From a gamma proteobacterium endosymbiont of Lamellibrachia anaximandri (GTDB lineage: Bacteria > Pseudomonadota > Gammaproteobacteria > Chromatiales > Chromatiaceae): a stretch of DNA of 64,000 nucleotides. Below the pieces are notes generated by a model, which was not told the origin of the DNA, searched no databases, and was given only the letters and a program-made list of their open reading frames with translations. Below, one piece after another: positions 1-64,000 of this stretch (positions are counted from its first letter, which is position 1; each line of letters opens with the position of its first letter). The stretch lies in NCBI GenBank assembly GCA_016756855.1, contig JAESPD010000014.1:1-64000 (forward strand). The letters run 5' to 3'. A program made the translations under genes and the position numbers.

Positions 1-117
1 TTGCTTGTACTCCTCCATTAGACCTCGCTCTAGTAGAGCTTGCTCTATGTGACTCGGCATTGGATATCGAGGACGCCCCATATTTTGTGCTCCATACTTT
101 GTGTTGACAGCTAACAT
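1..117 (-). CDS. Partial first gene-cassette ORF, runs off the left edge; N-terminus MLAVNTKYGAQNMGRPRYPMPSHIEQALLERGLMEEYKQ, resembling YdeI/OmpD-associated-like cassette proteins
   Basis: Open minus-strand frame from ATG at 117 (alternative ATG at 81) to base 1 without a stop; divergent from the integron integrase, as expected for a first cassette. Confidence 0.5.
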   Translation of the reverse strand, partial: MLAVNTKYGAQNMGRPRYPMPSHIEQALLERGLMEEYKQ

Positions 118-133
118 CGAAATAGGCGGCACA

Positions 134-219
134 GCCTAACTCGGCGAACACTGCGGCAGTGTTTGGGGTGATAGGCCGTGGCGTCATATTGTATTTTACA
201 TGACGATAGGTTAGCGTTA
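134..219 (-). other. Candidate integron attI / recombination site region
   Basis: Minus strand carries GTTAGGC (134-140), a perfect GTTRRRY core, about 17 nt before the cassette ATG; a CTAAC-containing box at 213-219; internal palindrome AACACTGC-N-GCAGTGTT. Sits between intI and the divergent cassette ORF. Confidence 0.45.
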
Positions 220-259
220 TTTTAAAGAGAAATAAAATCCTTGCCATGGAGGGCCTGGG

Positions 260-1666
260 ATGAATGACCTTTCAGCGACAGATTACACCGATAAGGTTAC
301 GCTGTTCTGGCGTAACTACCAGAAAACATTAGAAAATCATAATATTTCAGAGCGCGCACAAACGTGGTACGTGCGATATGTTGAAACCTATCTGAAACAC
401 TACAATTCTGTCAGGTTGCGTACTCACACTCCTGAGCACTTGGCGTCCTATTTCAAAAGAATAGGACAACAGCCTGGCCTGGAAGGCTGGCGATTTGTGC
501 AGATAATCGATGCGTTGCAATTGCTGTTTTGTCACCATGTCGAATCAGGGTGCTGTAATGATTTTGACTGGGCCTATTGGAAAACAACTGCCAGAAGTCT
601 GGATCTTGACCATCCCACCTTGGCACGAGAGGTTGCGGCAGCTGATGACCCAAAGCTTTTGATACCTAAGGGAAATTCGCTCCTTTCTGGTTTCTATCAG
701 CATTTCCCAGATCTGTATAAGCGCTATGTTATTGCGATCAGGTTGAGGGGTATGGCGACTCGGACAGAACAGACATACGGAGAGTGGATCGCCCGTTTCC
801 TGGCATTTCATCGCTGGTTATCTGTTGAGAGTCTCGATGCTGATGCGGTCTCACGGTATCTTGAGTATCTTGCAGTACAGCGCAATGTTTCGGCTTCTAC
901 TCAGAATCTGGCGTTAAACGCACTTGTTTTCCTGTTTCGTGAGATAGAGGGTAAGAATATCGACGGCATGGAAGGATTTGTCCGAGCCCGGCCAAAACGA
1001 AAGCTGCCCACAATCTTATCTGTCGTTGAGGTCAAGTCGCTGCTTGATGAAATGTCCGATAAGCCTCGTTTAATGACGTCGCTGCTCTATGGTACTGGTA
1101 TGCGCCTTATGGAGTGTATGAGGCTGCGGGTAATGGATCTTGATTTTGCCTACCAGCAGATCACCATCAGAGATGGAAAGGGGGGGAAGGATAGGGTGGT
1201 TCCCTTACCCAACTCACTGATCAGAAAAATAAAAAATCAGCTGGATGAAGTGAAGGAGATACATGATCAGGATCTGCTAAATGGATTTGGTCTGGTCTAT
1301 TTGCCCCATGCGCTTGCGAGAAAGTATCCCAATGCGGCCAGGGAGTTACGTTGGCAATATCTTTTCCCCGCCACGCGCTTGTCAACGGATCGCCGTACGG
1401 GATTGACCAGAAGACATCATCTGCATGAGTCGGTTTTGCAAAAAGCGGTCAAGCGTACGGCAACCCAAGTGAAGATCAATAAGCGGGTAACTTGCCATAC
1501 GTTTCGTCACTCGTTTGCGACCCATCTGTTGGAGAATGGGTACGATATTCGAACCGTACAAGAGTTACTGGGCCATTCTAATGTGGCTACCACTGAAATC
1601 TATACCCATGTGCTTCAGCGTGGTGGAAAAGGTGTTCGCAGCCCGGTCGATCTGTTGGCTACTTGA
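260..1666 (+). CDS. intI: Integron integrase (tyrosine recombinase) with extended N-terminus
   Basis: Tyrosine recombinase motifs ([53 protein letters not shown]) plus integron-specific insertion ([24 protein letters not shown]). Confidence 0.9.
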
Positions 1667-1708
1667 TCCCGTTCTGAACACGGAGTGTGTTCATCGGGAT
1701 ACTTCTGC

Positions 1709-2587
1709 TCAGAGGTAGAGCAATTCTGACCAGCGATTATCATCCTTCATTTTTTGTCTCATCTCATCCCAAGTCTCCGTAGAGCCAGCAAGCTGGGCCA
1801 TAATTTTGTCCAGCGCGTCATTGGCCTTGCGAGTGCCTGCGAGGAATACATGAGTCTTCGGATCCTGCATCATACCCCAGGCTTCAGTTGCGTGTTCTTC
1901 CAGTGTCAGTTCCAGTGCTTCATCGGCATTTACACCATATTTGTTGCTGATGCTCTGATAAGCTTCAAAGGTATCATTCACATAATAGTTGCCCAAGTCG
2001 CTGTCGACGTCATTCATATAGAGCAGATCAAGCCCGTTCTTGTCGCCGAAAAAGAGTCTGACTTTTCCATCCCATCCCTGGTGTGTGCTGTAGATACGTT
2101 GGATAAAGGCGCGAAAGGGTGCGATGCCCGTTCCACTGCCGATCATCAGCAGGTTGCCATCGCGCGCCTTCGGCATATTGAAGACGCTTTTGTAGGGACC
2201 TGTGAGTGTGATCGGGTCGCCGGATTTTGCATCACAAAGGTAGTTTGAAGCGATGCCTGGAAACTGTTCGCCTGAGATCTCATCGATATAGAAGCAACGA
2301 CGAACAATGATCTGGATCTCGATCTCATCGTCGGCCTGCTTGTCACGTGCATTGGCGATGGAGTAGTAGCGATGATGGGGTTTGGTTCCAAAGGCGTGGG
2401 GGCCTGGCACCAGCACGCCGATGGTTTGTCCTTCCAGGAAACGAAAAGCGGGATCGGCGATGCCCAGCTTGATGACCCTGACTTCATCGGTATCGTCGGG
2501 TGAGATGCGCTGGCTGTCGATTACAACGGCAGGGCAGGTGCTGCTCCAGTCGCTATCTGGTGTGGAATTGTTCATGGTTTGTTCCAT
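1709..2587 (-). CDS. Ferredoxin--NADP reductase-like flavoprotein
   Basis: FAD/NAD-binding FNR motifs HHRYYSIANA, LLMIGSGTGIAPFRAFIQ, C-terminal aromatic-like tail. Confidence 0.8.
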   Translation of the reverse strand: MEQTMNNSTPDSDWSSTCPAVVIDSQRISPDDTDEVRVIKLGIADPAFRFLEGQTIGVLVPGPHAFGTKPHHRYYSIANARDKQADDEIEIQIIVRRCFYIDEISGEQFPGIASNYLCDAKSGDPITLTGPYKSVFNMPKARDGNLLMIGSGTGIAPFRAFIQRIYSTHQGWDGKVRLFFGDKNGLDLLYMNDVDSDLGNYYVNDTFEAYQSISNKYGVNADEALELTLEEHATEAWGMMQDPKTHVFLAGTRKANDALDKIMAQLAGSTETWDEMRQKMKDDNRWSELLYL

Positions 2588-2610
2588 GTTCGGTGGATCA
2601 ATCTGGGTAA

Positions 2611-2642
2611 CAAAAAGAGGCGGCTCATGTCGCCTCTTTTCA
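2611..2642 (-). terminator. Rho-independent terminator downstream of acs
   Basis: aaaaagaggcggctcatgtcgcctctttt inverted repeat with T-run on minus strand. Confidence 0.65.
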
Positions 2643-2657
2643 TTCCATAATTACAGG

Positions 2658-4604
<1,947 letters not shown>

Positions 4605-4704
4605 CTTTTTCTCCTCGATTCAGTGGTTCTTTCATTGCGTTTATAAAGTACCTTGTCCGAAAGGTCCATATTTCCGGATAGTATCGCTCAACCGTGTTAC
4701 TGAT

Positions 4705-5277
4705 TTATGAATCCGGTTGCCGGTAGCTCATCAGGCGCGAGGGTGAGAGCCAGAAAAGGGCGGCCTCCTCATCTTCGGCAAGTTTGCGTTTGACGACGAC
4801 TTCTCCGTGGTTGGTGCGCCAGCGAACGATGCTGTCCGGGGCAGGGGAGGTCACCGCCGCTCTGCTTTCGTCCTCGGCGTCGCCCAGCTGCTGGAGCAGT
4901 TGGGCCTGTAGCTGTTTATGGTAGCCGGAATGATATATCAGTTTCAGGGCGCTGATGCGCTGGTCGGCAAAAAAGAGTGTCAGATATTTTGCCGGGATGC
5001 CGTTGAAGGTGCCGATCCGTGTCAGGCAGAGATGATCGCCGAAGCTGGTCTCCCGCGTTTCGCACTGCCAGGTGATATCAGGATAGACCGTTTTCAGTTC
5101 GGTCTCGGTGAGTGCGGCATCCAGTTCCTTAAGATTGAATTCGATTGAGCTCTCTCCTTTGAGCCAGAGAAAGGCCGAATCGGAGCGGCGTTGTCCATCA
5201 TCGGTAAATACCAGCCAGAAGATGGGACCTATGACTATGCCCAGCAGGATGAGTTTTTTGTAGAGTTCTAGCAGCAC
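4705..5277 (-). CDS. Hypothetical membrane-anchored protein
   Basis: ORF with N-terminal hydrophobic segment, no recognised domain. Confidence 0.6.
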   Translation of the reverse strand: MLLELYKKLILLGIVIGPIFWLVFTDDGQRRSDSAFLWLKGESSIEFNLKELDAALTETELKTVYPDITWQCETRETSFGDHLCLTRIGTFNGIPAKYLTLFFADQRISALKLIYHSGYHKQLQAQLLQQLGDAEDESRAAVTSPAPDSIVRWRTNHGEVVVKRKLAEDEEAALFWLSPSRLMSYRQPDS

Positions 5278-5296
5278 GGTCTATGATCCTTTTCGG

Positions 5297-5989
5297 TTAA
5301 TGCCACAGGAACTGCCCGATGGTGCAGTTTTCCGGCCGGGGCGCTGATTCGGCGGCCATGGCGAGAAAGAGTTCGGCGGTTGCCACCGCGTCACTGAGTG
5401 CATTATGCGCCTTATACATTGGCAGATTGTAGCGCGGACGCAGATTGAAGAGCCGGAGGTCACCGATCTGAATGGTGTGGTTGCGTCGCTCGAAACGTCT
5501 TTGCGCAAGGATCAGGGTATCGATGGTGGGGATCACAAAAGGCGCTCCATACAATCGGCGGCATGCGGTATCGATAAAATTCTGTTCGATGCTGGCATAG
5601 TGGACCAGCATGACCTTGCCTGCCAGCATACGCAGTAGATCAGGCAGGACCTTTTCCAGCGGTAAACCGGCAGCGGATCTGTCGTCGGTGATCTGGTGGA
5701 TCACTGCCGAGGCCTCCGGGATATCCTCCACCACGCTGATTACCTCATGGCGGGTGGAGTCGAGACGGATGGTCATGTTGTCGATTTGCACCAATCCATA
5801 GCTCAGAATGCTGTGCTTGGCAGGATCAAGTCCGGTCGTTTCCAGATCCAGTGAGACGATCCTGGCTTCGCTGCAGCGGCTGTTTTTTTCGACCTGCGGT
5901 GTCGACAGGAAATCCCGCATGACACCAGGCTCGGTTTTGGCCAGCGCCCGCTTGCGTTGAGACTCCTTGTTGAGGAAGCGTTCCCACAT
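5297..5989 (-). CDS. 3'-5' exonuclease (DnaQ/PolC-type)
   Basis: ExoI motif SLDLETTGLDPAKHSILS and downstream HNALSDAVATAEL. Confidence 0.88.
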   Translation of the reverse strand: MWERFLNKESQRKRALAKTEPGVMRDFLSTPQVEKNSRCSEARIVSLDLETTGLDPAKHSILSYGLVQIDNMTIRLDSTRHEVISVVEDIPEASAVIHQITDDRSAAGLPLEKVLPDLLRMLAGKVMLVHYASIEQNFIDTACRRLYGAPFVIPTIDTLILAQRRFERRNHTIQIGDLRLFNLRPRYNLPMYKAHNALSDAVATAELFLAMAAESAPRPENCTIGQFLWH

Positions 5990-5992
5990 AGC

Positions 5993-7858
5993 TCACCCGA
6001 AACGCCCGAGCTGGTAACGGCTTTCCAGAGTCTCCTGCATGCTCTGGATGACCTTGAAGGCGTCCTTTAGATGGGTTCTCTCCAGTTCGGAGAGGCTGTC
6101 AGGCGGCAGATAGCTGTCCGGAGGGGCTCCAATGCGGATCTGTTCCGCCTGGTGGTTCATGCGCAGGATGGCGATGAACTCCAATGCATCCTCCAGATTC
6201 TCCCCCATCTCTTCGCTGAGTGCAGGCGTCCGCATGGCGGCGCGCAGCCGGTCGGTGGTATTGGTAGCGGGCAGTCCCCCGGCAAGCGCCAATACGCGGG
6301 CGATATCGGTGATCGGCACAATGCCCCGATGTTTGATGTCGAAGGTGTCATCGTGTTTACCGTCATGGATCAGTACGAAGGTGCGGAAGAAGCCGAGTGG
6401 CGGTTTGTGCTGCAGGGCATTCGAGGCCATATAGGCGATGAAGATGCCGTTGTTTTTGGTCTTTGCCAGAATCGACCCCTGCAGTGCTTCGAACAGGTTG
6501 TCGTCTCCATAGACAGGGCTGAGATCGAAAAAGATGCTGGAGAGCATCAATGCCATGGGATCGGGTTTGTCGATCCACCCGTTGAAGTATTCACACCAGA
6601 CGCGCAACGGCTGCCGCCACTTGGGGTTGCTGGCCATGGCTTTACCGGGACAGTAGACGTAACCACAGGTATTCAGCCCGTCCGTGACGAACTTGGCGAG
6701 GGCGGCGAAATAGGTCTCGTGTTCAGGCTTCATCTTGTTGGAGATGATCAGCGCGTTGTCCTGGTCCGAGTGTGATGTCTGTTCCCGTCGCGCCTGTGAG
6801 CCGCCGGCAACCCAGACATAGGGAACGGGCGGCGCGCCGAGTTTCTCTTCTGCCATTTCTATCAGGCGGCGGGTGACAGAATCGGTGATGCAGGAGACCG
6901 ACTCTCCGATATGCAGGGCAGAGGCGCTGGCGTTGCTGAGATGGAGCTGCAGGTCGGGTAGCCGTTTACAGGCCAGCGCCAGATCTTCGATGGTATTTGA
7001 TTTGCGGATGTCGGTGGCGATAAAAGCCGAATTGGTGGTTTGCTGTCGGGCCAGGTCGCTGGCGGTCAGCATGCCGAAGATTTTGCCATCTTTCAACACC
7101 GGCAGATGATGGACGTGCAGCCGCGTCATGAGCAACAGGGCGTGAATCATCAGGGCATTATGCGGGATACTCTCCAGGTTGGTCGACATGATGAGTCTGG
7201 CAGGTTGGTCGCTCGACAGCCCTTCGGCAATGCAGCGTTTGCGCAGATCGCGATCCGTGATAATGCCTACCAGTTTGTCTCCATCGCGGATCATGACGGA
7301 GGAGACGTTATTCTCGCTCATGCGCTGGGCAGCCTGCTGGATCGAGCAGTTGACGTTGATGAAAACCGCAGGTTTTTTCAATAATTCATGGATTTCCACC
7401 GACATGTCGGCGGCGTTGTTTGAGGACGTCTGCCGGGTGCCGCCGACAGCCCGCTTCAGCCGTTCCCGCATCGATTCGCTGAAGTGCTGGTCAAAAGTGG
7501 CGGAGGTTTTTCTCAGCTCTCTGAGTTTTTCGCAGGGCAACAGATAGAGCAGGGTGTCTTCAACGGTAGTGCCGTTGTGGCCCTGTTCGAGGTCGACGAG
7601 TTGGCAGGGGACGGGATAGATATCACCTTCACCAAGCTTCTCGATCAGCTTGCCGTTTTCGCCCCGCAACTCAATGGCGCCGGAGCGTACCAGGTAGATG
7701 AAGCTGTCATCGCCGTCAGCAGGCGGAAAGTCGCTTTCGCGGCGCAGATAGCGGATATCCAGGGATTTCGGCAGTTGATTGAGCGCCTCTTCCGGCAACG
7801 CATCAAAGGGTGGGCGTTGCGCAAGAAAATCTCTGATTTCGACCAGTTCGATTTCCAT
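5993..7858 (-). CDS. cNMP-binding/CBS-domain DUF294 putative nucleotidyltransferase
   Basis: cNMP-like N-domain, tandem CBS domains, nucleotidyltransferase-like GGSQARREQTSHSDQDNALI. Confidence 0.88.
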   Translation of the reverse strand: MEIELVEIRDFLAQRPPFDALPEEALNQLPKSLDIRYLRRESDFPPADGDDSFIYLVRSGAIELRGENGKLIEKLGEGDIYPVPCQLVDLEQGHNGTTVEDTLLYLLPCEKLRELRKTSATFDQHFSESMRERLKRAVGGTRQTSSNNAADMSVEIHELLKKPAVFINVNCSIQQAAQRMSENNVSSVMIRDGDKLVGIITDRDLRKRCIAEGLSSDQPARLIMSTNLESIPHNALMIHALLLMTRLHVHHLPVLKDGKIFGMLTASDLARQQTTNSAFIATDIRKSNTIEDLALACKRLPDLQLHLSNASASALHIGESVSCITDSVTRRLIEMAEEKLGAPPVPYVWVAGGSQARREQTSHSDQDNALIISNKMKPEHETYFAALAKFVTDGLNTCGYVYCPGKAMASNPKWRQPLRVWCEYFNGWIDKPDPMALMLSSIFFDLSPVYGDDNLFEALQGSILAKTKNNGIFIAYMASNALQHKPPLGFFRTFVLIHDGKHDDTFDIKHRGIVPITDIARVLALAGGLPATNTTDRLRAAMRTPALSEEMGENLEDALEFIAILRMNHQAEQIRIGAPPDSYLPPDSLSELERTHLKDAFKVIQSMQETLESRYQLGRFG

Positions 7859-7891
7859 GGGGCAATACTAACCGAATATGGAGTAAAAAGA

Positions 7892-8022
7892 CGTTTTGAG
7901 TGGTGTTCGTTTTTTAACCACGAAGCGCACGAAGCACACGAAGAAAATAATTGTTATTCAATTGGTCGCCTTAGTGATCTTTGTGGTTGGATGTGGGTTT
8001 CAGAACGAACACTACTCAAAAC
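7892..8022. repeat. Imperfect-palindrome repeat family B, copy 1
   Basis: cgttttgagtggtgttcgtt...accacgaagcgcacgaag...tttgtggtt...aacgaacactactcaaaacg; core shared with three other loci. Confidence 0.75.
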
Positions 8023-8031
8023 GGCTCTGCA

Positions 8032-8059
8032 AGGAAAAGGCCCCGCGTGAGCGGGGCCG
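8032..8059 (-). terminator. Rho-independent terminator of the symporter gene
   Basis: ggccccgcgtgagcggggcc stem with T-rich tail on minus strand. Confidence 0.7.
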
Positions 8060-8085
8060 GTTTCAGGTTGTTACAGAAGCAGCGA

Positions 8086-9870
8086 TTAGTGCTCCACAGC
8101 GGCGCTGGCACCTTTGGGAATACGGATGTCTTCCACCAGGTGCTGGATGTGATCCGGAGGCGGTGCAGTCATCTTGGATACGGCGATTGCCACCGAGAAG
8201 TTGACCACTGCGCCGATCGCACCAAAGGCGTTCGGCGAGATGCCGAAGAACCAGTTGGGACCCATGTCACCCAGGAAGGAGGTGCCGGGGATGAACATGA
8301 TGCCCTTGTGCTGGAACACATAGAGCATAGTGATACCGATGCCGGAAGACATGCCCCAGATGGCGCCTGCGCGATTCATCTTCTTGTTGAAGATGCCCAT
8401 CATCAGTGCCGGGAAGATCGAACTGGCGGCGAGACCAAAGGCGATGGCCACGGTGCCTGCTGCGAAATCCGGTGGATGCAGTCCGAAGTATCCCGCCAGT
8501 GCGATGGCGCCTGCCATGGCGAAACGCCCTGCCAGCAACTCGTTTTTCTCCGAGATGTTCGGGTTCATGACACCCTTGATCAGATCGTGGGAGATCGAGG
8601 AGGCGATGGCCAGCAGCAGACCGGCAGCCGTCGAGAGCGCAGCGGCGAGACCACCGGCAACCACCAGGGCGATAACCCAGTTGGGCAGATTGGCGATTTC
8701 AGGATTGGCCAGCACCATGATGTCACGGTCGACCTTGGTCATCTCGTTGCCTTTCCTGCCGAAGGCCTCGGCCTTGGCGGCGAACTCGGGACTCTTGTCA
8801 TTGTAGTACTGGATACGGCCGTCACCGTTCTTATCCTCGTACTGCAGCAGGCCGGTCTTCTCCCAGTTCTTGAACCACTGGGGGCGTTCGGCGTAGGAGA
8901 GGTTGCCCTCGGCGGAACCCACTTCACCCACCTGAATGGTGTTCATCAGGTTAAGGCGGGCCATGGAGCCCACTGCAGGTGCGGTGGTGTAGAGGATGGC
9001 GATGAAGACCAGCGCCCAACCGGCGGAGGAGCGTGCGTCCGCAACCTTGGGTACGGTGAAGAAGCGGATGATGACGTGGGGCAGGCCTGCGGTACCGATC
9101 ATCAGCGACAGGGTGTAGACGAACATGTTCAGCTTACTGCCCATGACCTGAGTCGTGTACTCCTTGAAGCCGAGCTCCGTCACCACCAGATCGAGTTTTT
9201 CCAGCATATACAAGCCGGAGCCGTCCGCCATACTGCCTCCCAGACCCAGTTGTGGGAAGGGGTTGCCGGTGATGTTCAGAGAGATGAATACGGCAGGTAC
9301 GGTATAGGCGAAGATCAGTACACAGTACTGGGCGATCTGGGTATAGGTTATACCCTTCATGCCACCCATGACGGCGTAGATGAAGACTATGCCCATGCCG
9401 ATGTAGAGGCCGGTGTCGTAGTCCGTTTCCAGGAAACGGGAGAAGGCGACGCCGATGCCTTTCATCTGGCCGATTACGTAAGTCACCGAGGCCAGAATCA
9501 GACAGACGACGGCCACGATGCGGGCGGTGCGTGAGTAGTAGCGGTCGCCGATGAACTCCGGCACGGTGAACTTGCCGAACTTGCGCAGATAGGGCGCAAG
9601 CAGCAGGGCAAGCAGTACATAGCCGCCGGTCCAGCCCATCAGGAAGACCGATGCGCCGTAACCGTTGAAGGCGATGAGGCCCGCCATGGAGATGAATGAT
9701 GCGGCAGACATCCAGTCAGCAGCGGTCGCCATGCCGTTGGCGACGGGGTGAATGCCGCGTCCCGCAGCATAGAATTCGCCGGTGGTGCTGGCGCGTGCCC
9801 AGAAGGCGATGCCGATGTAGAGGGCAAAGGTGATGCCCACAACGGTATAAGTCAGTGTTTGCAGATCCAT
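8086..9870 (-). CDS. Sodium:solute symporter (acetate permease/VC_2705-like)
   Basis: 594 aa multi-TM SSS-family protein; neighbours DUF4212, DUF294 and acs. Confidence 0.9.
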   Translation of the reverse strand: MDLQTLTYTVVGITFALYIGIAFWARASTTGEFYAAGRGIHPVANGMATAADWMSAASFISMAGLIAFNGYGASVFLMGWTGGYVLLALLLAPYLRKFGKFTVPEFIGDRYYSRTARIVAVVCLILASVTYVIGQMKGIGVAFSRFLETDYDTGLYIGMGIVFIYAVMGGMKGITYTQIAQYCVLIFAYTVPAVFISLNITGNPFPQLGLGGSMADGSGLYMLEKLDLVVTELGFKEYTTQVMGSKLNMFVYTLSLMIGTAGLPHVIIRFFTVPKVADARSSAGWALVFIAILYTTAPAVGSMARLNLMNTIQVGEVGSAEGNLSYAERPQWFKNWEKTGLLQYEDKNGDGRIQYYNDKSPEFAAKAEAFGRKGNEMTKVDRDIMVLANPEIANLPNWVIALVVAGGLAAALSTAAGLLLAIASSISHDLIKGVMNPNISEKNELLAGRFAMAGAIALAGYFGLHPPDFAAGTVAIAFGLAASSIFPALMMGIFNKKMNRAGAIWGMSSGIGITMLYVFQHKGIMFIPGTSFLGDMGPNWFFGISPNAFGAIGAVVNFSVAIAVSKMTAPPPDHIQHLVEDIRIPKGASAAVEH

Positions 9871-9885
9871 ATCAGTCTCCGCCTC

Positions 9886-10152
9886 CTAGTCTTCGTGAAC
9901 GTCGAATTCACGATCCAACGCATTCATGCGTTTGGCATAGATAAAGATCAATACCAGGAAAGTGAAGATGGAGCCCTGCTGGGCAAACCAGAATCCAAGA
10001 CCCACACCGCCGATTTTGATGGTGTTGAGAGGTTCTGCCAGGATGATGCCGAATCCGTACGAGACGATAAACCATATCACCAGCAGTATGGTTACCAGGC
10101 GGATATTCGCCCGCCAGTACTCTTCTGCGCGATTACTCATAGTTGTGATCAC
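9886..10152 (-). CDS. DUF4212-like small subunit of sodium/substrate symporter
   Basis: 88 aa two-TM protein (YWRANIRLVTILLVIWFIVSYGFGIIL) directly upstream of the SSS symporter. Confidence 0.88.
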   Translation of the reverse strand: MITTMSNRAEEYWRANIRLVTILLVIWFIVSYGFGIILAEPLNTIKIGGVGLGFWFAQQGSIFTFLVLIFIYAKRMNALDREFDVHED

Positions 10153-10636
10153 TCCAGGGTTGCACGGGATTGCATGCCGACAGTCCGTCTGACCGGGTGT
10201 GAACCGGATCAGAAGGATTGGCCATGGTGCCCGTCGTTATTATTCCGTATCCCGCAAGGCCGGATACTGCACTTTGAATTCTCCTTTCCGGCTCTCGTGA
10301 AAGTCAAATAAAACAAGGGCTTGTTGCCGGTGTTTATTTCAAAGGCGTGGGCTTTGGGGTGTTTGGTAACAGGTGTGGTTCGTTGGTGTTACCGAATGAT
10401 GCGCTTTGACTTGCTTGATCCTGCTTGTTGCAAATCACATTGATTTGCTGATCTGGATCATCAATCGCCCTCATTTTTAATGTGTGACGTCAGAGAGGGG
10501 TAGAAAATCATCCATACTATTGATAGGCGATAGATTCCTGGGCAAAGGGTCAATACAGGACAGGAGAGTGTCGTTGATTGCGGGTAAATGCGGACGGGAA
10601 CACATCAGAGGATTATAAGAATTTAGAAAAAATCGG

Positions 10637-11098
10637 ATGATGTTCCTTGGGAGAGGGAACGTGAAGCAGGATCGGGAATCTGCTAAAACCGAGGTATTGA
10701 GGGAGCGATTAAAGGATTCATTGTTACAGTCATCCGACTATCGTTATCTTCATCGATTGCACTGCGTATTGCTGGTGAACAATGGCCTGGATTCTGAGCA
10801 GGTAGCTGAATGTTTTGATGAAAATTCACGCTCGATTGAACGCTGGGTAGAGCAATTCAAGCAGCAGGGTGAGGAGGGGCTGCTTGACGAGAAGCGGTGT
10901 GGTCGCCCCTCTACACTGGACGCAGAGACACTCGTGGCCCTCGGCAGGGCGATCAGGCGCCATCCAAGGGAATTTGGTTTTTTCAAGGAGCGCTGGGACA
11001 GCCATCTGTTGCAGCACCACCTGCAATCCAGATACCACATCAAGCTGGGATTGCGTCAATGCCAGCGAGTATTCAACAAATTGAAAAGTGGAGGGTAA
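10637..11098 (+). CDS. Stand-alone helix-turn-helix protein (IS630 N-domain-like)
   Basis: DSEQVAECFDENSRSIERWVEQFKQQGEEGLLDEKRCGRPSTLD; no DDE catalytic domain follows. Confidence 0.6.
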   Translation: MMFLGRGNVKQDRESAKTEVLRERLKDSLLQSSDYRYLHRLHCVLLVNNGLDSEQVAECFDENSRSIERWVEQFKQQGEEGLLDEKRCGRPSTLDAETLVALGRAIRRHPREFGFFKERWDSHLLQHHLQSRYHIKLGLRQCQRVFNKLKSGG

Positions 11099-11101
11099 AC
11101 C

Positions 11102-11188
11102 GTAGGCCTGATCAAGCGTAGCGGATCAGGCAGGATATCTTATGGTCAGACAACAAATGCCGGATCCGCTACGCTTGATCCAGCCTAC
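11102..11188. repeat. REP-like element family A, copy 1
   Basis: gtaggcctgatcaagcgtagcggatcaggc ... ggatccgctacgcttgatccagcctac. Confidence 0.85.
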
Positions 11189-11267
11189 ATGTTCCCTTCA
11201 TGAATCCACCCGCACCCCATCGGCGTATCTTTATTCATCCCAAATAAGATAGAGCGTCTTCATTTCA

Positions 11268-12230
11268 ATGGCCGGTCCGGTAACGATAAAACAAACCTCT
11301 ATGATCCTGTTTGTGTTGGGTCTGCTCATACTGACTCAATGTTCAGGTAGCGAAAACAATGGTTTCGATTTGCGAGATGCACTGATACCGGTCGATGAAA
11401 TCTATCATGGCGGTCCGGCAAAGGATGGCATTCCCGCCATCGATAATCCCCGATTCCTGCCTGCCGACAAGGCAGTGAACCTCCTGCCGGAGGCACGGGT
11501 CTTGGGTATCAGCCGAAACGGTGTGAGCAAGGCCTATCCCGTTTCGATTCTCAATTGGCATGAGATCGTCAATGATCGGATTGGCGGCGAACCGGTGGTG
11601 ATTACCTATTGTCCTTTGTGCGGCAGCGGGGTGGCCTATTCCGCCAGGACGGGGGGCCGTGTTTTGCATTTTGGCGTCTCTGGTCTGCTCTACAATAGCG
11701 ACGTGCTGCTGTATGATCGTGAAACTGAATCCCTCTGGTCGCAGTTGAAACATCAGGCGGTATCCGGGACGAAAAAGGGGAGCCGGTTGGAGATGCTTGC
11801 CCTGGAGCATACGACTTGGGGGCGCTGGCTGGAGCTGCATCCCAAAACCCTGGTGCTTTCAGAGGATACCGGTTACCTGCGGAGCTATGGGGTGGATCCC
11901 TATGCGGGTTATGAGAGTGATGAGGGTCTCTATTTCCCGGTTTCCAACCCCGACCCGCGCTATCATCCCAAGGCCCGTATTATTGGGTTGGAGGTTGATG
12001 GTGTCTGGAAGGCCTACCCCTTCTCGGAGCTGGACAAGGCTGGTGGGCGGGTCATGGATCACTTTGCCGGGAACGACTACATTGTCAGCTATGATCGCCA
12101 GAGCCGTTCTGCCTGGGTGGAGGATCATCAAGGTGGCCAGGTGCCTGCTGTTTCCACCTTCTGGTTTGCCTGGACGGCGTTCCATCCTCAGAGTCATGTC
12201 TATGTCTCCAGCCCTGAGACGGATCGTTGA
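11268..12230 (+). CDS. DUF3179 domain-containing protein
   Basis: Motifs VVITYCPLCGSGVAYSA, NSDVLLYDRETESLWSQ, lipoprotein-like signal. Confidence 0.85.
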   Translation: MAGPVTIKQTSMILFVLGLLILTQCSGSENNGFDLRDALIPVDEIYHGGPAKDGIPAIDNPRFLPADKAVNLLPEARVLGISRNGVSKAYPVSILNWHEIVNDRIGGEPVVITYCPLCGSGVAYSARTGGRVLHFGVSGLLYNSDVLLYDRETESLWSQLKHQAVSGTKKGSRLEMLALEHTTWGRWLELHPKTLVLSEDTGYLRSYGVDPYAGYESDEGLYFPVSNPDPRYHPKARIIGLEVDGVWKAYPFSELDKAGGRVMDHFAGNDYIVSYDRQSRSAWVEDHQGGQVPAVSTFWFAWTAFHPQSHVYVSSPETDR

Positions 12231-12279
12231 TATTTATCATGGCAGTCCATCGTGTGGGGTGATCGAATGAGATTCGACA

Positions 12280-12942
12280 TTGAAGGTCTCCCGTTCGCTG
12301 CCCATGTGTATCACCGTACTCTCGAAAAATTCTGCCAACGCCCGGCCAAAATCCAGGATTTGGCAATGGCTGACCCAAACGCCTCTGCGACTTCTGGGCA
12401 GCGCCAGTGTGGTTTTTCTGCTGTTGGCCGCTGGAGACTATCTGTTGGGTGAGGCTGTGTCTGTCTGGCAGGGTGACAATCTGCTGTTCGGCATCGCGCC
12501 ACTGCCGTTTTTCGGTTATCTGTTGCAGCGCTACCCCGAATGGCTGAAGCGTTCGCCGGTTCCCTATGTCCGCTATGGGGCGCTCTTCTTTCTCTTTGCT
12601 GCAGCGCAGGTCGTTTTTCATCTCTCCCGGCAGACTGGTGGCGCACCGGGGTTGTTCTATTTCGCGCTGCTGGCGGTTGGTTGGTACCTCGCTATCACCA
12701 CCCTGGTGGGAATCTACCGCTTCGCACTGGATAGCCATCGCACCTCAGAGGGCTGGATCAATGGTCTGCTCTATGTCGGCGCGGCGGCGCTACTGCTCTC
12801 TGGATTAGGGCTGATACTGGGGGAGTTCGCGCTGTCGAATGCCGGTTTCTGGCTGGGATTTGGGGGATGGCTGCTACCGTCGTTGCTGCTTGCCGCGCTC
12901 CGTCCGCTTTTGCGACCGGGTCAAGCGTTACATATTCCCTAA
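12280..12942 (+). CDS. Hypothetical multi-TM membrane protein
   Basis: Several hydrophobic segments; weak resemblance to NnrS-type proteins; start uncertain. Confidence 0.55.
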   Translation: MKVSRSLPMCITVLSKNSANARPKSRIWQWLTQTPLRLLGSASVVFLLLAAGDYLLGEAVSVWQGDNLLFGIAPLPFFGYLLQRYPEWLKRSPVPYVRYGALFFLFAAAQVVFHLSRQTGGAPGLFYFALLAVGWYLAITTLVGIYRFALDSHRTSEGWINGLLYVGAAALLLSGLGLILGEFALSNAGFWLGFGGWLLPSLLLAALRPLLRPGQALHIP

Positions 12943-13009
12943 GCGCGTCACTTTCCGTATTATCCTCAGGCAATTTTTGGGCGGATATGCCCGCAACTGA
13001 ATTGCCTCC

Positions 13010-15265
13010 ATGAGCGACACCATCGATTCAACACTCGAAGGCGTGGAACAGGTCCCCCTCGGCGACTTTACCGAAAAGGCGTATCTGGACTACTCCATGT
13101 ACGTCATTCTCGACCGCGCACTACCTCACATCGGTGACGGCCTCAAGCCGGTGCAGCGGCGCATCGTCTATGCAATGTCGGAACTCGGTCTGAGCGCCAC
13201 CGCAAAGTTCAAAAAGTCCGCCCGTACCGTGGGCGACGTGCTTGGCAAGTTCCATCCCCACGGTGACAGCGCCTGCTACGAAGCGATGGTGCTGATGGCG
13301 CAGAATTTTTCCTATCGCTATCCGCTGGTGGACGGTCAGGGCAACTGGGGTTCGCCGGATGATCCCAAGTCTTTCGCTGCAATGCGCTATACGGAATCGC
13401 GCCTTACTCCCTATGCCCAGGTGTTGCTCGCGGAGCTGGGTCAGGGAACCGTGGAGTGGGAACCCAATTTTGACGGCACGCTGAAAGAACCGTCTCTGCT
13501 GCCCGCGCGTCTGCCCAATGTGCTGCTGAACGGCGCGTCCGGTATCGCGGTGGGTATGGCGACCGATATCCCACCGCACAATTTGCGGGAGGTTGCCGGC
13601 GCCTGTATTCATCTGCTGGAGACGCCGAAGGCGACCCTTGAGGATCTGATGGTCTATATCAAAGGGCCGGACTATCCCACCGATGCGGAGATCATTACCC
13701 CGCCGGCAGACCTGCGCAAGATGTATGAAACCGGCAACGGATCGATTCGCATGCGCGCCCGCTATGAACAGGAACATGGCGATATCATCGTGACCGCACT
13801 GCCGCATCAGGTCTCCGGCTCGCGCATCATGGAGCAGATCGCCCAGCAGATGCAGGCGAAAAAACTGCCGATGGTGGAGGATCTGCGGGATGAGTCGGAT
13901 CATGAGAATCCCACCCGGCTGGTGATCATGCCCCGTTCGAACCGGGTCGACGTGCAGCGCCTGATGTCCCACCTCTTCGCCACCACCGATCTGGAGCGCA
14001 CCTACCGGGTCAATGTCAATCTGATCGGTACCAACGGACGGCCGGCGGTGAAGGATCTCCGCACCCTGCTGGCGGAGTGGCTGGCCTTCCGTACCGCGAC
14101 GGTCACGCGGCGTCTGCAGTACCGTCTGGATCAAGTGCTGGATCGCCTGCATATCCTGGAAGGCTTGATGATCGCCTACCTCAATATCGACGAGGTGATC
14201 GCGATTATCCGCCATGAAGATGATCCCAAGGCGGAGCTGATGAGCCGTTTCGGTCTCTCTGACCGCCAGGCCGAGGCGATCCTCAATCTGCGTTTGCGCC
14301 ACTTGGCAAAGCTGGAGGAGATCAAGATCCGCGGAGAGCAGGAGGCCTTGGAGACTGAGCGGGAGTGGCTGGAGAAGACGCTGAACTCCAAGCAGCGCCT
14401 GCGTACCCTGATTCGCAAGGAGATCCAGGCGGACGCGGAGAAATATGGTGACGAGCGACGCTCTCCCATCGTCGGACGTGAAGCGGCGGAAGCACTGGAC
14501 GAAACCGAACTGACGCCCAGTGAGCCGGTGACCGTGATTCTTTCGGAGAAGGGTTGGGGCCGGGCCGCCAAAGGACACGATATTGATCCTGCCGGACTCA
14601 ACTACAAGGCAGGTGACAGTTACCTTGCCTCCGTTCGGCTGCGCAGTAATCAGTCTGCCATCTTCATCGACTCCAGTGGTCGCAGTTACTCTCTGTTGGC
14701 GCATACGCTGCCCTCCGCCCGCAGTCAGGGCGAGCCGCTGACGGGGCGTTTCTCTCCTCCCGGCGGATCGGTGTTTTCCGCCGTGTTGGGCGGAGATCCC
14801 AAGGTTTGGTATCTGCTGGCTTCCGATGCGGGTTACGGTTTCCGGGTACAGATGAAAGCCATGTTTGCCAAGAATAAGGCTGGGAAATCGATGCTCACCC
14901 TGCCCAAGGGGGCGAAAGTGCTGCCGCCGGTGATGCTGGGGGATCCTGCAACAGACCGGGTGGTCGCCGTGACAAACGAAGGCCGCATGCTGGTTTTTCC
15001 TGTTGCCGAGTTGCCGGAGCTCTCGCGGGGCAAGGGAAACAAGATCATTGGCATTCCCGGCAAGCGAGTGGAGTCGCGGCAGGAGTTTGTCGTGGCACTC
15101 ACAGTGGTGCCGGCAGACGGGCATCTCAAGGTTTGTGCCGGGAAACGCCATATCACCCTTAAGCCTGCTGATCTGGACAGCTACCAAGGAGAGCGGGGGC
15201 GGCGTGGCAACAAGCTGCCGAGAGGTTTTCAGAGAGTCGACAGCCTCCAGGTGCCTCTTAAATAA
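13010..15265 (+). CDS. parC: DNA topoisomerase IV subunit A
   Basis: [61 protein letters not shown]. Confidence 0.96.
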
Positions 15266-15286
15266 TGTTCCATTGATTTGGTGAGC

Positions 15287-15375
15287 GTAGGCCGGTTCAA
15301 GCGTAGCGGAACCGGCGACTTGACTCGCCCTGCCAAAGCCTGAATGCCCGATCCGCTACGCTTGATCAGGCCTAC
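15287..15375. repeat. REP-like element family A, copy 2
   Basis: gtaggccggttcaagcgtagcggaaccggc ... ccgatccgctacgcttgatcaggcctac. Confidence 0.85.
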
Positions 15376-15398
15376 ATCCGGGGCGGTTGATAATCCCC

Positions 15399-16883
15399 TT
15401 AAAATAGAGCGCTGTTGATCCAGTAATGGCACAGCACAGAGACGAAGAAACCCAGCATTATCTCCGGTGTCCAGCGCAGGTGGGCGAAAAAGGTGTAACG
15501 TCCGTAGGACTGTCCCATCAACGCGATTCCGGCCGCCGAACCGATCGAGAGCAGGCTGCCGCCGATGCCCGTGGTAAGGGTAACGGTGAGCCAGTCACCG
15601 AGCGCCATTCGCGGATCCATCGCCAGTACCGCGAACATCGTCGGGGTGTTTTCCACAATAGCGGAATAGAAGCCGACCATCAGATTGGCCACGTCTGTGC
15701 CCCACTGGCCGTACATAACTGCCTCTGCCATTGAGAGCCAGCCGATATAGGCAAGTCCCCCCACGCTGAGTGCGATGCCGTAGAGGAACAGGATGGCGTC
15801 CCACTCAGCGCGTGATATGCGCTGAAAAACGTCGAACGGTGTTTTCTTCAGGCTGGGCAGCGGACCGCCGATCCACTCTTCTTCACCGGTAAGTTCTTCG
15901 TCATTGTGGCTCTTTTTGAGGTAGTAACCGAAAAACTGCAGATAGGCGAGTCCGGTCATCATGCCGATGACCGGCGGCAGTTGCAGCAGGGTTTCAAACG
16001 TCACGCTGGTGGCGATGGTGAGCAGAAATAACAACAGAATCATCGCGCCGCCCCGGAGCATGTCTATTTTTTCGACTCGGCTTTTGGGTGTGCCATGTGG
16101 GATGGCGCGTGAGAGCAGGAGGGCGGTCAACAGATAGCCGGTCAGTGCCGGGATCAGCAGATTGTAGAAGGACCAGAAATCGAGCGGCCCCTGGCTGGTG
16201 GTGATCTGGTGCTGCCAGATTACCAGCGTGGTGAGGTCTCCAAAAGGACTGAAGACGCCACCGGCGTTGGCGGCCACCACCACATTGACACAGGCAAGCG
16301 AGGTGAACCGGACCTCCTTGCGGCCGAGGGCAAAGACCACTGCGCCCATCAGTAGAGCGGTGCTCAGGTTGTCGAGTAGCGGGGAGAGGACGAAGGTGGT
16401 GAGGCCGGTCAACCAGAAGAGTGAGCGGTAGGTGTAGCCGCGTTCGGCCACCCAGGTTCGCAGGGCGGCGAACACGCGGCGTTCGTTCATGGCGTTGATG
16501 TAGGTCATCACCACCAGCAGAAACAGCATCAGCTCTGCATATTTGAGCAGATAGCCCCGAACCGCTGCTTCGGCCCCGTGGGCAAGTCCCAAGTGCGTTT
16601 CGCTCCAGGCGATGAGTCCCCAGATAAGCCCTGCCGACAGCAGCATGGGCTTGGATTTCCGCATGTCGATGAACTCTTCGAAAGTCACCGCGAGAATGGC
16701 AAGGACGAAAATAGCCATGGCGGCCAATCCAGGCCACTGAAGCGCAAGGTTTTCTGCGGAGGAGGATTGCATGGCCCACGCAGGGGCGCTGAACGCAGAG
16801 AGCGACAGGATCAGCAGAAAGCGGATAGGGTTGTGCCGGTACAAAATGGCGAACTCTCGAATACGACTCAAACCGTCAGCCAT
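15399..16883 (-). CDS. nhaD: Sodium:proton antiporter NhaD-like
   Basis: NhaD/ArsB-family sequence (LDNLSTALLMGAVVFALG, NAGGVFSPFGDLTTLVIW); start set at MADGLSRIRE. Confidence 0.85.
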   Translation of the reverse strand: MADGLSRIREFAILYRHNPIRFLLILSLSAFSAPAWAMQSSSAENLALQWPGLAAMAIFVLAILAVTFEEFIDMRKSKPMLLSAGLIWGLIAWSETHLGLAHGAEAAVRGYLLKYAELMLFLLVVMTYINAMNERRVFAALRTWVAERGYTYRSLFWLTGLTTFVLSPLLDNLSTALLMGAVVFALGRKEVRFTSLACVNVVVAANAGGVFSPFGDLTTLVIWQHQITTSQGPLDFWSFYNLLIPALTGYLLTALLLSRAIPHGTPKSRVEKIDMLRGGAMILLLFLLTIATSVTFETLLQLPPVIGMMTGLAYLQFFGYYLKKSHNDEELTGEEEWIGGPLPSLKKTPFDVFQRISRAEWDAILFLYGIALSVGGLAYIGWLSMAEAVMYGQWGTDVANLMVGFYSAIVENTPTMFAVLAMDPRMALGDWLTVTLTTGIGGSLLSIGSAAGIALMGQSYGRYTFFAHLRWTPEIMLGFFVSVLCHYWINSALF

Positions 16884-16923
16884 TATTAGAAATTTCGCAT
16901 TGACTGTACAGCCTCCCCGTAGA

Positions 16924-17058
16924 TAGTGCCCGTCCGGAAACACTGTTTTCACCACGAAGCGCACGAAGAACACGAAGAAAATTCATGGTTAATCAATCTT
17001 TCACCTTCGTGCTCTTCGTGTCCTTTGTGATTAGATGAGGGTTTCCGGATGGACACTA
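16924..17058. repeat. Imperfect-palindrome repeat family B, copy 2
   Basis: tagtgcccgtccggaaac ... gtttccggatggacacta flanking the accacgaagcgcacgaag / cttcgtgtcctttgtg core. Confidence 0.8.
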
Positions 17059-17177
17059 AATAGCGTCCATCCAGAGGGTAGTGTGCGCCGTGCGCACCAT
17101 GATTTCCGAATCACTGTTGGAGACTTATTGGTTCTATCGGTATAATGAACGGTTGGAAATTCCATTGCTGGAAAAAT

Positions 17178-17262
17178 GCGAAAGTGGCGGAATTGGTAGA
17201 CGTGCTGGATTTAGGTTCCAGTGGGGCAACCCGTGGGAGTTCAAGTCTCCCCTTTCGCACCA
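17178..17262 (+). tRNA. tRNA-Leu (TAG)
   Basis: gcgaaagtggcggaattggtagacg...ttcaagtctcccctttcgcacca, encoded CCA. Confidence 0.95.
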
Positions 17263-17398
17263 AATTCAGTCCTGTCGCTGATTCGGGAGTCGTGTCCCTT
17301 TAATCGGGAACCCGGCTACCGGGCGGCGGTGTGGATGTTGTAAATACCCAACTGTTTTTGAAAATCATTGGCAGTTCAGTCTGCAGGAGAAGAGATAG

Positions 17399-18691
17399 AT
17401 GCAAGTTTCGGTTGAATCGGGTGAAGGTTTCGAGCGGCGGGTAACCGTGGAACTGCCTGCTGAACAGGTTGAACAGGAGGTGACCAAACGCCTGAAACAG
17501 ATCGGCCGGACTGCCAAGGTGGATGGTTTTCGTCCAGGTAAGGTGCCGATGGGTATGCTGCGCCGTCAATATGGCGGTCACGTACTGCAGGAGGTCTATG
17601 GTGAACTGATTGAGACCAGTTACAGGGATGCGATCCTCCAGGAGGGTCTGAACCCGGCGGGTCAGCCCAAGATCGAACCGAAAACCTCCGAAGATGAGAG
17701 TCTCTTCTCCTACGTCGCAACGCTGGAAGTCATGCCGGTGATTGATTCGCCGAAGGTAGAGGGTACCCTCAAGCGGCCGGTTGCGGATGTGGCCGACGGT
17801 GACGTGGATGAGATGATCGAAAAACTGCGGGGCCAGCGTATCGCCTGGAATCCGGTCGAACGGGCCGCCGCTGATGGCGATCAGGTAAAGATCAACTTCA
17901 AGGGCATCATGGACGGAGAGGCCTTCGAAGGTGGCAGCGCTGACGATGTGCCTCTGGTGCTGGGTTCCAAATCCATGATCGATGGCTTCGAGAGTGGTCT
18001 CGTCGGTGCGGAAAAGGGTGGCAGCCTCACCCTGGAACTCAAATTCCCTGAAGATTACCGGGTGGAAGAGCTGGCAGGAAAGCCGGTAACCTTCGAGGTG
18101 GAGATCAACGAGGTGGCCGAAGCGGATCTGCCCGAGGTGAATGATGATTTCGCTAAAGAGTTCGGGGCTGTAGAGGGCGTCGAGAAGTTGAAGAGCGATA
18201 TTCGGGAGAATATGGAGCGCGAACTCGAACAGCGCATCAAGGCCCGGATCAAGAGTCAGGCCATGGATCTGCTGGTGGAGAGCAACAGTACCGAGGTGCC
18301 GGGGGTGCTGGTCGACGAGGAGATTGGCGAGCTGCAGGAGCAGACCCGCAACCGCATGTCCACCGGCGTGCCGGGTTCCTCCATGGAGCTGCCCCGTGAG
18401 ATGTTCGAGGAGCAGGCGAAACGCCGGGTGATCCTGGGGCTGCTGATTGCAGAGATCATCAAGCAGAATGAGATACAACTGGACGCTGATCGTGTGCGCC
18501 AGACGATTGAGGAGTATGCGGCCAGCTATGAAAAGCCTGAAGAGGTAGTCGAGCACTATTACGGCAACAGCGAGCAGTTGGCTGCGGTGCAGAACGTGGT
18601 GCTGGAGGATCAGGTGGTTGACTGGGTGCTGGAAAATGCCCAGGTCGAAGATGAGAATACCTCTTTTGCCGCCCTGACCGATGAGGGCTGA
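17399..18691 (+). CDS. tig: Trigger factor
   Basis: MQVSVESGEGFERRVTVELPAEQVEQEV; syntenic with clpP-clpX-lon. Confidence 0.96.
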   Translation: MQVSVESGEGFERRVTVELPAEQVEQEVTKRLKQIGRTAKVDGFRPGKVPMGMLRRQYGGHVLQEVYGELIETSYRDAILQEGLNPAGQPKIEPKTSEDESLFSYVATLEVMPVIDSPKVEGTLKRPVADVADGDVDEMIEKLRGQRIAWNPVERAAADGDQVKINFKGIMDGEAFEGGSADDVPLVLGSKSMIDGFESGLVGAEKGGSLTLELKFPEDYRVEELAGKPVTFEVEINEVAEADLPEVNDDFAKEFGAVEGVEKLKSDIRENMERELEQRIKARIKSQAMDLLVESNSTEVPGVLVDEEIGELQEQTRNRMSTGVPGSSMELPREMFEEQAKRRVILGLLIAEIIKQNEIQLDADRVRQTIEEYAASYEKPEEVVEHYYGNSEQLAAVQNVVLEDQVVDWVLENAQVEDENTSFAALTDEG

Positions 18692-18798
18692 GGCGAAAAG
18701 TGGGGTTGTTCCGCCGTCGGAATTGGGTGGTTGGGGTAATTCGGCTGAGTTGACAGGTAAGCTAAGATTTTTCGATAGGGCTAAAGGAATCAGGTGAT

Positions 18799-19440
18799 AT
18801 GACCGATATACACCACATGGGTGGTCTTGAAACGCAGAATCTGGGATTGGTGCCGATCGTTGTCGAACAGACAGCGCGCGGTGAGCGCTCGTATGATATC
18901 TACTCCAGGCTCCTCAAGGAGCGGGTGATCTTTCTGGTGGGGCCTGTCGAAGACCACATGGCCAACCTGGTGGTGGCTCAGTTGCTCTTTTTGGAATCAG
19001 AGAATCCCGACAAGGATATTCACCTCTACATCAATTCACCAGGCGGCTCGGTGACTGCCGGACTGTCGATCTACGACACCATGCAGTTTATCAAGCCGGA
19101 CGTGAGCACCATGTGTATTGGCCAGGCCGCCAGTATGGGTGCGCTGCTGTTGACAGGTGGCGCTAAAGGCAAACGTCACTGTCTGCCCAATTCACGCATG
19201 ATGATTCATCAGCCGCTGGGTGGTTTCCAGGGTCAGGCCACGGATATCGAGATCCATGCCAAAGAGATCCTGCTGCTGCGCGAGCGACTGAACACTATCA
19301 TGGCCGAACACACGGAACAGCCGCTGAAGAAGGTTGGCGAAGATACAGAGCGGGACAATTTTATGGGCGGTGAGGATGCGGTTGCCTATGGGTTGATCGA
19401 CCATGTGCTGGAGAATCGCACCGGACAGGCTGAAGAGTGA
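18799..19440 (+). CDS. clpP: ATP-dependent Clp protease proteolytic subunit
   Basis: [43 protein letters not shown]. Confidence 0.97.
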
Positions 19441-19618
19441 TGTTTGATTGCTTGGCTTGAAAACCGGACCTAGATGCCAGGATGAACAGATAAAGGCTGA
19501 CAGTTCTGGCTAGCCCTGATACAAGATCCGAGGGTTTGTTAAAAGGGTACAGTAGGATTAAGATTGGAATGACTGGCTTTGAAGACACAGCAGGGTGTCT
19601 CGCAGGAGATAGAGTGAT

Positions 19619-20899
19619 ATGAGTGGTGACAACAACGGCAAAAATGATGACGGCAAGCTGCTGTATTGTTCATTTTGCGGCAAAAGTCAGCATGAAGTAC
19701 GGAAGTTGATAGCAGGCCCTTCGGTCTTCATCTGCGATGAGTGCGTGGATCTATGCAACGACATCATCCGTGAGGAGATGCAGGAGGTTGGTGAAAAAAC
19801 CTCTGACAAACTGCCGAAACCCCATGAGATCAATGAAACCCTCAATCAATATGTGATCGGGCAGGGCCGCGCCAAAAAAGTCCTCTCCGTGGCGGTCTAC
19901 AATCACTACAAGCGATTGGAGTCCATCGGTAAGGACAGCGACATCGAGTTGGCCAAGTCCAATATCCTGCTGATCGGCCCCACCGGTTCTGGCAAGACAT
20001 TGTTGGCCGAGACCTTGGCCCGGCTGCTGAACGTTCCCTTTACCATCGCAGATGCAACCACGCTGACAGAGGCGGGTTATGTGGGTGAGGATGTCGAAAA
20101 TATCATCCAGAAACTGCTGCAGAAATGCGATTACGATGTGGAAAAGGCCCAGACAGGCATTGTCTATATCGATGAAATCGACAAGATCTCCCGCAAATCG
20201 GACAACCCTTCGATTACCCGCGATGTCTCGGGCGAAGGTGTGCAGCAGGCGTTGTTGAAGTTGATCGAGGGAACCGTTGCCTCAGTGCCTCCCCAAGGTG
20301 GGCGCAAGCATCCCCAGCAGGAGTTCCTGCAGGTCGACACGTCCAATATTCTGTTTATCGTCGGCGGTGCATTTTCCGGCCTGGAGAAGGTAATCAGGGA
20401 TCGCTCCGAAAAAGGCGGCATTGGCTTTTCAGCCGAGGTGCGCAGCAAGGATGAGAGTCGCTCGATTGGTGAAATCATCGTCAATGTGGAGCCGGAAGAC
20501 CTGATCAAGTATGGTTTGATCCCCGAGTTTGTGGGAAGGCTGCCGGTGGTTGCTACGCTCCAGGAGCTGGATGAAGAGTCACTGGTCAGGATTCTCACTG
20601 AACCCAAGAATGCCTTGACCAAACAGTACAACAAACTGTTCGAGATGGAGGGCTGCGAACTTGAGATTCGGGAGGATGCCCTGGCTGCCATCGCCCGTAA
20701 GGCGATGGAGCGAAAGACTGGCGCCCGGGGATTGCGTACCATCCTCGAACAGGTATTGCTTGATACCATGTATGATCTGCCCTCCATGGATGAGGTGACC
20801 AAGGTCGTGGTGGATGAGTCAGTGATAATCGGTGAGTCCGAGCCGTTGATGCTCTACGAGAGTGGAGAGCAGCAGCAGATCGCCGCCTCTTCTGACTGA
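19619..20899 (+). CDS. clpX: ATP-dependent Clp protease ATP-binding subunit
   Basis: Zinc finger [18 protein letters not shown], Walker [19 protein letters not shown]. Confidence 0.98.
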
Positions 20900-21207
20900 G
20901 AGTCCTCTTTTCGGACCAAATCCAATCGGCATTTACGGAATCCTCATTTTTTTCCGGGCAGACCTTGAAGTTCTGCCCGGCAGCCCCAACCCTCCTGAAC
21001 ATGCACCGGGATATCCCGGTCTGTTCAGCCGACTGATCTCCCTGTATTTTAGTTGCAAATATTAGGCTATTTGCGTATCAGTAATAGAATAATCAAAGGC
21101 AGGAGAGCCTTCTATGGGTGAGCCGCTGTTGCGCCGCCCAGGATTTATACCAATATTTAACCAGACGGCCCTTTGTTACGCATTGGTCGTAAAGGAAATG
21201 AGCCGTT

Positions 21208-23652
<2,445 letters not shown>

Positions 23653-23821
23653 ACTTGGCCAAATTAAGCGGGAACCGTGGTTATAAAGCGGTTCCTGTGG
23701 CTTGACAGGCCAATGAGCAGCCGGTATAAAATCCCGGCGATTGCGTGCTCCAGGTAAGGAGTCATAACAGAATATTTTCGACGACGGTGTAACCCGGAGT
23801 CAGCCAAAGGGGAAACGATTA

Positions 23822-24094
23822 ATGAACAAAGCCGAATTGATAGATGCTATGGCGGATGCCGCTGATATTTCCAAAGCGGCGGCAGGTCGTGCGCTGGATG
23901 GCATGGTTGATGCCGTTACCGGAGCTATGAAGAGTGGTGATCAGGTCTCTCTGATTGGGTTTGGTACCTTCTCTGTAAAGGCGCGCGCTGCTCGTCAGGG
24001 CCGCAACCCACAGACAGGTGAGACCATTCAGATCAAGGCATCTAATATTCCTTCTTTCAAGGCTGGTAAAGCATTGAAGGATGCCGTAAACTAG
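23822..24094 (+). CDS. hupB: DNA-binding protein HU
   Basis: [36 protein letters not shown]...[14 protein letters not shown]. Confidence 0.95.
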
Positions 24095-24107
24095 CGCGCC
24101 TTCACTT

Positions 24108-24184
24108 GGGGTGCTTAGCTCAGCTGGGAGAGCATCGCCCTTACAAGGCGAGGGTCGGGGGTTCGATCCCCTCAGCACCCACCA
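24108..24184 (+). tRNA. tRNA-Val (TAC)
   Basis: gggtgcttagctcagctgggagagcatcgcccttacaaggcg...gcacccacca. Confidence 0.95.
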
Positions 24185-24189
24185 TATCT

Positions 24190-24266
24190 GGAGCGGTAGT
24201 TCAGTTGGTTAGAATACCGGCCTGTCACGCCGGGGGTCGCGGGTTCGAGTCCCGTCCGCTCCGCCA
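24190..24266 (+). tRNA. tRNA-Asp (GTC)
   Basis: ggagcggtagttcagttggttagaataccggcctgtcacgccggggg...ctccgcca. Confidence 0.95.
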
Positions 24267-24279
24267 ATATCGAAGCAAA

Positions 24280-24308
24280 CGCGGGGTATCAGATGATACC
24301 CCGTTTTT
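24280..24308 (+). terminator. Rho-independent terminator after the tRNA genes
   Basis: cggggtatcagatgataccccgttttt. Confidence 0.8.
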
Positions 24309-24340
24309 GTATCCACTTTAGCATTCAACGATAAGCCGAT

Positions 24341-26248
24341 ATGTTACAGGCAATTAGGGATAAGGCTCAGGGCTGGTTTGCCTGGGGCATCGTCATTCTT
24401 ATTAGTATTCCTTTCGCACTTTGGGGTATCCAGGAGTATCTGGGTGTCGGTGCCGAGCCGATAGTGGCCACGGTCAATGGAAAGGAGATCACCGACCGTG
24501 CACTCAATAGCCGTTACGAAAATTTTCGTCAGGAATTGCGTCAGCGTCTTGGCGCCGCTTACCGACCGGAACTGTTCGATGATGCGCGTATGCGTAAGGA
24601 AGTGTTGCAGGAGATGATCCGTAACGAGGTCATCCTGCAGGCGTCCTACGATATGGGGCTTCGTGCGGGTGATCAGCTGGTAAGCTCGGCGATTCTCGGC
24701 ATACCCACGTTCCAGAAGAATGGTCGCTTTGATCAGGAGACCTTCGAGCGGGCAGTGAGACTGCAGGGTACCAGCGCAGCCGGATTCGAAGAACGAATCC
24801 GTCGCATCCTGCTTTCGGAGCAGTTATCACAAGCGGTCAACGGCACCGCATTCGTTACCGACTTCGAACTTAAAGAGAAGATTCGTTTGCAGGATCAGGC
24901 TCGCGAATTTGCCTTTTTTGCGGTGCCTTGGACGAAATTTGCCTCGAATGAAACTGTCTCCGATGAATCTGTCCAGGCTTACTACGAAAAGCATCAGGAG
25001 AGCTATCGCGTCCCTGAGCAGGTAAAGCTCGAATATATCTTGCTCGACGCCGACTCCCTCAGTGCGACGATTGAAGCGGATGAAGAGGCATTACGCGGCT
25101 ATTACGACGATCATCTGGACAATTATGGCCGCCCAGAACAGCGTCGCGCCAGCCATATCCTGGTACTGGTTGGGGCGTCTGGCGATGAGGACGAAGTCGA
25201 CACAGCTCGCCAGAAAGTCGAAACTTTGAAAGCGCGTGCTGAGCAGGGTGAGGATTTTGCCGAACTGGCAAAGAGCGCTTCACAGGATCCCGGCTCTGCG
25301 ACCAATGGCGGTGATCTCGGTTTTTTCGGCAAAGGCATCATGGATCCCGCTTTCGAAGCGGCCACCTATGCATTGCAGGATGGAGAGTTAAGCGCGCCTG
25401 TGCGCAGTGCCTTCGGTTTTCATCTCATCAAACTCACCGGTATCAAGGCGGGTGATGTTAAATCTTTGGAAGAAGTCAGGGATGAGGTTACCAAGGCCTA
25501 TAAACGGGGTGAGGCTGAGCGTATCTATTATGAGTATGCAGAGCGGCTTGCAGACCTTAGCTACGAAGATCCCGGCAGTCTGGAGCCTGCGGCAGCCACG
25601 CTTGGGCTGGATATCAAGAAGAGTGATTGGATCGACCGCGAGGGTGGGGCGGGAATACTCGCTTTTCCTAAACTGCTCGGTGCTGCATTCGGCGAGGATG
25701 TTCTGGCCGAACACAACAATAGTGAGCTGATTGAACTGGATCAGAATCAGTCGGTGGTGCTGCGCGTTCTTGATCACAAAGAGGCATCTTATCAGGCGCT
25801 TGATGAGGTGAAGGCAACGATAATTGCTGCAATCCGCAATGAGCAGGCCGAGACGCTGGCGAAAGCAGAGGCGGAGAAGCGTGTCGGACGATTGAAGACT
25901 GGTGAGCCGATCGACGCCGTGGCTGGTGAATTTGAGCTCAAGAAACCCGGCGCAGTGAAAAGACGCAGTACAGAGGTTCCGTTAAAATTGCTGGCCCAGG
26001 TATTTCGTGCGCCTAAACCTGCAGCGGGCGAGGTTGTGTCGGGTGTAACCCGGCTTGGTGATGGCGATTTCGCTGTATTTAGTCTGTCTGCAGTGGTGGA
26101 AGGCTCAGTGGATTCGCTTGACCAGGAGCAGATTGCCCAGGAAAAACGCACTTTGAGCAATTTTTCCGGAAGACAGTCCTTCAATGATCTTGTTAAGGAT
26201 CTGCGTGAACGGGCGGAAGTCACTTTGACTCAATCTGAGGGCGAATAG
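24341..26248 (+). CDS. ppiD: Peptidyl-prolyl cis-trans isomerase D
   Basis: SurA_N-like N-domain with TM anchor and parvulin domain (RRASHILVLV...GGDLGFFGKGIMDPAFEAA). Confidence 0.92.
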   Translation: MLQAIRDKAQGWFAWGIVILISIPFALWGIQEYLGVGAEPIVATVNGKEITDRALNSRYENFRQELRQRLGAAYRPELFDDARMRKEVLQEMIRNEVILQASYDMGLRAGDQLVSSAILGIPTFQKNGRFDQETFERAVRLQGTSAAGFEERIRRILLSEQLSQAVNGTAFVTDFELKEKIRLQDQAREFAFFAVPWTKFASNETVSDESVQAYYEKHQESYRVPEQVKLEYILLDADSLSATIEADEEALRGYYDDHLDNYGRPEQRRASHILVLVGASGDEDEVDTARQKVETLKARAEQGEDFAELAKSASQDPGSATNGGDLGFFGKGIMDPAFEAATYALQDGELSAPVRSAFGFHLIKLTGIKAGDVKSLEEVRDEVTKAYKRGEAERIYYEYAERLADLSYEDPGSLEPAAATLGLDIKKSDWIDREGGAGILAFPKLLGAAFGEDVLAEHNNSELIELDQNQSVVLRVLDHKEASYQALDEVKATIIAAIRNEQAETLAKAEAEKRVGRLKTGEPIDAVAGEFELKKPGAVKRRSTEVPLKLLAQVFRAPKPAAGEVVSGVTRLGDGDFAVFSLSAVVEGSVDSLDQEQIAQEKRTLSNFSGRQSFNDLVKDLRERAEVTLTQSEGE

Positions 26249-26510
26249 GCTTCACCACCCAGAGGATCGAGGGAGGCTTCGATTCTTTGGTTGATTAGCT
26301 GTTTCTGAAACAATCCGGACTGAAACAGCAGTAGCGAATTTGCTTGTTTCCCAATGTGCTACACTTCCGCTGTACGGGAGGACACACAGCAGGATCGTGC
26401 GCATAGTGGCTGTTTCTGTTTGTGTGTTTATTTTTACCAGCGGGATGATCCGTGGTGATTGTTGATCTCTTCGGCTATTCAAAGATTATTTAAAGATAAC
26501 AAGGAGAACT

Positions 26511-26786
26511 GTGATGTCCAAAGGGCAAAGTTTACAAGACCCTTTTTTGAACGCGCTGCGGAAAGAACGAGTACCGGTCTCCATTTTTCTGGTGAATGGC
26601 ATCAAGCTCCAGGGACAGATCGAATCGTTTGACCAGTTTGTCGTACTACTCAAAAACAGTGTGAGCCAGATGGTCTACAAACATGCCATTTCGACGGTGG
26701 TTCCTGCAAGGAACGTTCGTATCCAGCACAACGACAACGGTACAACGCCTGTAGATCAGCCAGCGTCGCCCGCGGGTAATTTTTGA
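26511..26786 (+). CDS. hfq: RNA chaperone Hfq
   Basis: [48 protein letters not shown]. Confidence 0.98.
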
Positions 26787-26887
26787 TTTTTTCTATACGA
26801 AAAAAGGCCGGGCAGGCTGTTTTGATGTGATTGTCCGGTTCTTCCCCCAGGCCATATATCTCACCGTAAGGTCTGTATCCGCCGTTT

Positions 26888-28171
26888 ATGTTTGAACGTC
26901 CCAAGTCCGGAGAACGTGCAGTTCTGGTGCACATCGATCTGGGCGGTGTAAGTGATCCCGATGAAATCGATGAGTTCACTGAGCTGGCCGTTTCCGCTGG
27001 CGCTGATCCGGTGGAATTTATCACCGGCAGTCGGCGCAGACCGGATCCCCGTCTGTTTGTCGGCCGCGGCAAAGGGGATGAGATAAAAGATGTTGTGTCG
27101 GGGACCAACGCTGAGTTGGTTATCTTCAATCACACCCTCTCTCCCAGTCAGGAAAGAAATCTCGAGCGGGAGTTCGGCTGCCGTGTGGTGGACCGGACGG
27201 GTCTGATCCTTGATATCTTTGCCCAACGTGCCCGTTCGTTCGAAGGCAAGCTGCAGGTCGAGCTGGCCCAACTGCGGCATCTCACAACACGACTGGTTCG
27301 GGGCTGGACCCACCTGGAGCGGCAGAAGGGCGGTATCGGTCTGCGTGGACCGGGTGAAACGCAACTTGAGACAGATCGGCGATTGCTCAATCAGCGCATC
27401 GACCAGATCAACCGGAGGCTGGCCAGGGTGGAATCCCAGCGGGCTCAGGGACGACGTGGGCGGGCGCGGGCCGACATTCCCACGGTTTCGCTGGTAGGTT
27501 ATACCAATGCGGGAAAGTCTACCCTTTTCAACACCCTGGTTGGGTCGGGAGTCTATGCAGCGGACCAGCTATTCGCCACCCTCGACCCGACGCTGCGACG
27601 ATTGGATCTGAAGGGGGAAGCTTCCATTGTGCTGGCGGATACCGTGGGGTTTATCAGTAACCTGCCCCACGATCTGGTTGCGGCCTTCAAATCCACTTTG
27701 CAGGAGACGACGGAGGCTTCATTACTGCTCCATGTGGTGGATGCTGCCAGCCATCAACGGGATATGTGTCTGACCGAAGTGAATGACGTCTTGCAGCAGA
27801 TTGGTGCCGATGAGACCAGGCAGATCGAAATCTACAACAAAATCGATCTGCTGGAGGGTGTAACGCCTCGCATCGATCGTGACGACGAAGGAAATGTGCT
27901 GCGGGTTTGGCTCTCTGCCAAGACCGGCGCTGGGCTTGATCTGCTGTTACAGGCTCTGGCTGAAGCTTTCAGACAAGCGCATGTACAGCAACGGGTGGTA
28001 CTCGATGCAGGGGATGGGCGTCTGCATGCAATACTCCACCAGCGTGCCGAGGTTTTGTTGGAAATTGGCACCGATGCTGGTGGTTGGGAGATGGAATTCT
28101 CTATCGCAAAACGGGAGTTTGCACGTCTTCTGAAGGAAGAGCCTCTGTTCGAATCACGGATTCAAACATAG
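26888..28171 (+). CDS. hflX: Ribosome-associated GTPase
   Basis: VSLVGYTNAGKSTLFNTLVG; GPGETQLETDRRLL. Confidence 0.96.
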   Translation: MFERPKSGERAVLVHIDLGGVSDPDEIDEFTELAVSAGADPVEFITGSRRRPDPRLFVGRGKGDEIKDVVSGTNAELVIFNHTLSPSQERNLEREFGCRVVDRTGLILDIFAQRARSFEGKLQVELAQLRHLTTRLVRGWTHLERQKGGIGLRGPGETQLETDRRLLNQRIDQINRRLARVESQRAQGRRGRARADIPTVSLVGYTNAGKSTLFNTLVGSGVYAADQLFATLDPTLRRLDLKGEASIVLADTVGFISNLPHDLVAAFKSTLQETTEASLLLHVVDAASHQRDMCLTEVNDVLQQIGADETRQIEIYNKIDLLEGVTPRIDRDDEGNVLRVWLSAKTGAGLDLLLQALAEAFRQAHVQQRVVLDAGDGRLHAILHQRAEVLLEIGTDAGGWEMEFSIAKREFARLLKEEPLFESRIQT

Positions 28172-28399
28172 TGGTCTTCGTTCCCCTGGGTCCGGCAGGC
28201 TGGTAGAATGCCAACCTGACGATTGAAGTGCGTGGTAGGTATGAGTATCGGTGGAAGAGGCCTGTAGTTGCTTTTTTCCTGATTTCATAAGCTACCGTCT
28301 TGAATTTATTTTATTTCGCCCCGATGTAAGGGTTTCAGGCACTCTGTCTGGAACAGTGTGTGGCGAACGTTTTTTCTACTGATATATTTGGAGTGGCCG

Positions 28400-29563
28400 A
28401 TGGCCTGGAATGAACCGGGTGGTGGTAATAAAGATCCCTGGAGCGGTAAAGGTGGCGACCAGGGTCCGCCGGATCTGGATGAAGTGGTAAAGAAGCTTCA
28501 GGATAAGTTTGGTGGCATGTTTGGTGGCGGGGGCGGCAAGGGCGGTAAGTCCAACGGCTCGGATTCCGGCGGTGGGATCAGTGGTCCCGGCGGTGTGGGT
28601 ATCGGGGCGATTGCTCTGGTCCTGCTGGTGATATGGATGGCTACCGGCATCTACATCATCGAACCGGCTGAACGTGGCGTGATCCTGCGTTTTGGCGCTT
28701 ATTCCGAGACGACTCAACCGGGGCCTCACTGGCATATCCCTTATCCGATTGAAGAGGTCTACAAGGTCAATGTCGACCAGATTACCTCATTCCGGCATAA
28801 GGCGACGATGCTGACGCGTGATGAGAATATCGTGGATATCGAGCTGACGGTGCAGTCCCGTATCCAGGACGCAGGGGACTATCTGTTCCAGGATCAGAAT
28901 CCGGAGAAGACTATTCGTGACGCCATCGAGACATCGGTGCGCGAAGTCATCGGTAAAAGCGATCTCGATTTCATCATGACCGAAGGGCGTAGCAAAGTTG
29001 CAGCTGACATTAAACTCAAAGCGCAAGATATGCTTAACTTCTATAAGACCGGTCTTGAGATCACCAGTGTGAACACCCAACCGGCCAAGCCGCCGGAGCA
29101 GGTGAAGAGCGCCTTCGATGATGCCATCAAGGCTCGCGAGGACAAGGAACGACTGGAAAACAAGGCGGAGGCCTACGCCAACGAGATCGTGCCACAGGCA
29201 CGTGGTGAAGCGGCACGCAAGATAGCGGACGGCAAAGCCTACCGAGACCGGGTCATCGCCGAGGCGGAAGGTGAGGTCAGTCGCTTTCTGGCAGTACTGA
29301 AAGAGTATGAAAAAGCACCCAGGGTTACCCGGGAGCGTCTCTACATCGACGCAGTTGAAACTGTACTCAGCCAAAGCAGCAAGGTCATGCTGGATACCAA
29401 AGAGGGCAACAGCCTGATGTATCTGCCGCTGGACAAGATGATGGGTGGGACCGACGCTGGCTATCAATCCGGCGGTCGTGGCGGTTACACGCCTGAGGCG
29501 GCCAGAAAGCAGGCGCCGACAACAGAAACCCGTGACCAGAGCCGCGGCAGGAGGATCCGTTAA
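28400..29563 (+). CDS. hflK: FtsH modulator HflK
   Basis: MAWNEPGGGNKDPWSG start, band-7/SPFH domain; the ORF track start at 28358 is probably too early. Confidence 0.95.
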   Translation: MAWNEPGGGNKDPWSGKGGDQGPPDLDEVVKKLQDKFGGMFGGGGGKGGKSNGSDSGGGISGPGGVGIGAIALVLLVIWMATGIYIIEPAERGVILRFGAYSETTQPGPHWHIPYPIEEVYKVNVDQITSFRHKATMLTRDENIVDIELTVQSRIQDAGDYLFQDQNPEKTIRDAIETSVREVIGKSDLDFIMTEGRSKVAADIKLKAQDMLNFYKTGLEITSVNTQPAKPPEQVKSAFDDAIKAREDKERLENKAEAYANEIVPQARGEAARKIADGKAYRDRVIAEAEGEVSRFLAVLKEYEKAPRVTRERLYIDAVETVLSQSSKVMLDTKEGNSLMYLPLDKMMGGTDAGYQSGGRGGYTPEAARKQAPTTETRDQSRGRRIR

Positions 29564-30429
29564 TGAAGAACATTAAATTGTTGGTTCCGCTGATTGCCGT
29601 GGTTGCCGTCGCTGTTTACGCTTCGACATTCGTCATCAACCAGTGGGAGATGGCGCTCAAGCTGCGACTGGGTGAGATCGTCGACAGCGACTATGAGCCG
29701 GGCCTGCACTGGATGGTGCCGGTATTGAACAATGTGAAGAAGTTCGACGGCCGTATCCAGACACTGGATGCCCGTCCCGAGCGTTTTCTGACCCTCGAGA
29801 AGAAAGACGTTATCGTAGACTCCTTCGCCAAGTGGCGTATCTCCAATGTGGCGCAGTTCTTCCGCTCAACCGGTGGCAGCGATGCCAAGACCTCTCGTCT
29901 GCTGGCGGAACGCATCAATACCAGTCTGCGTAATGAGTTTGGTAAGCGGACCATTCAGGAGGTTATCTCCGGTGATCGTACGGAGATCATGGCGCTTCTG
30001 ACCAAGGACTCAGACGCCAAGGCGGCAGAGTTGGGCGTAGAGATCCTCGATGTGCGTGTCAAGCAGATCGACTTGCCGCCGGAAGTGAGTGAATCCGTCT
30101 ATGAACGTATGCGTGCCGAACGCGAGCGGGTGGCCAGGGATCTGCGGGCGAAGGGCGGCGAGGCATCGGAGAAAATCCGTGCAGAAGCTGATCGGGAGCG
30201 GGTGGTCATAGTTGCCGATGCCTATCGTGAAGCGGAGCAGTTGCGAGGCGAGGGTGATGGTAAGTCGGCAGAGATCTATGCCGAGGCCTATGAGCAGGAT
30301 TCCGAGTTCTATGCCTTCTATCGCAGCCTGAATGCCTATAAGAAGAGCTTCAATAACCGATCCGATGTAATGGTGCTGCAGCCGGATTCTGATTTTTTCC
30401 GCTATCTTAAGAACCGCCAAGGGGAATAG
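29563..30429 (+). CDS. hflC: FtsH modulator HflC
   Basis: SPFH domain protein overlapping the hflK stop. Confidence 0.95.
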   Translation: MKNIKLLVPLIAVVAVAVYASTFVINQWEMALKLRLGEIVDSDYEPGLHWMVPVLNNVKKFDGRIQTLDARPERFLTLEKKDVIVDSFAKWRISNVAQFFRSTGGSDAKTSRLLAERINTSLRNEFGKRTIQEVISGDRTEIMALLTKDSDAKAAELGVEILDVRVKQIDLPPEVSESVYERMRAERERVARDLRAKGGEASEKIRAEADRERVVIVADAYREAEQLRGEGDGKSAEIYAEAYEQDSEFYAFYRSLNAYKKSFNNRSDVMVLQPDSDFFRYLKNRQGE

Positions 30430-30497
30430 ACAAGACTCTCTGGCTTTGGGACAATAACCGGCGATCCACTGGGAAGATGCAGTGGATCGCCAGACAG

Positions 30498-30522
30498 GAC
30501 CGGGATGATCCCGGTTTTTTTA
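30498..30522 (+). terminator. Rho-independent terminator after hflC
   Basis: accgggatgatcccggttttttt. Confidence 0.75.
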
Positions 30523-30532
30523 TGGAAAACAG

Positions 30533-30718
30533 ATGTGGCACGATTTGTGGGTTGCACTGGCCTTGCTGCTGGTAATCGAAGGTATTTGGCCTTTTATCAA
30601 TCCGGACGGCATGCGTAGAATGATGGCGGCTATCGCACAGCAGGAGAGTCGTTCCCTGCGGATCAGCGGCTTTATCAGCATGCTCTGCGGTGTAGCCCTG
30701 CTCTATCTGGTAAATTGA
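30533..30718 (+). CDS. DUF2065 small membrane protein
   Basis: MWHDLWVALALLLVIEGIWPFINPDGMRRMM between hflC and hisZ. Confidence 0.88.
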   Translation: MWHDLWVALALLLVIEGIWPFINPDGMRRMMAAIAQQESRSLRISGFISMLCGVALLYLVN

Positions 30719-30726
30719 CGAAACCG

Positions 30727-31908
30727 ATGGAAAACGAGCGCTGGATACTGCCTGACGGCATTGAAGAGGTACTCCCCCCGGAGGCGGGCGTTATCGAACG
30801 CAAACGCCGGGAACTGCTGGATCTGTACCATAGCTGGGGTTATGAGTTCGTTATCCCGCCGTTTGTCGATTTTCTCGACTCCCTGCTGACCGGTACCGGC
30901 AGCGATCTCGATCTGCAGACTTTCAAGCTCACCGACCAGTTGAGCGGTCGCATGATGGGGGTGCGCGCCGATATCACACCTCAGGCGGCGCGCATGGATG
31001 CCCACCATTTTAACAGTGAAGAACCTAACAGGCTCTGCTATCTGGGTACCGTTCTGCACACTCGCAGTGATGGTTTTGCCGGTACCCGCAGCCCGTTGCA
31101 GATTGGTGCCGAACTTTACGGCCATGCCGACGTCGAGAGCGATATCGAAATCCTGCGTCTGATGATGAAGACCCTGGAGATGACCGGGGTACAGAACGTC
31201 TATCTCGATCTTGGCCACGTCGGCATCTTCAAAGGTCTGGCCAGACAAGCGGGATTGAAGAAACATCAGGAGGCCGCGCTATTTGATGTCTTGCAGCGCA
31301 AGGCGTTGCCTGAAATCAATGAGTTGCTGCACACCTTCGAGCTGGACGAAAGCCACGCCGCGATGCTCTCCAAGCTGGCCGAACTCAACGGTGACGGTGC
31401 GCTTGCCGAGGCAGCCGAAGCCCTGCAGGCGGCAGATGAGCCGGTGCGCGAAGCCTTGGCTTATCTTACCAAAATGGCGGAACAGATCGCGGTCTGGTTG
31501 CCCAATGTCCCGGTGCATTTCGATCTGGCTGAGCTTCGTGGTTACCATTTTCATACGGGGGTGGTGTTTGCCGCCTTCGTGCCTGAACGCGGCAAAGAGA
31601 TTGCCAGGGGCGGACGCTACGATGATATCGGAAAAGTCTTCGGCCGGGCGCGACCGGCGACCGGATTCAGCACCGATCTGAAAACACTGATGCTGATGGC
31701 GAACCAGGAAAAAGATATTCTGGATGAACCTGCTATCTTTGCGCCCTGGTCCGGGGATCTGGTGCTGCAAGAGAAGATTACCTTTCTACGGGCTGCTGGA
31801 CGACGCGTTATCTGCGCCCTGCCGGGACAGCAGGGAGGCGCCAGGGAGATGGGTTGCAGCGAAGCGCTGCGTTTGGATGGGGATAGCTGGGAACTACACC
31901 CGGTTTAG
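30727..31908 (+). CDS. hisZ: ATP phosphoribosyltransferase regulatory subunit
   Basis: HisRS-like sequence without aminoacylation domain; between DUF2065 and purA. Confidence 0.92.
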   Translation: MENERWILPDGIEEVLPPEAGVIERKRRELLDLYHSWGYEFVIPPFVDFLDSLLTGTGSDLDLQTFKLTDQLSGRMMGVRADITPQAARMDAHHFNSEEPNRLCYLGTVLHTRSDGFAGTRSPLQIGAELYGHADVESDIEILRLMMKTLEMTGVQNVYLDLGHVGIFKGLARQAGLKKHQEAALFDVLQRKALPEINELLHTFELDESHAAMLSKLAELNGDGALAEAAEALQAADEPVREALAYLTKMAEQIAVWLPNVPVHFDLAELRGYHFHTGVVFAAFVPERGKEIARGGRYDDIGKVFGRARPATGFSTDLKTLMLMANQEKDILDEPAIFAPWSGDLVLQEKITFLRAAGRRVICALPGQQGGAREMGCSEALRLDGDSWELHPV

Positions 31909-31911
31909 CCG

Positions 31912-32082
31912 GTAAGGGTCGGAAACACTATTTTAACCACGAAGCGCACGCGACTGCATGGATGCAGGAGGTAGAGCAACGCAGGGAGCAGTTGCCGAAA
32001 GAGAATTTATTGTTAATCGATCTCTTACTTTAGTGCTCTTCGTGTTCTTTGTGGTTAGTTATGGGTTTCCGGATAGGCACTA
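31912..32082. repeat. Imperfect-palindrome repeat family B, copy 3 (with internal insertion)
   Basis: aaccacgaagcgcacg ... tgctcttcgtgttctttgtggtta ... gtttccggataggcacta; about 48 bp insert relative to the other copies. Confidence 0.75.
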
Positions 32083-32195
32083 ATTTAGAGAATTACTCTC
32101 GGTCTTTTGAGACTCTGGGGTTGTATGGTCGGAATAACCGAAGTGGTTTTCCGGTGAGTGATTTGCGGGTATAAAAACCCGGTTACTAGGTTTGA

Positions 32196-33503
<1,308 letters not shown>

Positions 33504-33536
33504 ACAGGAGAGAGGCAAACAATTCGCGACAAATCC

Positions 33537-33623
33537 GTAGGCCTGATCAAGCGTAGCGGATCAGGCACAAGAATTGGTAACGCAGAAAGTGTTTGCCGGT
33601 TCCGCAAGCTTGAACCGGCCTAC
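33537..33623. repeat. REP-like element family A, copy 3
   Basis: gtaggcctgatcaagcgtagcggatcaggc ... gccggttccgcaagcttgaaccggcctac. Confidence 0.85.
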
Positions 33624-33625
33624 GG

Positions 33626-35026
33626 TTGCATATGGTTCGCTCCTCCATGACGCTTCGAAAACAACGCCTGCCATATTGCAAGGACAGCGCGCAGCTATTC
33701 GAGTCGATTCGAAAATTTCCCTGGCCGGTCTTTCTCGACAGCGCCTATCCAATGACCTCTCAGGGGCGTTACGATATCCTCGCCGCCGACCCCACTGTGA
33801 GGTTGGTAACACATGGGGAGAAAACAGAGATACTTACCCGCAACGATTCCTCTGTTTCCAGCCAGGACCCGTTGCAACTGCTCCATCGTTATCTTGCGCC
33901 CAGGCAGCAACTTCCCAACACTGATCTACCCTTCACAGGCGGCGCTATTGGCTGGTTTGCCTACGATCTGGCGCGTCGTTTCGAAAAGCTGCCGGTATTG
34001 GCGGAGGATACCGATGGCCTGCCAGAGATGGTTATCGGCATCTACGACTGGGGGGTGGTCATCGATCATCAAATGGAGGGCGCCTGGCTTGTGGGGCAGT
34101 GCAGGGATGCGGCAACCGGAGAGAACTGGGATCGGTTGGTCGATGAATTGAGCAGACCCTCAAACGCCACATCCGAGTCCTTTCATGTGACGGATATCCG
34201 CTCAAATCTGACGGAGAGTGCCTACCATGATGCTTTTCAGCGCATCCAGCGCTACATCCGAGATGGTGACTGCTATCAGGTCAACTTTGCCCAGCGTTTC
34301 GATGCAGAGGTGCAGGGTGCGCCCTGGGATCTCTACAAACGCCTGCGCAAGGTTAATCCAGCGCCATTCTGTGCCTACCTGGAGTCTCCCTACGCTGCAA
34401 TTCTGAGCTCTTCGCCTGAGCGTTTTCTGCATCTCACGGGACGGCATGTGGAGACTTGTCCCATCAAAGGCACGGCGCCACGCCATGAAAATCCCGGCGA
34501 AGACCGTTCGTCTCTGGTGAAACTGAAAAACAGTGAAAAAGATCGGGCCGAAAACCTGATGATCGTCGACCTGCTGCGCAACGATATCGGCAAGGTTTGT
34601 GCAACGGGCAGTGTCGAGGTGAGCCGCCTGTTTGATATCGAGAGCTTTGCCCGGGTCCACCACTTGGTCAGTACTGTTGAAGGGGAGCTTGCTGATGGGG
34701 AGAACGCACTCACTCTGCTGCGTGCCTGTTTTCCTGGTGGCTCCATCACCGGGGCCCCCAAGTTGCGGGCGATGGAGATCATCGAGGAACTGGAACCACA
34801 ACGGCGGGGCGTCTATTGCGGTGCCATTGGCTATATCGGCTTCAATGGCGATGTGGATACCAATATTGCAATCAGGACGTTGCTGCAGACAGACAACACG
34901 CTACATTTTAGTGTGGGTGGCGGTATCGTTGCGGATTCCACCGCGGAAGCGGAATATCAGGAGACCTATGACAAGGCGGCAGCGCTGTTTGAATTGCTTA
35001 AGGAACCATTGAGGTCGGGTATTTGA
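33626..35026 (+). CDS. pabB: Aminodeoxychorismate synthase component I
   Basis: Chorismate-binding domain: DGDCYQVNFAQRF, GTAPRHENPGED, PGGSITGAPKLRAMEIIEELE. Confidence 0.92.
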   Translation: MHMVRSSMTLRKQRLPYCKDSAQLFESIRKFPWPVFLDSAYPMTSQGRYDILAADPTVRLVTHGEKTEILTRNDSSVSSQDPLQLLHRYLAPRQQLPNTDLPFTGGAIGWFAYDLARRFEKLPVLAEDTDGLPEMVIGIYDWGVVIDHQMEGAWLVGQCRDAATGENWDRLVDELSRPSNATSESFHVTDIRSNLTESAYHDAFQRIQRYIRDGDCYQVNFAQRFDAEVQGAPWDLYKRLRKVNPAPFCAYLESPYAAILSSSPERFLHLTGRHVETCPIKGTAPRHENPGEDRSSLVKLKNSEKDRAENLMIVDLLRNDIGKVCATGSVEVSRLFDIESFARVHHLVSTVEGELADGENALTLLRACFPGGSITGAPKLRAMEIIEELEPQRRGVYCGAIGYIGFNGDVDTNIAIRTLLQTDNTLHFSVGGGIVADSTAEAEYQETYDKAAALFELLKEPLRSGI

Positions 35027-36436
35027 TCAGGCATTGCTGATCGTTGTCGACTCCTCATCTTCATCGTTTTCACCAGTGGGTGAGACGAGTTGGAACTGAT
35101 TGATCATGCGCCGCAGTCGCGGTCTTGAAACCCCTAAAATTTCACAGGCCCGGCCCTTGTGCCAGTGGGTGGCGTTCAGGACGCGCGCCACATGCGCCAT
35201 CTCCATCTCTTCCAGACTCCACTCGTCCATTGGTTTCTCTTTGGAATCTCCGGCAGTTGCTGTCGTGCCGCAGCAGCGAATGTTGTCGGGCAGCAGATCA
35301 CGGGTGATGTTGTCACCGGGGGAGAGCGCGACGCACTTCATCAGCAGGTTTTCCAACTCACGCACATTGCCCGGCCATTGGTAGAATTCGAGACACTGGA
35401 GCACGTCCTTGGAGATGTGAGAGACATTTCTGCGCAGCTCTTTGTTGATGCGGCCGAGCAGTGTCTGGATGAGATCCATCAGATCCTCTTTGCGATCACG
35501 CAGCGGCGGCAGATGGACGTTCACCACCTGCAGGCGATAGAAGAGATCCTCTCTGAAGTTCCCCCGTTTAACCTGCTCACTCAGGTCGAGATTGGTGGCG
35601 GTGATGACTCGTGCATCGGTACTTTGCGGCATCTTGGCGCCGAGCGGGGTGAACTCCTTGTATTGCAGTACCCGAAGCAGTTTTGCCTGCATTGAAGGGG
35701 AGAGTTCACCTACCTCATCAAGAAAGATTGTGCCACTCCTGGCCAGGGCGAACTTGCCCTCCTGGCGACTGACCGCACCGGTAAAGGCGCCTTTCTCATG
35801 TCCGAACATATCGGATTCGAGCAGGGTTTCCACCAGTGCGGCACAGTTGATTGCCACAAATGGACCCCCGGGGTTTTCGCTGGACCGGTGGACGGCGCGC
35901 GCCACCAACTCCTTGCCGGTGCCGGATTCACCAGTGATCAATACCGTGGCCGGGCTTTTGGCCACCAGTCCGATGGTCTTGAAAACCTCTTTCATAGCCC
36001 GGCTTCTGCCTACCATGGTGAGCGGGTTACTGCCTTTTGGTGGTGCTTCGGTCGGTACCAGATCCTCTGTGCCGTCACGGAAGGCAAGCAGCTTTTCGAT
36101 GGCCGATTCCAGCTCGTCGATATCTAGGGGTTTGTGAATATAGTCATCTGCACCCTTCTGCATCGCCTCGATGGTACTCTCCATGTCATGGAAAGCGGTG
36201 ATCATGATGACATGGGTCACGGGAAAGCGCTTTTTGAACTCTGGCAGTCCTTCGAGACCTGAGATCCCCGGCATACGGATGTCGAGTATCACCAGTTGCG
36301 GGGTGTCGGCATCAGCCTGCGCCAGTCCACTCTCCACACTGTGAGCAACCTTGACATCGTATCCCTGGGTTTGCAGATGCAGTTGCAGCGTGCGACAGCT
36401 TGCAATGTCGTCATCCACGATGAGTATTTTGCTCAT
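35027..36436 (-). CDS. Sigma-54-dependent NtrC-family response regulator
   Basis: Receiver domain (MSKILIVDDDIASCRTL), AAA+ with GESGTGKELVARAVH and sigma-54 contact motif GAFTGA, Fis-type HTH. Confidence 0.95.
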   Translation of the reverse strand: MSKILIVDDDIASCRTLQLHLQTQGYDVKVAHSVESGLAQADADTPQLVILDIRMPGISGLEGLPEFKKRFPVTHVIMITAFHDMESTIEAMQKGADDYIHKPLDIDELESAIEKLLAFRDGTEDLVPTEAPPKGSNPLTMVGRSRAMKEVFKTIGLVAKSPATVLITGESGTGKELVARAVHRSSENPGGPFVAINCAALVETLLESDMFGHEKGAFTGAVSRQEGKFALARSGTIFLDEVGELSPSMQAKLLRVLQYKEFTPLGAKMPQSTDARVITATNLDLSEQVKRGNFREDLFYRLQVVNVHLPPLRDRKEDLMDLIQTLLGRINKELRRNVSHISKDVLQCLEFYQWPGNVRELENLLMKCVALSPGDNITRDLLPDNIRCCGTTATAGDSKEKPMDEWSLEEMEMAHVARVLNATHWHKGRACEILGVSRPRLRRMINQFQLVSPTGENDEDEESTTISNA

Positions 36437-39048
36437 GATGTTGTTACCTCCACCGGCCGATTGCTGACCATCTCCGGTGATTGTGGTGTTGTCGGTATGA
36501 TAATGGAGAGGCAAGTGCCATTGGGCTCGTTGGGATGCAGCTCGATGGTTCCGTGGTGCTGGTCGACGATGCGTTTGACGATGGCCAGTCCCAGTCCTGT
36601 GCCTTGCGCGCGGGTGGTGTAGAAGGCTTCGAAGATCTTGCTTCGATCAATGCTGTCGATACCACAGCCGTTGTCGCATATCTCAATGCGTAATCCTGTT
36701 CCCTTGGCGCCGAGTTCCACCATTGCCTCAATAGCAATCTTAGGGTGCTCGACACCGTCCGTGGCTTGTGCAGCGTTAACGATCAGGTTGGAAAAAACCT
36801 GCCGCAGTTTATTGACATCACCGAATATGGTCGGCAGACCGGGCTGATAGAAGGTCTGCAGCTTGACACTATGTTCTTCGATTTTGCGCTGAGCGAGCCC
36901 CACTGCGGTGTCGATGACCTTCTCCAGGGAGATCCATTCAGGGTTTATGGCATCGGGACGGGAGTAGGTAAGCATGTCCGACAGAATCTCTTCCATATAT
37001 CGAACCTGACTCAGTGATATCTGGCGCAGTTCGTTGACCTTGTCATCGTCGGCTGCGTCCGGCCGTTTTCCCAGGATCTGCAGGGTCATCTTTATGGAGG
37101 AGAGTGGATTGCGCAGATCGTGGGCAATCATGCTGGCCATGCGGCCCATCGCCGTCAGGGTCTGGGTGTGGGCCAGTTCCCGGTTGCGGGTTTCGACCTC
37201 CTGTTCGAGCCTTTTGCGTTCGGTGATATCCTCTTTCACCGCCAGGTAGTTGGTAATGTCGCCATTCGTATCGCGGATAGCAGAGATGACTGCTGCCTCC
37301 CAGTAGAGCTCACCATTCTTGCGCCGGTTGTGGAACTCTCCCCGCCACTCTCCTCCATGAGAGATTGCCTGCCATAATGCGGCATATTCCTCGTTCGAAG
37401 TCTCGCCGGATTTTAACAGGCTTGGGTATTCTCCGAAGACCTCATCCGGCAGGTAGCCGGTCACTTCGCTGAACTTTGGGTTCACATATTCGATCTTTCC
37501 CTGCCGATCGGTGATCAGCACGATACTGGGACTCTGCTCAACGGCCATGAAAAGCTTGCGCAATTCGTTCTCTGCATGGCGTTTTTCCGTGATGTCCTCG
37601 CCGATGCCGGTGACGCCGATAACCTCGCCCTCGGCATCGTAGGAGAGTGTGTTGTTCCAGGTAATGAGGCGCAGGCTGCCTGATTTAGTTAATACCTGGG
37701 TTTCGAGGTGGGTAGGGAAGTCTTCCGGATTGGCCATTCTCTCCAAAACTTGCCTGACGTTTTGGTCGTTTTCTTGAGGCGCAAATTTTTCCACCCAGTG
37801 CTCACCAACCACCTCATGGCGTTGCCAGCCGGTCAGGGATAAAAAGTGATTGTTGCAGAAACGGATATTGCCTGATCTGTCCAGCGCCACCGCGGCCAGC
37901 TCAATATTTTCCAGGGTGTGACGGAACCGCTGTTCGTACTCACTTTGTGCCTCGGCACGGCGGTGGCGGAGGTGGGAGTAAGCGAGAAATGCCGACCCGA
38001 TACCGATCAACATGAAGGTGGCGAGATACAAAGCAAGGTGCGTGCGCAGAAACAATGGCATGCTTGAGTAGATTTCGCTGGGCGGTACTCTGGAGATGAT
38101 TTTCCAAAAATTATCCTGCCTGAGTACGCTTTGTCTGACTGAGTCGATTGATGTTGTACTGGTCTCCAGCGCAGCCTGGTTGGGATGCACCGTGGCAAAG
38201 GTAAAAAGACCATCCTTCAACTCGAACTGGCCTGAGTTAAAGGCGCTGATCTGTTTCCAGGCAACGGGGTGCCTTTTGCCAAACGTGGCCTCGTTTCCCA
38301 GCATAAACCCCCAATTATCCTTGGAGACCGGACTGCTGAGCCAATATCCTTTGTTGTTTACCAGTTCAATATGTTCGCCAATATTGGCGGCTGCATGGGT
38401 AAAGTTGTCGATCAGACGATCGCCGAGAAAATTCAACAGGAGGATGCCGCGTTTGTTGCCTTTGACATCAACAACCGGAGCGGCGAATCGCATTACCGGT
38501 TTCAAAGGGTGTTCAATCTTTCCTGCTTCTATATTTAAGTCGAGTGGTGAAACGTAGATATTGCCCGACGCCAGCTGAGTGGCTTCCTGAAAATAGTAAC
38601 GTGTGGCCTTGTTCTGCAATTCTGCAATGGGAATGGCAGCAGGATTACCGTCATTGAAGTTGATCCGCACCACCTCCATGCCCTGCTCGTCGAGGAAGCG
38701 TATCTGGTCATAGAGCCGTTTTTTCTCCGCAAATACGAGAAATTCCAGGCCGATCTGATCGCGCATGGTTGAAAGATCCATCTGAAAGATCTTTTGGCGT
38801 TCGATATGTTCCACCAGAAAAAGCAGGTCGCTGACCACTGCGCTGATATCGCTGGCGATCATGCGGCGCGCCAGGCCGACATTGAGTGTTTCACTCGATT
38901 CCCGGCTCACCCGCTCGGTAGTGTAGAGCGTGTAATAGTGCATGAACCCCACCACGACCAATACCAACAGCAACGGCACAAAAATCTGCAGGAACCCTTT
39001 GATCAGGCTCAATCGGGTGAGTGGTGAAGGTGGGGGGCTTAGCGGCAT
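36433..39048 (-). CDS. PAS-domain sensor histidine kinase
   Basis: Cache-like periplasmic region, two PAS domains, HisKA (SMIAHDLRNPLSSIKMTL) and HATPase (NAAQATDG..., GTGLGLAIVKRIV); overlaps the response regulator by 4 bp. Confidence 0.93.
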   Translation of the reverse strand: MPLSPPPSPLTRLSLIKGFLQIFVPLLLVLVVVGFMHYYTLYTTERVSRESSETLNVGLARRMIASDISAVVSDLLFLVEHIERQKIFQMDLSTMRDQIGLEFLVFAEKKRLYDQIRFLDEQGMEVVRINFNDGNPAAIPIAELQNKATRYYFQEATQLASGNIYVSPLDLNIEAGKIEHPLKPVMRFAAPVVDVKGNKRGILLLNFLGDRLIDNFTHAAANIGEHIELVNNKGYWLSSPVSKDNWGFMLGNEATFGKRHPVAWKQISAFNSGQFELKDGLFTFATVHPNQAALETSTTSIDSVRQSVLRQDNFWKIISRVPPSEIYSSMPLFLRTHLALYLATFMLIGIGSAFLAYSHLRHRRAEAQSEYEQRFRHTLENIELAAVALDRSGNIRFCNNHFLSLTGWQRHEVVGEHWVEKFAPQENDQNVRQVLERMANPEDFPTHLETQVLTKSGSLRLITWNNTLSYDAEGEVIGVTGIGEDITEKRHAENELRKLFMAVEQSPSIVLITDRQGKIEYVNPKFSEVTGYLPDEVFGEYPSLLKSGETSNEEYAALWQAISHGGEWRGEFHNRRKNGELYWEAAVISAIRDTNGDITNYLAVKEDITERKRLEQEVETRNRELAHTQTLTAMGRMASMIAHDLRNPLSSIKMTLQILGKRPDAADDDKVNELRQISLSQVRYMEEILSDMLTYSRPDAINPEWISLEKVIDTAVGLAQRKIEEHSVKLQTFYQPGLPTIFGDVNKLRQVFSNLIVNAAQATDGVEHPKIAIEAMVELGAKGTGLRIEICDNGCGIDSIDRSKIFEAFYTTRAQGTGLGLAIVKRIVDQHHGTIELHPNEPNGTCLSIIIPTTPQSPEMVSNRPVEVTTS

Positions 39049-39371
39049 TGTTGATCCAGGTAATGACGCAACCGTTCCATGTAACTGTCGATGGGCTCAT
39101 CGCTCTCTCTGGGTACCAGAAAGGTCAGCCGGGCCGCCTTGATATAGGGTGTGCGGGAGCCATCGTCGGCGGGTGTGCGTTCTGTGATCACCCGCCGCGC
39201 CAAGGTCAGGGTCTCCTGGGGGTTTTCACAGTGTCTGGGCAGGGTGATGTTGCGTGCATACCACTGCGCGCTTGCCGATATGACCAGCAGGATCACCAAT
39301 ACAGCAGCGATCAGCCGCCAGAGCCTGAATTCATTTTTTGTCTCCTGCATGGGTAAGGAAGTGTTGTTCAT
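39039..39371 (-). CDS. Hypothetical single-TM protein
   Basis: 110 aa with N-terminal TM helix; translationally coupled to the kinase. Confidence 0.65.
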   Translation of the reverse strand: MNNTSLPMQETKNEFRLWRLIAAVLVILLVISASAQWYARNITLPRHCENPQETLTLARRVITERTPADDGSRTPYIKAARLTFLVPRESDEPIDSYMERLRHYLDQQCR

Positions 39372-39374
39372 TGC

Positions 39375-40790
39375 TTAGTGGGCCACTGCCGGATTTATGT
39401 GAGCAGCGGGTTTTCGACTGGCCGATTGCCTGCTGTTGAGTAAGCGCCGGGCTGTAACAGCGCCCTGAATGATGCGGTCCCTCGCCGAAACCCCATCAAG
39501 ATAGTTTGCTGCCAGATGGAGGCCGCGATGTTTGCCCAATTGTGATCTGATCGATTCGGTGCGCTCATAGTAGTGCCCGTGATAGAGCGGCAAAGCCTGC
39601 GTATGCTTTACGCTACGGACATATTCCGGTTCACCGGTCACTCCCACCAACTGCCGCAGATCGTGCAGGGTGTTGTCCACCATCTGCTGTTCGTTCCAAC
39701 TGCAACGATGGGGATGGCGGGCACCGCCGATGTAGCTTGTGAGCAGCACCTTACCATTGGGCGCCCGATTCGGAAAAAGAGTACTCATCCACATGTTGCC
39801 ATTGAAACTGAGCTGCTCCTGACGGGGGGCGAGAAATCCCGTTCCGTCCAGTGGATGCGCGATGTTATCTCGTGCCATGCCCAAATGGAGTACCGTCAAC
39901 GGTGCATACTCGATTCCCTGCAGCAATTTTCCAAGCTCCCCGTTAATGGGGTTTAGGAGATTCGCGGCAGTAGGTGCCGGTGTGCTTATCACAAGCTGCT
40001 CGAAACGACGGGTGATCTCGATGCCTTGACTGTTCACGCCGGTAACGCACCAGCCGCCCCTGTCTGCGGGTTCAATATCCACCGCTTTGAAGCCTCTGCG
40101 CGTATTGATAGCTGGGTGTGCCGCCATCTGTCCCGTCAATTGAGTCATACCGCCAAGGAATGAAAATGCCTCAGCCATGTTGGCGCGGCCTTTTTTATGC
40201 AGTACCCGGTTGATAAACATCCCACTGGTAAAGCTGCCATAGCGACGTTCCAGAGCCGTTAGTCGTGGCAGTACGGCCCAGGCGTTTGCCATATCGGGAT
40301 CAGAGGCCAGGGTGCCGGCGATGAAAGGGTCCATCACCTTTTCCAGAATCTCGCTGCCCAAGCGGCGCCTGATGAACTCACTCACAGTCTCCCGTTCGTG
40401 CCCCCCTTTTGCAACCAACAACTCCGTCGCCATACGCAGTTTACCCCGCAGGCTCCACATGGGCGATGCCAACAAGGCGGGCAGTTTCATGGGGACCGGT
40501 CGAAGTTCACCTTTGTGCACCACATAGCGACGCATATCAGTGCCGCGTGAAATCTTCTTATCGGACAGGCCAGATGCCTCAACCAACTGATCCACTTCCT
40601 GGTGAAAGTTCATCAGAATACCGGCGGCATCCTCGGTCAGATAACCGGATTCACTATGACTGCGAATTTTGCCACCCAGGCGTGGTGCTGCATCCCAAAC
40701 CTCGGGTCGAGCGCCACCCTCGGCCAGCCACCATGCAGTGGAAAGGCCGGAGATACCGCCGCCGATGATTAGAATATTCGCTTCGCTCAT
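39375..40790 (-). CDS. hemY: HemY-like protoporphyrinogen/coproporphyrinogen oxidase
   Basis: FAD motif ANILIIGGGISGLSTAWWLAEGGARPEVWDAAPRLGGKI; VMDPFIAGTLASDPD; C-terminal GVSARDRIIQGAVTARRLL. Confidence 0.82.
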   Translation of the reverse strand: MSEANILIIGGGISGLSTAWWLAEGGARPEVWDAAPRLGGKIRSHSESGYLTEDAAGILMNFHQEVDQLVEASGLSDKKISRGTDMRRYVVHKGELRPVPMKLPALLASPMWSLRGKLRMATELLVAKGGHERETVSEFIRRRLGSEILEKVMDPFIAGTLASDPDMANAWAVLPRLTALERRYGSFTSGMFINRVLHKKGRANMAEAFSFLGGMTQLTGQMAAHPAINTRRGFKAVDIEPADRGGWCVTGVNSQGIEITRRFEQLVISTPAPTAANLLNPINGELGKLLQGIEYAPLTVLHLGMARDNIAHPLDGTGFLAPRQEQLSFNGNMWMSTLFPNRAPNGKVLLTSYIGGARHPHRCSWNEQQMVDNTLHDLRQLVGVTGEPEYVRSVKHTQALPLYHGHYYERTESIRSQLGKHRGLHLAANYLDGVSARDRIIQGAVTARRLLNSRQSASRKPAAHINPAVAH

Positions 40791-40795
40791 ATTCA

Positions 40796-40845
40796 GGTTA
40801 CAGGTGACAGGGGGAAGGAAACAGGTAACAGGTGACAGGTTGGCC
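40796..40845. repeat. Heptameric GGTNACA-type repeats (left arm)
   Basis: aggttacaggtgacagggggaaggaaacaggtaacaggtgacaggtt; inverse copies at about 41014-41032. Confidence 0.6.
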
Positions 40846-40876
40846 TTGGCTTTGTACCGACATTAGGAAAAGAGTT

Positions 40877-40971
40877 GTAGGCCGGTTCAAGCGTAGCGGA
40901 ACCGGCACCGGCACTCTCGAAAGCTTTGCCACGCTCTGGTCGCCCGATCCGCTACGCTTGATCAGGCCTAC
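40877..40971. repeat. REP-like element family A, copy 4
   Basis: gtaggccggttcaagcgtagcggaaccggc ... ccgatccgctacgcttgatcaggcctac. Confidence 0.85.
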
Positions 40972-41018
40972 AGACTTATGTACCAAGCTGAAGAGCCGGT
41001 TTTGTTCCCTGAAACCTG

Positions 41019-43067
41019 TCACCTGTCACCTCCCTTTAGCTCCCGCCGCATCTTCTCTATCAGATCCCGTCCCAAGGTGCCGAGTCCGCTGCCGTCCGGG
41101 TTCTGATGGCTTTCGATGTATTCGCGAATTTCGGCGAAACGTCTGGCGGCCTGTTCGTTGTCCTTGAGACGGGGCATGCGCTCTTTTGCGATACTGAAGG
41201 CGTCGAAGTCGAGGGCCTTCATATCGAACCCCTTCATGCGTCTGACTGCCCGCATCATGGCGCGGTTGCGGAAGCGGGTCAGGTCGTCGCTGGTAATCTC
41301 CTCAAGGCCTTCCCGGCGGGCAGCGAATTCAGCGGCCTTTTTGATGCCGGCACGGACGAATTCGGGGGCGGTTTTTACGCGTTCAAGCGCTTCAGGGCTC
41401 CATTTAACGCCTGCCATCAGGGTATCCAGCACCCTGACCACATCCTCGACGGCCACCCGTTGTGCGCGACGGCGTTTCACCTCCCGTTCCACAGCGGCCT
41501 CCATCGAGGGCTGGACGAAGAGGCTTACCTGGGGTCCGCGGTCGGAGAGGGCTATTTTCAGTAGATGTTCTGCCTCTTCATCCCAGGGGAAGGCGCGCCT
41601 GGGTTCGTCTTCATCCTCCAGACGTTGCAGGAGCTTCATGTTGACTTCCAGTCGGCCCTCGTTGCGCGCGACGTCTTCAGCTACCTGGCGGACGCCTTCC
41701 TGCAGGAAAGGGGGCATGGTGTCGAGATGGGTTTGCGCCTCAGCGGTCCAGGGCAGGGGAGGTGCATCGCTGATGGGTTGCGCTCCCGCCCTGGCGATGG
41801 AACTGACGCTGCCTGGTGGACGGGAGGGCATGCCGTTTTTGAAGCGATTTTTCGCCAAAGCCGCCATATGCTCTGGGGTGACCACAGTTTCTCCCAGTTT
41901 CCGCACATGGTCTTCAGCCCGCTTGCGTACCATCTTGCGCAGGAAGCCGGGGACACGCAAAAGACGCTTTTCCGCTTCGGACGACCAGGACACATCATCG
42001 GTTATTGCGGGGACCAGTGGCTGGATTACCGGCTTGCCCTGCGGCTGGTAGGAGCACCAGGGATCTGCGTCCATCAGGCTGCCGCCGAGGGCCCTGGGTC
42101 GTGCACGGCAGCCGGTGCAGAGCTGTTGGTATTCGCACTTGCCACACTTGCCGCCCAGGTTAGGATGGGTAAGCTGGGCGAAGGTGGGTGAGTTGTCCCA
42201 GATCTGCCAGAAAGGCGTCTCCCGGATAGTTCCCTCTTCATCGGCGATGTAGGGGCAGGCGGTGACGCCGCCCTCCGGGGTGATGCGGCAGTAGTGGATG
42301 CCCGCCAGGCAGCCGCCGCCCTCGTATCCCTGGGCCCGGGTCAAAGGGGATTCCGGGTCGATTTGATAGGCGATGCGCTTGTAGTGGGGGGCGCAGCGGG
42401 CGCGGATGATCAGGTCGTTGGTGGCGGCTTGGGCCTCTACCAGTTGTTTTAGCACGGCCTCGTAGCGTTGCGGGGTGATGTCGCTCATCGACTCGCCGCG
42501 ACCGGTGCAGACCAGGAAGAAGATGTTCAGCACATGGGCGCCGGTGGCCCGGCTGAAGTCGATCATGCCCTGGACTTCTTGGGCATTCTGCTCGGTGACC
42601 GAGAAGTGGACCTGGAACGGCAGATCGTTTTTGCGGCAGGCCTCCATACCAGCGAGGGTCTTCTCCCAACTGCCGGGGCAGCCACGGAAGGCATCGTGTT
42701 GGGCGGGGTCCAGGGAGTCCAGGCTGATGCCCATGCCCATCACTCCTGCTGCCTTAAGTTGCTGCACCCGGGACTCATTGAGCAGCACGCCGTTGGTGCC
42801 GACCACGATGGAGAGTCCCAGTGAACTGCCGTGGTTGACCAGTTCTTCCAAGTCACGACGCAACAGGGGTTCGCCGCCGGTGAGCACCACCATGGTCTCG
42901 CTGCTGCGGCTGGCGATCTCATCCAGCAGTCCTTTGACCTCGTTGGTGGTGAGTTCGTTTTGACCGCCGTTCTCCCGGGTGTCGGCGTCCATGTAGCAGT
43001 GGTTGCAGGCCAGATTACAGCGGCGGGTGAGATTGACTGCCAGAAGAAAAAGGTCGCGATCAGACAT
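41019..43067 (-). CDS. Radical SAM/SPASM-like protein with multiple C-terminal PCP_red-like repeats
   Basis: CNLACNHCY (CxxxCxxC) radical SAM motif, SPASM-like CGKCEYQQLCTGCRARP, then four W-x(3)-A-(x)n repeats such as VSWSSEAEKRLLRVPGFLRKMVRKRAEDHVRKLG. Start set at MSDRDLFLLAV. Confidence 0.85.
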   Translation of the reverse strand: MSDRDLFLLAVNLTRRCNLACNHCYMDADTRENGGQNELTTNEVKGLLDEIASRSSETMVVLTGGEPLLRRDLEELVNHGSSLGLSIVVGTNGVLLNESRVQQLKAAGVMGMGISLDSLDPAQHDAFRGCPGSWEKTLAGMEACRKNDLPFQVHFSVTEQNAQEVQGMIDFSRATGAHVLNIFFLVCTGRGESMSDITPQRYEAVLKQLVEAQAATNDLIIRARCAPHYKRIAYQIDPESPLTRAQGYEGGGCLAGIHYCRITPEGGVTACPYIADEEGTIRETPFWQIWDNSPTFAQLTHPNLGGKCGKCEYQQLCTGCRARPRALGGSLMDADPWCSYQPQGKPVIQPLVPAITDDVSWSSEAEKRLLRVPGFLRKMVRKRAEDHVRKLGETVVTPEHMAALAKNRFKNGMPSRPPGSVSSIARAGAQPISDAPPLPWTAEAQTHLDTMPPFLQEGVRQVAEDVARNEGRLEVNMKLLQRLEDEDEPRRAFPWDEEAEHLLKIALSDRGPQVSLFVQPSMEAAVEREVKRRRAQRVAVEDVVRVLDTLMAGVKWSPEALERVKTAPEFVRAGIKKAAEFAARREGLEEITSDDLTRFRNRAMMRAVRRMKGFDMKALDFDAFSIAKERMPRLKDNEQAARRFAEIREYIESHQNPDGSGLGTLGRDLIEKMRRELKGGDR

Positions 43068-43080
43068 AGAGGTCGCCTGG

Positions 43081-45369
43081 TCAGGTATTCCCGTTGCGGG
43101 GATCGCTGGGATCGAGGTGGAATACGCCACGTTCGGCCCACTCTGCCTTCACCGCATCCACCGCATCGTGATCGACCGAGTCGAGTCCCTGCCGTCGGGT
43201 CCACCCCTCGATCTCTTTCACCAGCATGCCCTGAACCATCTCAGGTGCCTTGGCGATGCGCTCATGGGCATCTTCGTTCCAGGGCATTGTCTCCTCTACG
43301 GTTGCCGAACCCTGGGTGAAGGTCTGCATGACCTGGCCCAGGAAATCCGCATCGATCTGTTCCATGCCGCTCTGTCCGGCAATGGTTTCAGCAGCCTTCA
43401 CCGTCATATCACGGCAATAACCGGCAGGGACGTTGGCAAGCATCGCCTCAGCATCGCTGTCCCAATCCAGCCTGTGTTCAGGGGAGGAGGGCGTGGGTTG
43501 AGGTGCGGGTTGCACCAGTTCGGCAAAGGGGCAGGCGCTCTTTTTCTCTGCCGCCGGGGCGGAGGGTTGAGCATCGCCCTGCATGGCTGACGCCATTGCG
43601 TCTCGTGCCTTGGCCAGTCCCGCTTCGGCGGTTTGCAGGGAGATCTCACTGAGTCCCTGCTCACTGGCATAGGCTTCGATGCGCTGTTTCGATGCGTCCC
43701 GCATGAAGCCTTCGGGAACCCGCATCAGACGGGCGAGGGCGGCGGCCTGCCAATGCAAGGGTAGGGCCGAGGAATCAGGGCCAAGGGCCGGGGTAGAACG
43801 CAGGGCCGAGGAATCAGGGCCGAGGGCCGAGGCAGAGCGTTCTTTTCCTAGGCTCTTGGCCCTCGGCCCTTGGCCCTGATCCGGCCCTCGGCCCTCATTC
43901 AGGCTCTCATCAAGAAAGGGGCGGATATGGTCAGCCACCACGATTCGATGACCCTCCCCCCGTGCCTTCTTCTCCGCCCGCATGCTCAGGTTGCCCCGCA
44001 GACTGAGGTCGTCCACCGTGAGCAGCAGTTGTTTGGCCGCTTCATCCCAGCGCATGGCCTCTTCGGCAGAGGGTTTGCGTTTCAGCTCACCATTGTCGTA
44101 GGCCTCGACGATCTCGGACATCGCCTGTTCGGCGTGTCCCGGCATCAACTGGGCGGTAGCCTCTTCGACGATGCTTTCGGTGATGACCGTATGGCCGTGT
44201 TCCTGGGCGTAGCGCAGGATCGCCATGCGCGCCATGTTGCGCACGAAGGAGGGAACCCGCTCCATGCGAACCTCTGCCTCGTTGGTCCATGAGGTGGTGA
44301 CCTCGGCAATGCTTTCCACCGGCGGGCGGTACTCCCGCTGGCTCAGTAATACCGCGCAATCCACGTCGTTGAGCAGGGCCTCGGCATTGCCACCGATATC
44401 GAGTTCGTCGTCGGCGTGGATGCCGAGCTTGCCGATCACCAGCAGTGAGGGTTGTTCCAGTTTCAGATAACGGTTGATGACATCGTGGGGCTTGCCGTCG
44501 AGCAGTTTGATCTCCACCGGTATGCCTTGGTCTGCGGCGATGTTTCGCGCCACTTCGAGATGGCCCTGGTAAATCTTCGCCAGACCGGAATCGATGATCT
44601 CTTCGTGCAGTTTCTCCTGCTCCTGGAAACGGAACACCTTGCCCGCCTCCTCGGAGAGCACATCAGCGATACGGTTGAAGGCGACGTAGTGATAATAGGG
44701 ATCGAAGGCGGAGATCACCTTCACCGGCACATTCCACTCCTTGCTCAGGGCGAGGGCGGTGAGCAGCCCGCCGTAGGCGCGGCTGGAACCGTCCACCGCG
44801 ACCACAATGGGGCCTTTTTTGATGGACTTTTGAGGATCCTTGATGACCAGCATGTCGATGTCGCAGCGTCTTGCGACGCGCTGGCAAACAGTGCCGAGTC
44901 GGCTGCCTCTGACGGCGCCCAGGCCCAGTGCACCCATCACCAGCAGATCGTAGTCTCCGATGTTGGTCTCACGTACCAGTTCCCGGTAGTTCTTGCCTTC
45001 CAGGGCGCGGCGTTTGAGTTCGATATTCTGTTGTGACGTCTTCTTCTCCACCTGATCCATGTAAGAGTCGGTGATAATAGAGAGGCCACGTGTGATCAGG
45101 TCGTCATGCGCGTCCCGCTGGCGCTCCAACTCCTCTTCTTCGCGAAACTGCTCCGGCAGACCTCCCTCCATCTGGCGGAAACGCACATCGTGCAGCTTTG
45201 CCGCATAGACGTGGGCAGCCGTCAGGGTGCTGTTCCAGATGCCGGCCAGACTGACTGCCTCTGTAATGCTGCGGTTTGAATGGTCGGAAGAGTCCACCGC
45301 GAGGAGGATGGATTTATACCGGGGAAGGGAGACGGATTCCGGAGTTTGGTTTTGGGCTTGGGATGGCAT
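43081..45369 (-). CDS. Double universal-stress-protein domain protein with PCP_red-like repeats
   Basis: USP motifs (ILLAVDSSDHSNRSITEA; DLLVMGALGLGAVRGSRLGTVCQRV), then five repeats such as TSWTNEAEVRMERVPSFVRNMARMAILRYAQEHG. Confidence 0.85.
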   Translation of the reverse strand: MPSQAQNQTPESVSLPRYKSILLAVDSSDHSNRSITEAVSLAGIWNSTLTAAHVYAAKLHDVRFRQMEGGLPEQFREEEELERQRDAHDDLITRGLSIITDSYMDQVEKKTSQQNIELKRRALEGKNYRELVRETNIGDYDLLVMGALGLGAVRGSRLGTVCQRVARRCDIDMLVIKDPQKSIKKGPIVVAVDGSSRAYGGLLTALALSKEWNVPVKVISAFDPYYHYVAFNRIADVLSEEAGKVFRFQEQEKLHEEIIDSGLAKIYQGHLEVARNIAADQGIPVEIKLLDGKPHDVINRYLKLEQPSLLVIGKLGIHADDELDIGGNAEALLNDVDCAVLLSQREYRPPVESIAEVTTSWTNEAEVRMERVPSFVRNMARMAILRYAQEHGHTVITESIVEEATAQLMPGHAEQAMSEIVEAYDNGELKRKPSAEEAMRWDEAAKQLLLTVDDLSLRGNLSMRAEKKARGEGHRIVVADHIRPFLDESLNEGRGPDQGQGPRAKSLGKERSASALGPDSSALRSTPALGPDSSALPLHWQAAALARLMRVPEGFMRDASKQRIEAYASEQGLSEISLQTAEAGLAKARDAMASAMQGDAQPSAPAAEKKSACPFAELVQPAPQPTPSSPEHRLDWDSDAEAMLANVPAGYCRDMTVKAAETIAGQSGMEQIDADFLGQVMQTFTQGSATVEETMPWNEDAHERIAKAPEMVQGMLVKEIEGWTRRQGLDSVDHDAVDAVKAEWAERGVFHLDPSDPRNGNT
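43764..43899. repeat. Heptamer-type GC-rich inverted repeat inside the USP gene
   Basis: gggccgaggaatcagggccaagggccgggg...gggccgagggccgagg ... ggccctcggcccttggccctgatccggccctcggccctc. Confidence 0.8.
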
Positions 45370-45376
45370 TGACTCA

Positions 45377-45480
45377 GGTAAAAGGTAAAAGGTAAAAGGT
45401 AAAAGGTAAAAAATCGATCTGGACGATCGGCACCAGGTTAAAGGCCTTCTTTAACCTTTCACCTTTGGCCTTTTACCTTT
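45377..45480. repeat. Heptamer tandem repeat (5 x GGTAAAA) with inverted partner
   Basis: Five exact GGTAAAA units at 45377-45411, partner ttaacctttcacctttggccttttaccttt. Confidence 0.8.
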
Positions 45481-45595
45481 AATTATTCAGAAACCAGTAG
45501 ACAACGATGGCTCCGATCACCAATGCATTGATGATCCCGGCGACGATGGCGAGATAGTCGAGCGGCGCCAGGTTCAGCCGTTTTGAAAATATCAT
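45479..45595 (-). CDS. 38-aa single-TM small protein
   Basis: MIFSKRLNLAPLDYLAIVAGIINALVIGAIVVYWFLNN, not in the supplied ORF track; lies in the same-strand gene series. Confidence 0.5.
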   Translation of the reverse strand: MIFSKRLNLAPLDYLAIVAGIINALVIGAIVVYWFLNN

Positions 45596-45652
45596 AGTCC
45601 GGTCTCCATGGGGGACTGCCGGAATAGGCTATCCGACAGCCTCCACAAGGTT

Positions 45653-46384
45653 TTACTTGAAGGTGAAGTCCACGTTGGCGGTGCCGCCGGCGGCAACCTC
45701 AACCTTGGATTTCTGGTCCTTCAGGGTGCCGTGCCAGGCCTTGATGGTGTATTTGCCCGGGGGTACATTGTCGATGCTGAAAGTACCGTCCTCCGCTACC
45801 ATGGCGTAGTAGGGGTTCTTGGCGACAAAGACGAAACCATGCATGAAATCATGGGCGTCGCACTCCACCTTCATGGCAGACCCGCGTTTCAGCTTGACTG
45901 TTTTGGTGACGGTGTTGGGCTCGGGCTGACTGACGTTGAAGACAGTCTTCTTGGTGCGTCCGATGATCTCGTAGGTGTGGATATTATGTAGGATAGGATC
46001 CTGATTGACGGCTGCGATCTTGGTTTCGTTCTTCATTACCTGCAGGAAGGGCTTGAACTCACAACCTTTCTGATCCAGGATTGCACTGGAGATCGAGGCG
46101 TCGAAGGCCTTGCCTGTTTTGACCTTGTCCAGATAGACAACTGTGTCCATCAGTGAGCCATTGTTGACTCGAACATAGTCGATCTCGCGGGTGCCTGTGC
46201 CGCAGACATCATTGTCTTTGGAAATCTTGTAGGTTTTTGGCGCTTTGTCCTTGCCGGCAAAACTCACCTTGCCGGTGATGGTGCCGCCGTTGCTGACGGA
46301 GACCTCTTTGTATTTAGCGGCCTGTCCAGCGACAGGCAGGGCGCAGAGGCCGGCCAGACTGAGGGCGATGATCAACTTCTTCAT
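45653..46384 (-). CDS. Secreted cupredoxin-like/carboxypeptidase-regulatory-like protein
   Basis: Signal peptide; DPILHNIHTYE and VECDAHDFMHGFVFV resemble a cupredoxin His...Cys-His-Met arrangement; C-terminal GTFSIDNVPPGKYTIKAWH. Confidence 0.7.
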   Translation of the reverse strand: MKKLIIALSLAGLCALPVAGQAAKYKEVSVSNGGTITGKVSFAGKDKAPKTYKISKDNDVCGTGTREIDYVRVNNGSLMDTVVYLDKVKTGKAFDASISSAILDQKGCEFKPFLQVMKNETKIAAVNQDPILHNIHTYEIIGRTKKTVFNVSQPEPNTVTKTVKLKRGSAMKVECDAHDFMHGFVFVAKNPYYAMVAEDGTFSIDNVPPGKYTIKAWHGTLKDQKSKVEVAAGGTANVDFTFK

Positions 46385-46453
46385 TTTGCTGACTCTCCTA
46401 GTGTTAACAGCGATGTGACATTACTCGGTGTGATGAAAAAAATGCAATTCAAC

Positions 46454-48877
46454 TCAAGCCGCCTGTTGCGACCGGTCGTTGGAGGAAATAAACAGCTCTT
46501 CGAGCATCTCGATGACGAACCGGCGTTCAGCGCTTGAATCGACAGTGTCCAGTTGGCTGAGCAGCCTCTCGGCGCTACCTTGGATATCGATGGAACGCAG
46601 CAGTTTGCCGATATTCCGGGCCTGGGCGCCGGCACCGAGAAAACCTGTGTCGATCAACTGCTCGACTATCTCGGTTTTGGACTCGCCAAGTCCCTCAAGG
46701 TTCAGTAACTGAACGATGCCTTTGGCCGCAGCCATCCGTACATTGAATTCCCCATCCTCCAGAGCGCTGCTGAGTTTGCGCAGGATGGTTTTGGGTGAGA
46801 CGGGTTTGATCACCATGTGGCCGGCTATGTCGGGATCGTCACCGTTGATGCTCAATTCAACCAAAGCGGAGATGGTCTCGGTACGCAAGGTAGTCTGGGG
46901 GTCATTCAGGATGTCAAGTAGAGGCAGCATGGCTGCCTTGTTGTGCAGCAGGCCCAGTGCGCGGGCACAGGCCACCCTTTGGTCTTCGTCGCCTAGGCCC
47001 AGCTGGGTTGTCAGGGAGCCGAAGGCGTTCATCAGGCTCCGCAGTCCGGGATGCAGGCGTGCGGTTTCCGCGATGGCCAGTGCGGCTTCATAACGCAGTA
47101 CGCCATCATCCGCGTTGAGAGCCTGGATCAGTCCCTCCACTGAGGCATCGTCGGTATTGCCGATGAGTACGCGCACACCCAGGCGGCGGACGTCGTCTTC
47201 GATGCTGATCTTGCGCCGGCCGCGGGTCATCCGCTCGCCGACACGCTTGTTCTCTTCCACGACCTCAAGGAAATCCTCGATCTCCTGTTCGGTCTCGACC
47301 TCGGCCTCGGGTTCCGGCAGCGCCTCGTGGACTCCGAAGGCAATTTCCGCATTGTCCAGGGCGATGGCATCGAGGGTGGAGATTGCGGCATTCACTTCGC
47401 CAGGTTCCACAACGCGGCCAGGGGTCTCCGGCAGTACCAGGGATTCGCCTTCTGCCAACTCGGATCCCTGAGCCTCGGGTGTCTCGGTTGTGGTGTCTTC
47501 AGCTTTGCGCTGCTGCTCTTTTATCGGGGTGGGATCGAACTCCACGGCCTGACTGATCTTCTGTGGTGTTTCCTGGGATGAGAGTTCCAGTTCACCGGCG
47601 ATGGCGGCAAGTACGATATCGAGGGGACGCTGCAACGATTCTGCTGTCTCTTCCCCGGTCGCCGGGATGGCATCAAGTGCTGTCAAGGCGTCGAGCGCGG
47701 CAAGGCGTACCGGTTGTTCCCTGTCGGCAATCGCCTCCTTGAGCAGATCGATGGTGTCGGCGTTGAGTATGCCGATACGACCGATGGCAAGGGTGGCCTG
47801 TCGGCGAACCATGCCGTAAAGACCTTTGTTGCGCACTGTGGCAATGAGCACGTCCAGTGAAGCGGGGTCTCCATTGACACCCAAAAGATCGCAGGCAGAC
47901 GCCGCAGTGTCGTAGGTTTTGTCTGTGAGCGAGTCCGCCACCGCAGCGAGGCTCTCTTCATCCAGGGATCGGGGCGGGATCAAACTACTCAGTGTGGTGG
48001 CGACGATGGCACGTACCAGACTGCTGGGGTCGCTGAGCAGGGGAGTGATCTCGGCGATAATGTCGTTATCGGCAGAGCTGGATTCCGTCAGGCGGTTGCA
48101 GGCTTCTATGGACGCAGAGCGAACGTCGTCTTCAGGGTCGCGCAGCAGCAGGAGCAGAGCGGGCAGATAGCGATGGGCATCGATATCTGCCAAGGCTGTG
48201 GCAACGGCCGCACGGACTTCCGGTGATTCGTCGCGCAGGGCCTGCCCCAGGGGTTTGGTCACCTCGGGGTTACCTGAATGTCCCAGTGCCCGGGCGGCAC
48301 GGCGGCGTTGCATGATGGAGCCGTTCTCCAGCAGGTCGAGAAGCGCGGTGATGCCACTCACTTTGATATTGGCCAGGGCAGCGAAAATTTCCGGGTCGAT
48401 GTCCTGGGATATTTCATCCTCCATGATCTGCAGCAGGGTGCTGGTGGCATCCTCGACGCCGAATTTGCCCAGGGCCTCCACCGCAGCGAGTTGGATGTCC
48501 CACCATCTATCCCAATCGTCTTCCCATTCGATTCTTTCGGGGCGATCTACCGCAACCTTTTTCAGGATGGGTATCGCGTCATCGGTGCCGAGCTGGCCAA
48601 GTGCGATAGTCACTGCGGTACAGACTTCGCCGCTCTCTTCGTTCTCGAGGGATTTGATCAGTGCCGGTACGGCATGGGTGTCGCCGATTCTTCCCAATGC
48701 CTCGGCGGCATCCACACAGGCATCTATATCTTCATCCGTCAGTTGCTTGATCAGGGCCTCCACAGCACTTCTGCTGCCCAGGGTTCCCAGGGTGCGGGCG
48801 GCGTAGCAGCGGTCCGCCTCATCGCCTGTTTTAAGAAGGTCTGTCAGAGACTGTTCGGTCTTTTCTTTCATATTCAT
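46454..48877 (-). CDS. HEAT/PBS-lyase-like repeat protein
   Basis: About 800 aa of repeats such as AVEALIKQLTDEDIDACVDAAEALGRIGDTHAVPALIKSLE; start taken as MNMKEKTEQ. Confidence 0.88.
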   Translation of the reverse strand: MNMKEKTEQSLTDLLKTGDEADRCYAARTLGTLGSRSAVEALIKQLTDEDIDACVDAAEALGRIGDTHAVPALIKSLENEESGEVCTAVTIALGQLGTDDAIPILKKVAVDRPERIEWEDDWDRWWDIQLAAVEALGKFGVEDATSTLLQIMEDEISQDIDPEIFAALANIKVSGITALLDLLENGSIMQRRRAARALGHSGNPEVTKPLGQALRDESPEVRAAVATALADIDAHRYLPALLLLLRDPEDDVRSASIEACNRLTESSSADNDIIAEITPLLSDPSSLVRAIVATTLSSLIPPRSLDEESLAAVADSLTDKTYDTAASACDLLGVNGDPASLDVLIATVRNKGLYGMVRRQATLAIGRIGILNADTIDLLKEAIADREQPVRLAALDALTALDAIPATGEETAESLQRPLDIVLAAIAGELELSSQETPQKISQAVEFDPTPIKEQQRKAEDTTTETPEAQGSELAEGESLVLPETPGRVVEPGEVNAAISTLDAIALDNAEIAFGVHEALPEPEAEVETEQEIEDFLEVVEENKRVGERMTRGRRKISIEDDVRRLGVRVLIGNTDDASVEGLIQALNADDGVLRYEAALAIAETARLHPGLRSLMNAFGSLTTQLGLGDEDQRVACARALGLLHNKAAMLPLLDILNDPQTTLRTETISALVELSINGDDPDIAGHMVIKPVSPKTILRKLSSALEDGEFNVRMAAAKGIVQLLNLEGLGESKTEIVEQLIDTGFLGAGAQARNIGKLLRSIDIQGSAERLLSQLDTVDSSAERRFVIEMLEELFISSNDRSQQAA

Positions 48878-48913
48878 CAAATACCCGTCTGGGATGGAGA
48901 TCCCCCTATGCAA

Positions 48914-48929
48914 AGCAAGAGCTGTACCA
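48914..48929 (-). promoter_or_regulatory. Candidate sigma-54 promoter (-24/-12) for the HEAT-repeat gene
   Basis: Minus strand TGGTACA-GCTC-TTGCT versus TGGCACG-N4-TTGCW. Confidence 0.5.
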
Positions 48930-49349
48930 ACACGAGTCGACCCTTAACTGCCTGACTTGGCGCTGGAATTGTGCTGGATGAAAAATGAAGACTTAAACGA
49001 TACGTTCAAATAGGTCTAGTAACGCAGATATGATTGAACGTTTTGTGCTGTTCCGGGTGATATTCCTTGTTCCATATTGGTTTTATTGAGGGGAGAAAAA
49101 GAGTGTAGAGCTGGAGAATACGCATGAGGGAGGGTTGAAACGAATGGTACATACCGGTTTTATTGAGTGAAAGAAATGTTCAGGTTGTTTAGTGAGGCTC
49201 CTTAATGGAAATAGTAAAAACCGAAGCGGCCTCTATGGGTGGTTCCTGGCCACTGACCGCTGATTCATGGAATAAATACAAGGGATTAGGGTTGTATGAA
49301 TCTGCAAGGTAAGTCCGAACCGTTATCGGTCCGGCTTGTGGTGGTCACT

Positions 49350-49365
49350 TGGCCTGGATTTTGCA
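49350..49365 (+). promoter_or_regulatory. Candidate sigma-54 promoter (-24/-12) for the bd-like cytochrome operon
   Basis: TGGCCTG-GATT-TTGCA, 10 of 12 fixed consensus positions, about 53 bp before the first small ORF. Confidence 0.7.
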
Positions 49366-49417
49366 CTCAGTGCCTGGAATAAGCACTTTTCATCAATCGC
49401 GGCCAAAGGTGCAGCTA

Positions 49418-49585
49418 ATGTCCGATCCAGAGAAAGTCAACGAATCTGAAAGAGAAGAGGGCACAGAGGTGTCCGGGCACTCCAATTGGGGGCCGAAGCT
49501 GTTTGTTGGGGTGCTGATCGGTATCCTGCTGTTTTTCTACTGGTTGCTGATCTACTCGGGCGGCGTCACAGTGCATCACGGTTAA
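49418..49585 (+). CDS. Small single-TM protein (55 aa)
   Basis: MSDPEKVNESEREEGTEVSGHSNWGPKLFVGVLIGILLFFYWLLIYSGGVTVHHG; first ORF downstream of the sigma-54-like promoter. Confidence 0.7.
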   Translation: MSDPEKVNESEREEGTEVSGHSNWGPKLFVGVLIGILLFFYWLLIYSGGVTVHHG

Positions 49586-49596
49586 GGGGTGGAAAA

Positions 49597-49749
49597 ATGA
49601 GTGAAGAAAATAAAATTGGTGGTGCAGCACTGCTGGTCATCTGGATTGCTGCACTGGCCATCTCCCTGGTTGCATTCTACGGCCTGGATCATCTGATCAT
49701 GAACATGCAGGGACTGCCCCTGAATGCCGACCTGACCCCTGCGGGTTGA
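49597..49749 (+). CDS. Small single-TM protein (50 aa)
   Basis: MSEENKIGGAALLVIWIAALAISLVAFYGLDHLIMNMQGLPLNADLTPAG, preceded by ggggtgg. Confidence 0.7.
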   Translation: MSEENKIGGAALLVIWIAALAISLVAFYGLDHLIMNMQGLPLNADLTPAG

Positions 49750-49773
49750 GCGGGTAGGGGAGAGAGAATAGAG

Positions 49774-51681
49774 ATGAGGTCGAACAGACAACAATCGATA
49801 CGTCGAAGCGGTTTTTCAAACCGGCTTGGTTGGCTGCTGTCCCTGTTGGCAGTTCTGCTTGTATTTGGAGTAACCCCTGTTTTTGCGGATATGGGGATGG
49901 GTGGTGCCGACCAACGCATCGCACCGATCGGCCGGGTTCATATTGCAGGCCAGGATTTTGTTCCCGCAGCGGATAGTGCGGCCAGTGGGGCGGAAGCGCC
50001 GGAGCTGATCGCGGCGCCCCGGACGAGTCGCAAGGACTACCCGAATGTCGGCGTCAGCAGCCGGGCAGTGGTGTGGATTCTGGCCCAGTTACACCTCTTT
50101 TTCGGTGCCCTGGTGTTGGCGGTGCCCCTGTTTGTCCTGGTGATCGAACTGGTGGGGGTGACGAGCGGTGATGAGCGCTACGACAGCATGGCCCATGAGT
50201 TTATGAAGATCAGCCTCACCGGCTTCTCCATTACCGCCATCTTCGGTGGCTCTCTGGCGCTGGCGCTGTTTCTGCTCTATCCCGATTTCATGGGTTACAT
50301 GATGCACGTCTTCGGCGCTCAGTGGCTGGTCTATGCAGGACTGTTTTTTCTTGAGAGCTTCTTCCTCTATACCTACTATTATGGCTGGAACGCCATGCGC
50401 TACGGCAACCTGAAGTGGGTGCACCTGAGTCTTGGCCTGCTGCTCAATGGCGCGGGCATGACCATCATGGTGATCTCCAACTCCTGGGCCACCTTTATGA
50501 TGGCACCTTCAGGCGTCAATGAGGTCGGCGTGGTGGTGGGCAATATCTGGGAGGTGATGAAGGGACCGCTGTGGAACCCGATCAACCTGCATCGATTTAT
50601 TGCCAATATCGGTTTCGGCGGAGCCGTTGTCGGGGCCTATGCCGCATATAAATTCCTGAGCACAAAGGATATGGAGAAGCGGGCCCACTACGACTGGATG
50701 GGTTATACCTCCAACTTCATCGCCATCCTTGCCTTTCTTCCGTTGCCCTTCGCCGGATACTGGCTGATGGCGGAGATCTACGCCTACTCCCAGCAGATGG
50801 GTATCACCGCCATGGGCGGCATCCTGGCCTGGCTCTTCATCGTGCAGGCGGTGCTGATCGGCACCATCCTGCTGGCTGGCAACTACTACCTTTGGGCGGG
50901 TATGTCGCGCACCGAAGGTTCCAAACGCTACAAGCCTTTCATTGGTTTTATCGCTTTCGTACTGGTGGTTTGTTTCCTGACTTGGGTTACCCCCCACACC
51001 CTGATACTGTCTGCGTCGGAGATCGCGCAGCTGGGAGGCAGCCACCACCATATCCTCGGTCCCCTGGGCATCATGCCGGCGAAGAATATCGCCGTTAACC
51101 TGATGTTGATAGTGACCTTTCTCTCGTTCCAGCTCTATCGTCGTTCGGACAAGGTGGCGACCGTCTCCTGGGCGCCCATTGGCAACGCGCTGATGGTGGC
51201 GATCTATGTGGTGGCGATCGTCAACATCATTTTCCTCGGCGTCTACTATGGCTACTTCACCAATACGGTCTATAAGGTGGGTTCGTCGGTGGCCCAGGTG
51301 AGTTCGACGCTGGTAGTGATCATTGCGGGTATCGTTATCGATAGCCTGATGTTCAAAAATGCCAAGACCCTGCCTTCGCACTGGGGCAGGATCCCCGATC
51401 GAGCCCAGTACGCCCTGTTTGCCCTGCCGATTGCCTTTACCTGGCTGATGGGTCTGATGGGCTATGTGCGCTCTTCGGTGAAGACCCACTGGCATGTCTA
51501 TACGGTGATGAAGGATAACTCGCCGGACAATTTTATTCCCACTATTGGTTATGCGGGCAACATGATCACCATCGTGACCGTACTGTTCCTGTTGTTCGTG
51601 CTATTTATGTTCTGGGTCGCCAGCCTTAGTGGAACCAAACAAGCCAAACCGGAAACGGTGACTGAAGGAGGCGTGGCATGA
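49774..51681 (+). CDS. Divergent cytochrome bd-like (CydA-like) membrane protein with N-terminal signal/extension
   Basis: By-eye similarity to CydA: QLHLFFG, WLVYAGLFFLESFFLYTYYYGWNAM, VISNSWATFMMAPSG, NPINLHRFIANIGFGGAVVGAY. Confidence 0.75.
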   Translation: MRSNRQQSIRRSGFSNRLGWLLSLLAVLLVFGVTPVFADMGMGGADQRIAPIGRVHIAGQDFVPAADSAASGAEAPELIAAPRTSRKDYPNVGVSSRAVVWILAQLHLFFGALVLAVPLFVLVIELVGVTSGDERYDSMAHEFMKISLTGFSITAIFGGSLALALFLLYPDFMGYMMHVFGAQWLVYAGLFFLESFFLYTYYYGWNAMRYGNLKWVHLSLGLLLNGAGMTIMVISNSWATFMMAPSGVNEVGVVVGNIWEVMKGPLWNPINLHRFIANIGFGGAVVGAYAAYKFLSTKDMEKRAHYDWMGYTSNFIAILAFLPLPFAGYWLMAEIYAYSQQMGITAMGGILAWLFIVQAVLIGTILLAGNYYLWAGMSRTEGSKRYKPFIGFIAFVLVVCFLTWVTPHTLILSASEIAQLGGSHHHILGPLGIMPAKNIAVNLMLIVTFLSFQLYRRSDKVATVSWAPIGNALMVAIYVVAIVNIIFLGVYYGYFTNTVYKVGSSVAQVSSTLVVIIAGIVIDSLMFKNAKTLPSHWGRIPDRAQYALFALPIAFTWLMGLMGYVRSSVKTHWHVYTVMKDNSPDNFIPTIGYAGNMITIVTVLFLLFVLFMFWVASLSGTKQAKPETVTEGGVA

Positions 51682-52505
51682 CCGTCTTCTTCAAAACCAT
51701 TGGATTCAGTATCGGTCTGGCCCTGATCTTCACTCTGGTAACCCAGCTATTGCCTCAGGTGGAGGGCGAGGCGCCGGTGGAGACGAAGGTCGACCTGAGT
51801 TCCCTGACCATGGACGACTTTGTCGCCATGGGCGAAGACCTGTTTATGAACAAGGGTACCTGCACCCTCTGCCACAAGCCTCCCCCCATCGGACGTGCGC
51901 CGGATATCCAAGGTCTGGATATGGTGAGTACCTCCGCTGAACGATTGGCGGATGAACGCTATCGGGGCGAGTCGAAGGATGCGGCGGGCTATATCCTCGA
52001 ATCGATGATTGATCCGAGCAAGTTCGTAGTCGCCGGTTGGGGCAAAAAGGGCTCCAACGATACGGTGTCACCGATGCCCGCCGTCGACAAGGCACCGATT
52101 CAGCTCTCTGTCATGGAGATGGATGCGATCATCGCCTATCTGCAGGCGAAGGATGGTAACGAGGTGACCGTATCCCTGCCGTCACCTGAGGCAGCCGCAG
52201 AAGCTGCTGCTGCGGCACCGGCGGCCGGTGGTGCCGCAGCAGCATCAGCAGCCACTGCGGAGGAGGCACTGGGTAAATATGCCTGCAGCTCCTGTCATGC
52301 GATGGACTCTGAGGATCCATTGGTGGGACCGGGGCTGGCAACCGTGGGGGCGCGTCTGAGTGTGCCAGAGATTCGCCAGAGCATTGTTGATCCTGCCGCA
52401 GTGATTACGGAGGGCTTTCCTCCGGCGATGCCTGCTGACTTTGCGGAGAAGATGACGGTCAAAGAGCTGGAGATGCTGGTGCAGCATCTGGCGGAGAAAA
52501 AATAA
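51678..52505 (+). CDS. Di-haem membrane-anchored cytochrome c
   Basis: N-terminal TM; CTLCH and CSSCH haem motifs; overlaps the upstream gene by 4 bp. Confidence 0.88.
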   Translation: MTVFFKTIGFSIGLALIFTLVTQLLPQVEGEAPVETKVDLSSLTMDDFVAMGEDLFMNKGTCTLCHKPPPIGRAPDIQGLDMVSTSAERLADERYRGESKDAAGYILESMIDPSKFVVAGWGKKGSNDTVSPMPAVDKAPIQLSVMEMDAIIAYLQAKDGNEVTVSLPSPEAAAEAAAAAPAAGGAAAASAATAEEALGKYACSSCHAMDSEDPLVGPGLATVGARLSVPEIRQSIVDPAAVITEGFPPAMPADFAEKMTVKELEMLVQHLAEKK

Positions 52506-54913
52506 TGAAGAGCTTTAGGATTCCCGCTTTCCTGCAGGCGGTGCTGGTCATCGCGGCAGCCTATCTGGCGTTCAAGTTCGGTTTTCCGCCGCTGTTGCCG
52601 CAGACGCTGATGATCCAGTACATGATTATCGCCATCATTGGTGTGCTGCTCTATTTCTCTTTCGATGACGAGCGTTGGGCGGAGTTCCAGGCACCGGTTC
52701 TTGCCACCCTGCGCAACGACAACTTAGTGGTAGTGCGCTGGGCGTTTCTGATCATCATCCCGTTGATCGTTGGCTACACTGTTTATGGTATGGTGAAACC
52801 CTCCAGCGATGCTCCGGTGGAACCACGCCAAGTGCATCCGGCACCACCTGCCTCGGTCAAGGTCTTCGGCAAGAGTTTCGACTTGGCGACCCTTGAGAAT
52901 CCCATCCGTGAGGAGATTCTTGAGACCCTCGCCGGGGAGAAAGAGGCAGGCTGGGAAAAATATCAGACCGCAGTCAGCGCTGGCCGCGACGTCTACTATC
53001 AGAACTGCTTCTATTGCCATGGCGACCTGCTGGACGGCCAGGGTCACTATGGAACCGGATTCAACCCGCAGCCGATCAACTTCCAGGACCCGACTATCAT
53101 CCCGCAGTTGCAGGAGTCGTTCCTTTTCTGGCGCATCACTACGGGTGGCCCCGGCCTGCCGAAGGAGGGTAGGCCTTGGAATTCAGCCATGCCGGTGTGG
53201 CATGAGATGTTGAGCGAGCAGGATGTGTGGAACGTCATCACCTTCATCTTCGACTATAACGGCCAGGTGCCGCGGATCTGGGATCCGGAGATCTCCCGGG
53301 TCGTGACCGGCATGAAAGACGAGGTGCAGGCCGAACGCAGGGAGATCAAGGGCCAGGATCTCTATAAGTTCCGTTGTGAGGTCTGCCATGGAGAGCAGGG
53401 TGCCGGAGACGGCGTGGCGGCGGAGTTGATGTATCCCAAGCCGCGGGATTTCACCCTGGCTCTGTTCAAATACAAGACCTCTCCCGGCACTCTGTTGCCG
53501 CTGGATGATGACCTGTTCAATACCATCAAAAACGGCCTGACAGGAACAGGCATGCCGGGTTGGGCATCGCTGATGAGTGATGAGCAGATTCGCAGCCTGA
53601 TTCCGGTAATCAAGGGTTTCGATATCACCGCCGCCTGGGCGCCGGATGATGCGGAAGACGAGTCCTTCGATGATGATGGTCACTATATCAAGACAGATTT
53701 TCGACAGGTCGCCGAAGTTGAGCCGGAGGAGGGTCAGATCCCCTATTCTGAGGAGTCGGTGGCCAAAGGGCGCGACGCATTTCTCAAATCCTGCAAGGAG
53801 TGCCACGGCGAAGCGGGCAGGGGCAATATCGTCTCCGGCAAGAAACTGGAGGACGATTGGGGTTTCCGCATCTGGCCGCGGGATCTGACCAAGCCCTGGA
53901 CCTGGCGCGCCACTCAGTCCACTGATTCTGCCGAGAAGGAGCGGGATGCCACCGTCAAGGCGATCTATACCCGTCTCTCCATCGGTATTCCCGGTACGCC
54001 GATGCCGGCTCACCGCGCAGTGGAGGAGGGCAACAAGGATCCAGTCAGTCTGGAGGATCGCTGGCATATCTCCAACTTCGTCTACAGTCTGCGTGATACA
54101 GCGGTGCAGCCCAAAGATGGTGCTGTGGTAACCGGCACCAAGGTAAGTGGCGGAGTGCCGACCTCGCTGGATGATGAGCGTTGGAATGGCGCGGACGCGG
54201 TTACCCTGAGTCTGGTGCCCAACATCATCAAGGAAGAGCGCCTGTTCACGCCGCTTAATGATGCAGTGACCGTGCGCGCCATCTATAACGAGAAGGAGAT
54301 CGCCTTTCTGCTCGAAGTGGATGACCGCACCGAAAGCCGTCCCGGTATCGAATACTTTACCGATCTGCAGGACGAGAACAAGGAGATGCACGCCGATGCG
54401 GTGGCGATCCAGTTCCCCATGGAGGCCGCTTATATGTCGTCACCGATGGTGGAGAAGCCCCTTTATCGACATGGCGACAAGCGTCACCACACCACCATCT
54501 GGTACTGGAATGCGGGCAGTGTCGAGCCCAAACGTGATGCCGGTGCTGTGCTGATGGAAGGTGTCGGCCCGAACAAACGTCCAAAGCTGCGTGAGTCGGA
54601 CGGTACCTTTAGCGCGGGCGGTGAGTGGAAAGACGGTAAGTGGCGTGTCATCATGACGCGTCCGCGCAGTGGCGGTGCGATTGGCGATATCGACTTTGTT
54701 GAGGGTCAGTTCATGCCTATCTCTTTCGCCAACTGGGACGGCAGTAATGGCGAGGTGGGATCCAAACACACTTTGAGTCCCTGGTACTGGCTCTTCCTGC
54801 CGCCGGAGTTCGACTATCAGCGGGTCTATGGGCTTCCTGCGGGCATTGCCCTGTTGGTTTTCCTTGCTGGCCTTATGTTGGTAAGGTCGGAACAGAAAAA
54901 GGTGAAAGGCTAA
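52505..54913 (+). CDS. Tri-haem cytochrome c with C-terminal ethylbenzene dehydrogenase-like haem-binding domain
   Basis: CFYCH, CEVCH, CKECH motifs; C-terminal DERWNGADAVTLSLVPN...EKEIAFLLEVDD...HADAVAIQFP; terminal TM helix. Confidence 0.82.
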   Translation: MKSFRIPAFLQAVLVIAAAYLAFKFGFPPLLPQTLMIQYMIIAIIGVLLYFSFDDERWAEFQAPVLATLRNDNLVVVRWAFLIIIPLIVGYTVYGMVKPSSDAPVEPRQVHPAPPASVKVFGKSFDLATLENPIREEILETLAGEKEAGWEKYQTAVSAGRDVYYQNCFYCHGDLLDGQGHYGTGFNPQPINFQDPTIIPQLQESFLFWRITTGGPGLPKEGRPWNSAMPVWHEMLSEQDVWNVITFIFDYNGQVPRIWDPEISRVVTGMKDEVQAERREIKGQDLYKFRCEVCHGEQGAGDGVAAELMYPKPRDFTLALFKYKTSPGTLLPLDDDLFNTIKNGLTGTGMPGWASLMSDEQIRSLIPVIKGFDITAAWAPDDAEDESFDDDGHYIKTDFRQVAEVEPEEGQIPYSEESVAKGRDAFLKSCKECHGEAGRGNIVSGKKLEDDWGFRIWPRDLTKPWTWRATQSTDSAEKERDATVKAIYTRLSIGIPGTPMPAHRAVEEGNKDPVSLEDRWHISNFVYSLRDTAVQPKDGAVVTGTKVSGGVPTSLDDERWNGADAVTLSLVPNIIKEERLFTPLNDAVTVRAIYNEKEIAFLLEVDDRTESRPGIEYFTDLQDENKEMHADAVAIQFPMEAAYMSSPMVEKPLYRHGDKRHHTTIWYWNAGSVEPKRDAGAVLMEGVGPNKRPKLRESDGTFSAGGEWKDGKWRVIMTRPRSGGAIGDIDFVEGQFMPISFANWDGSNGEVGSKHTLSPWYWLFLPPEFDYQRVYGLPAGIALLVFLAGLMLVRSEQKKVKG

Positions 54914-54928
54914 AGGTTAAAGGCTAAA
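54901..54928. repeat. Heptamer repeat straddling the cytochrome stop codon
   Basis: ggtgaaa ggctaaa ggttaaa ggctaaa, four consecutive heptamers. Confidence 0.7.
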
Positions 54929-54980
54929 GCGGTGATCCTATTTCTCCTCATATTTGTGCATTCGCGGGAGTGATTTTTTT

Positions 54981-55580
54981 ATGATTCAACGGTTGGTCTC
55001 CATCTTTCTCTTTCTCATGTTTCTTCCCATTGTGGCTCAGGCCGGGGGGGAGGCGCCGCGTGAGGATGAGGTTCTGGATCAGAGCGGTGCCCCGGCTGGC
55101 GGCGATTTCACCCTCAATTCTGCTGCTGGGCCGGTCTCAACCAGTGATCTCCGGGGCAAGGTCATACTGCTCTATTTCGGTTACACCAAGTGTCCGGATG
55201 TCTGTCCCACTTCACTCTCCATGGCAACCCAGGCCCTGAACGAATTGAGTGGAAAAGAGTTGAAATCATTGACATCGATCTTTGTCAGTGTCGACCCCCA
55301 ACGCGATACGGTGGAGCAGCTGAAAGAGTACGTGGAGTACTTCCATGAGAGCTTTATCGGGGTAACCGGCAGTGAGGAGAAGGTAGCCGAGGTAGCTAAG
55401 ATGTATGGGGCTCAGTATTACCAGGTGGAACTGGAAGGTTCGGCTTTTGGGTATTCGGTGAATCACTCCGCCGCAACCTACCTGATAGCGCCGGACGGAC
55501 AGTTACGTTTTATCTTTCCCCACGAGACGCCGCCGCAAGTGATGCTTGAAGGAATACGCTATCTGATGGCTGGTAACTGA
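54981..55580 (+). CDS. SCO1/SenC family copper chaperone-like protein
   Basis: YFGYTKCPDVCPTSLSMA copper-binding CxxxC, conserved His in VNHSAATYLIAPDG. Confidence 0.92.
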   Translation: MIQRLVSIFLFLMFLPIVAQAGGEAPREDEVLDQSGAPAGGDFTLNSAAGPVSTSDLRGKVILLYFGYTKCPDVCPTSLSMATQALNELSGKELKSLTSIFVSVDPQRDTVEQLKEYVEYFHESFIGVTGSEEKVAEVAKMYGAQYYQVELEGSAFGYSVNHSAATYLIAPDGQLRFIFPHETPPQVMLEGIRYLMAGN

Positions 55581-55602
55581 AGGCATTACAGATTCACATG
55601 CA

Positions 55603-55627
55603 AAACCGCCGAAAGGCGGTTTTTTTA
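55603..55627 (+). terminator. Rho-independent terminator after SCO1
   Basis: aaccgccgaaaggcggtttttt. Confidence 0.85.
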
Positions 55628-55698
55628 TGTCTGGTATTTGCGCAAAACGCTATTCGGATAAACGCCAATGACTTGGGGATCAACCAAGTCTGCATAGT

Positions 55699-55833
55699 TA
55701 GTGCCCGTCCGGAAACTCTGTTTTCACCACGAAGCGCACGAAGAACACGAAGAAAATTGATGGTTAATCAATCTTTTACCTTCGTGCTCTTCGTGTCCTT
55801 TGTGGTTAGATGTTGGCTTCCGGATGGGCACTA
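55699..55833. repeat. Imperfect-palindrome repeat family B, copy 4
   Basis: tagtgcccgtccggaaac ... gcttccggatgggcacta around the same core as copies 1-3. Confidence 0.8.
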
Positions 55834-56074
55834 GTTAGGGAATTCTCCGCTGAACACCATGATCCTATCCACCCATTTGCGCGGATTATTGAAAAGTTAC
55901 TTAATAATAACGTAACAAATTGAATTATTAGAAAAATATTGAATTTTTTGAGTGGTTTTGTTGGGCAGAAACTTTTCTCATGTGGGTAGTGTTTCTCTTG
56001 AACAATTTGATCGAAGTGAGGTTGGCAATGCTGCTTTGGTAGAACAATTCATTCAGGATGCCCCAGAAAACAAA

Positions 56075-56088
56075 TTGACGTGAATCAA
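56075..56088 (+). promoter_or_regulatory. Candidate FNR/Anr/Dnr box
   Basis: TTGAC-GTGA-ATCAA, one mismatch to TTGAT-N4-ATCAA. Confidence 0.5.
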
Positions 56089-56141
56089 TAAGTTTTTTCT
56101 AACCCCACGTAACTACAGGTATTTATTTTTTGTCGGCTGAT

Positions 56142-56157
56142 TGGCCTGAAAAATGCA
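56142..56157 (+). promoter_or_regulatory. Candidate sigma-54 promoter for the Idr-like operon
   Basis: TGGCCTG-AAAA-ATGCA; correct GG/GC spacing; shares TGGCCTG with the promoter at 49350. Confidence 0.55.
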
Positions 56158-56178
56158 GTGAATGAGATTGAATTGGAC

Positions 56179-56232
56179 TATCGGTATTCATATTGGTTCC
56201 GTTGTCCCGATTCTCAAGTTGGAATACCGATA
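56179..56232 (+). promoter_or_regulatory. Leader inverted repeat upstream of the Idr-like operon
   Basis: TATCGGTATTC (56179-56189) and GAATACCGATA (56222-56232): perfect 11-bp arms. Confidence 0.6.
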
Positions 56233-56260
56233 AATGAAGAACTGACCTGGAGGAAATCCA

Positions 56261-57367
56261 ATGGGTGTACGAGTCAAAACCGGACATACTCTTCTGGCGG
56301 CAACGCTGGGGCTGGGTATGGCTTTCGGTGCGCAAGCCGGCAAGTATCCCGACATCACGTCTTTGCCTGATCTGAAGATCAATGTGGCCAAGGCGGAGTT
56401 GGGAAAACGACTTTTTTTCGATCGTCGTATCTCGGGCGATGCGGGCATAGCCTGCTCAGATTGCCACAAACCTGAAAACGGCTATGCGCATCCCGATGCG
56501 CTGTCCCCGGGTTATCCCGGCAACGGGCATTTTCGCAACAGCCCCAGCGTGGTAAACGCTGCGCACAAAAAAGTCTGGATGCATGACGGTCGTCTGGGCA
56601 CCAACCTTAATGACGTAACCCGTGAAATGCTCACGGAAGATTACATCATGAACATGGACATGCGGGTCATGCAGGAGCGTGCGAAACAGGATCCAAAATA
56701 TGTTCAGATGTTCAAGGATGCCGGATTTGGCGAACCATCCAACGGTTCGATACGTAAGGCTATCCCGGAATACCTGAAGACCCTGACCTCCGAGAATGCC
56801 CCCATCGATACCGGCAAGATGTCTGCCTCCGCCAAGCGTGGTCAGAAGCTCTTCAAAGGTAAGGCCGGATGCATCCAGTGCCACAACGGCCCGCTTGCCA
56901 CTGATGGCAAGGCATACAATACCGGCGTACCGGAGAACTTCGATATTTTCCTTGATCCCATGAACCATCACGCCTTCATCGCCTTTGCAATGTTTCAGGG
57001 TATCGAAGACTACATGAACCTGAAGCGCGACCCTGGTTATTACAATATAACCATGGATGCGGCTGATACGGGCAAGTTCGTGACCCCGAGCCTGCGTGAA
57101 CTGAAGTACAGCGCACCCTACATGCACAACGGCATGATCAAGAGTCTTTACGACGTGGTTGGCTTCTACAACAGGGGTGGTGGTAAGGACAGCCGTAAGG
57201 ACTCCCGTCTCAAACCTTTGAAGTTGGGCAAACAGGATATCAAAGACCTGGTTGCCTTCCTCGAGTCGATGTCGGGTGATCCTCTGACCAGCGGTAAGCA
57301 CGTCTGGAAAGATCCCTATCCTGCTGAGTATCCGGTTATCGAAAACTGGACTCAGGTCAAGAACTAA
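56261..57367 (+). CDS. idrP2: Di-haem cytochrome c peroxidase (IdrP-like)
   Basis: MauG/CCP-family protein with signal peptide; CSDCH and CIQCH haem motifs; P1/P2 designation is arbitrary. Confidence 0.75.
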   Translation: MGVRVKTGHTLLAATLGLGMAFGAQAGKYPDITSLPDLKINVAKAELGKRLFFDRRISGDAGIACSDCHKPENGYAHPDALSPGYPGNGHFRNSPSVVNAAHKKVWMHDGRLGTNLNDVTREMLTEDYIMNMDMRVMQERAKQDPKYVQMFKDAGFGEPSNGSIRKAIPEYLKTLTSENAPIDTGKMSASAKRGQKLFKGKAGCIQCHNGPLATDGKAYNTGVPENFDIFLDPMNHHAFIAFAMFQGIEDYMNLKRDPGYYNITMDAADTGKFVTPSLRELKYSAPYMHNGMIKSLYDVVGFYNRGGGKDSRKDSRLKPLKLGKQDIKDLVAFLESMSGDPLTSGKHVWKDPYPAEYPVIENWTQVKN

Positions 57368-57384
57368 ACGTCGAGGAGACAGCG

Positions 57385-58623
57385 ATGAGTAATGTAATAC
57401 AGACTCCGACCCTGTTGGCCGCTGCCATCACGACGGCACTGCTGGCAGGTTGTGCTGGCCAGGCGACTTCGGAATCCACTGCTGCACCTGCAGCGGAAAA
57501 ATCGATGGCTGCAGCACCTATGGCGATGGCCGGTCCTGCGCCTCTGGCGCCTCTTGGAGAACCGCCAATTCCGCCGGATAATCTGCAGAGTGCTGCAAAA
57601 ATCGAACTGGGAAAGATCCTCTTTTTTGATCCCCGTTTGGGCGGTGATGCTTCCACCGGTTGCTCCACCTGCCATGAGCCGGATCAGGGCTGGGCTTGGG
57701 CCGAGGACTTCTCCCGTGGTTATCCCGGTACCGTCCACTGGCGTAACAGTCAGACCATTATCAACAGTGCCTATTTCCCCCGCCAGTTCTGGGCAGGTTC
57801 CGCCTCCTCGAACGAGTCACAGGCAAGGGGTGCCGCGAGAGGTGGTGTGGCCGGTAACGGCGAGGCCGATATCATGGAGGCGCGGCTCAGGGTGATTCCT
57901 GAATATGTAGAGCGTTTCCGTGAAGCATTCGGTACCGAATGGCCAATCGTTCGGGATGCATGGCGTGCAATCGCCTCGTTTGAACGTACCCTGGTACAGC
58001 GTGATACACCCCTGGACAAGTATCTCCTGGGTGATAAGAGCGCGCTGGACGCGGATCAGCTCAAGGGTAAGGAACTCTTCGAAGGCAAGGCGGGTTGCAT
58101 CCAGTGCCACAACGGCGCTATCACCTCTGACCAGGACTTCCATAACATTGGTATCCCACCGAACAAGCGTTGGGAAGAGGATGGATTGGCACAGATCACC
58201 TTCCGTTTCGAGCAGTATGCGAAGGGGCAGACCCAAGAGGGTTACCGTAAGGCCAAATCCGATTGGGGCTTCTACTACCGTTCCAAGAATGCATGGGACA
58301 AGGGTAAGTTTCGTACCGCCCCGCTGCGTTACCTGAAATACACCGCACCCTATATGCACAACGGTGTCTTCTACACCCTGGAAGAGGTGGTTGATTTCTA
58401 CGACCGTGGTGGTTTCGACGAAGATGGCCGAACCACAATGTTCACAGAGAACAAGAGTTCGCTTATCAAGCCTCTTGGTTTGACCGACGACGAGAAGGAC
58501 GCCTTGGTAGCGTTCCTCGAATCCATGTCCGGCGAAGAGATGCTGATGGATAAACCTGAGATGCCTGAATACGCACCGCTGTTTACCCTGGCAGAGCTTG
58601 AAGCGGCACAGGAGGCAAAATAA
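57385..58623 (+). CDS. idrP1: Di-haem cytochrome c peroxidase, lipoprotein-like (IdrP-like)
   Basis: Lipobox-like LLAGC; CSTCH and CIQCH haem motifs; P1/P2 designation is arbitrary. Confidence 0.75.
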   Translation: MSNVIQTPTLLAAAITTALLAGCAGQATSESTAAPAAEKSMAAAPMAMAGPAPLAPLGEPPIPPDNLQSAAKIELGKILFFDPRLGGDASTGCSTCHEPDQGWAWAEDFSRGYPGTVHWRNSQTIINSAYFPRQFWAGSASSNESQARGAARGGVAGNGEADIMEARLRVIPEYVERFREAFGTEWPIVRDAWRAIASFERTLVQRDTPLDKYLLGDKSALDADQLKGKELFEGKAGCIQCHNGAITSDQDFHNIGIPPNKRWEEDGLAQITFRFEQYAKGQTQEGYRKAKSDWGFYYRSKNAWDKGKFRTAPLRYLKYTAPYMHNGVFYTLEEVVDFYDRGGFDEDGRTTMFTENKSSLIKPLGLTDDEKDALVAFLESMSGEEMLMDKPEMPEYAPLFTLAELEAAQEAK

Positions 58624-59192
58624 TGTCTGATATCAAGAAAAAAGACGAGACTGCAGCAGATCACGGTAAGTGCATGCTCAATCGTCGTCAGTTCCTGATG
58701 TACAGTGGATCCGCGGCTGCCGCGGCCAGCACTGTTTCGATCAGTCTGTTCCCAGGCCAGGCCGCTGCAAAGGCCCGCGTCGTGGGTTATCCCCGTAAGA
58801 AGATTGGCCAGCTCAGCGCCCTTAAGGACAATCAGCCGGTGAACTTCACTTATCCTGATGACGGTGCTATCAACATGCTGGTCAAGATGGGCGGTGTGAA
58901 GGCCGGAGGCGGTGTTGGTGATCAGCGTGACGTGGTGGCCTTCAGCTACCTCTGCACCCACCAGGGCGGCAACATGATCGGCAAGTACCAGGCGGTGGGC
59001 AACCATCGTGTACTGGGCCAGTGCCCGCTGCATCTCTCGACCTATGATCTGACGCGTCACGGCATCATCGTTTCCGGACAGGCATACCAGAGCGTGCCTC
59101 AGGTCCTGCTGGAAGTTGATGGCGACGATATCTATGCCGTGGGCATGATGGGCCTGATCTTTGGCCGTAACGAAAACTTGCTGGAATCCTGA
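58623..59192 (+). CDS. idrB: Tat-targeted Rieske small subunit of AioB/IdrB type
   Basis: Tat motif NRRQFLM; Rieske ligands CTHQGG...CPLHLSTYD; start codon overlaps the upstream stop. Confidence 0.8.
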   Translation: MSDIKKKDETAADHGKCMLNRRQFLMYSGSAAAAASTVSISLFPGQAAAKARVVGYPRKKIGQLSALKDNQPVNFTYPDDGAINMLVKMGGVKAGGGVGDQRDVVAFSYLCTHQGGNMIGKYQAVGNHRVLGQCPLHLSTYDLTRHGIIVSGQAYQSVPQVLLEVDGDDIYAVGMMGLIFGRNENLLES

Positions 59193-59207
59193 GGAGGAGA
59201 ATAGACA

Positions 59208-61910
59208 ATGGCAACTAAATATTACCTCCCTGAGGACCATGCACCGCTACCACCGAAAAATGCGGACGTGAAGACCACCTGCTGCGACTACTGCATCGTC
59301 GCTTGCGGATACAAGGTCTATCGTTGGCCGGTAGGTACCCCGGACGGCGGTCCGAAGGCATCTGAGAATGCCTTCAATACCGACTTTCCGTCCGGTCCGC
59401 TACAGGCTTGGGTGGCACCCACTCAGCACAACGTGGTGATGCACGACGGGCGTCCTCACAACGTGGTTATCATCCCGGATAAGGATGCCAAGGTCGTCAA
59501 TATCGGCGGTGACTCCTCCATCCGTGGTGGCTGTATTGCGCAGAAGTGCTACAACCCCAACAAACCGACCAACGACCGTCTGACCTCGCCCCTGGTGCGG
59601 ATCAACGGTACCCTGCAGCCGGTGAGCTGGGACTTCGCCCTCGATATCGCGGCCAATGTGGGTAACCATGTTCTCAAAGAGCATGGCGCCAACGCATACA
59701 GTGTGAAGACTTTCTCTTATCAGTTCTTCGAGAACACCTATGCGGTGAAGAAGTTTGCCCGCCGTTCCATCAAGACAGCGGCTTTCACCTTCCACGACAC
59801 ACCTTCCGATGTGACCTCCACTCCCGGTTTCCGGGACGCGGGTTTCGACAACTTCGGTCCGGCCTATAAGGACTGGGGAGATGCAGAGGTTCTGGTGATC
59901 TGCGGTACCGACCCGTATGAAACCAAGACCATGATCTTCACCCAGTTCATCAAGCCCGCTATCGACCGCGGTCAAAAGACGATCTGGTTGAACGTGCGCG
60001 AGACCGCTGGTCTGGCTTATGCCAAGAGCAAGGGTGACGATCAAACTATCCATCTGCAGATCAATCCCGGCACCGATACCCCGGTACTCGGCGCCATCTC
60101 CCGTATCATTCTGGAGAATGGTTGGGAAGATAAGGACTGGATCAAGCACTGGGTCAACGACAAGTGGGGTTCCAGCTCCGGTTTTGGCCAGGGTACCCGT
60201 AATACACCATGGCAGTGGCGTACCACTTGGGGCAAGTTCCAGACGAATGGTGTTTACGGCAAAAAGGGCTACAAGGCCTGGGTTATGTCCCGCAAGGAGC
60301 ATGAGCCCGAGGTGGCAGCCAAGATCGCCGGCGTCGACGTAAACGACCTCTATAAGGCCGCCAAGTGGCTGACTGGTGGTGGTGGTGATCGTCCCAAGGC
60401 ATCATTCGGTATCGAGAAGGGCTTCTACTGGTCGAACAATACCGGTAACACCAACGCCATATCCTCTCTGGCAACTATTTGCGGTGCAGGTGGTCGTCCA
60501 GGTCAGATGGTTGGCCGCTTCGGTGGTCATCAGCGTGGTGGCGCGGGCGGTGGTAGCTATCCCCGTAACCGCTCACCTGAGAAGGTGCCGGGTCGTCGTC
60601 GTCGTTCCCTGGATACGGATCGTTGGCTCTATTCAGGCCACACTCGCATGGCGCATGTCATCGGTACTACCTGGATCCAGGCGATGGCCGGTGCAAACGG
60701 CCTGCACAACAAGTTTGAGGAGTTGACGACCAATAATCCAAACCAGGTTACCTCCTGGGATAAGGATGAGATCATCAAGACCCTCAAGGCGCGTGCCGAT
60801 TCCGGTGGTACCGTGGTGATCAATCAGGATATCTACCTGCGTGATCCTATCGGTGCGCGTTTTGCAGATATCGTCTTCCCTGCCTCCACTTGGGGTGAAG
60901 AGGATTTTGCCCGCGCCAACGGTGAGCGTCGCATCCGCCTCTATCAGAAGTTCTACGATGCGCCCGGTGACGCCAAGCCTGACTGGTGGATCATCTCCCG
61001 GCTGGCCCAGAAGATGGGCTTCAAAGGTTATGATTGGAATGATTCCAACCAGGTTTGCGAAGAGTCTTCACGCTCCAGCCGTGGTAACCGCAAGGCCTAC
61101 CATATGATAAAGATCGCTGCCCACAAAGAGGGCAAGACCTTGCATCAGAAGTTGGCTGAACTCGGTACCGAGGGTATCCAGGGTCCGACCTTCTACAACT
61201 ACGACACTGGCGAGCTGCTCGGTACGGAGCGTCTGCATAATACCCAGTGCACGCAGGAGAAGCTGGTGAAGGAAGGCCGCACCAAGGGTGCCAACATGAT
61301 CAACAAGAAGGGAACGCATTTCAATTCCCAGACCGGTCGTGTGAACATCCAGAAGCACCCCTGGAGCCTCTATGCCGACTACTGGGAGTGGATGAGCCCG
61401 AAAGACGATGAGTTGTGGCACACCAACGGCCGCATCAACGAGATCTGGCAGTCTGGTTTCGATGATATCGAGCGTCGTGCCTACATCACTCAGCGTTGGC
61501 CTGAGAACTTCACTGAGATACATCCGGATGATGCCGCTTCCCGCGGTATCGAGTCGGGTGACCGGGTGATGCTCTTCTCCAACCGGGTGCCGGTGCACAA
61601 GAACACCATCAAGGGTGTTCACGGCAAAGACTTCCAGTTCTCCGAGCTGATGAAGAACGGCCATATCGCACTGGAGAAGGGTGCTACCACCGCTATCGCC
61701 ATCGTAACCCCAGCGGTGAAGAAGGGTACGCTGTACTCCTACTTCATCACAGAGAAGCAGGCATCCAATGCACTGCAGGGCCGCGTGGTGGATAACATCA
61801 GTGGTAACTACAACTACAAGCTCGGTGTGTGCAAGATCCAGAATCTTGGGCCGTCCGAGTATAAGAAGGAGTTCCGCAGCATGTCTTTCGCACCGAGAAA
61901 CATTGTCTGA
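59208..61910 (+). CDS. idrA: Molybdopterin oxidoreductase large subunit of AioA/IdrA family (iodate reductase-like)
   Basis: CDYCIVACGYKVYRWPV (CxxCxxxC), RLTSPLVRINGTLQPVSWDFALD, GRFGGHQRGG, no own signal peptide; partnered with Rieske and two di-haem peroxidases. Confidence 0.78.
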   Translation: MATKYYLPEDHAPLPPKNADVKTTCCDYCIVACGYKVYRWPVGTPDGGPKASENAFNTDFPSGPLQAWVAPTQHNVVMHDGRPHNVVIIPDKDAKVVNIGGDSSIRGGCIAQKCYNPNKPTNDRLTSPLVRINGTLQPVSWDFALDIAANVGNHVLKEHGANAYSVKTFSYQFFENTYAVKKFARRSIKTAAFTFHDTPSDVTSTPGFRDAGFDNFGPAYKDWGDAEVLVICGTDPYETKTMIFTQFIKPAIDRGQKTIWLNVRETAGLAYAKSKGDDQTIHLQINPGTDTPVLGAISRIILENGWEDKDWIKHWVNDKWGSSSGFGQGTRNTPWQWRTTWGKFQTNGVYGKKGYKAWVMSRKEHEPEVAAKIAGVDVNDLYKAAKWLTGGGGDRPKASFGIEKGFYWSNNTGNTNAISSLATICGAGGRPGQMVGRFGGHQRGGAGGGSYPRNRSPEKVPGRRRRSLDTDRWLYSGHTRMAHVIGTTWIQAMAGANGLHNKFEELTTNNPNQVTSWDKDEIIKTLKARADSGGTVVINQDIYLRDPIGARFADIVFPASTWGEEDFARANGERRIRLYQKFYDAPGDAKPDWWIISRLAQKMGFKGYDWNDSNQVCEESSRSSRGNRKAYHMIKIAAHKEGKTLHQKLAELGTEGIQGPTFYNYDTGELLGTERLHNTQCTQEKLVKEGRTKGANMINKKGTHFNSQTGRVNIQKHPWSLYADYWEWMSPKDDELWHTNGRINEIWQSGFDDIERRAYITQRWPENFTEIHPDDAASRGIESGDRVMLFSNRVPVHKNTIKGVHGKDFQFSELMKNGHIALEKGATTAIAIVTPAVKKGTLYSYFITEKQASNALQGRVVDNISGNYNYKLGVCKIQNLGPSEYKKEFRSMSFAPRNIV

Positions 61911-61938
61911 TAACTCAGTAACACTCTAGTAGTAGATT

Positions 61939-61968
61939 AAAGCGGGGCTTCGGCCCCGCTTTTTTTTG
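61939..61968 (+). terminator. Rho-independent terminator of the Idr-like operon
   Basis: aagcggggcttcggccccgctttttttt. Confidence 0.9.
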
Positions 61969-62020
61969 CCAGTTCATCACAGCCAACGAGCGATCAATTA
62001 TCGAACAGTGGATGGATGCA

Positions 62021-62098
62021 GTAGGCCGGCTCAAGCGCAGCGGAGCCGGCAATTGTCAATATGGGAGCGCCCGATCCGTTATGCTTGATCGGGCCTGC
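62021..62098. repeat. REP-like element family A, copy 5
   Basis: gtaggccggctcaagcgcagcggagccggc ... ccgatccgttatgcttgatcgggcctgc. Confidence 0.8.
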
Positions 62099-62158
62099 AG
62101 TCAGGACAGTTGATGTTGAGAGGGTGGCCCAAACCGAGCAAATAAAAAATATGATAGA

Positions 62159-64000
62159 TCAGAGTTTGAACTCATTCAATGGCCTGGGTTCGCCAACTCC
62201 ATAGCCTTGAGCATAATCCACATTGAGCACACGTAGCTGAAGCAGCGTGGCCTCATCTTCAGCCCATTCGGCGATTGTTTTCAGCCCGAGGATATGTCCG
62301 ATCTGATTAATCGACTCCACCATGGCGTAGTCAACCGGATCCTTGGCCATATTGCGCACGAAACTGCCGTCAATTTTCAGATAATCGACGGGCAGATCCT
62401 TGAGATAGGTGTAGGAAGAGAGGCCTGTGCCGAAGTCATCCAGCGCAAAAGAGCAGCCCTGCGATTTCATGCGCTCGATCAGATGTTGTGCCCGATCCAG
62501 GTTTGCCACGGCTGCGGTTTCAGTGATCTCGAAACAGATGGCATGGTGAGGGATGTCCCAATCCTTGAAGAGTCGCTCCAGATAGTTGAGGAATCCTTCG
62601 TCTGTCAATGAAGTGCCGGAAAGATTGATGGCGAATAGAAAGTGCCCTTTCTCAGGGTGCTGTTTTGACCAGTGCCTGAGATTTTCACCCTGAGTCGAGA
62701 AGAGTTCATTGATGATCCAGCGATCGATGGCAGGCATCAGAATGTATCTTTCGGCAGCAGGAATAAAGTTATCGGGGATGATCAGCTCTCCCGCCTCACC
62801 AAACATACGGACCAATACCTCGTAGTGCCGCTTTCCGTTGTCGCCAACCGAAACGATAGGCTGCACATAGAGATGGAAACGCCCCTCATTCAACGCCTGG
62901 TTGATGTCAGCAACCAGATGCATGTCACCATGATGACGAATCAGTTCCGCATCGCCACTGTGATAGATATGCAGACGATTACGCCCTTGTTCTTTCGCCA
63001 TGTGGCAGGCAACATCCGCCGTGCTCAAGATACTCGATGTGCTCTCTTCCATTGGGCTGAACCCGGAAAGCCCGATACTGACAGCGACATCGAAAGAACG
63101 ATCCTCCCAGGTAAAAAGGAAATGGCGGATGGTCTGTAACAGATTGCTGCAGATTGTCTCGGCACGCTCCATACTGCAGTTGGAGAGCAGGACACCAAAT
63201 TCATCGCCGCCGACACGCCCAATCAACTCGAATTCCTTCAACTGTGATTTGATGATAATGGCTAGTTGTTGCAGCAACTCATCACCGGCTTTGTGGCCGC
63301 AGGTGTCGTTGATCAGCTTGAATTGATCGACATCCATGAAGCAGAGTACGTGATGCTCCTTTGGTGCTTTCTTCACGGAAATGAGCACGGCCAGCCGTCG
63401 TTCGAATTCGGCGCGATTGAGTAGGCCGGTGAGTACATCATGTTGTGCCAGATAGGTCAGCCTTTCGTGGGCTTGTTGTGATTCAGAAATATCTTGTATC
63501 AGTGTGACGTAGTGAGTCTGATCATCAAGCTCAAGGCGGCTGATCGAAAGCCTTACCGGCAGGCTGCTGCCATCCTTGCGTACGCCTACGAGTTCGTGGG
63601 CATTGCTGTTTGGAGAGAGTCCCAGGGAATCAAGAATGTTTGTGCTGGGAGTGCGTATTTGTTTTTGTGAAAACAGCTGACCGATATTAATGCCGACGAT
63701 ATCCTCTTCGAGATAGCCGAACATCATCTCAGCCGCAGGGTTGAAGAGTTGCACGATACCGACAGTATCGAACATGATAATGCCTTCGACAGAAGTCTCG
63801 ATGATGCCATGCAACTTCTGTTCATTATCCCTCAGGGCGCGCAGAGACTTCTCACGTTCTGTTACGTCGGTGATTATCAGGTAGAGCAGGGTGTTGCCGT
63901 TTGTGCCGGTGGGACTGACCTGGATCTCAACATCATGCAGGGTGCCCGAGGCGCTGGTGTGAAGTTCCTGATAGCTGGAGATGTTGCCCTGACTTATGGC
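62159..64000 (-). CDS. PAS-GGDEF-EAL protein, 5' end beyond the right edge
   Basis: GRVGGDEFGVLL, DDFGTGLSSYTYLKDLPVDYLKIDGSF, PAS upstream; frame stays open through base 64000, so the track start at 63814 (TTG) is not the true start. Confidence 0.92.
   Translation of the reverse strand, partial: AISQGNISSYQELHTSASGTLHDVEIQVSPTGTNGNTLLYLIITDVTEREKSLRALRDNEQKLHGIIETSVEGIIMFDTVGIVQLFNPAAEMMFGYLEEDIVGINIGQLFSQKQIRTPSTNILDSLGLSPNSNAHELVGVRKDGSSLPVRLSISRLELDDQTHYVTLIQDISESQQAHERLTYLAQHDVLTGLLNRAEFERRLAVLISVKKAPKEHHVLCFMDVDQFKLINDTCGHKAGDELLQQLAIIIKSQLKEFELIGRVGGDEFGVLLSNCSMERAETICSNLLQTIRHFLFTWEDRSFDVAVSIGLSGFSPMEESTSSILSTADVACHMAKEQGRNRLHIYHSGDAELIRHHGDMHLVADINQALNEGRFHLYVQPIVSVGDNGKRHYEVLVRMFGEAGELIIPDNFIPAAERYILMPAIDRWIINELFSTQGENLRHWSKQHPEKGHFLFAINLSGTSLTDEGFLNYLERLFKDWDIPHHAICFEITETAAVANLDRAQHLIERMKSQGCSFALDDFGTGLSSYTYLKDLPVDYLKIDGSFVRNMAKDPVDYAMVESINQIGHILGLKTIAEWAEDEATLLQLRVLNVDYAQGYGVGEPRPLNEFKL

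Follow-up and report, generated by a model that had tools for sequence, protein, structure and literature searches.

Results

Four co-directional open reading frames lie on the forward strand at 56261–61910 of the window, by which we mean the whole 64,000-nucleotide stretch of DNA analysed, from a bacterium that probably belongs to the Sedimenticolaceae, a family of sulfur sediments. They run in the order idrP1-P2-B-A with gaps of 17, –1 and 15 nt in turn, and occupy exactly the span first noted. An IdrP1-like di-haem c protein (56261–57367, 368 aa) has two CxxCH motifs, a Sec-type signal and Tyr303 at the ligand position of the six-coordinate haem. It is followed by an IdrP2-like di-haem c protein (57385–58623, 412 aa), also with two CxxCH motifs, with Tyr339 at the ligand position and Ala156 replacing the catalytic Glu; both proteins match the CCP_MauG family. 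The IdrB-like Rieske subunit (58623–59192, 189 aa) carries a Tat signal with the twin arginine in NRRQFL, and a Rieske sequence CTH-x20-CPLH. The IdrA-like catalytic molybdopterin subunit (59208–61910, 900 aa) is without a signal peptide, and its C26, C29, C33 and S104 fit the CX2CX3CX70S [3Fe-4S] motif published for Azoarcus DN11 IdrA (PMC10149662). A hairpin resembling an intrinsic terminator (61939–61962, forward strand) marks the end of the operon. The Rieske and molybdenum subunits score 113.8 bits against TIGR02694 (cut-off 95.65) and 383.8 bits against TIGR02693 (cut-off 359.05), models that do not separate Idr from Aio. The same gene set and order is kept in nearly all of 61 non-redundant related loci with a long enough flank, and a chance arrangement is therefore excluded. 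The initial annotation had described a tight operon of two di-haem CCP/MauG proteins, a Tat-targeted Rieske protein and an AioA-related molybdenum subunit without its own signal, and in all these respects it was correct.

Gene order P1-P2-B-A is what the literature gives as the signature of idr (PMC8692401, PMC8801600), and here, as in the published rule for Idr, two di-haem CCP-like genes precede idrBA in one cluster (PMC8801600). Relatives were taken from a genome scan as the best 80 of 417, centred on an intermediate sequence, and the overall comparison set comprised ~100 relatives. In trees calculated with both FastTree and IQ-TREE the window IdrA lies inside the Idr clade with support of 99–100, in the company of the Azonexus locus, and the AioA clade is separate. 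The phylogeny of the large subunit that had been suggested as a check thus places it outside the arsenite oxidases, the verified-type IdrA clade being represented by proxies (Azonexus, Thiothrix and the genome G058) picked by matching gene neighbourhood. Identity of the window IdrA is 47–49% to these proxies, which stand for the verified freshwater clade, and ~30% to AioA. It is 65–67% identical to the sampled IdrA of Ruegeria, Pelagibius and Pseudovibrio, and in the trees the sampled marine alphaproteobacterial sequences are close relatives of the gammaproteobacterial group of the window. Judged by these relatives, it probably belongs to the same marine subclade as the idr of marine aerobic Alphaproteobacteria.

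Eight residues form the substrate site of AioA: D169, H199, R201, E207, K413, R447, H451 and E453 (PMC10448176). With NT-26 AioA as reference, four of these are replaced in the window IdrA (D169S, R201T, E207S and E453R), while H199, K413, R447 and H451 are retained. The E453R replacement is common to 96 of 97 Idr sequences. At the second-sphere positions 198 and 204 the window has T and S, where the verified-type proxies have K and D. The published IdrB motif is CXHX18CX2H, whereas the spacer in the window is 20; among the sampled loci it is 20 in 27 and 18 in 68, and in AioB 13–15. A Tat signal on B with none on A is the pattern published for Idr, and tatC and moaA are both present in the genome.

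IdrP1 and IdrP2 contain two c haems like the members of the MauG/MbnH/BthA and bacterial CCP superfamily. In the alignment the ligand position of the six-coordinate haem is occupied by Tyr in 73/74 IdrP1 and 92/92 IdrP2 sequences, and not by the Met expected for a CCP; the same Tyr is found in MauG, BthA and the structure 6e1c. The alignment thus predicts Tyr-His ligation in the style of MauG, MbnH and BthA. The peroxidatic pocket was referenced to Pro108 and the acid-base Glu114 of CCP, using the pattern Q-x3-P-x5-E. In IdrP2 the Pro is Ala and the Glu is Ala or Ser in all 92 sequences; in IdrP1 of the window Met123 and Ile129 take the two positions, where the alignment is less certain. Unlike the bacterial CCPs, therefore, these proteins have both pocket residues replaced, and Tyr where the CCP has a His71-type residue. 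An AlphaFold model of IdrP1 has MauG-like 6e1c and di-haem CCPs as its nearest structures. Its pLDDT is a modest 68 and confidence is low exactly in the pocket loop at 104–133, so that the model was kept out of the argument about the pocket.

Upstream of idrP1 the forward strand contains three elements. Alignment of 14 family loci reveals a conserved block GAACRA-N3-ATTCA at 56041–56055, a possible activator site. An FNR/Anr-type box, TTGACGTGAATCAA, at 56075–56088 matches TTGAYNNNNATCAA exactly, as no other site in the 64-kb window does, and the sequence TGGCCTGAAAAATGCA at 56142–56157 resembles a sigma-54 –24/–12 element. The FNR box and the sigma-54-like site are kept in close relatives. 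An FNR-like site matching at least 9/10 positions occurs in 32 of 87 loci, compared with 1.4% in shuffles. Across all loci a sigma-54 site showed no significant association with a nearby sigma-54 regulator (4/16 vs 6/39, p = 0.45), and a connection between the two is consequently argued only from conservation in the family of the window and the nearest Gammaproteobacteria. Induction of idr under static conditions has been described in Roseovarius azorensis (PMC11445184), with which the frequency of FNR-like sites is in line.

How far does the functional unit extend? The four genes form one end of a ~27-kb locus of 15 genes at 35027–61910. A sigma-54-dependent response regulator (35027–36514) and a sensor histidine kinase with sensor, PAS and HisKA domains (36433–39048) lie on the reverse strand. 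They are followed on that strand by a protoporphyrinogen-oxidase-like flavoprotein (39375–40790; TIGR00562, 232 bits, cut-off 97.85), a NirJ2/AhbD-like radical SAM-SPASM protein with three PCP_red domains (41019–43130) and a protein combining universal stress protein domains with four PCP_red domains (43081–45369). The last two reverse-strand genes encode an exported protein with a carboxypeptidase-regulatory-like domain and a cupredoxin-like His / Cys-x2-His-x2-Met stretch (45653–46384), and a HEAT/PBS-lyase-repeat protein (46454–48913), the commonest neighbour of idr. On the forward strand there is a cytochrome bd subunit I-like membrane protein without CydB nearby (49774–51681), a membrane-anchored di-haem c cytochrome (51678–52505), a membrane tri-haem c protein with a C-terminal EB_dh domain resembling the type II haem-b subunit (52505–54913) and, at the end of this cytochrome module, a SCO1/SenC copper-chaperone-like protein (54954–55580). 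The accessory genes thus comprise regulators, a membrane cytochrome module and haem-type maturation genes.

Homologues of these genes adjoin idr in Alpha-, Beta- and Gammaproteobacteria, SAR324, Planctomycetota, KSB1 and metagenome-assembled genomes labelled Deltaproteobacteria, including a G058 locus of the verified-type clade, and their order and orientation vary. None of 25 control ORFs of the window recurs beside idr elsewhere. In a congener (G001) the HEAT gene, the cydA module and idr are all missing together, and the leftover carboxypeptidase-regulatory-like gene is broken. The window regulator is 54–60% identical to regulators beside idr in Vibrionales and Oceanospirillaceae, and its best paralogue within its own genome reaches 42%. 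While the content and order of the four-gene operon stand as annotated, the recurrence of linked genes indicates a functional unit probably far larger than these four. The linked set of 15 genes is not described in the main texts of the papers on iodate respiration consulted, whose neighbourhood figures may nevertheless show the linkage.

The cydA-like/multihaem module is present in 19 of 21 relatives with idr and in 3 of 122 without it (p = 1.5e-18, uncorrected for shared ancestry). It is not universal; cydA-like homologues occur in 13 of 61 idr flanks, many of them incomplete. The cydA-like protein matches Pfam Cyt_bd_oxida_I with 73 bits, and its best Foldseek matches are all bd subunit I (E ~4e-7), at low TM of 0.31–0.52. 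The same module accompanies nitrite oxidoreductase (NxrA) in the genome G101, showing that it is not specific to iodate.

Discussion

The best reading of the locus, to which we give a probability of roughly 0.72, is that idrP1P2BA is a genuine operon for a periplasmic molybdenum iodate reductase whose Idr subclade is predominantly marine, and that it supplies the catalytic part, at one end, of a conserved ~27-kb locus of 15 genes. An enzyme of Idr rather than Aio type had been proposed, and the proposal holds in clade placement, in the altered arsenite-site residues and in the published gene signature. Iodate as substrate is suggested by that placement together with the replaced site residues, E453R among them. 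Transcription of the operon would be set off by low oxygen through the FNR box, together with signalling by the histidine kinase and sigma-54 regulator encoded in the same locus. IdrB would carry folded IdrA into the periplasm on its Tat signal. The quinone or cytochrome c pool would supply IdrB and IdrA with electrons, probably by way of the cydA-like, di-haem and tri-haem/EB_dh membrane proteins, and iodate would be reduced towards hypoiodous acid and iodide. IdrP1 and IdrP2 might then have a reactive by-product or intermediate as their substrate, in the manner of MauG or MbnH.

The label that NCBIfam attaches to both subunits, arsenate reductase (azurin), which RefSeq likewise gives to the Azonexus Idr, would favour an arsenite oxidase. 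AioAB of NT-26 and Alcaligenes faecalis does share the fold family, the pairing of molybdenum and Rieske subunits and the equivalents of H199, K413, R447 and H451. Yet the large subunit lies in a separate, strongly supported clade with four substrate-site residues replaced, the Rieske spacer is longer than that of AioB, and the two di-haem genes are missing from the aio clusters examined. We have rejected this assignment on tree position and substrate-site residues, and regard it as scarcely credible. It is unlikely that this Idr-clade reductase acts naturally on bromate, chlorate, selenate or a similar oxidant, with iodate incidental. The differences at positions 198 and 204 from the verified-type clade, the use of a related accessory set with NxrA in G101 and the several oxyanions met by sediment hosts would agree with it, but iodate reduction is documented in three marine alphaproteobacteria that carry idr clusters, one of which induces idrA at 0.1 uM iodate (PMC11445184), and their sampled kin are close to the gammaproteobacterial group of the window.

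It is quite unlikely that the operon works alone and that its neighbours are hitchhikers reflecting shared ancestry or integration at one common site. The surroundings of idrABP1P2 have been called poorly conserved (PMC8692401), and many sampled idr loci are without a cydA-like module within 10 kb; against this stand the recurrence of homologues beside idr in varied order and orientation, the controls and the joint absence in G001. The module might instead be a cytochrome c-linked terminal oxidase fed by the molybdenum enzyme, working in the oxidative direction from an unspecified donor. An oxidase function has been proposed for the bd-like proteins of Nitrospira and for OR-N CydA of Nitrospinota, in the second case with cytochrome c as electron source (PMC8115632, PMC10839748). 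Aio enzymes, which are related, work oxidatively and G101 pairs the module with NxrA, but the arsenite-site residues are altered and the FNR-type sites point to expression at low oxygen. Iodide, moreover, could not reduce a cytochrome c pool because its potential is too high. Since related idr clusters are also iodate-induced (PMC11445184), we consider such an oxidase highly unlikely.

Returning to the predicted iodate reductase, its cluster resembles IdrABP1P2 of Pseudomonas SCT, Denitromonas IR-12, Azoarcus DN11 and Aromatoleum TC-10 in gene content and order, in the [3Fe-4S] motif and, apart from its spacer, the Rieske motif, in carrying Tat on B only and in its Idr-clade large subunit. It differs in being ~48% identical to the clade proxies, in having T198 and S204 in place of K and D, in its Rieske spacer of 20 instead of 18, and in having a large linked accessory set with no cytochrome c or moaA gene directly downstream. 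The Azonexus locus has the accessory genes described in the literature, namely a histidine kinase, a sigma-54 regulator, a cytochrome and moaA. Several of the sampled clusters from marine Alphaproteobacteria, whose aerobic members include Roseovarius azorensis (PMC11445184), share FNR-like sites with the window, but there the HEAT gene is usually directly downstream of idrA and the cydA module is present in only some.

Iodate reduction by microbes shapes the iodide of the sea and, through it, ozone chemistry, and the extended locus offers more markers for metagenome surveys than idrA alone. The idr cluster has so far been known without a quinone oxidoreductase, and the electron route to IdrAB is a stated gap (PMC8692401). 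The recurrent membrane module is a concrete candidate for this missing electron-entry part. The role of IdrP1 and IdrP2 is a second stated gap. Two CCP/MauG-type proteins are present as annotated, but the peroxide-handling role ascribed to them is weakened, as both lack the acid-base Glu of the superfamily. Together with the MauG-type Tyr and the absent Pro, this makes simple H2O2 peroxidases doubtful and challenges the current view of peroxide detoxification. A bolder scheme, tentative and somewhat unlikely as a whole, would have 15 genes dedicated to iodate respiration, with the module as the electron-entry complex of Idr and IdrP1 and IdrP2 reducing HIO to iodide instead of H2O2; a six-electron enzymatic route would replace abiotic disproportionation, and the module would be reused with a periplasmic nitrite oxidoreductase. 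Chlorite dismutase, searched for in the genome as a possible HIO partner, is absent and was rejected in that role. The CydA-only bd-like proteins of nitrite oxidisers (OR-N/OR-C) have a CydA-like fold, c-type cytochrome partners and no CydB, as here, but the window protein is encoded in linkage with idr and a tri-haem/EB_dh gene.

Membership of the Idr family

The four genes at 56261–61910 on the forward strand were read in the initial annotation as an iodate reductase-like (IdrABP1P2-type) operon. ORF and family checks bear out the position and identity of each, in the order idrP1-P2-B-A. Successive genes are spaced by 17, −1 and 15 nt; a 680-nt intergenic region precedes the operon and a terminator-like hairpin (61939–61962) lies at its end. 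The signal peptides are also as described, twin-arginine on IdrB and none on IdrA. IdrA of the idr type is single copy in the genome, which encodes moaA and tatC, and a search of the host genome for chlorite dismutase found none.

The NCBIfam models TIGR02693/02694 label both subunits arsenite oxidase, yet these cannot tell Aio from Idr, since Azonexus Idr bears the same RefSeq name. An IdrA-type pattern scan of GTDB genomes was made, from which the best 80 of 417 relatives were retained, and the trees included AioA and more distant molybdoenzymes. In line with the initial annotation, the large subunit is placed apart from AioA, within a strongly supported Idr clade (FastTree support 100; in IQ-TREE under LG+C20, the SH-aLRT values of the Idr and Aio clades are 99 and 98). 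The divergent Aio-like sequences L113 and L114 fall outside both groups in the FastTree tree, and were omitted from the IQ-TREE tree. The window IdrA groups with members of its own family, Vibrionales, Oceanospirillaceae, SAR324 and many Alphaproteobacteria (64–70% identity) in a subclade that is mostly marine, while Azonexus, Thiothrix and the relative G058 form a separate Idr branch at 47–49% identity. Azonexus serves as our stand-in for verified IdrA because its idr neighbourhood holds a histidine kinase, a sigma-54 regulator, a c-type cytochrome and moaA, the accessory set published for verified iodate reducers (PMC8801600); of all steps in assigning the family, this use of a proxy is the weakest. 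The operon is a further, new member of an already known family, and idr carriage by Sedimenticola thiotaurini is on record (PMC8692401).

Eight residues have been listed around the molybdenum and substrate funnel of NT-26 AioA (PMC10448176). H199, K413, R447 and H451 are kept in the window protein (as H196, K404, R437 and H441), while the other four are substituted (D169S, R201T, E207S and E453R); arginine occupies position 453 in 96 of 97 Idr sequences. The loss of two funnel acids, one of them to arginine, would favour an anionic substrate over neutral arsenite. At two positions with T and S in the window clade, the verified-type proxies have K and D, so that substrate preference may vary among Idr subclades.

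The pocket of IdrP1 and IdrP2

Published models make IdrP1 and IdrP2 cytochrome c peroxidases (CCP) that remove H2O2 (PMC8692401, PMC10149662), and the initial annotation likewise had them handle peroxide. The di-haem proteins are indeed present, but an ordinary peroxidase role is doubtful. In family alignments the methionine at the six-coordinate haem of CCP is replaced by tyrosine in 73/74 IdrP1 and 92/92 IdrP2 sequences, as it is in MauG and BthA (PMC6405878). Unlike those proteins, however, IdrP1 and IdrP2 do not retain the Gln/Pro/Glu pocket residues common to CCP, MauG and BthA, and in BthA mutation of the Glu to Gln abolishes peroxidase activity (PMC6405878). In IdrP2 the proline is alanine and the glutamate alanine or serine in all 92 sequences; in IdrP1, where the alignment is less certain, the window has Val, Met and Ile and family residues are varied. 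As an alternative, we propose that the two proteins might reduce hypoiodous acid.

A lipobox-like LLAGC (window 57385–57460) suggests that the window's IdrP2 is a lipoprotein; a simple pattern finds a lipobox in only 3 of 92 homologues. Gene order is P2-B-A-P1 at L044, from a MAG labelled Deltaproteobacteria, with idrP1 relocated downstream of idrA. The loci L058, L063 and L067 constitute a deep Idr subclade with SCO1-like genes downstream, L058 having an additional P2-like gene.

A recurrent fifteen-gene locus

All window genes were compared with the ORFs flanking idr at 61 loci outside the window's family. The 25 ORFs between 236 and 35023 have zero homologues in these flanks, whereas nearly all genes from 35027 onwards have them: the sigma-54 regulator at 16 of the 61 loci, the histidine kinase at 19, the protoporphyrinogen-oxidase-like (PPO) gene at 4, the NirJ2/AhbD-like radical SAM gene with PCP_red (rSAM) at 9, Usp with PCP_red at 6, the exported protein with a carboxypeptidase-regulatory-like domain (CpepReg) at 17, HEAT at 32, the cydA-like gene (49774–51681) at 13, the di-haem cytochrome (51678–52505) at 9 and the tri-haem/EB_dh cytochrome (cytcEB, 52505–54913) at 11. 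Single HEAT or two-component matches are weak, as these are large families; the evidence is their recurrence beside idr. De novo clustering of idr flanks, in which the window was not the query, recovered the same families. The alphaproteobacterial loci L049 and L059 carry the window set rearranged (cydA-cytc-cytcEB-P1-P2-B-A-HEAT-CpepReg-Usp-rSAM-PPO), most of it is also found in a groundwater betaproteobacterial MAG of a different Idr branch (L035) and in G058 of the verified-type branch, and G013, of another genus in the window's family, has the complete order. Vibrio sp. THAF190c has idrP1P2BA (IdrA 66% identical) on pTHAF190c_a (1.7 Mb, a plasmid according to its record), with no accessory genes detected within 8 kb.

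Two neighbouring proteins at window 41019–45369 contain tandem PCP_red domains (three and four), a domain otherwise familiar from protochlorophyllide reductase subunit B. They adjoin the PPO-like gene, and the radical SAM domain is fused to PCP_red. The PCP_red, PPO-like and radical SAM genes could possibly be a haem-modification set.

Among 143 relatives the cydA-like gene occurs in 19/21 idr-positive and 3/122 idr-negative genomes (p = 1.5e-18); for the radical SAM gene the figures are 19/21 and 4/122 (p = 8e-18). These p-values ignore shared ancestry. G006, one of the exceptions, is a genome of 83% completeness whose contig stops ∼560 bp beyond SCO1, at the expected start of idr. In G001 (G001:C1:1396000-1415900), of the same genus as the window, the HEAT-to-idr block is absent with a breakpoint corresponding to window position 46546; the left half is retained, with CpepReg split into three ORFs. 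By appearance the ORFs past this breakpoint encode putative CRISPR-Cas proteins, and a run of N lies within the PPO region.

A candidate route for electrons

The cydA-like protein has the fold of bd subunit I (model pLDDT 73). There is no CydB beside its gene, and its partners are two c-type cytochromes, which together carry five haem motifs and an EB_dh domain. The idr cluster has been described as being without a quinone oxidoreductase (PMC8692401), in contrast to perchlorate reduction (PMC10746228), and the simplest proposal is that the module is a candidate for electron entry to IdrAB. Alternatively it might be an oxidase supplied by cytochrome c, of the kind suggested for nitrite oxidisers (PMC10839748, PMC8115632). 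G101, from a related gammaproteobacterial family, is without idrA, and has the PPO, radical SAM, Usp/PCP_red and CpepReg genes and the cydA module around a nitrite-oxidoreductase-type NxrA/NxrB cluster (G101:C18:546000-575900; alpha subunit 1527 bits against NxrA 7b04). The module thus partners oxyanion molybdoenzymes in general and is not confined to Idr. Three things go beyond the main texts of the published accounts consulted: the recurrent 15-gene locus, the hypothesis of a dedicated module and the lack of the peroxidase pocket.

Regulation upstream of idrP1

The FNR-type site TTGACGTGAATCAA at 56075–56088 is the sole exact match within the window. Of the 14 family loci, 13 have a site matching at ≥9/10 positions 178–208 nt ahead of idrP1; when the whole upstream 350 nt is considered, 32/87 loci overall have one, compared with 1.4% in shuffles. 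In an alignment of the 14 family loci three blocks are conserved ahead of the ribosome-binding site, first GAACRA-N3-ATTCA, next the FNR box and then TTGG-N10-TGCA. The last is a sigma-54-like element, present too in the nearest Gammaproteobacteria, and across all loci it does not track with nearby sigma-54 regulators. To judge from these motifs, control of the operon would agree with the induction under low oxygen and by iodate observed in R. azorensis (PMC11445184). The SCO1–idrP1 spacer also contains an imperfect inverted repeat of REP-like look, CACGAAGAACACGAAGA / TCTTCGTGTCCTTTGTG (window 55737–55804).

In two relatives idrA itself is interrupted, being in two frames split at about residue 515 in one (G003:C13:48273-50970) and having internal stops in a 40% complete genome (G019:C40); frameshift, decay or assembly error could account for either.
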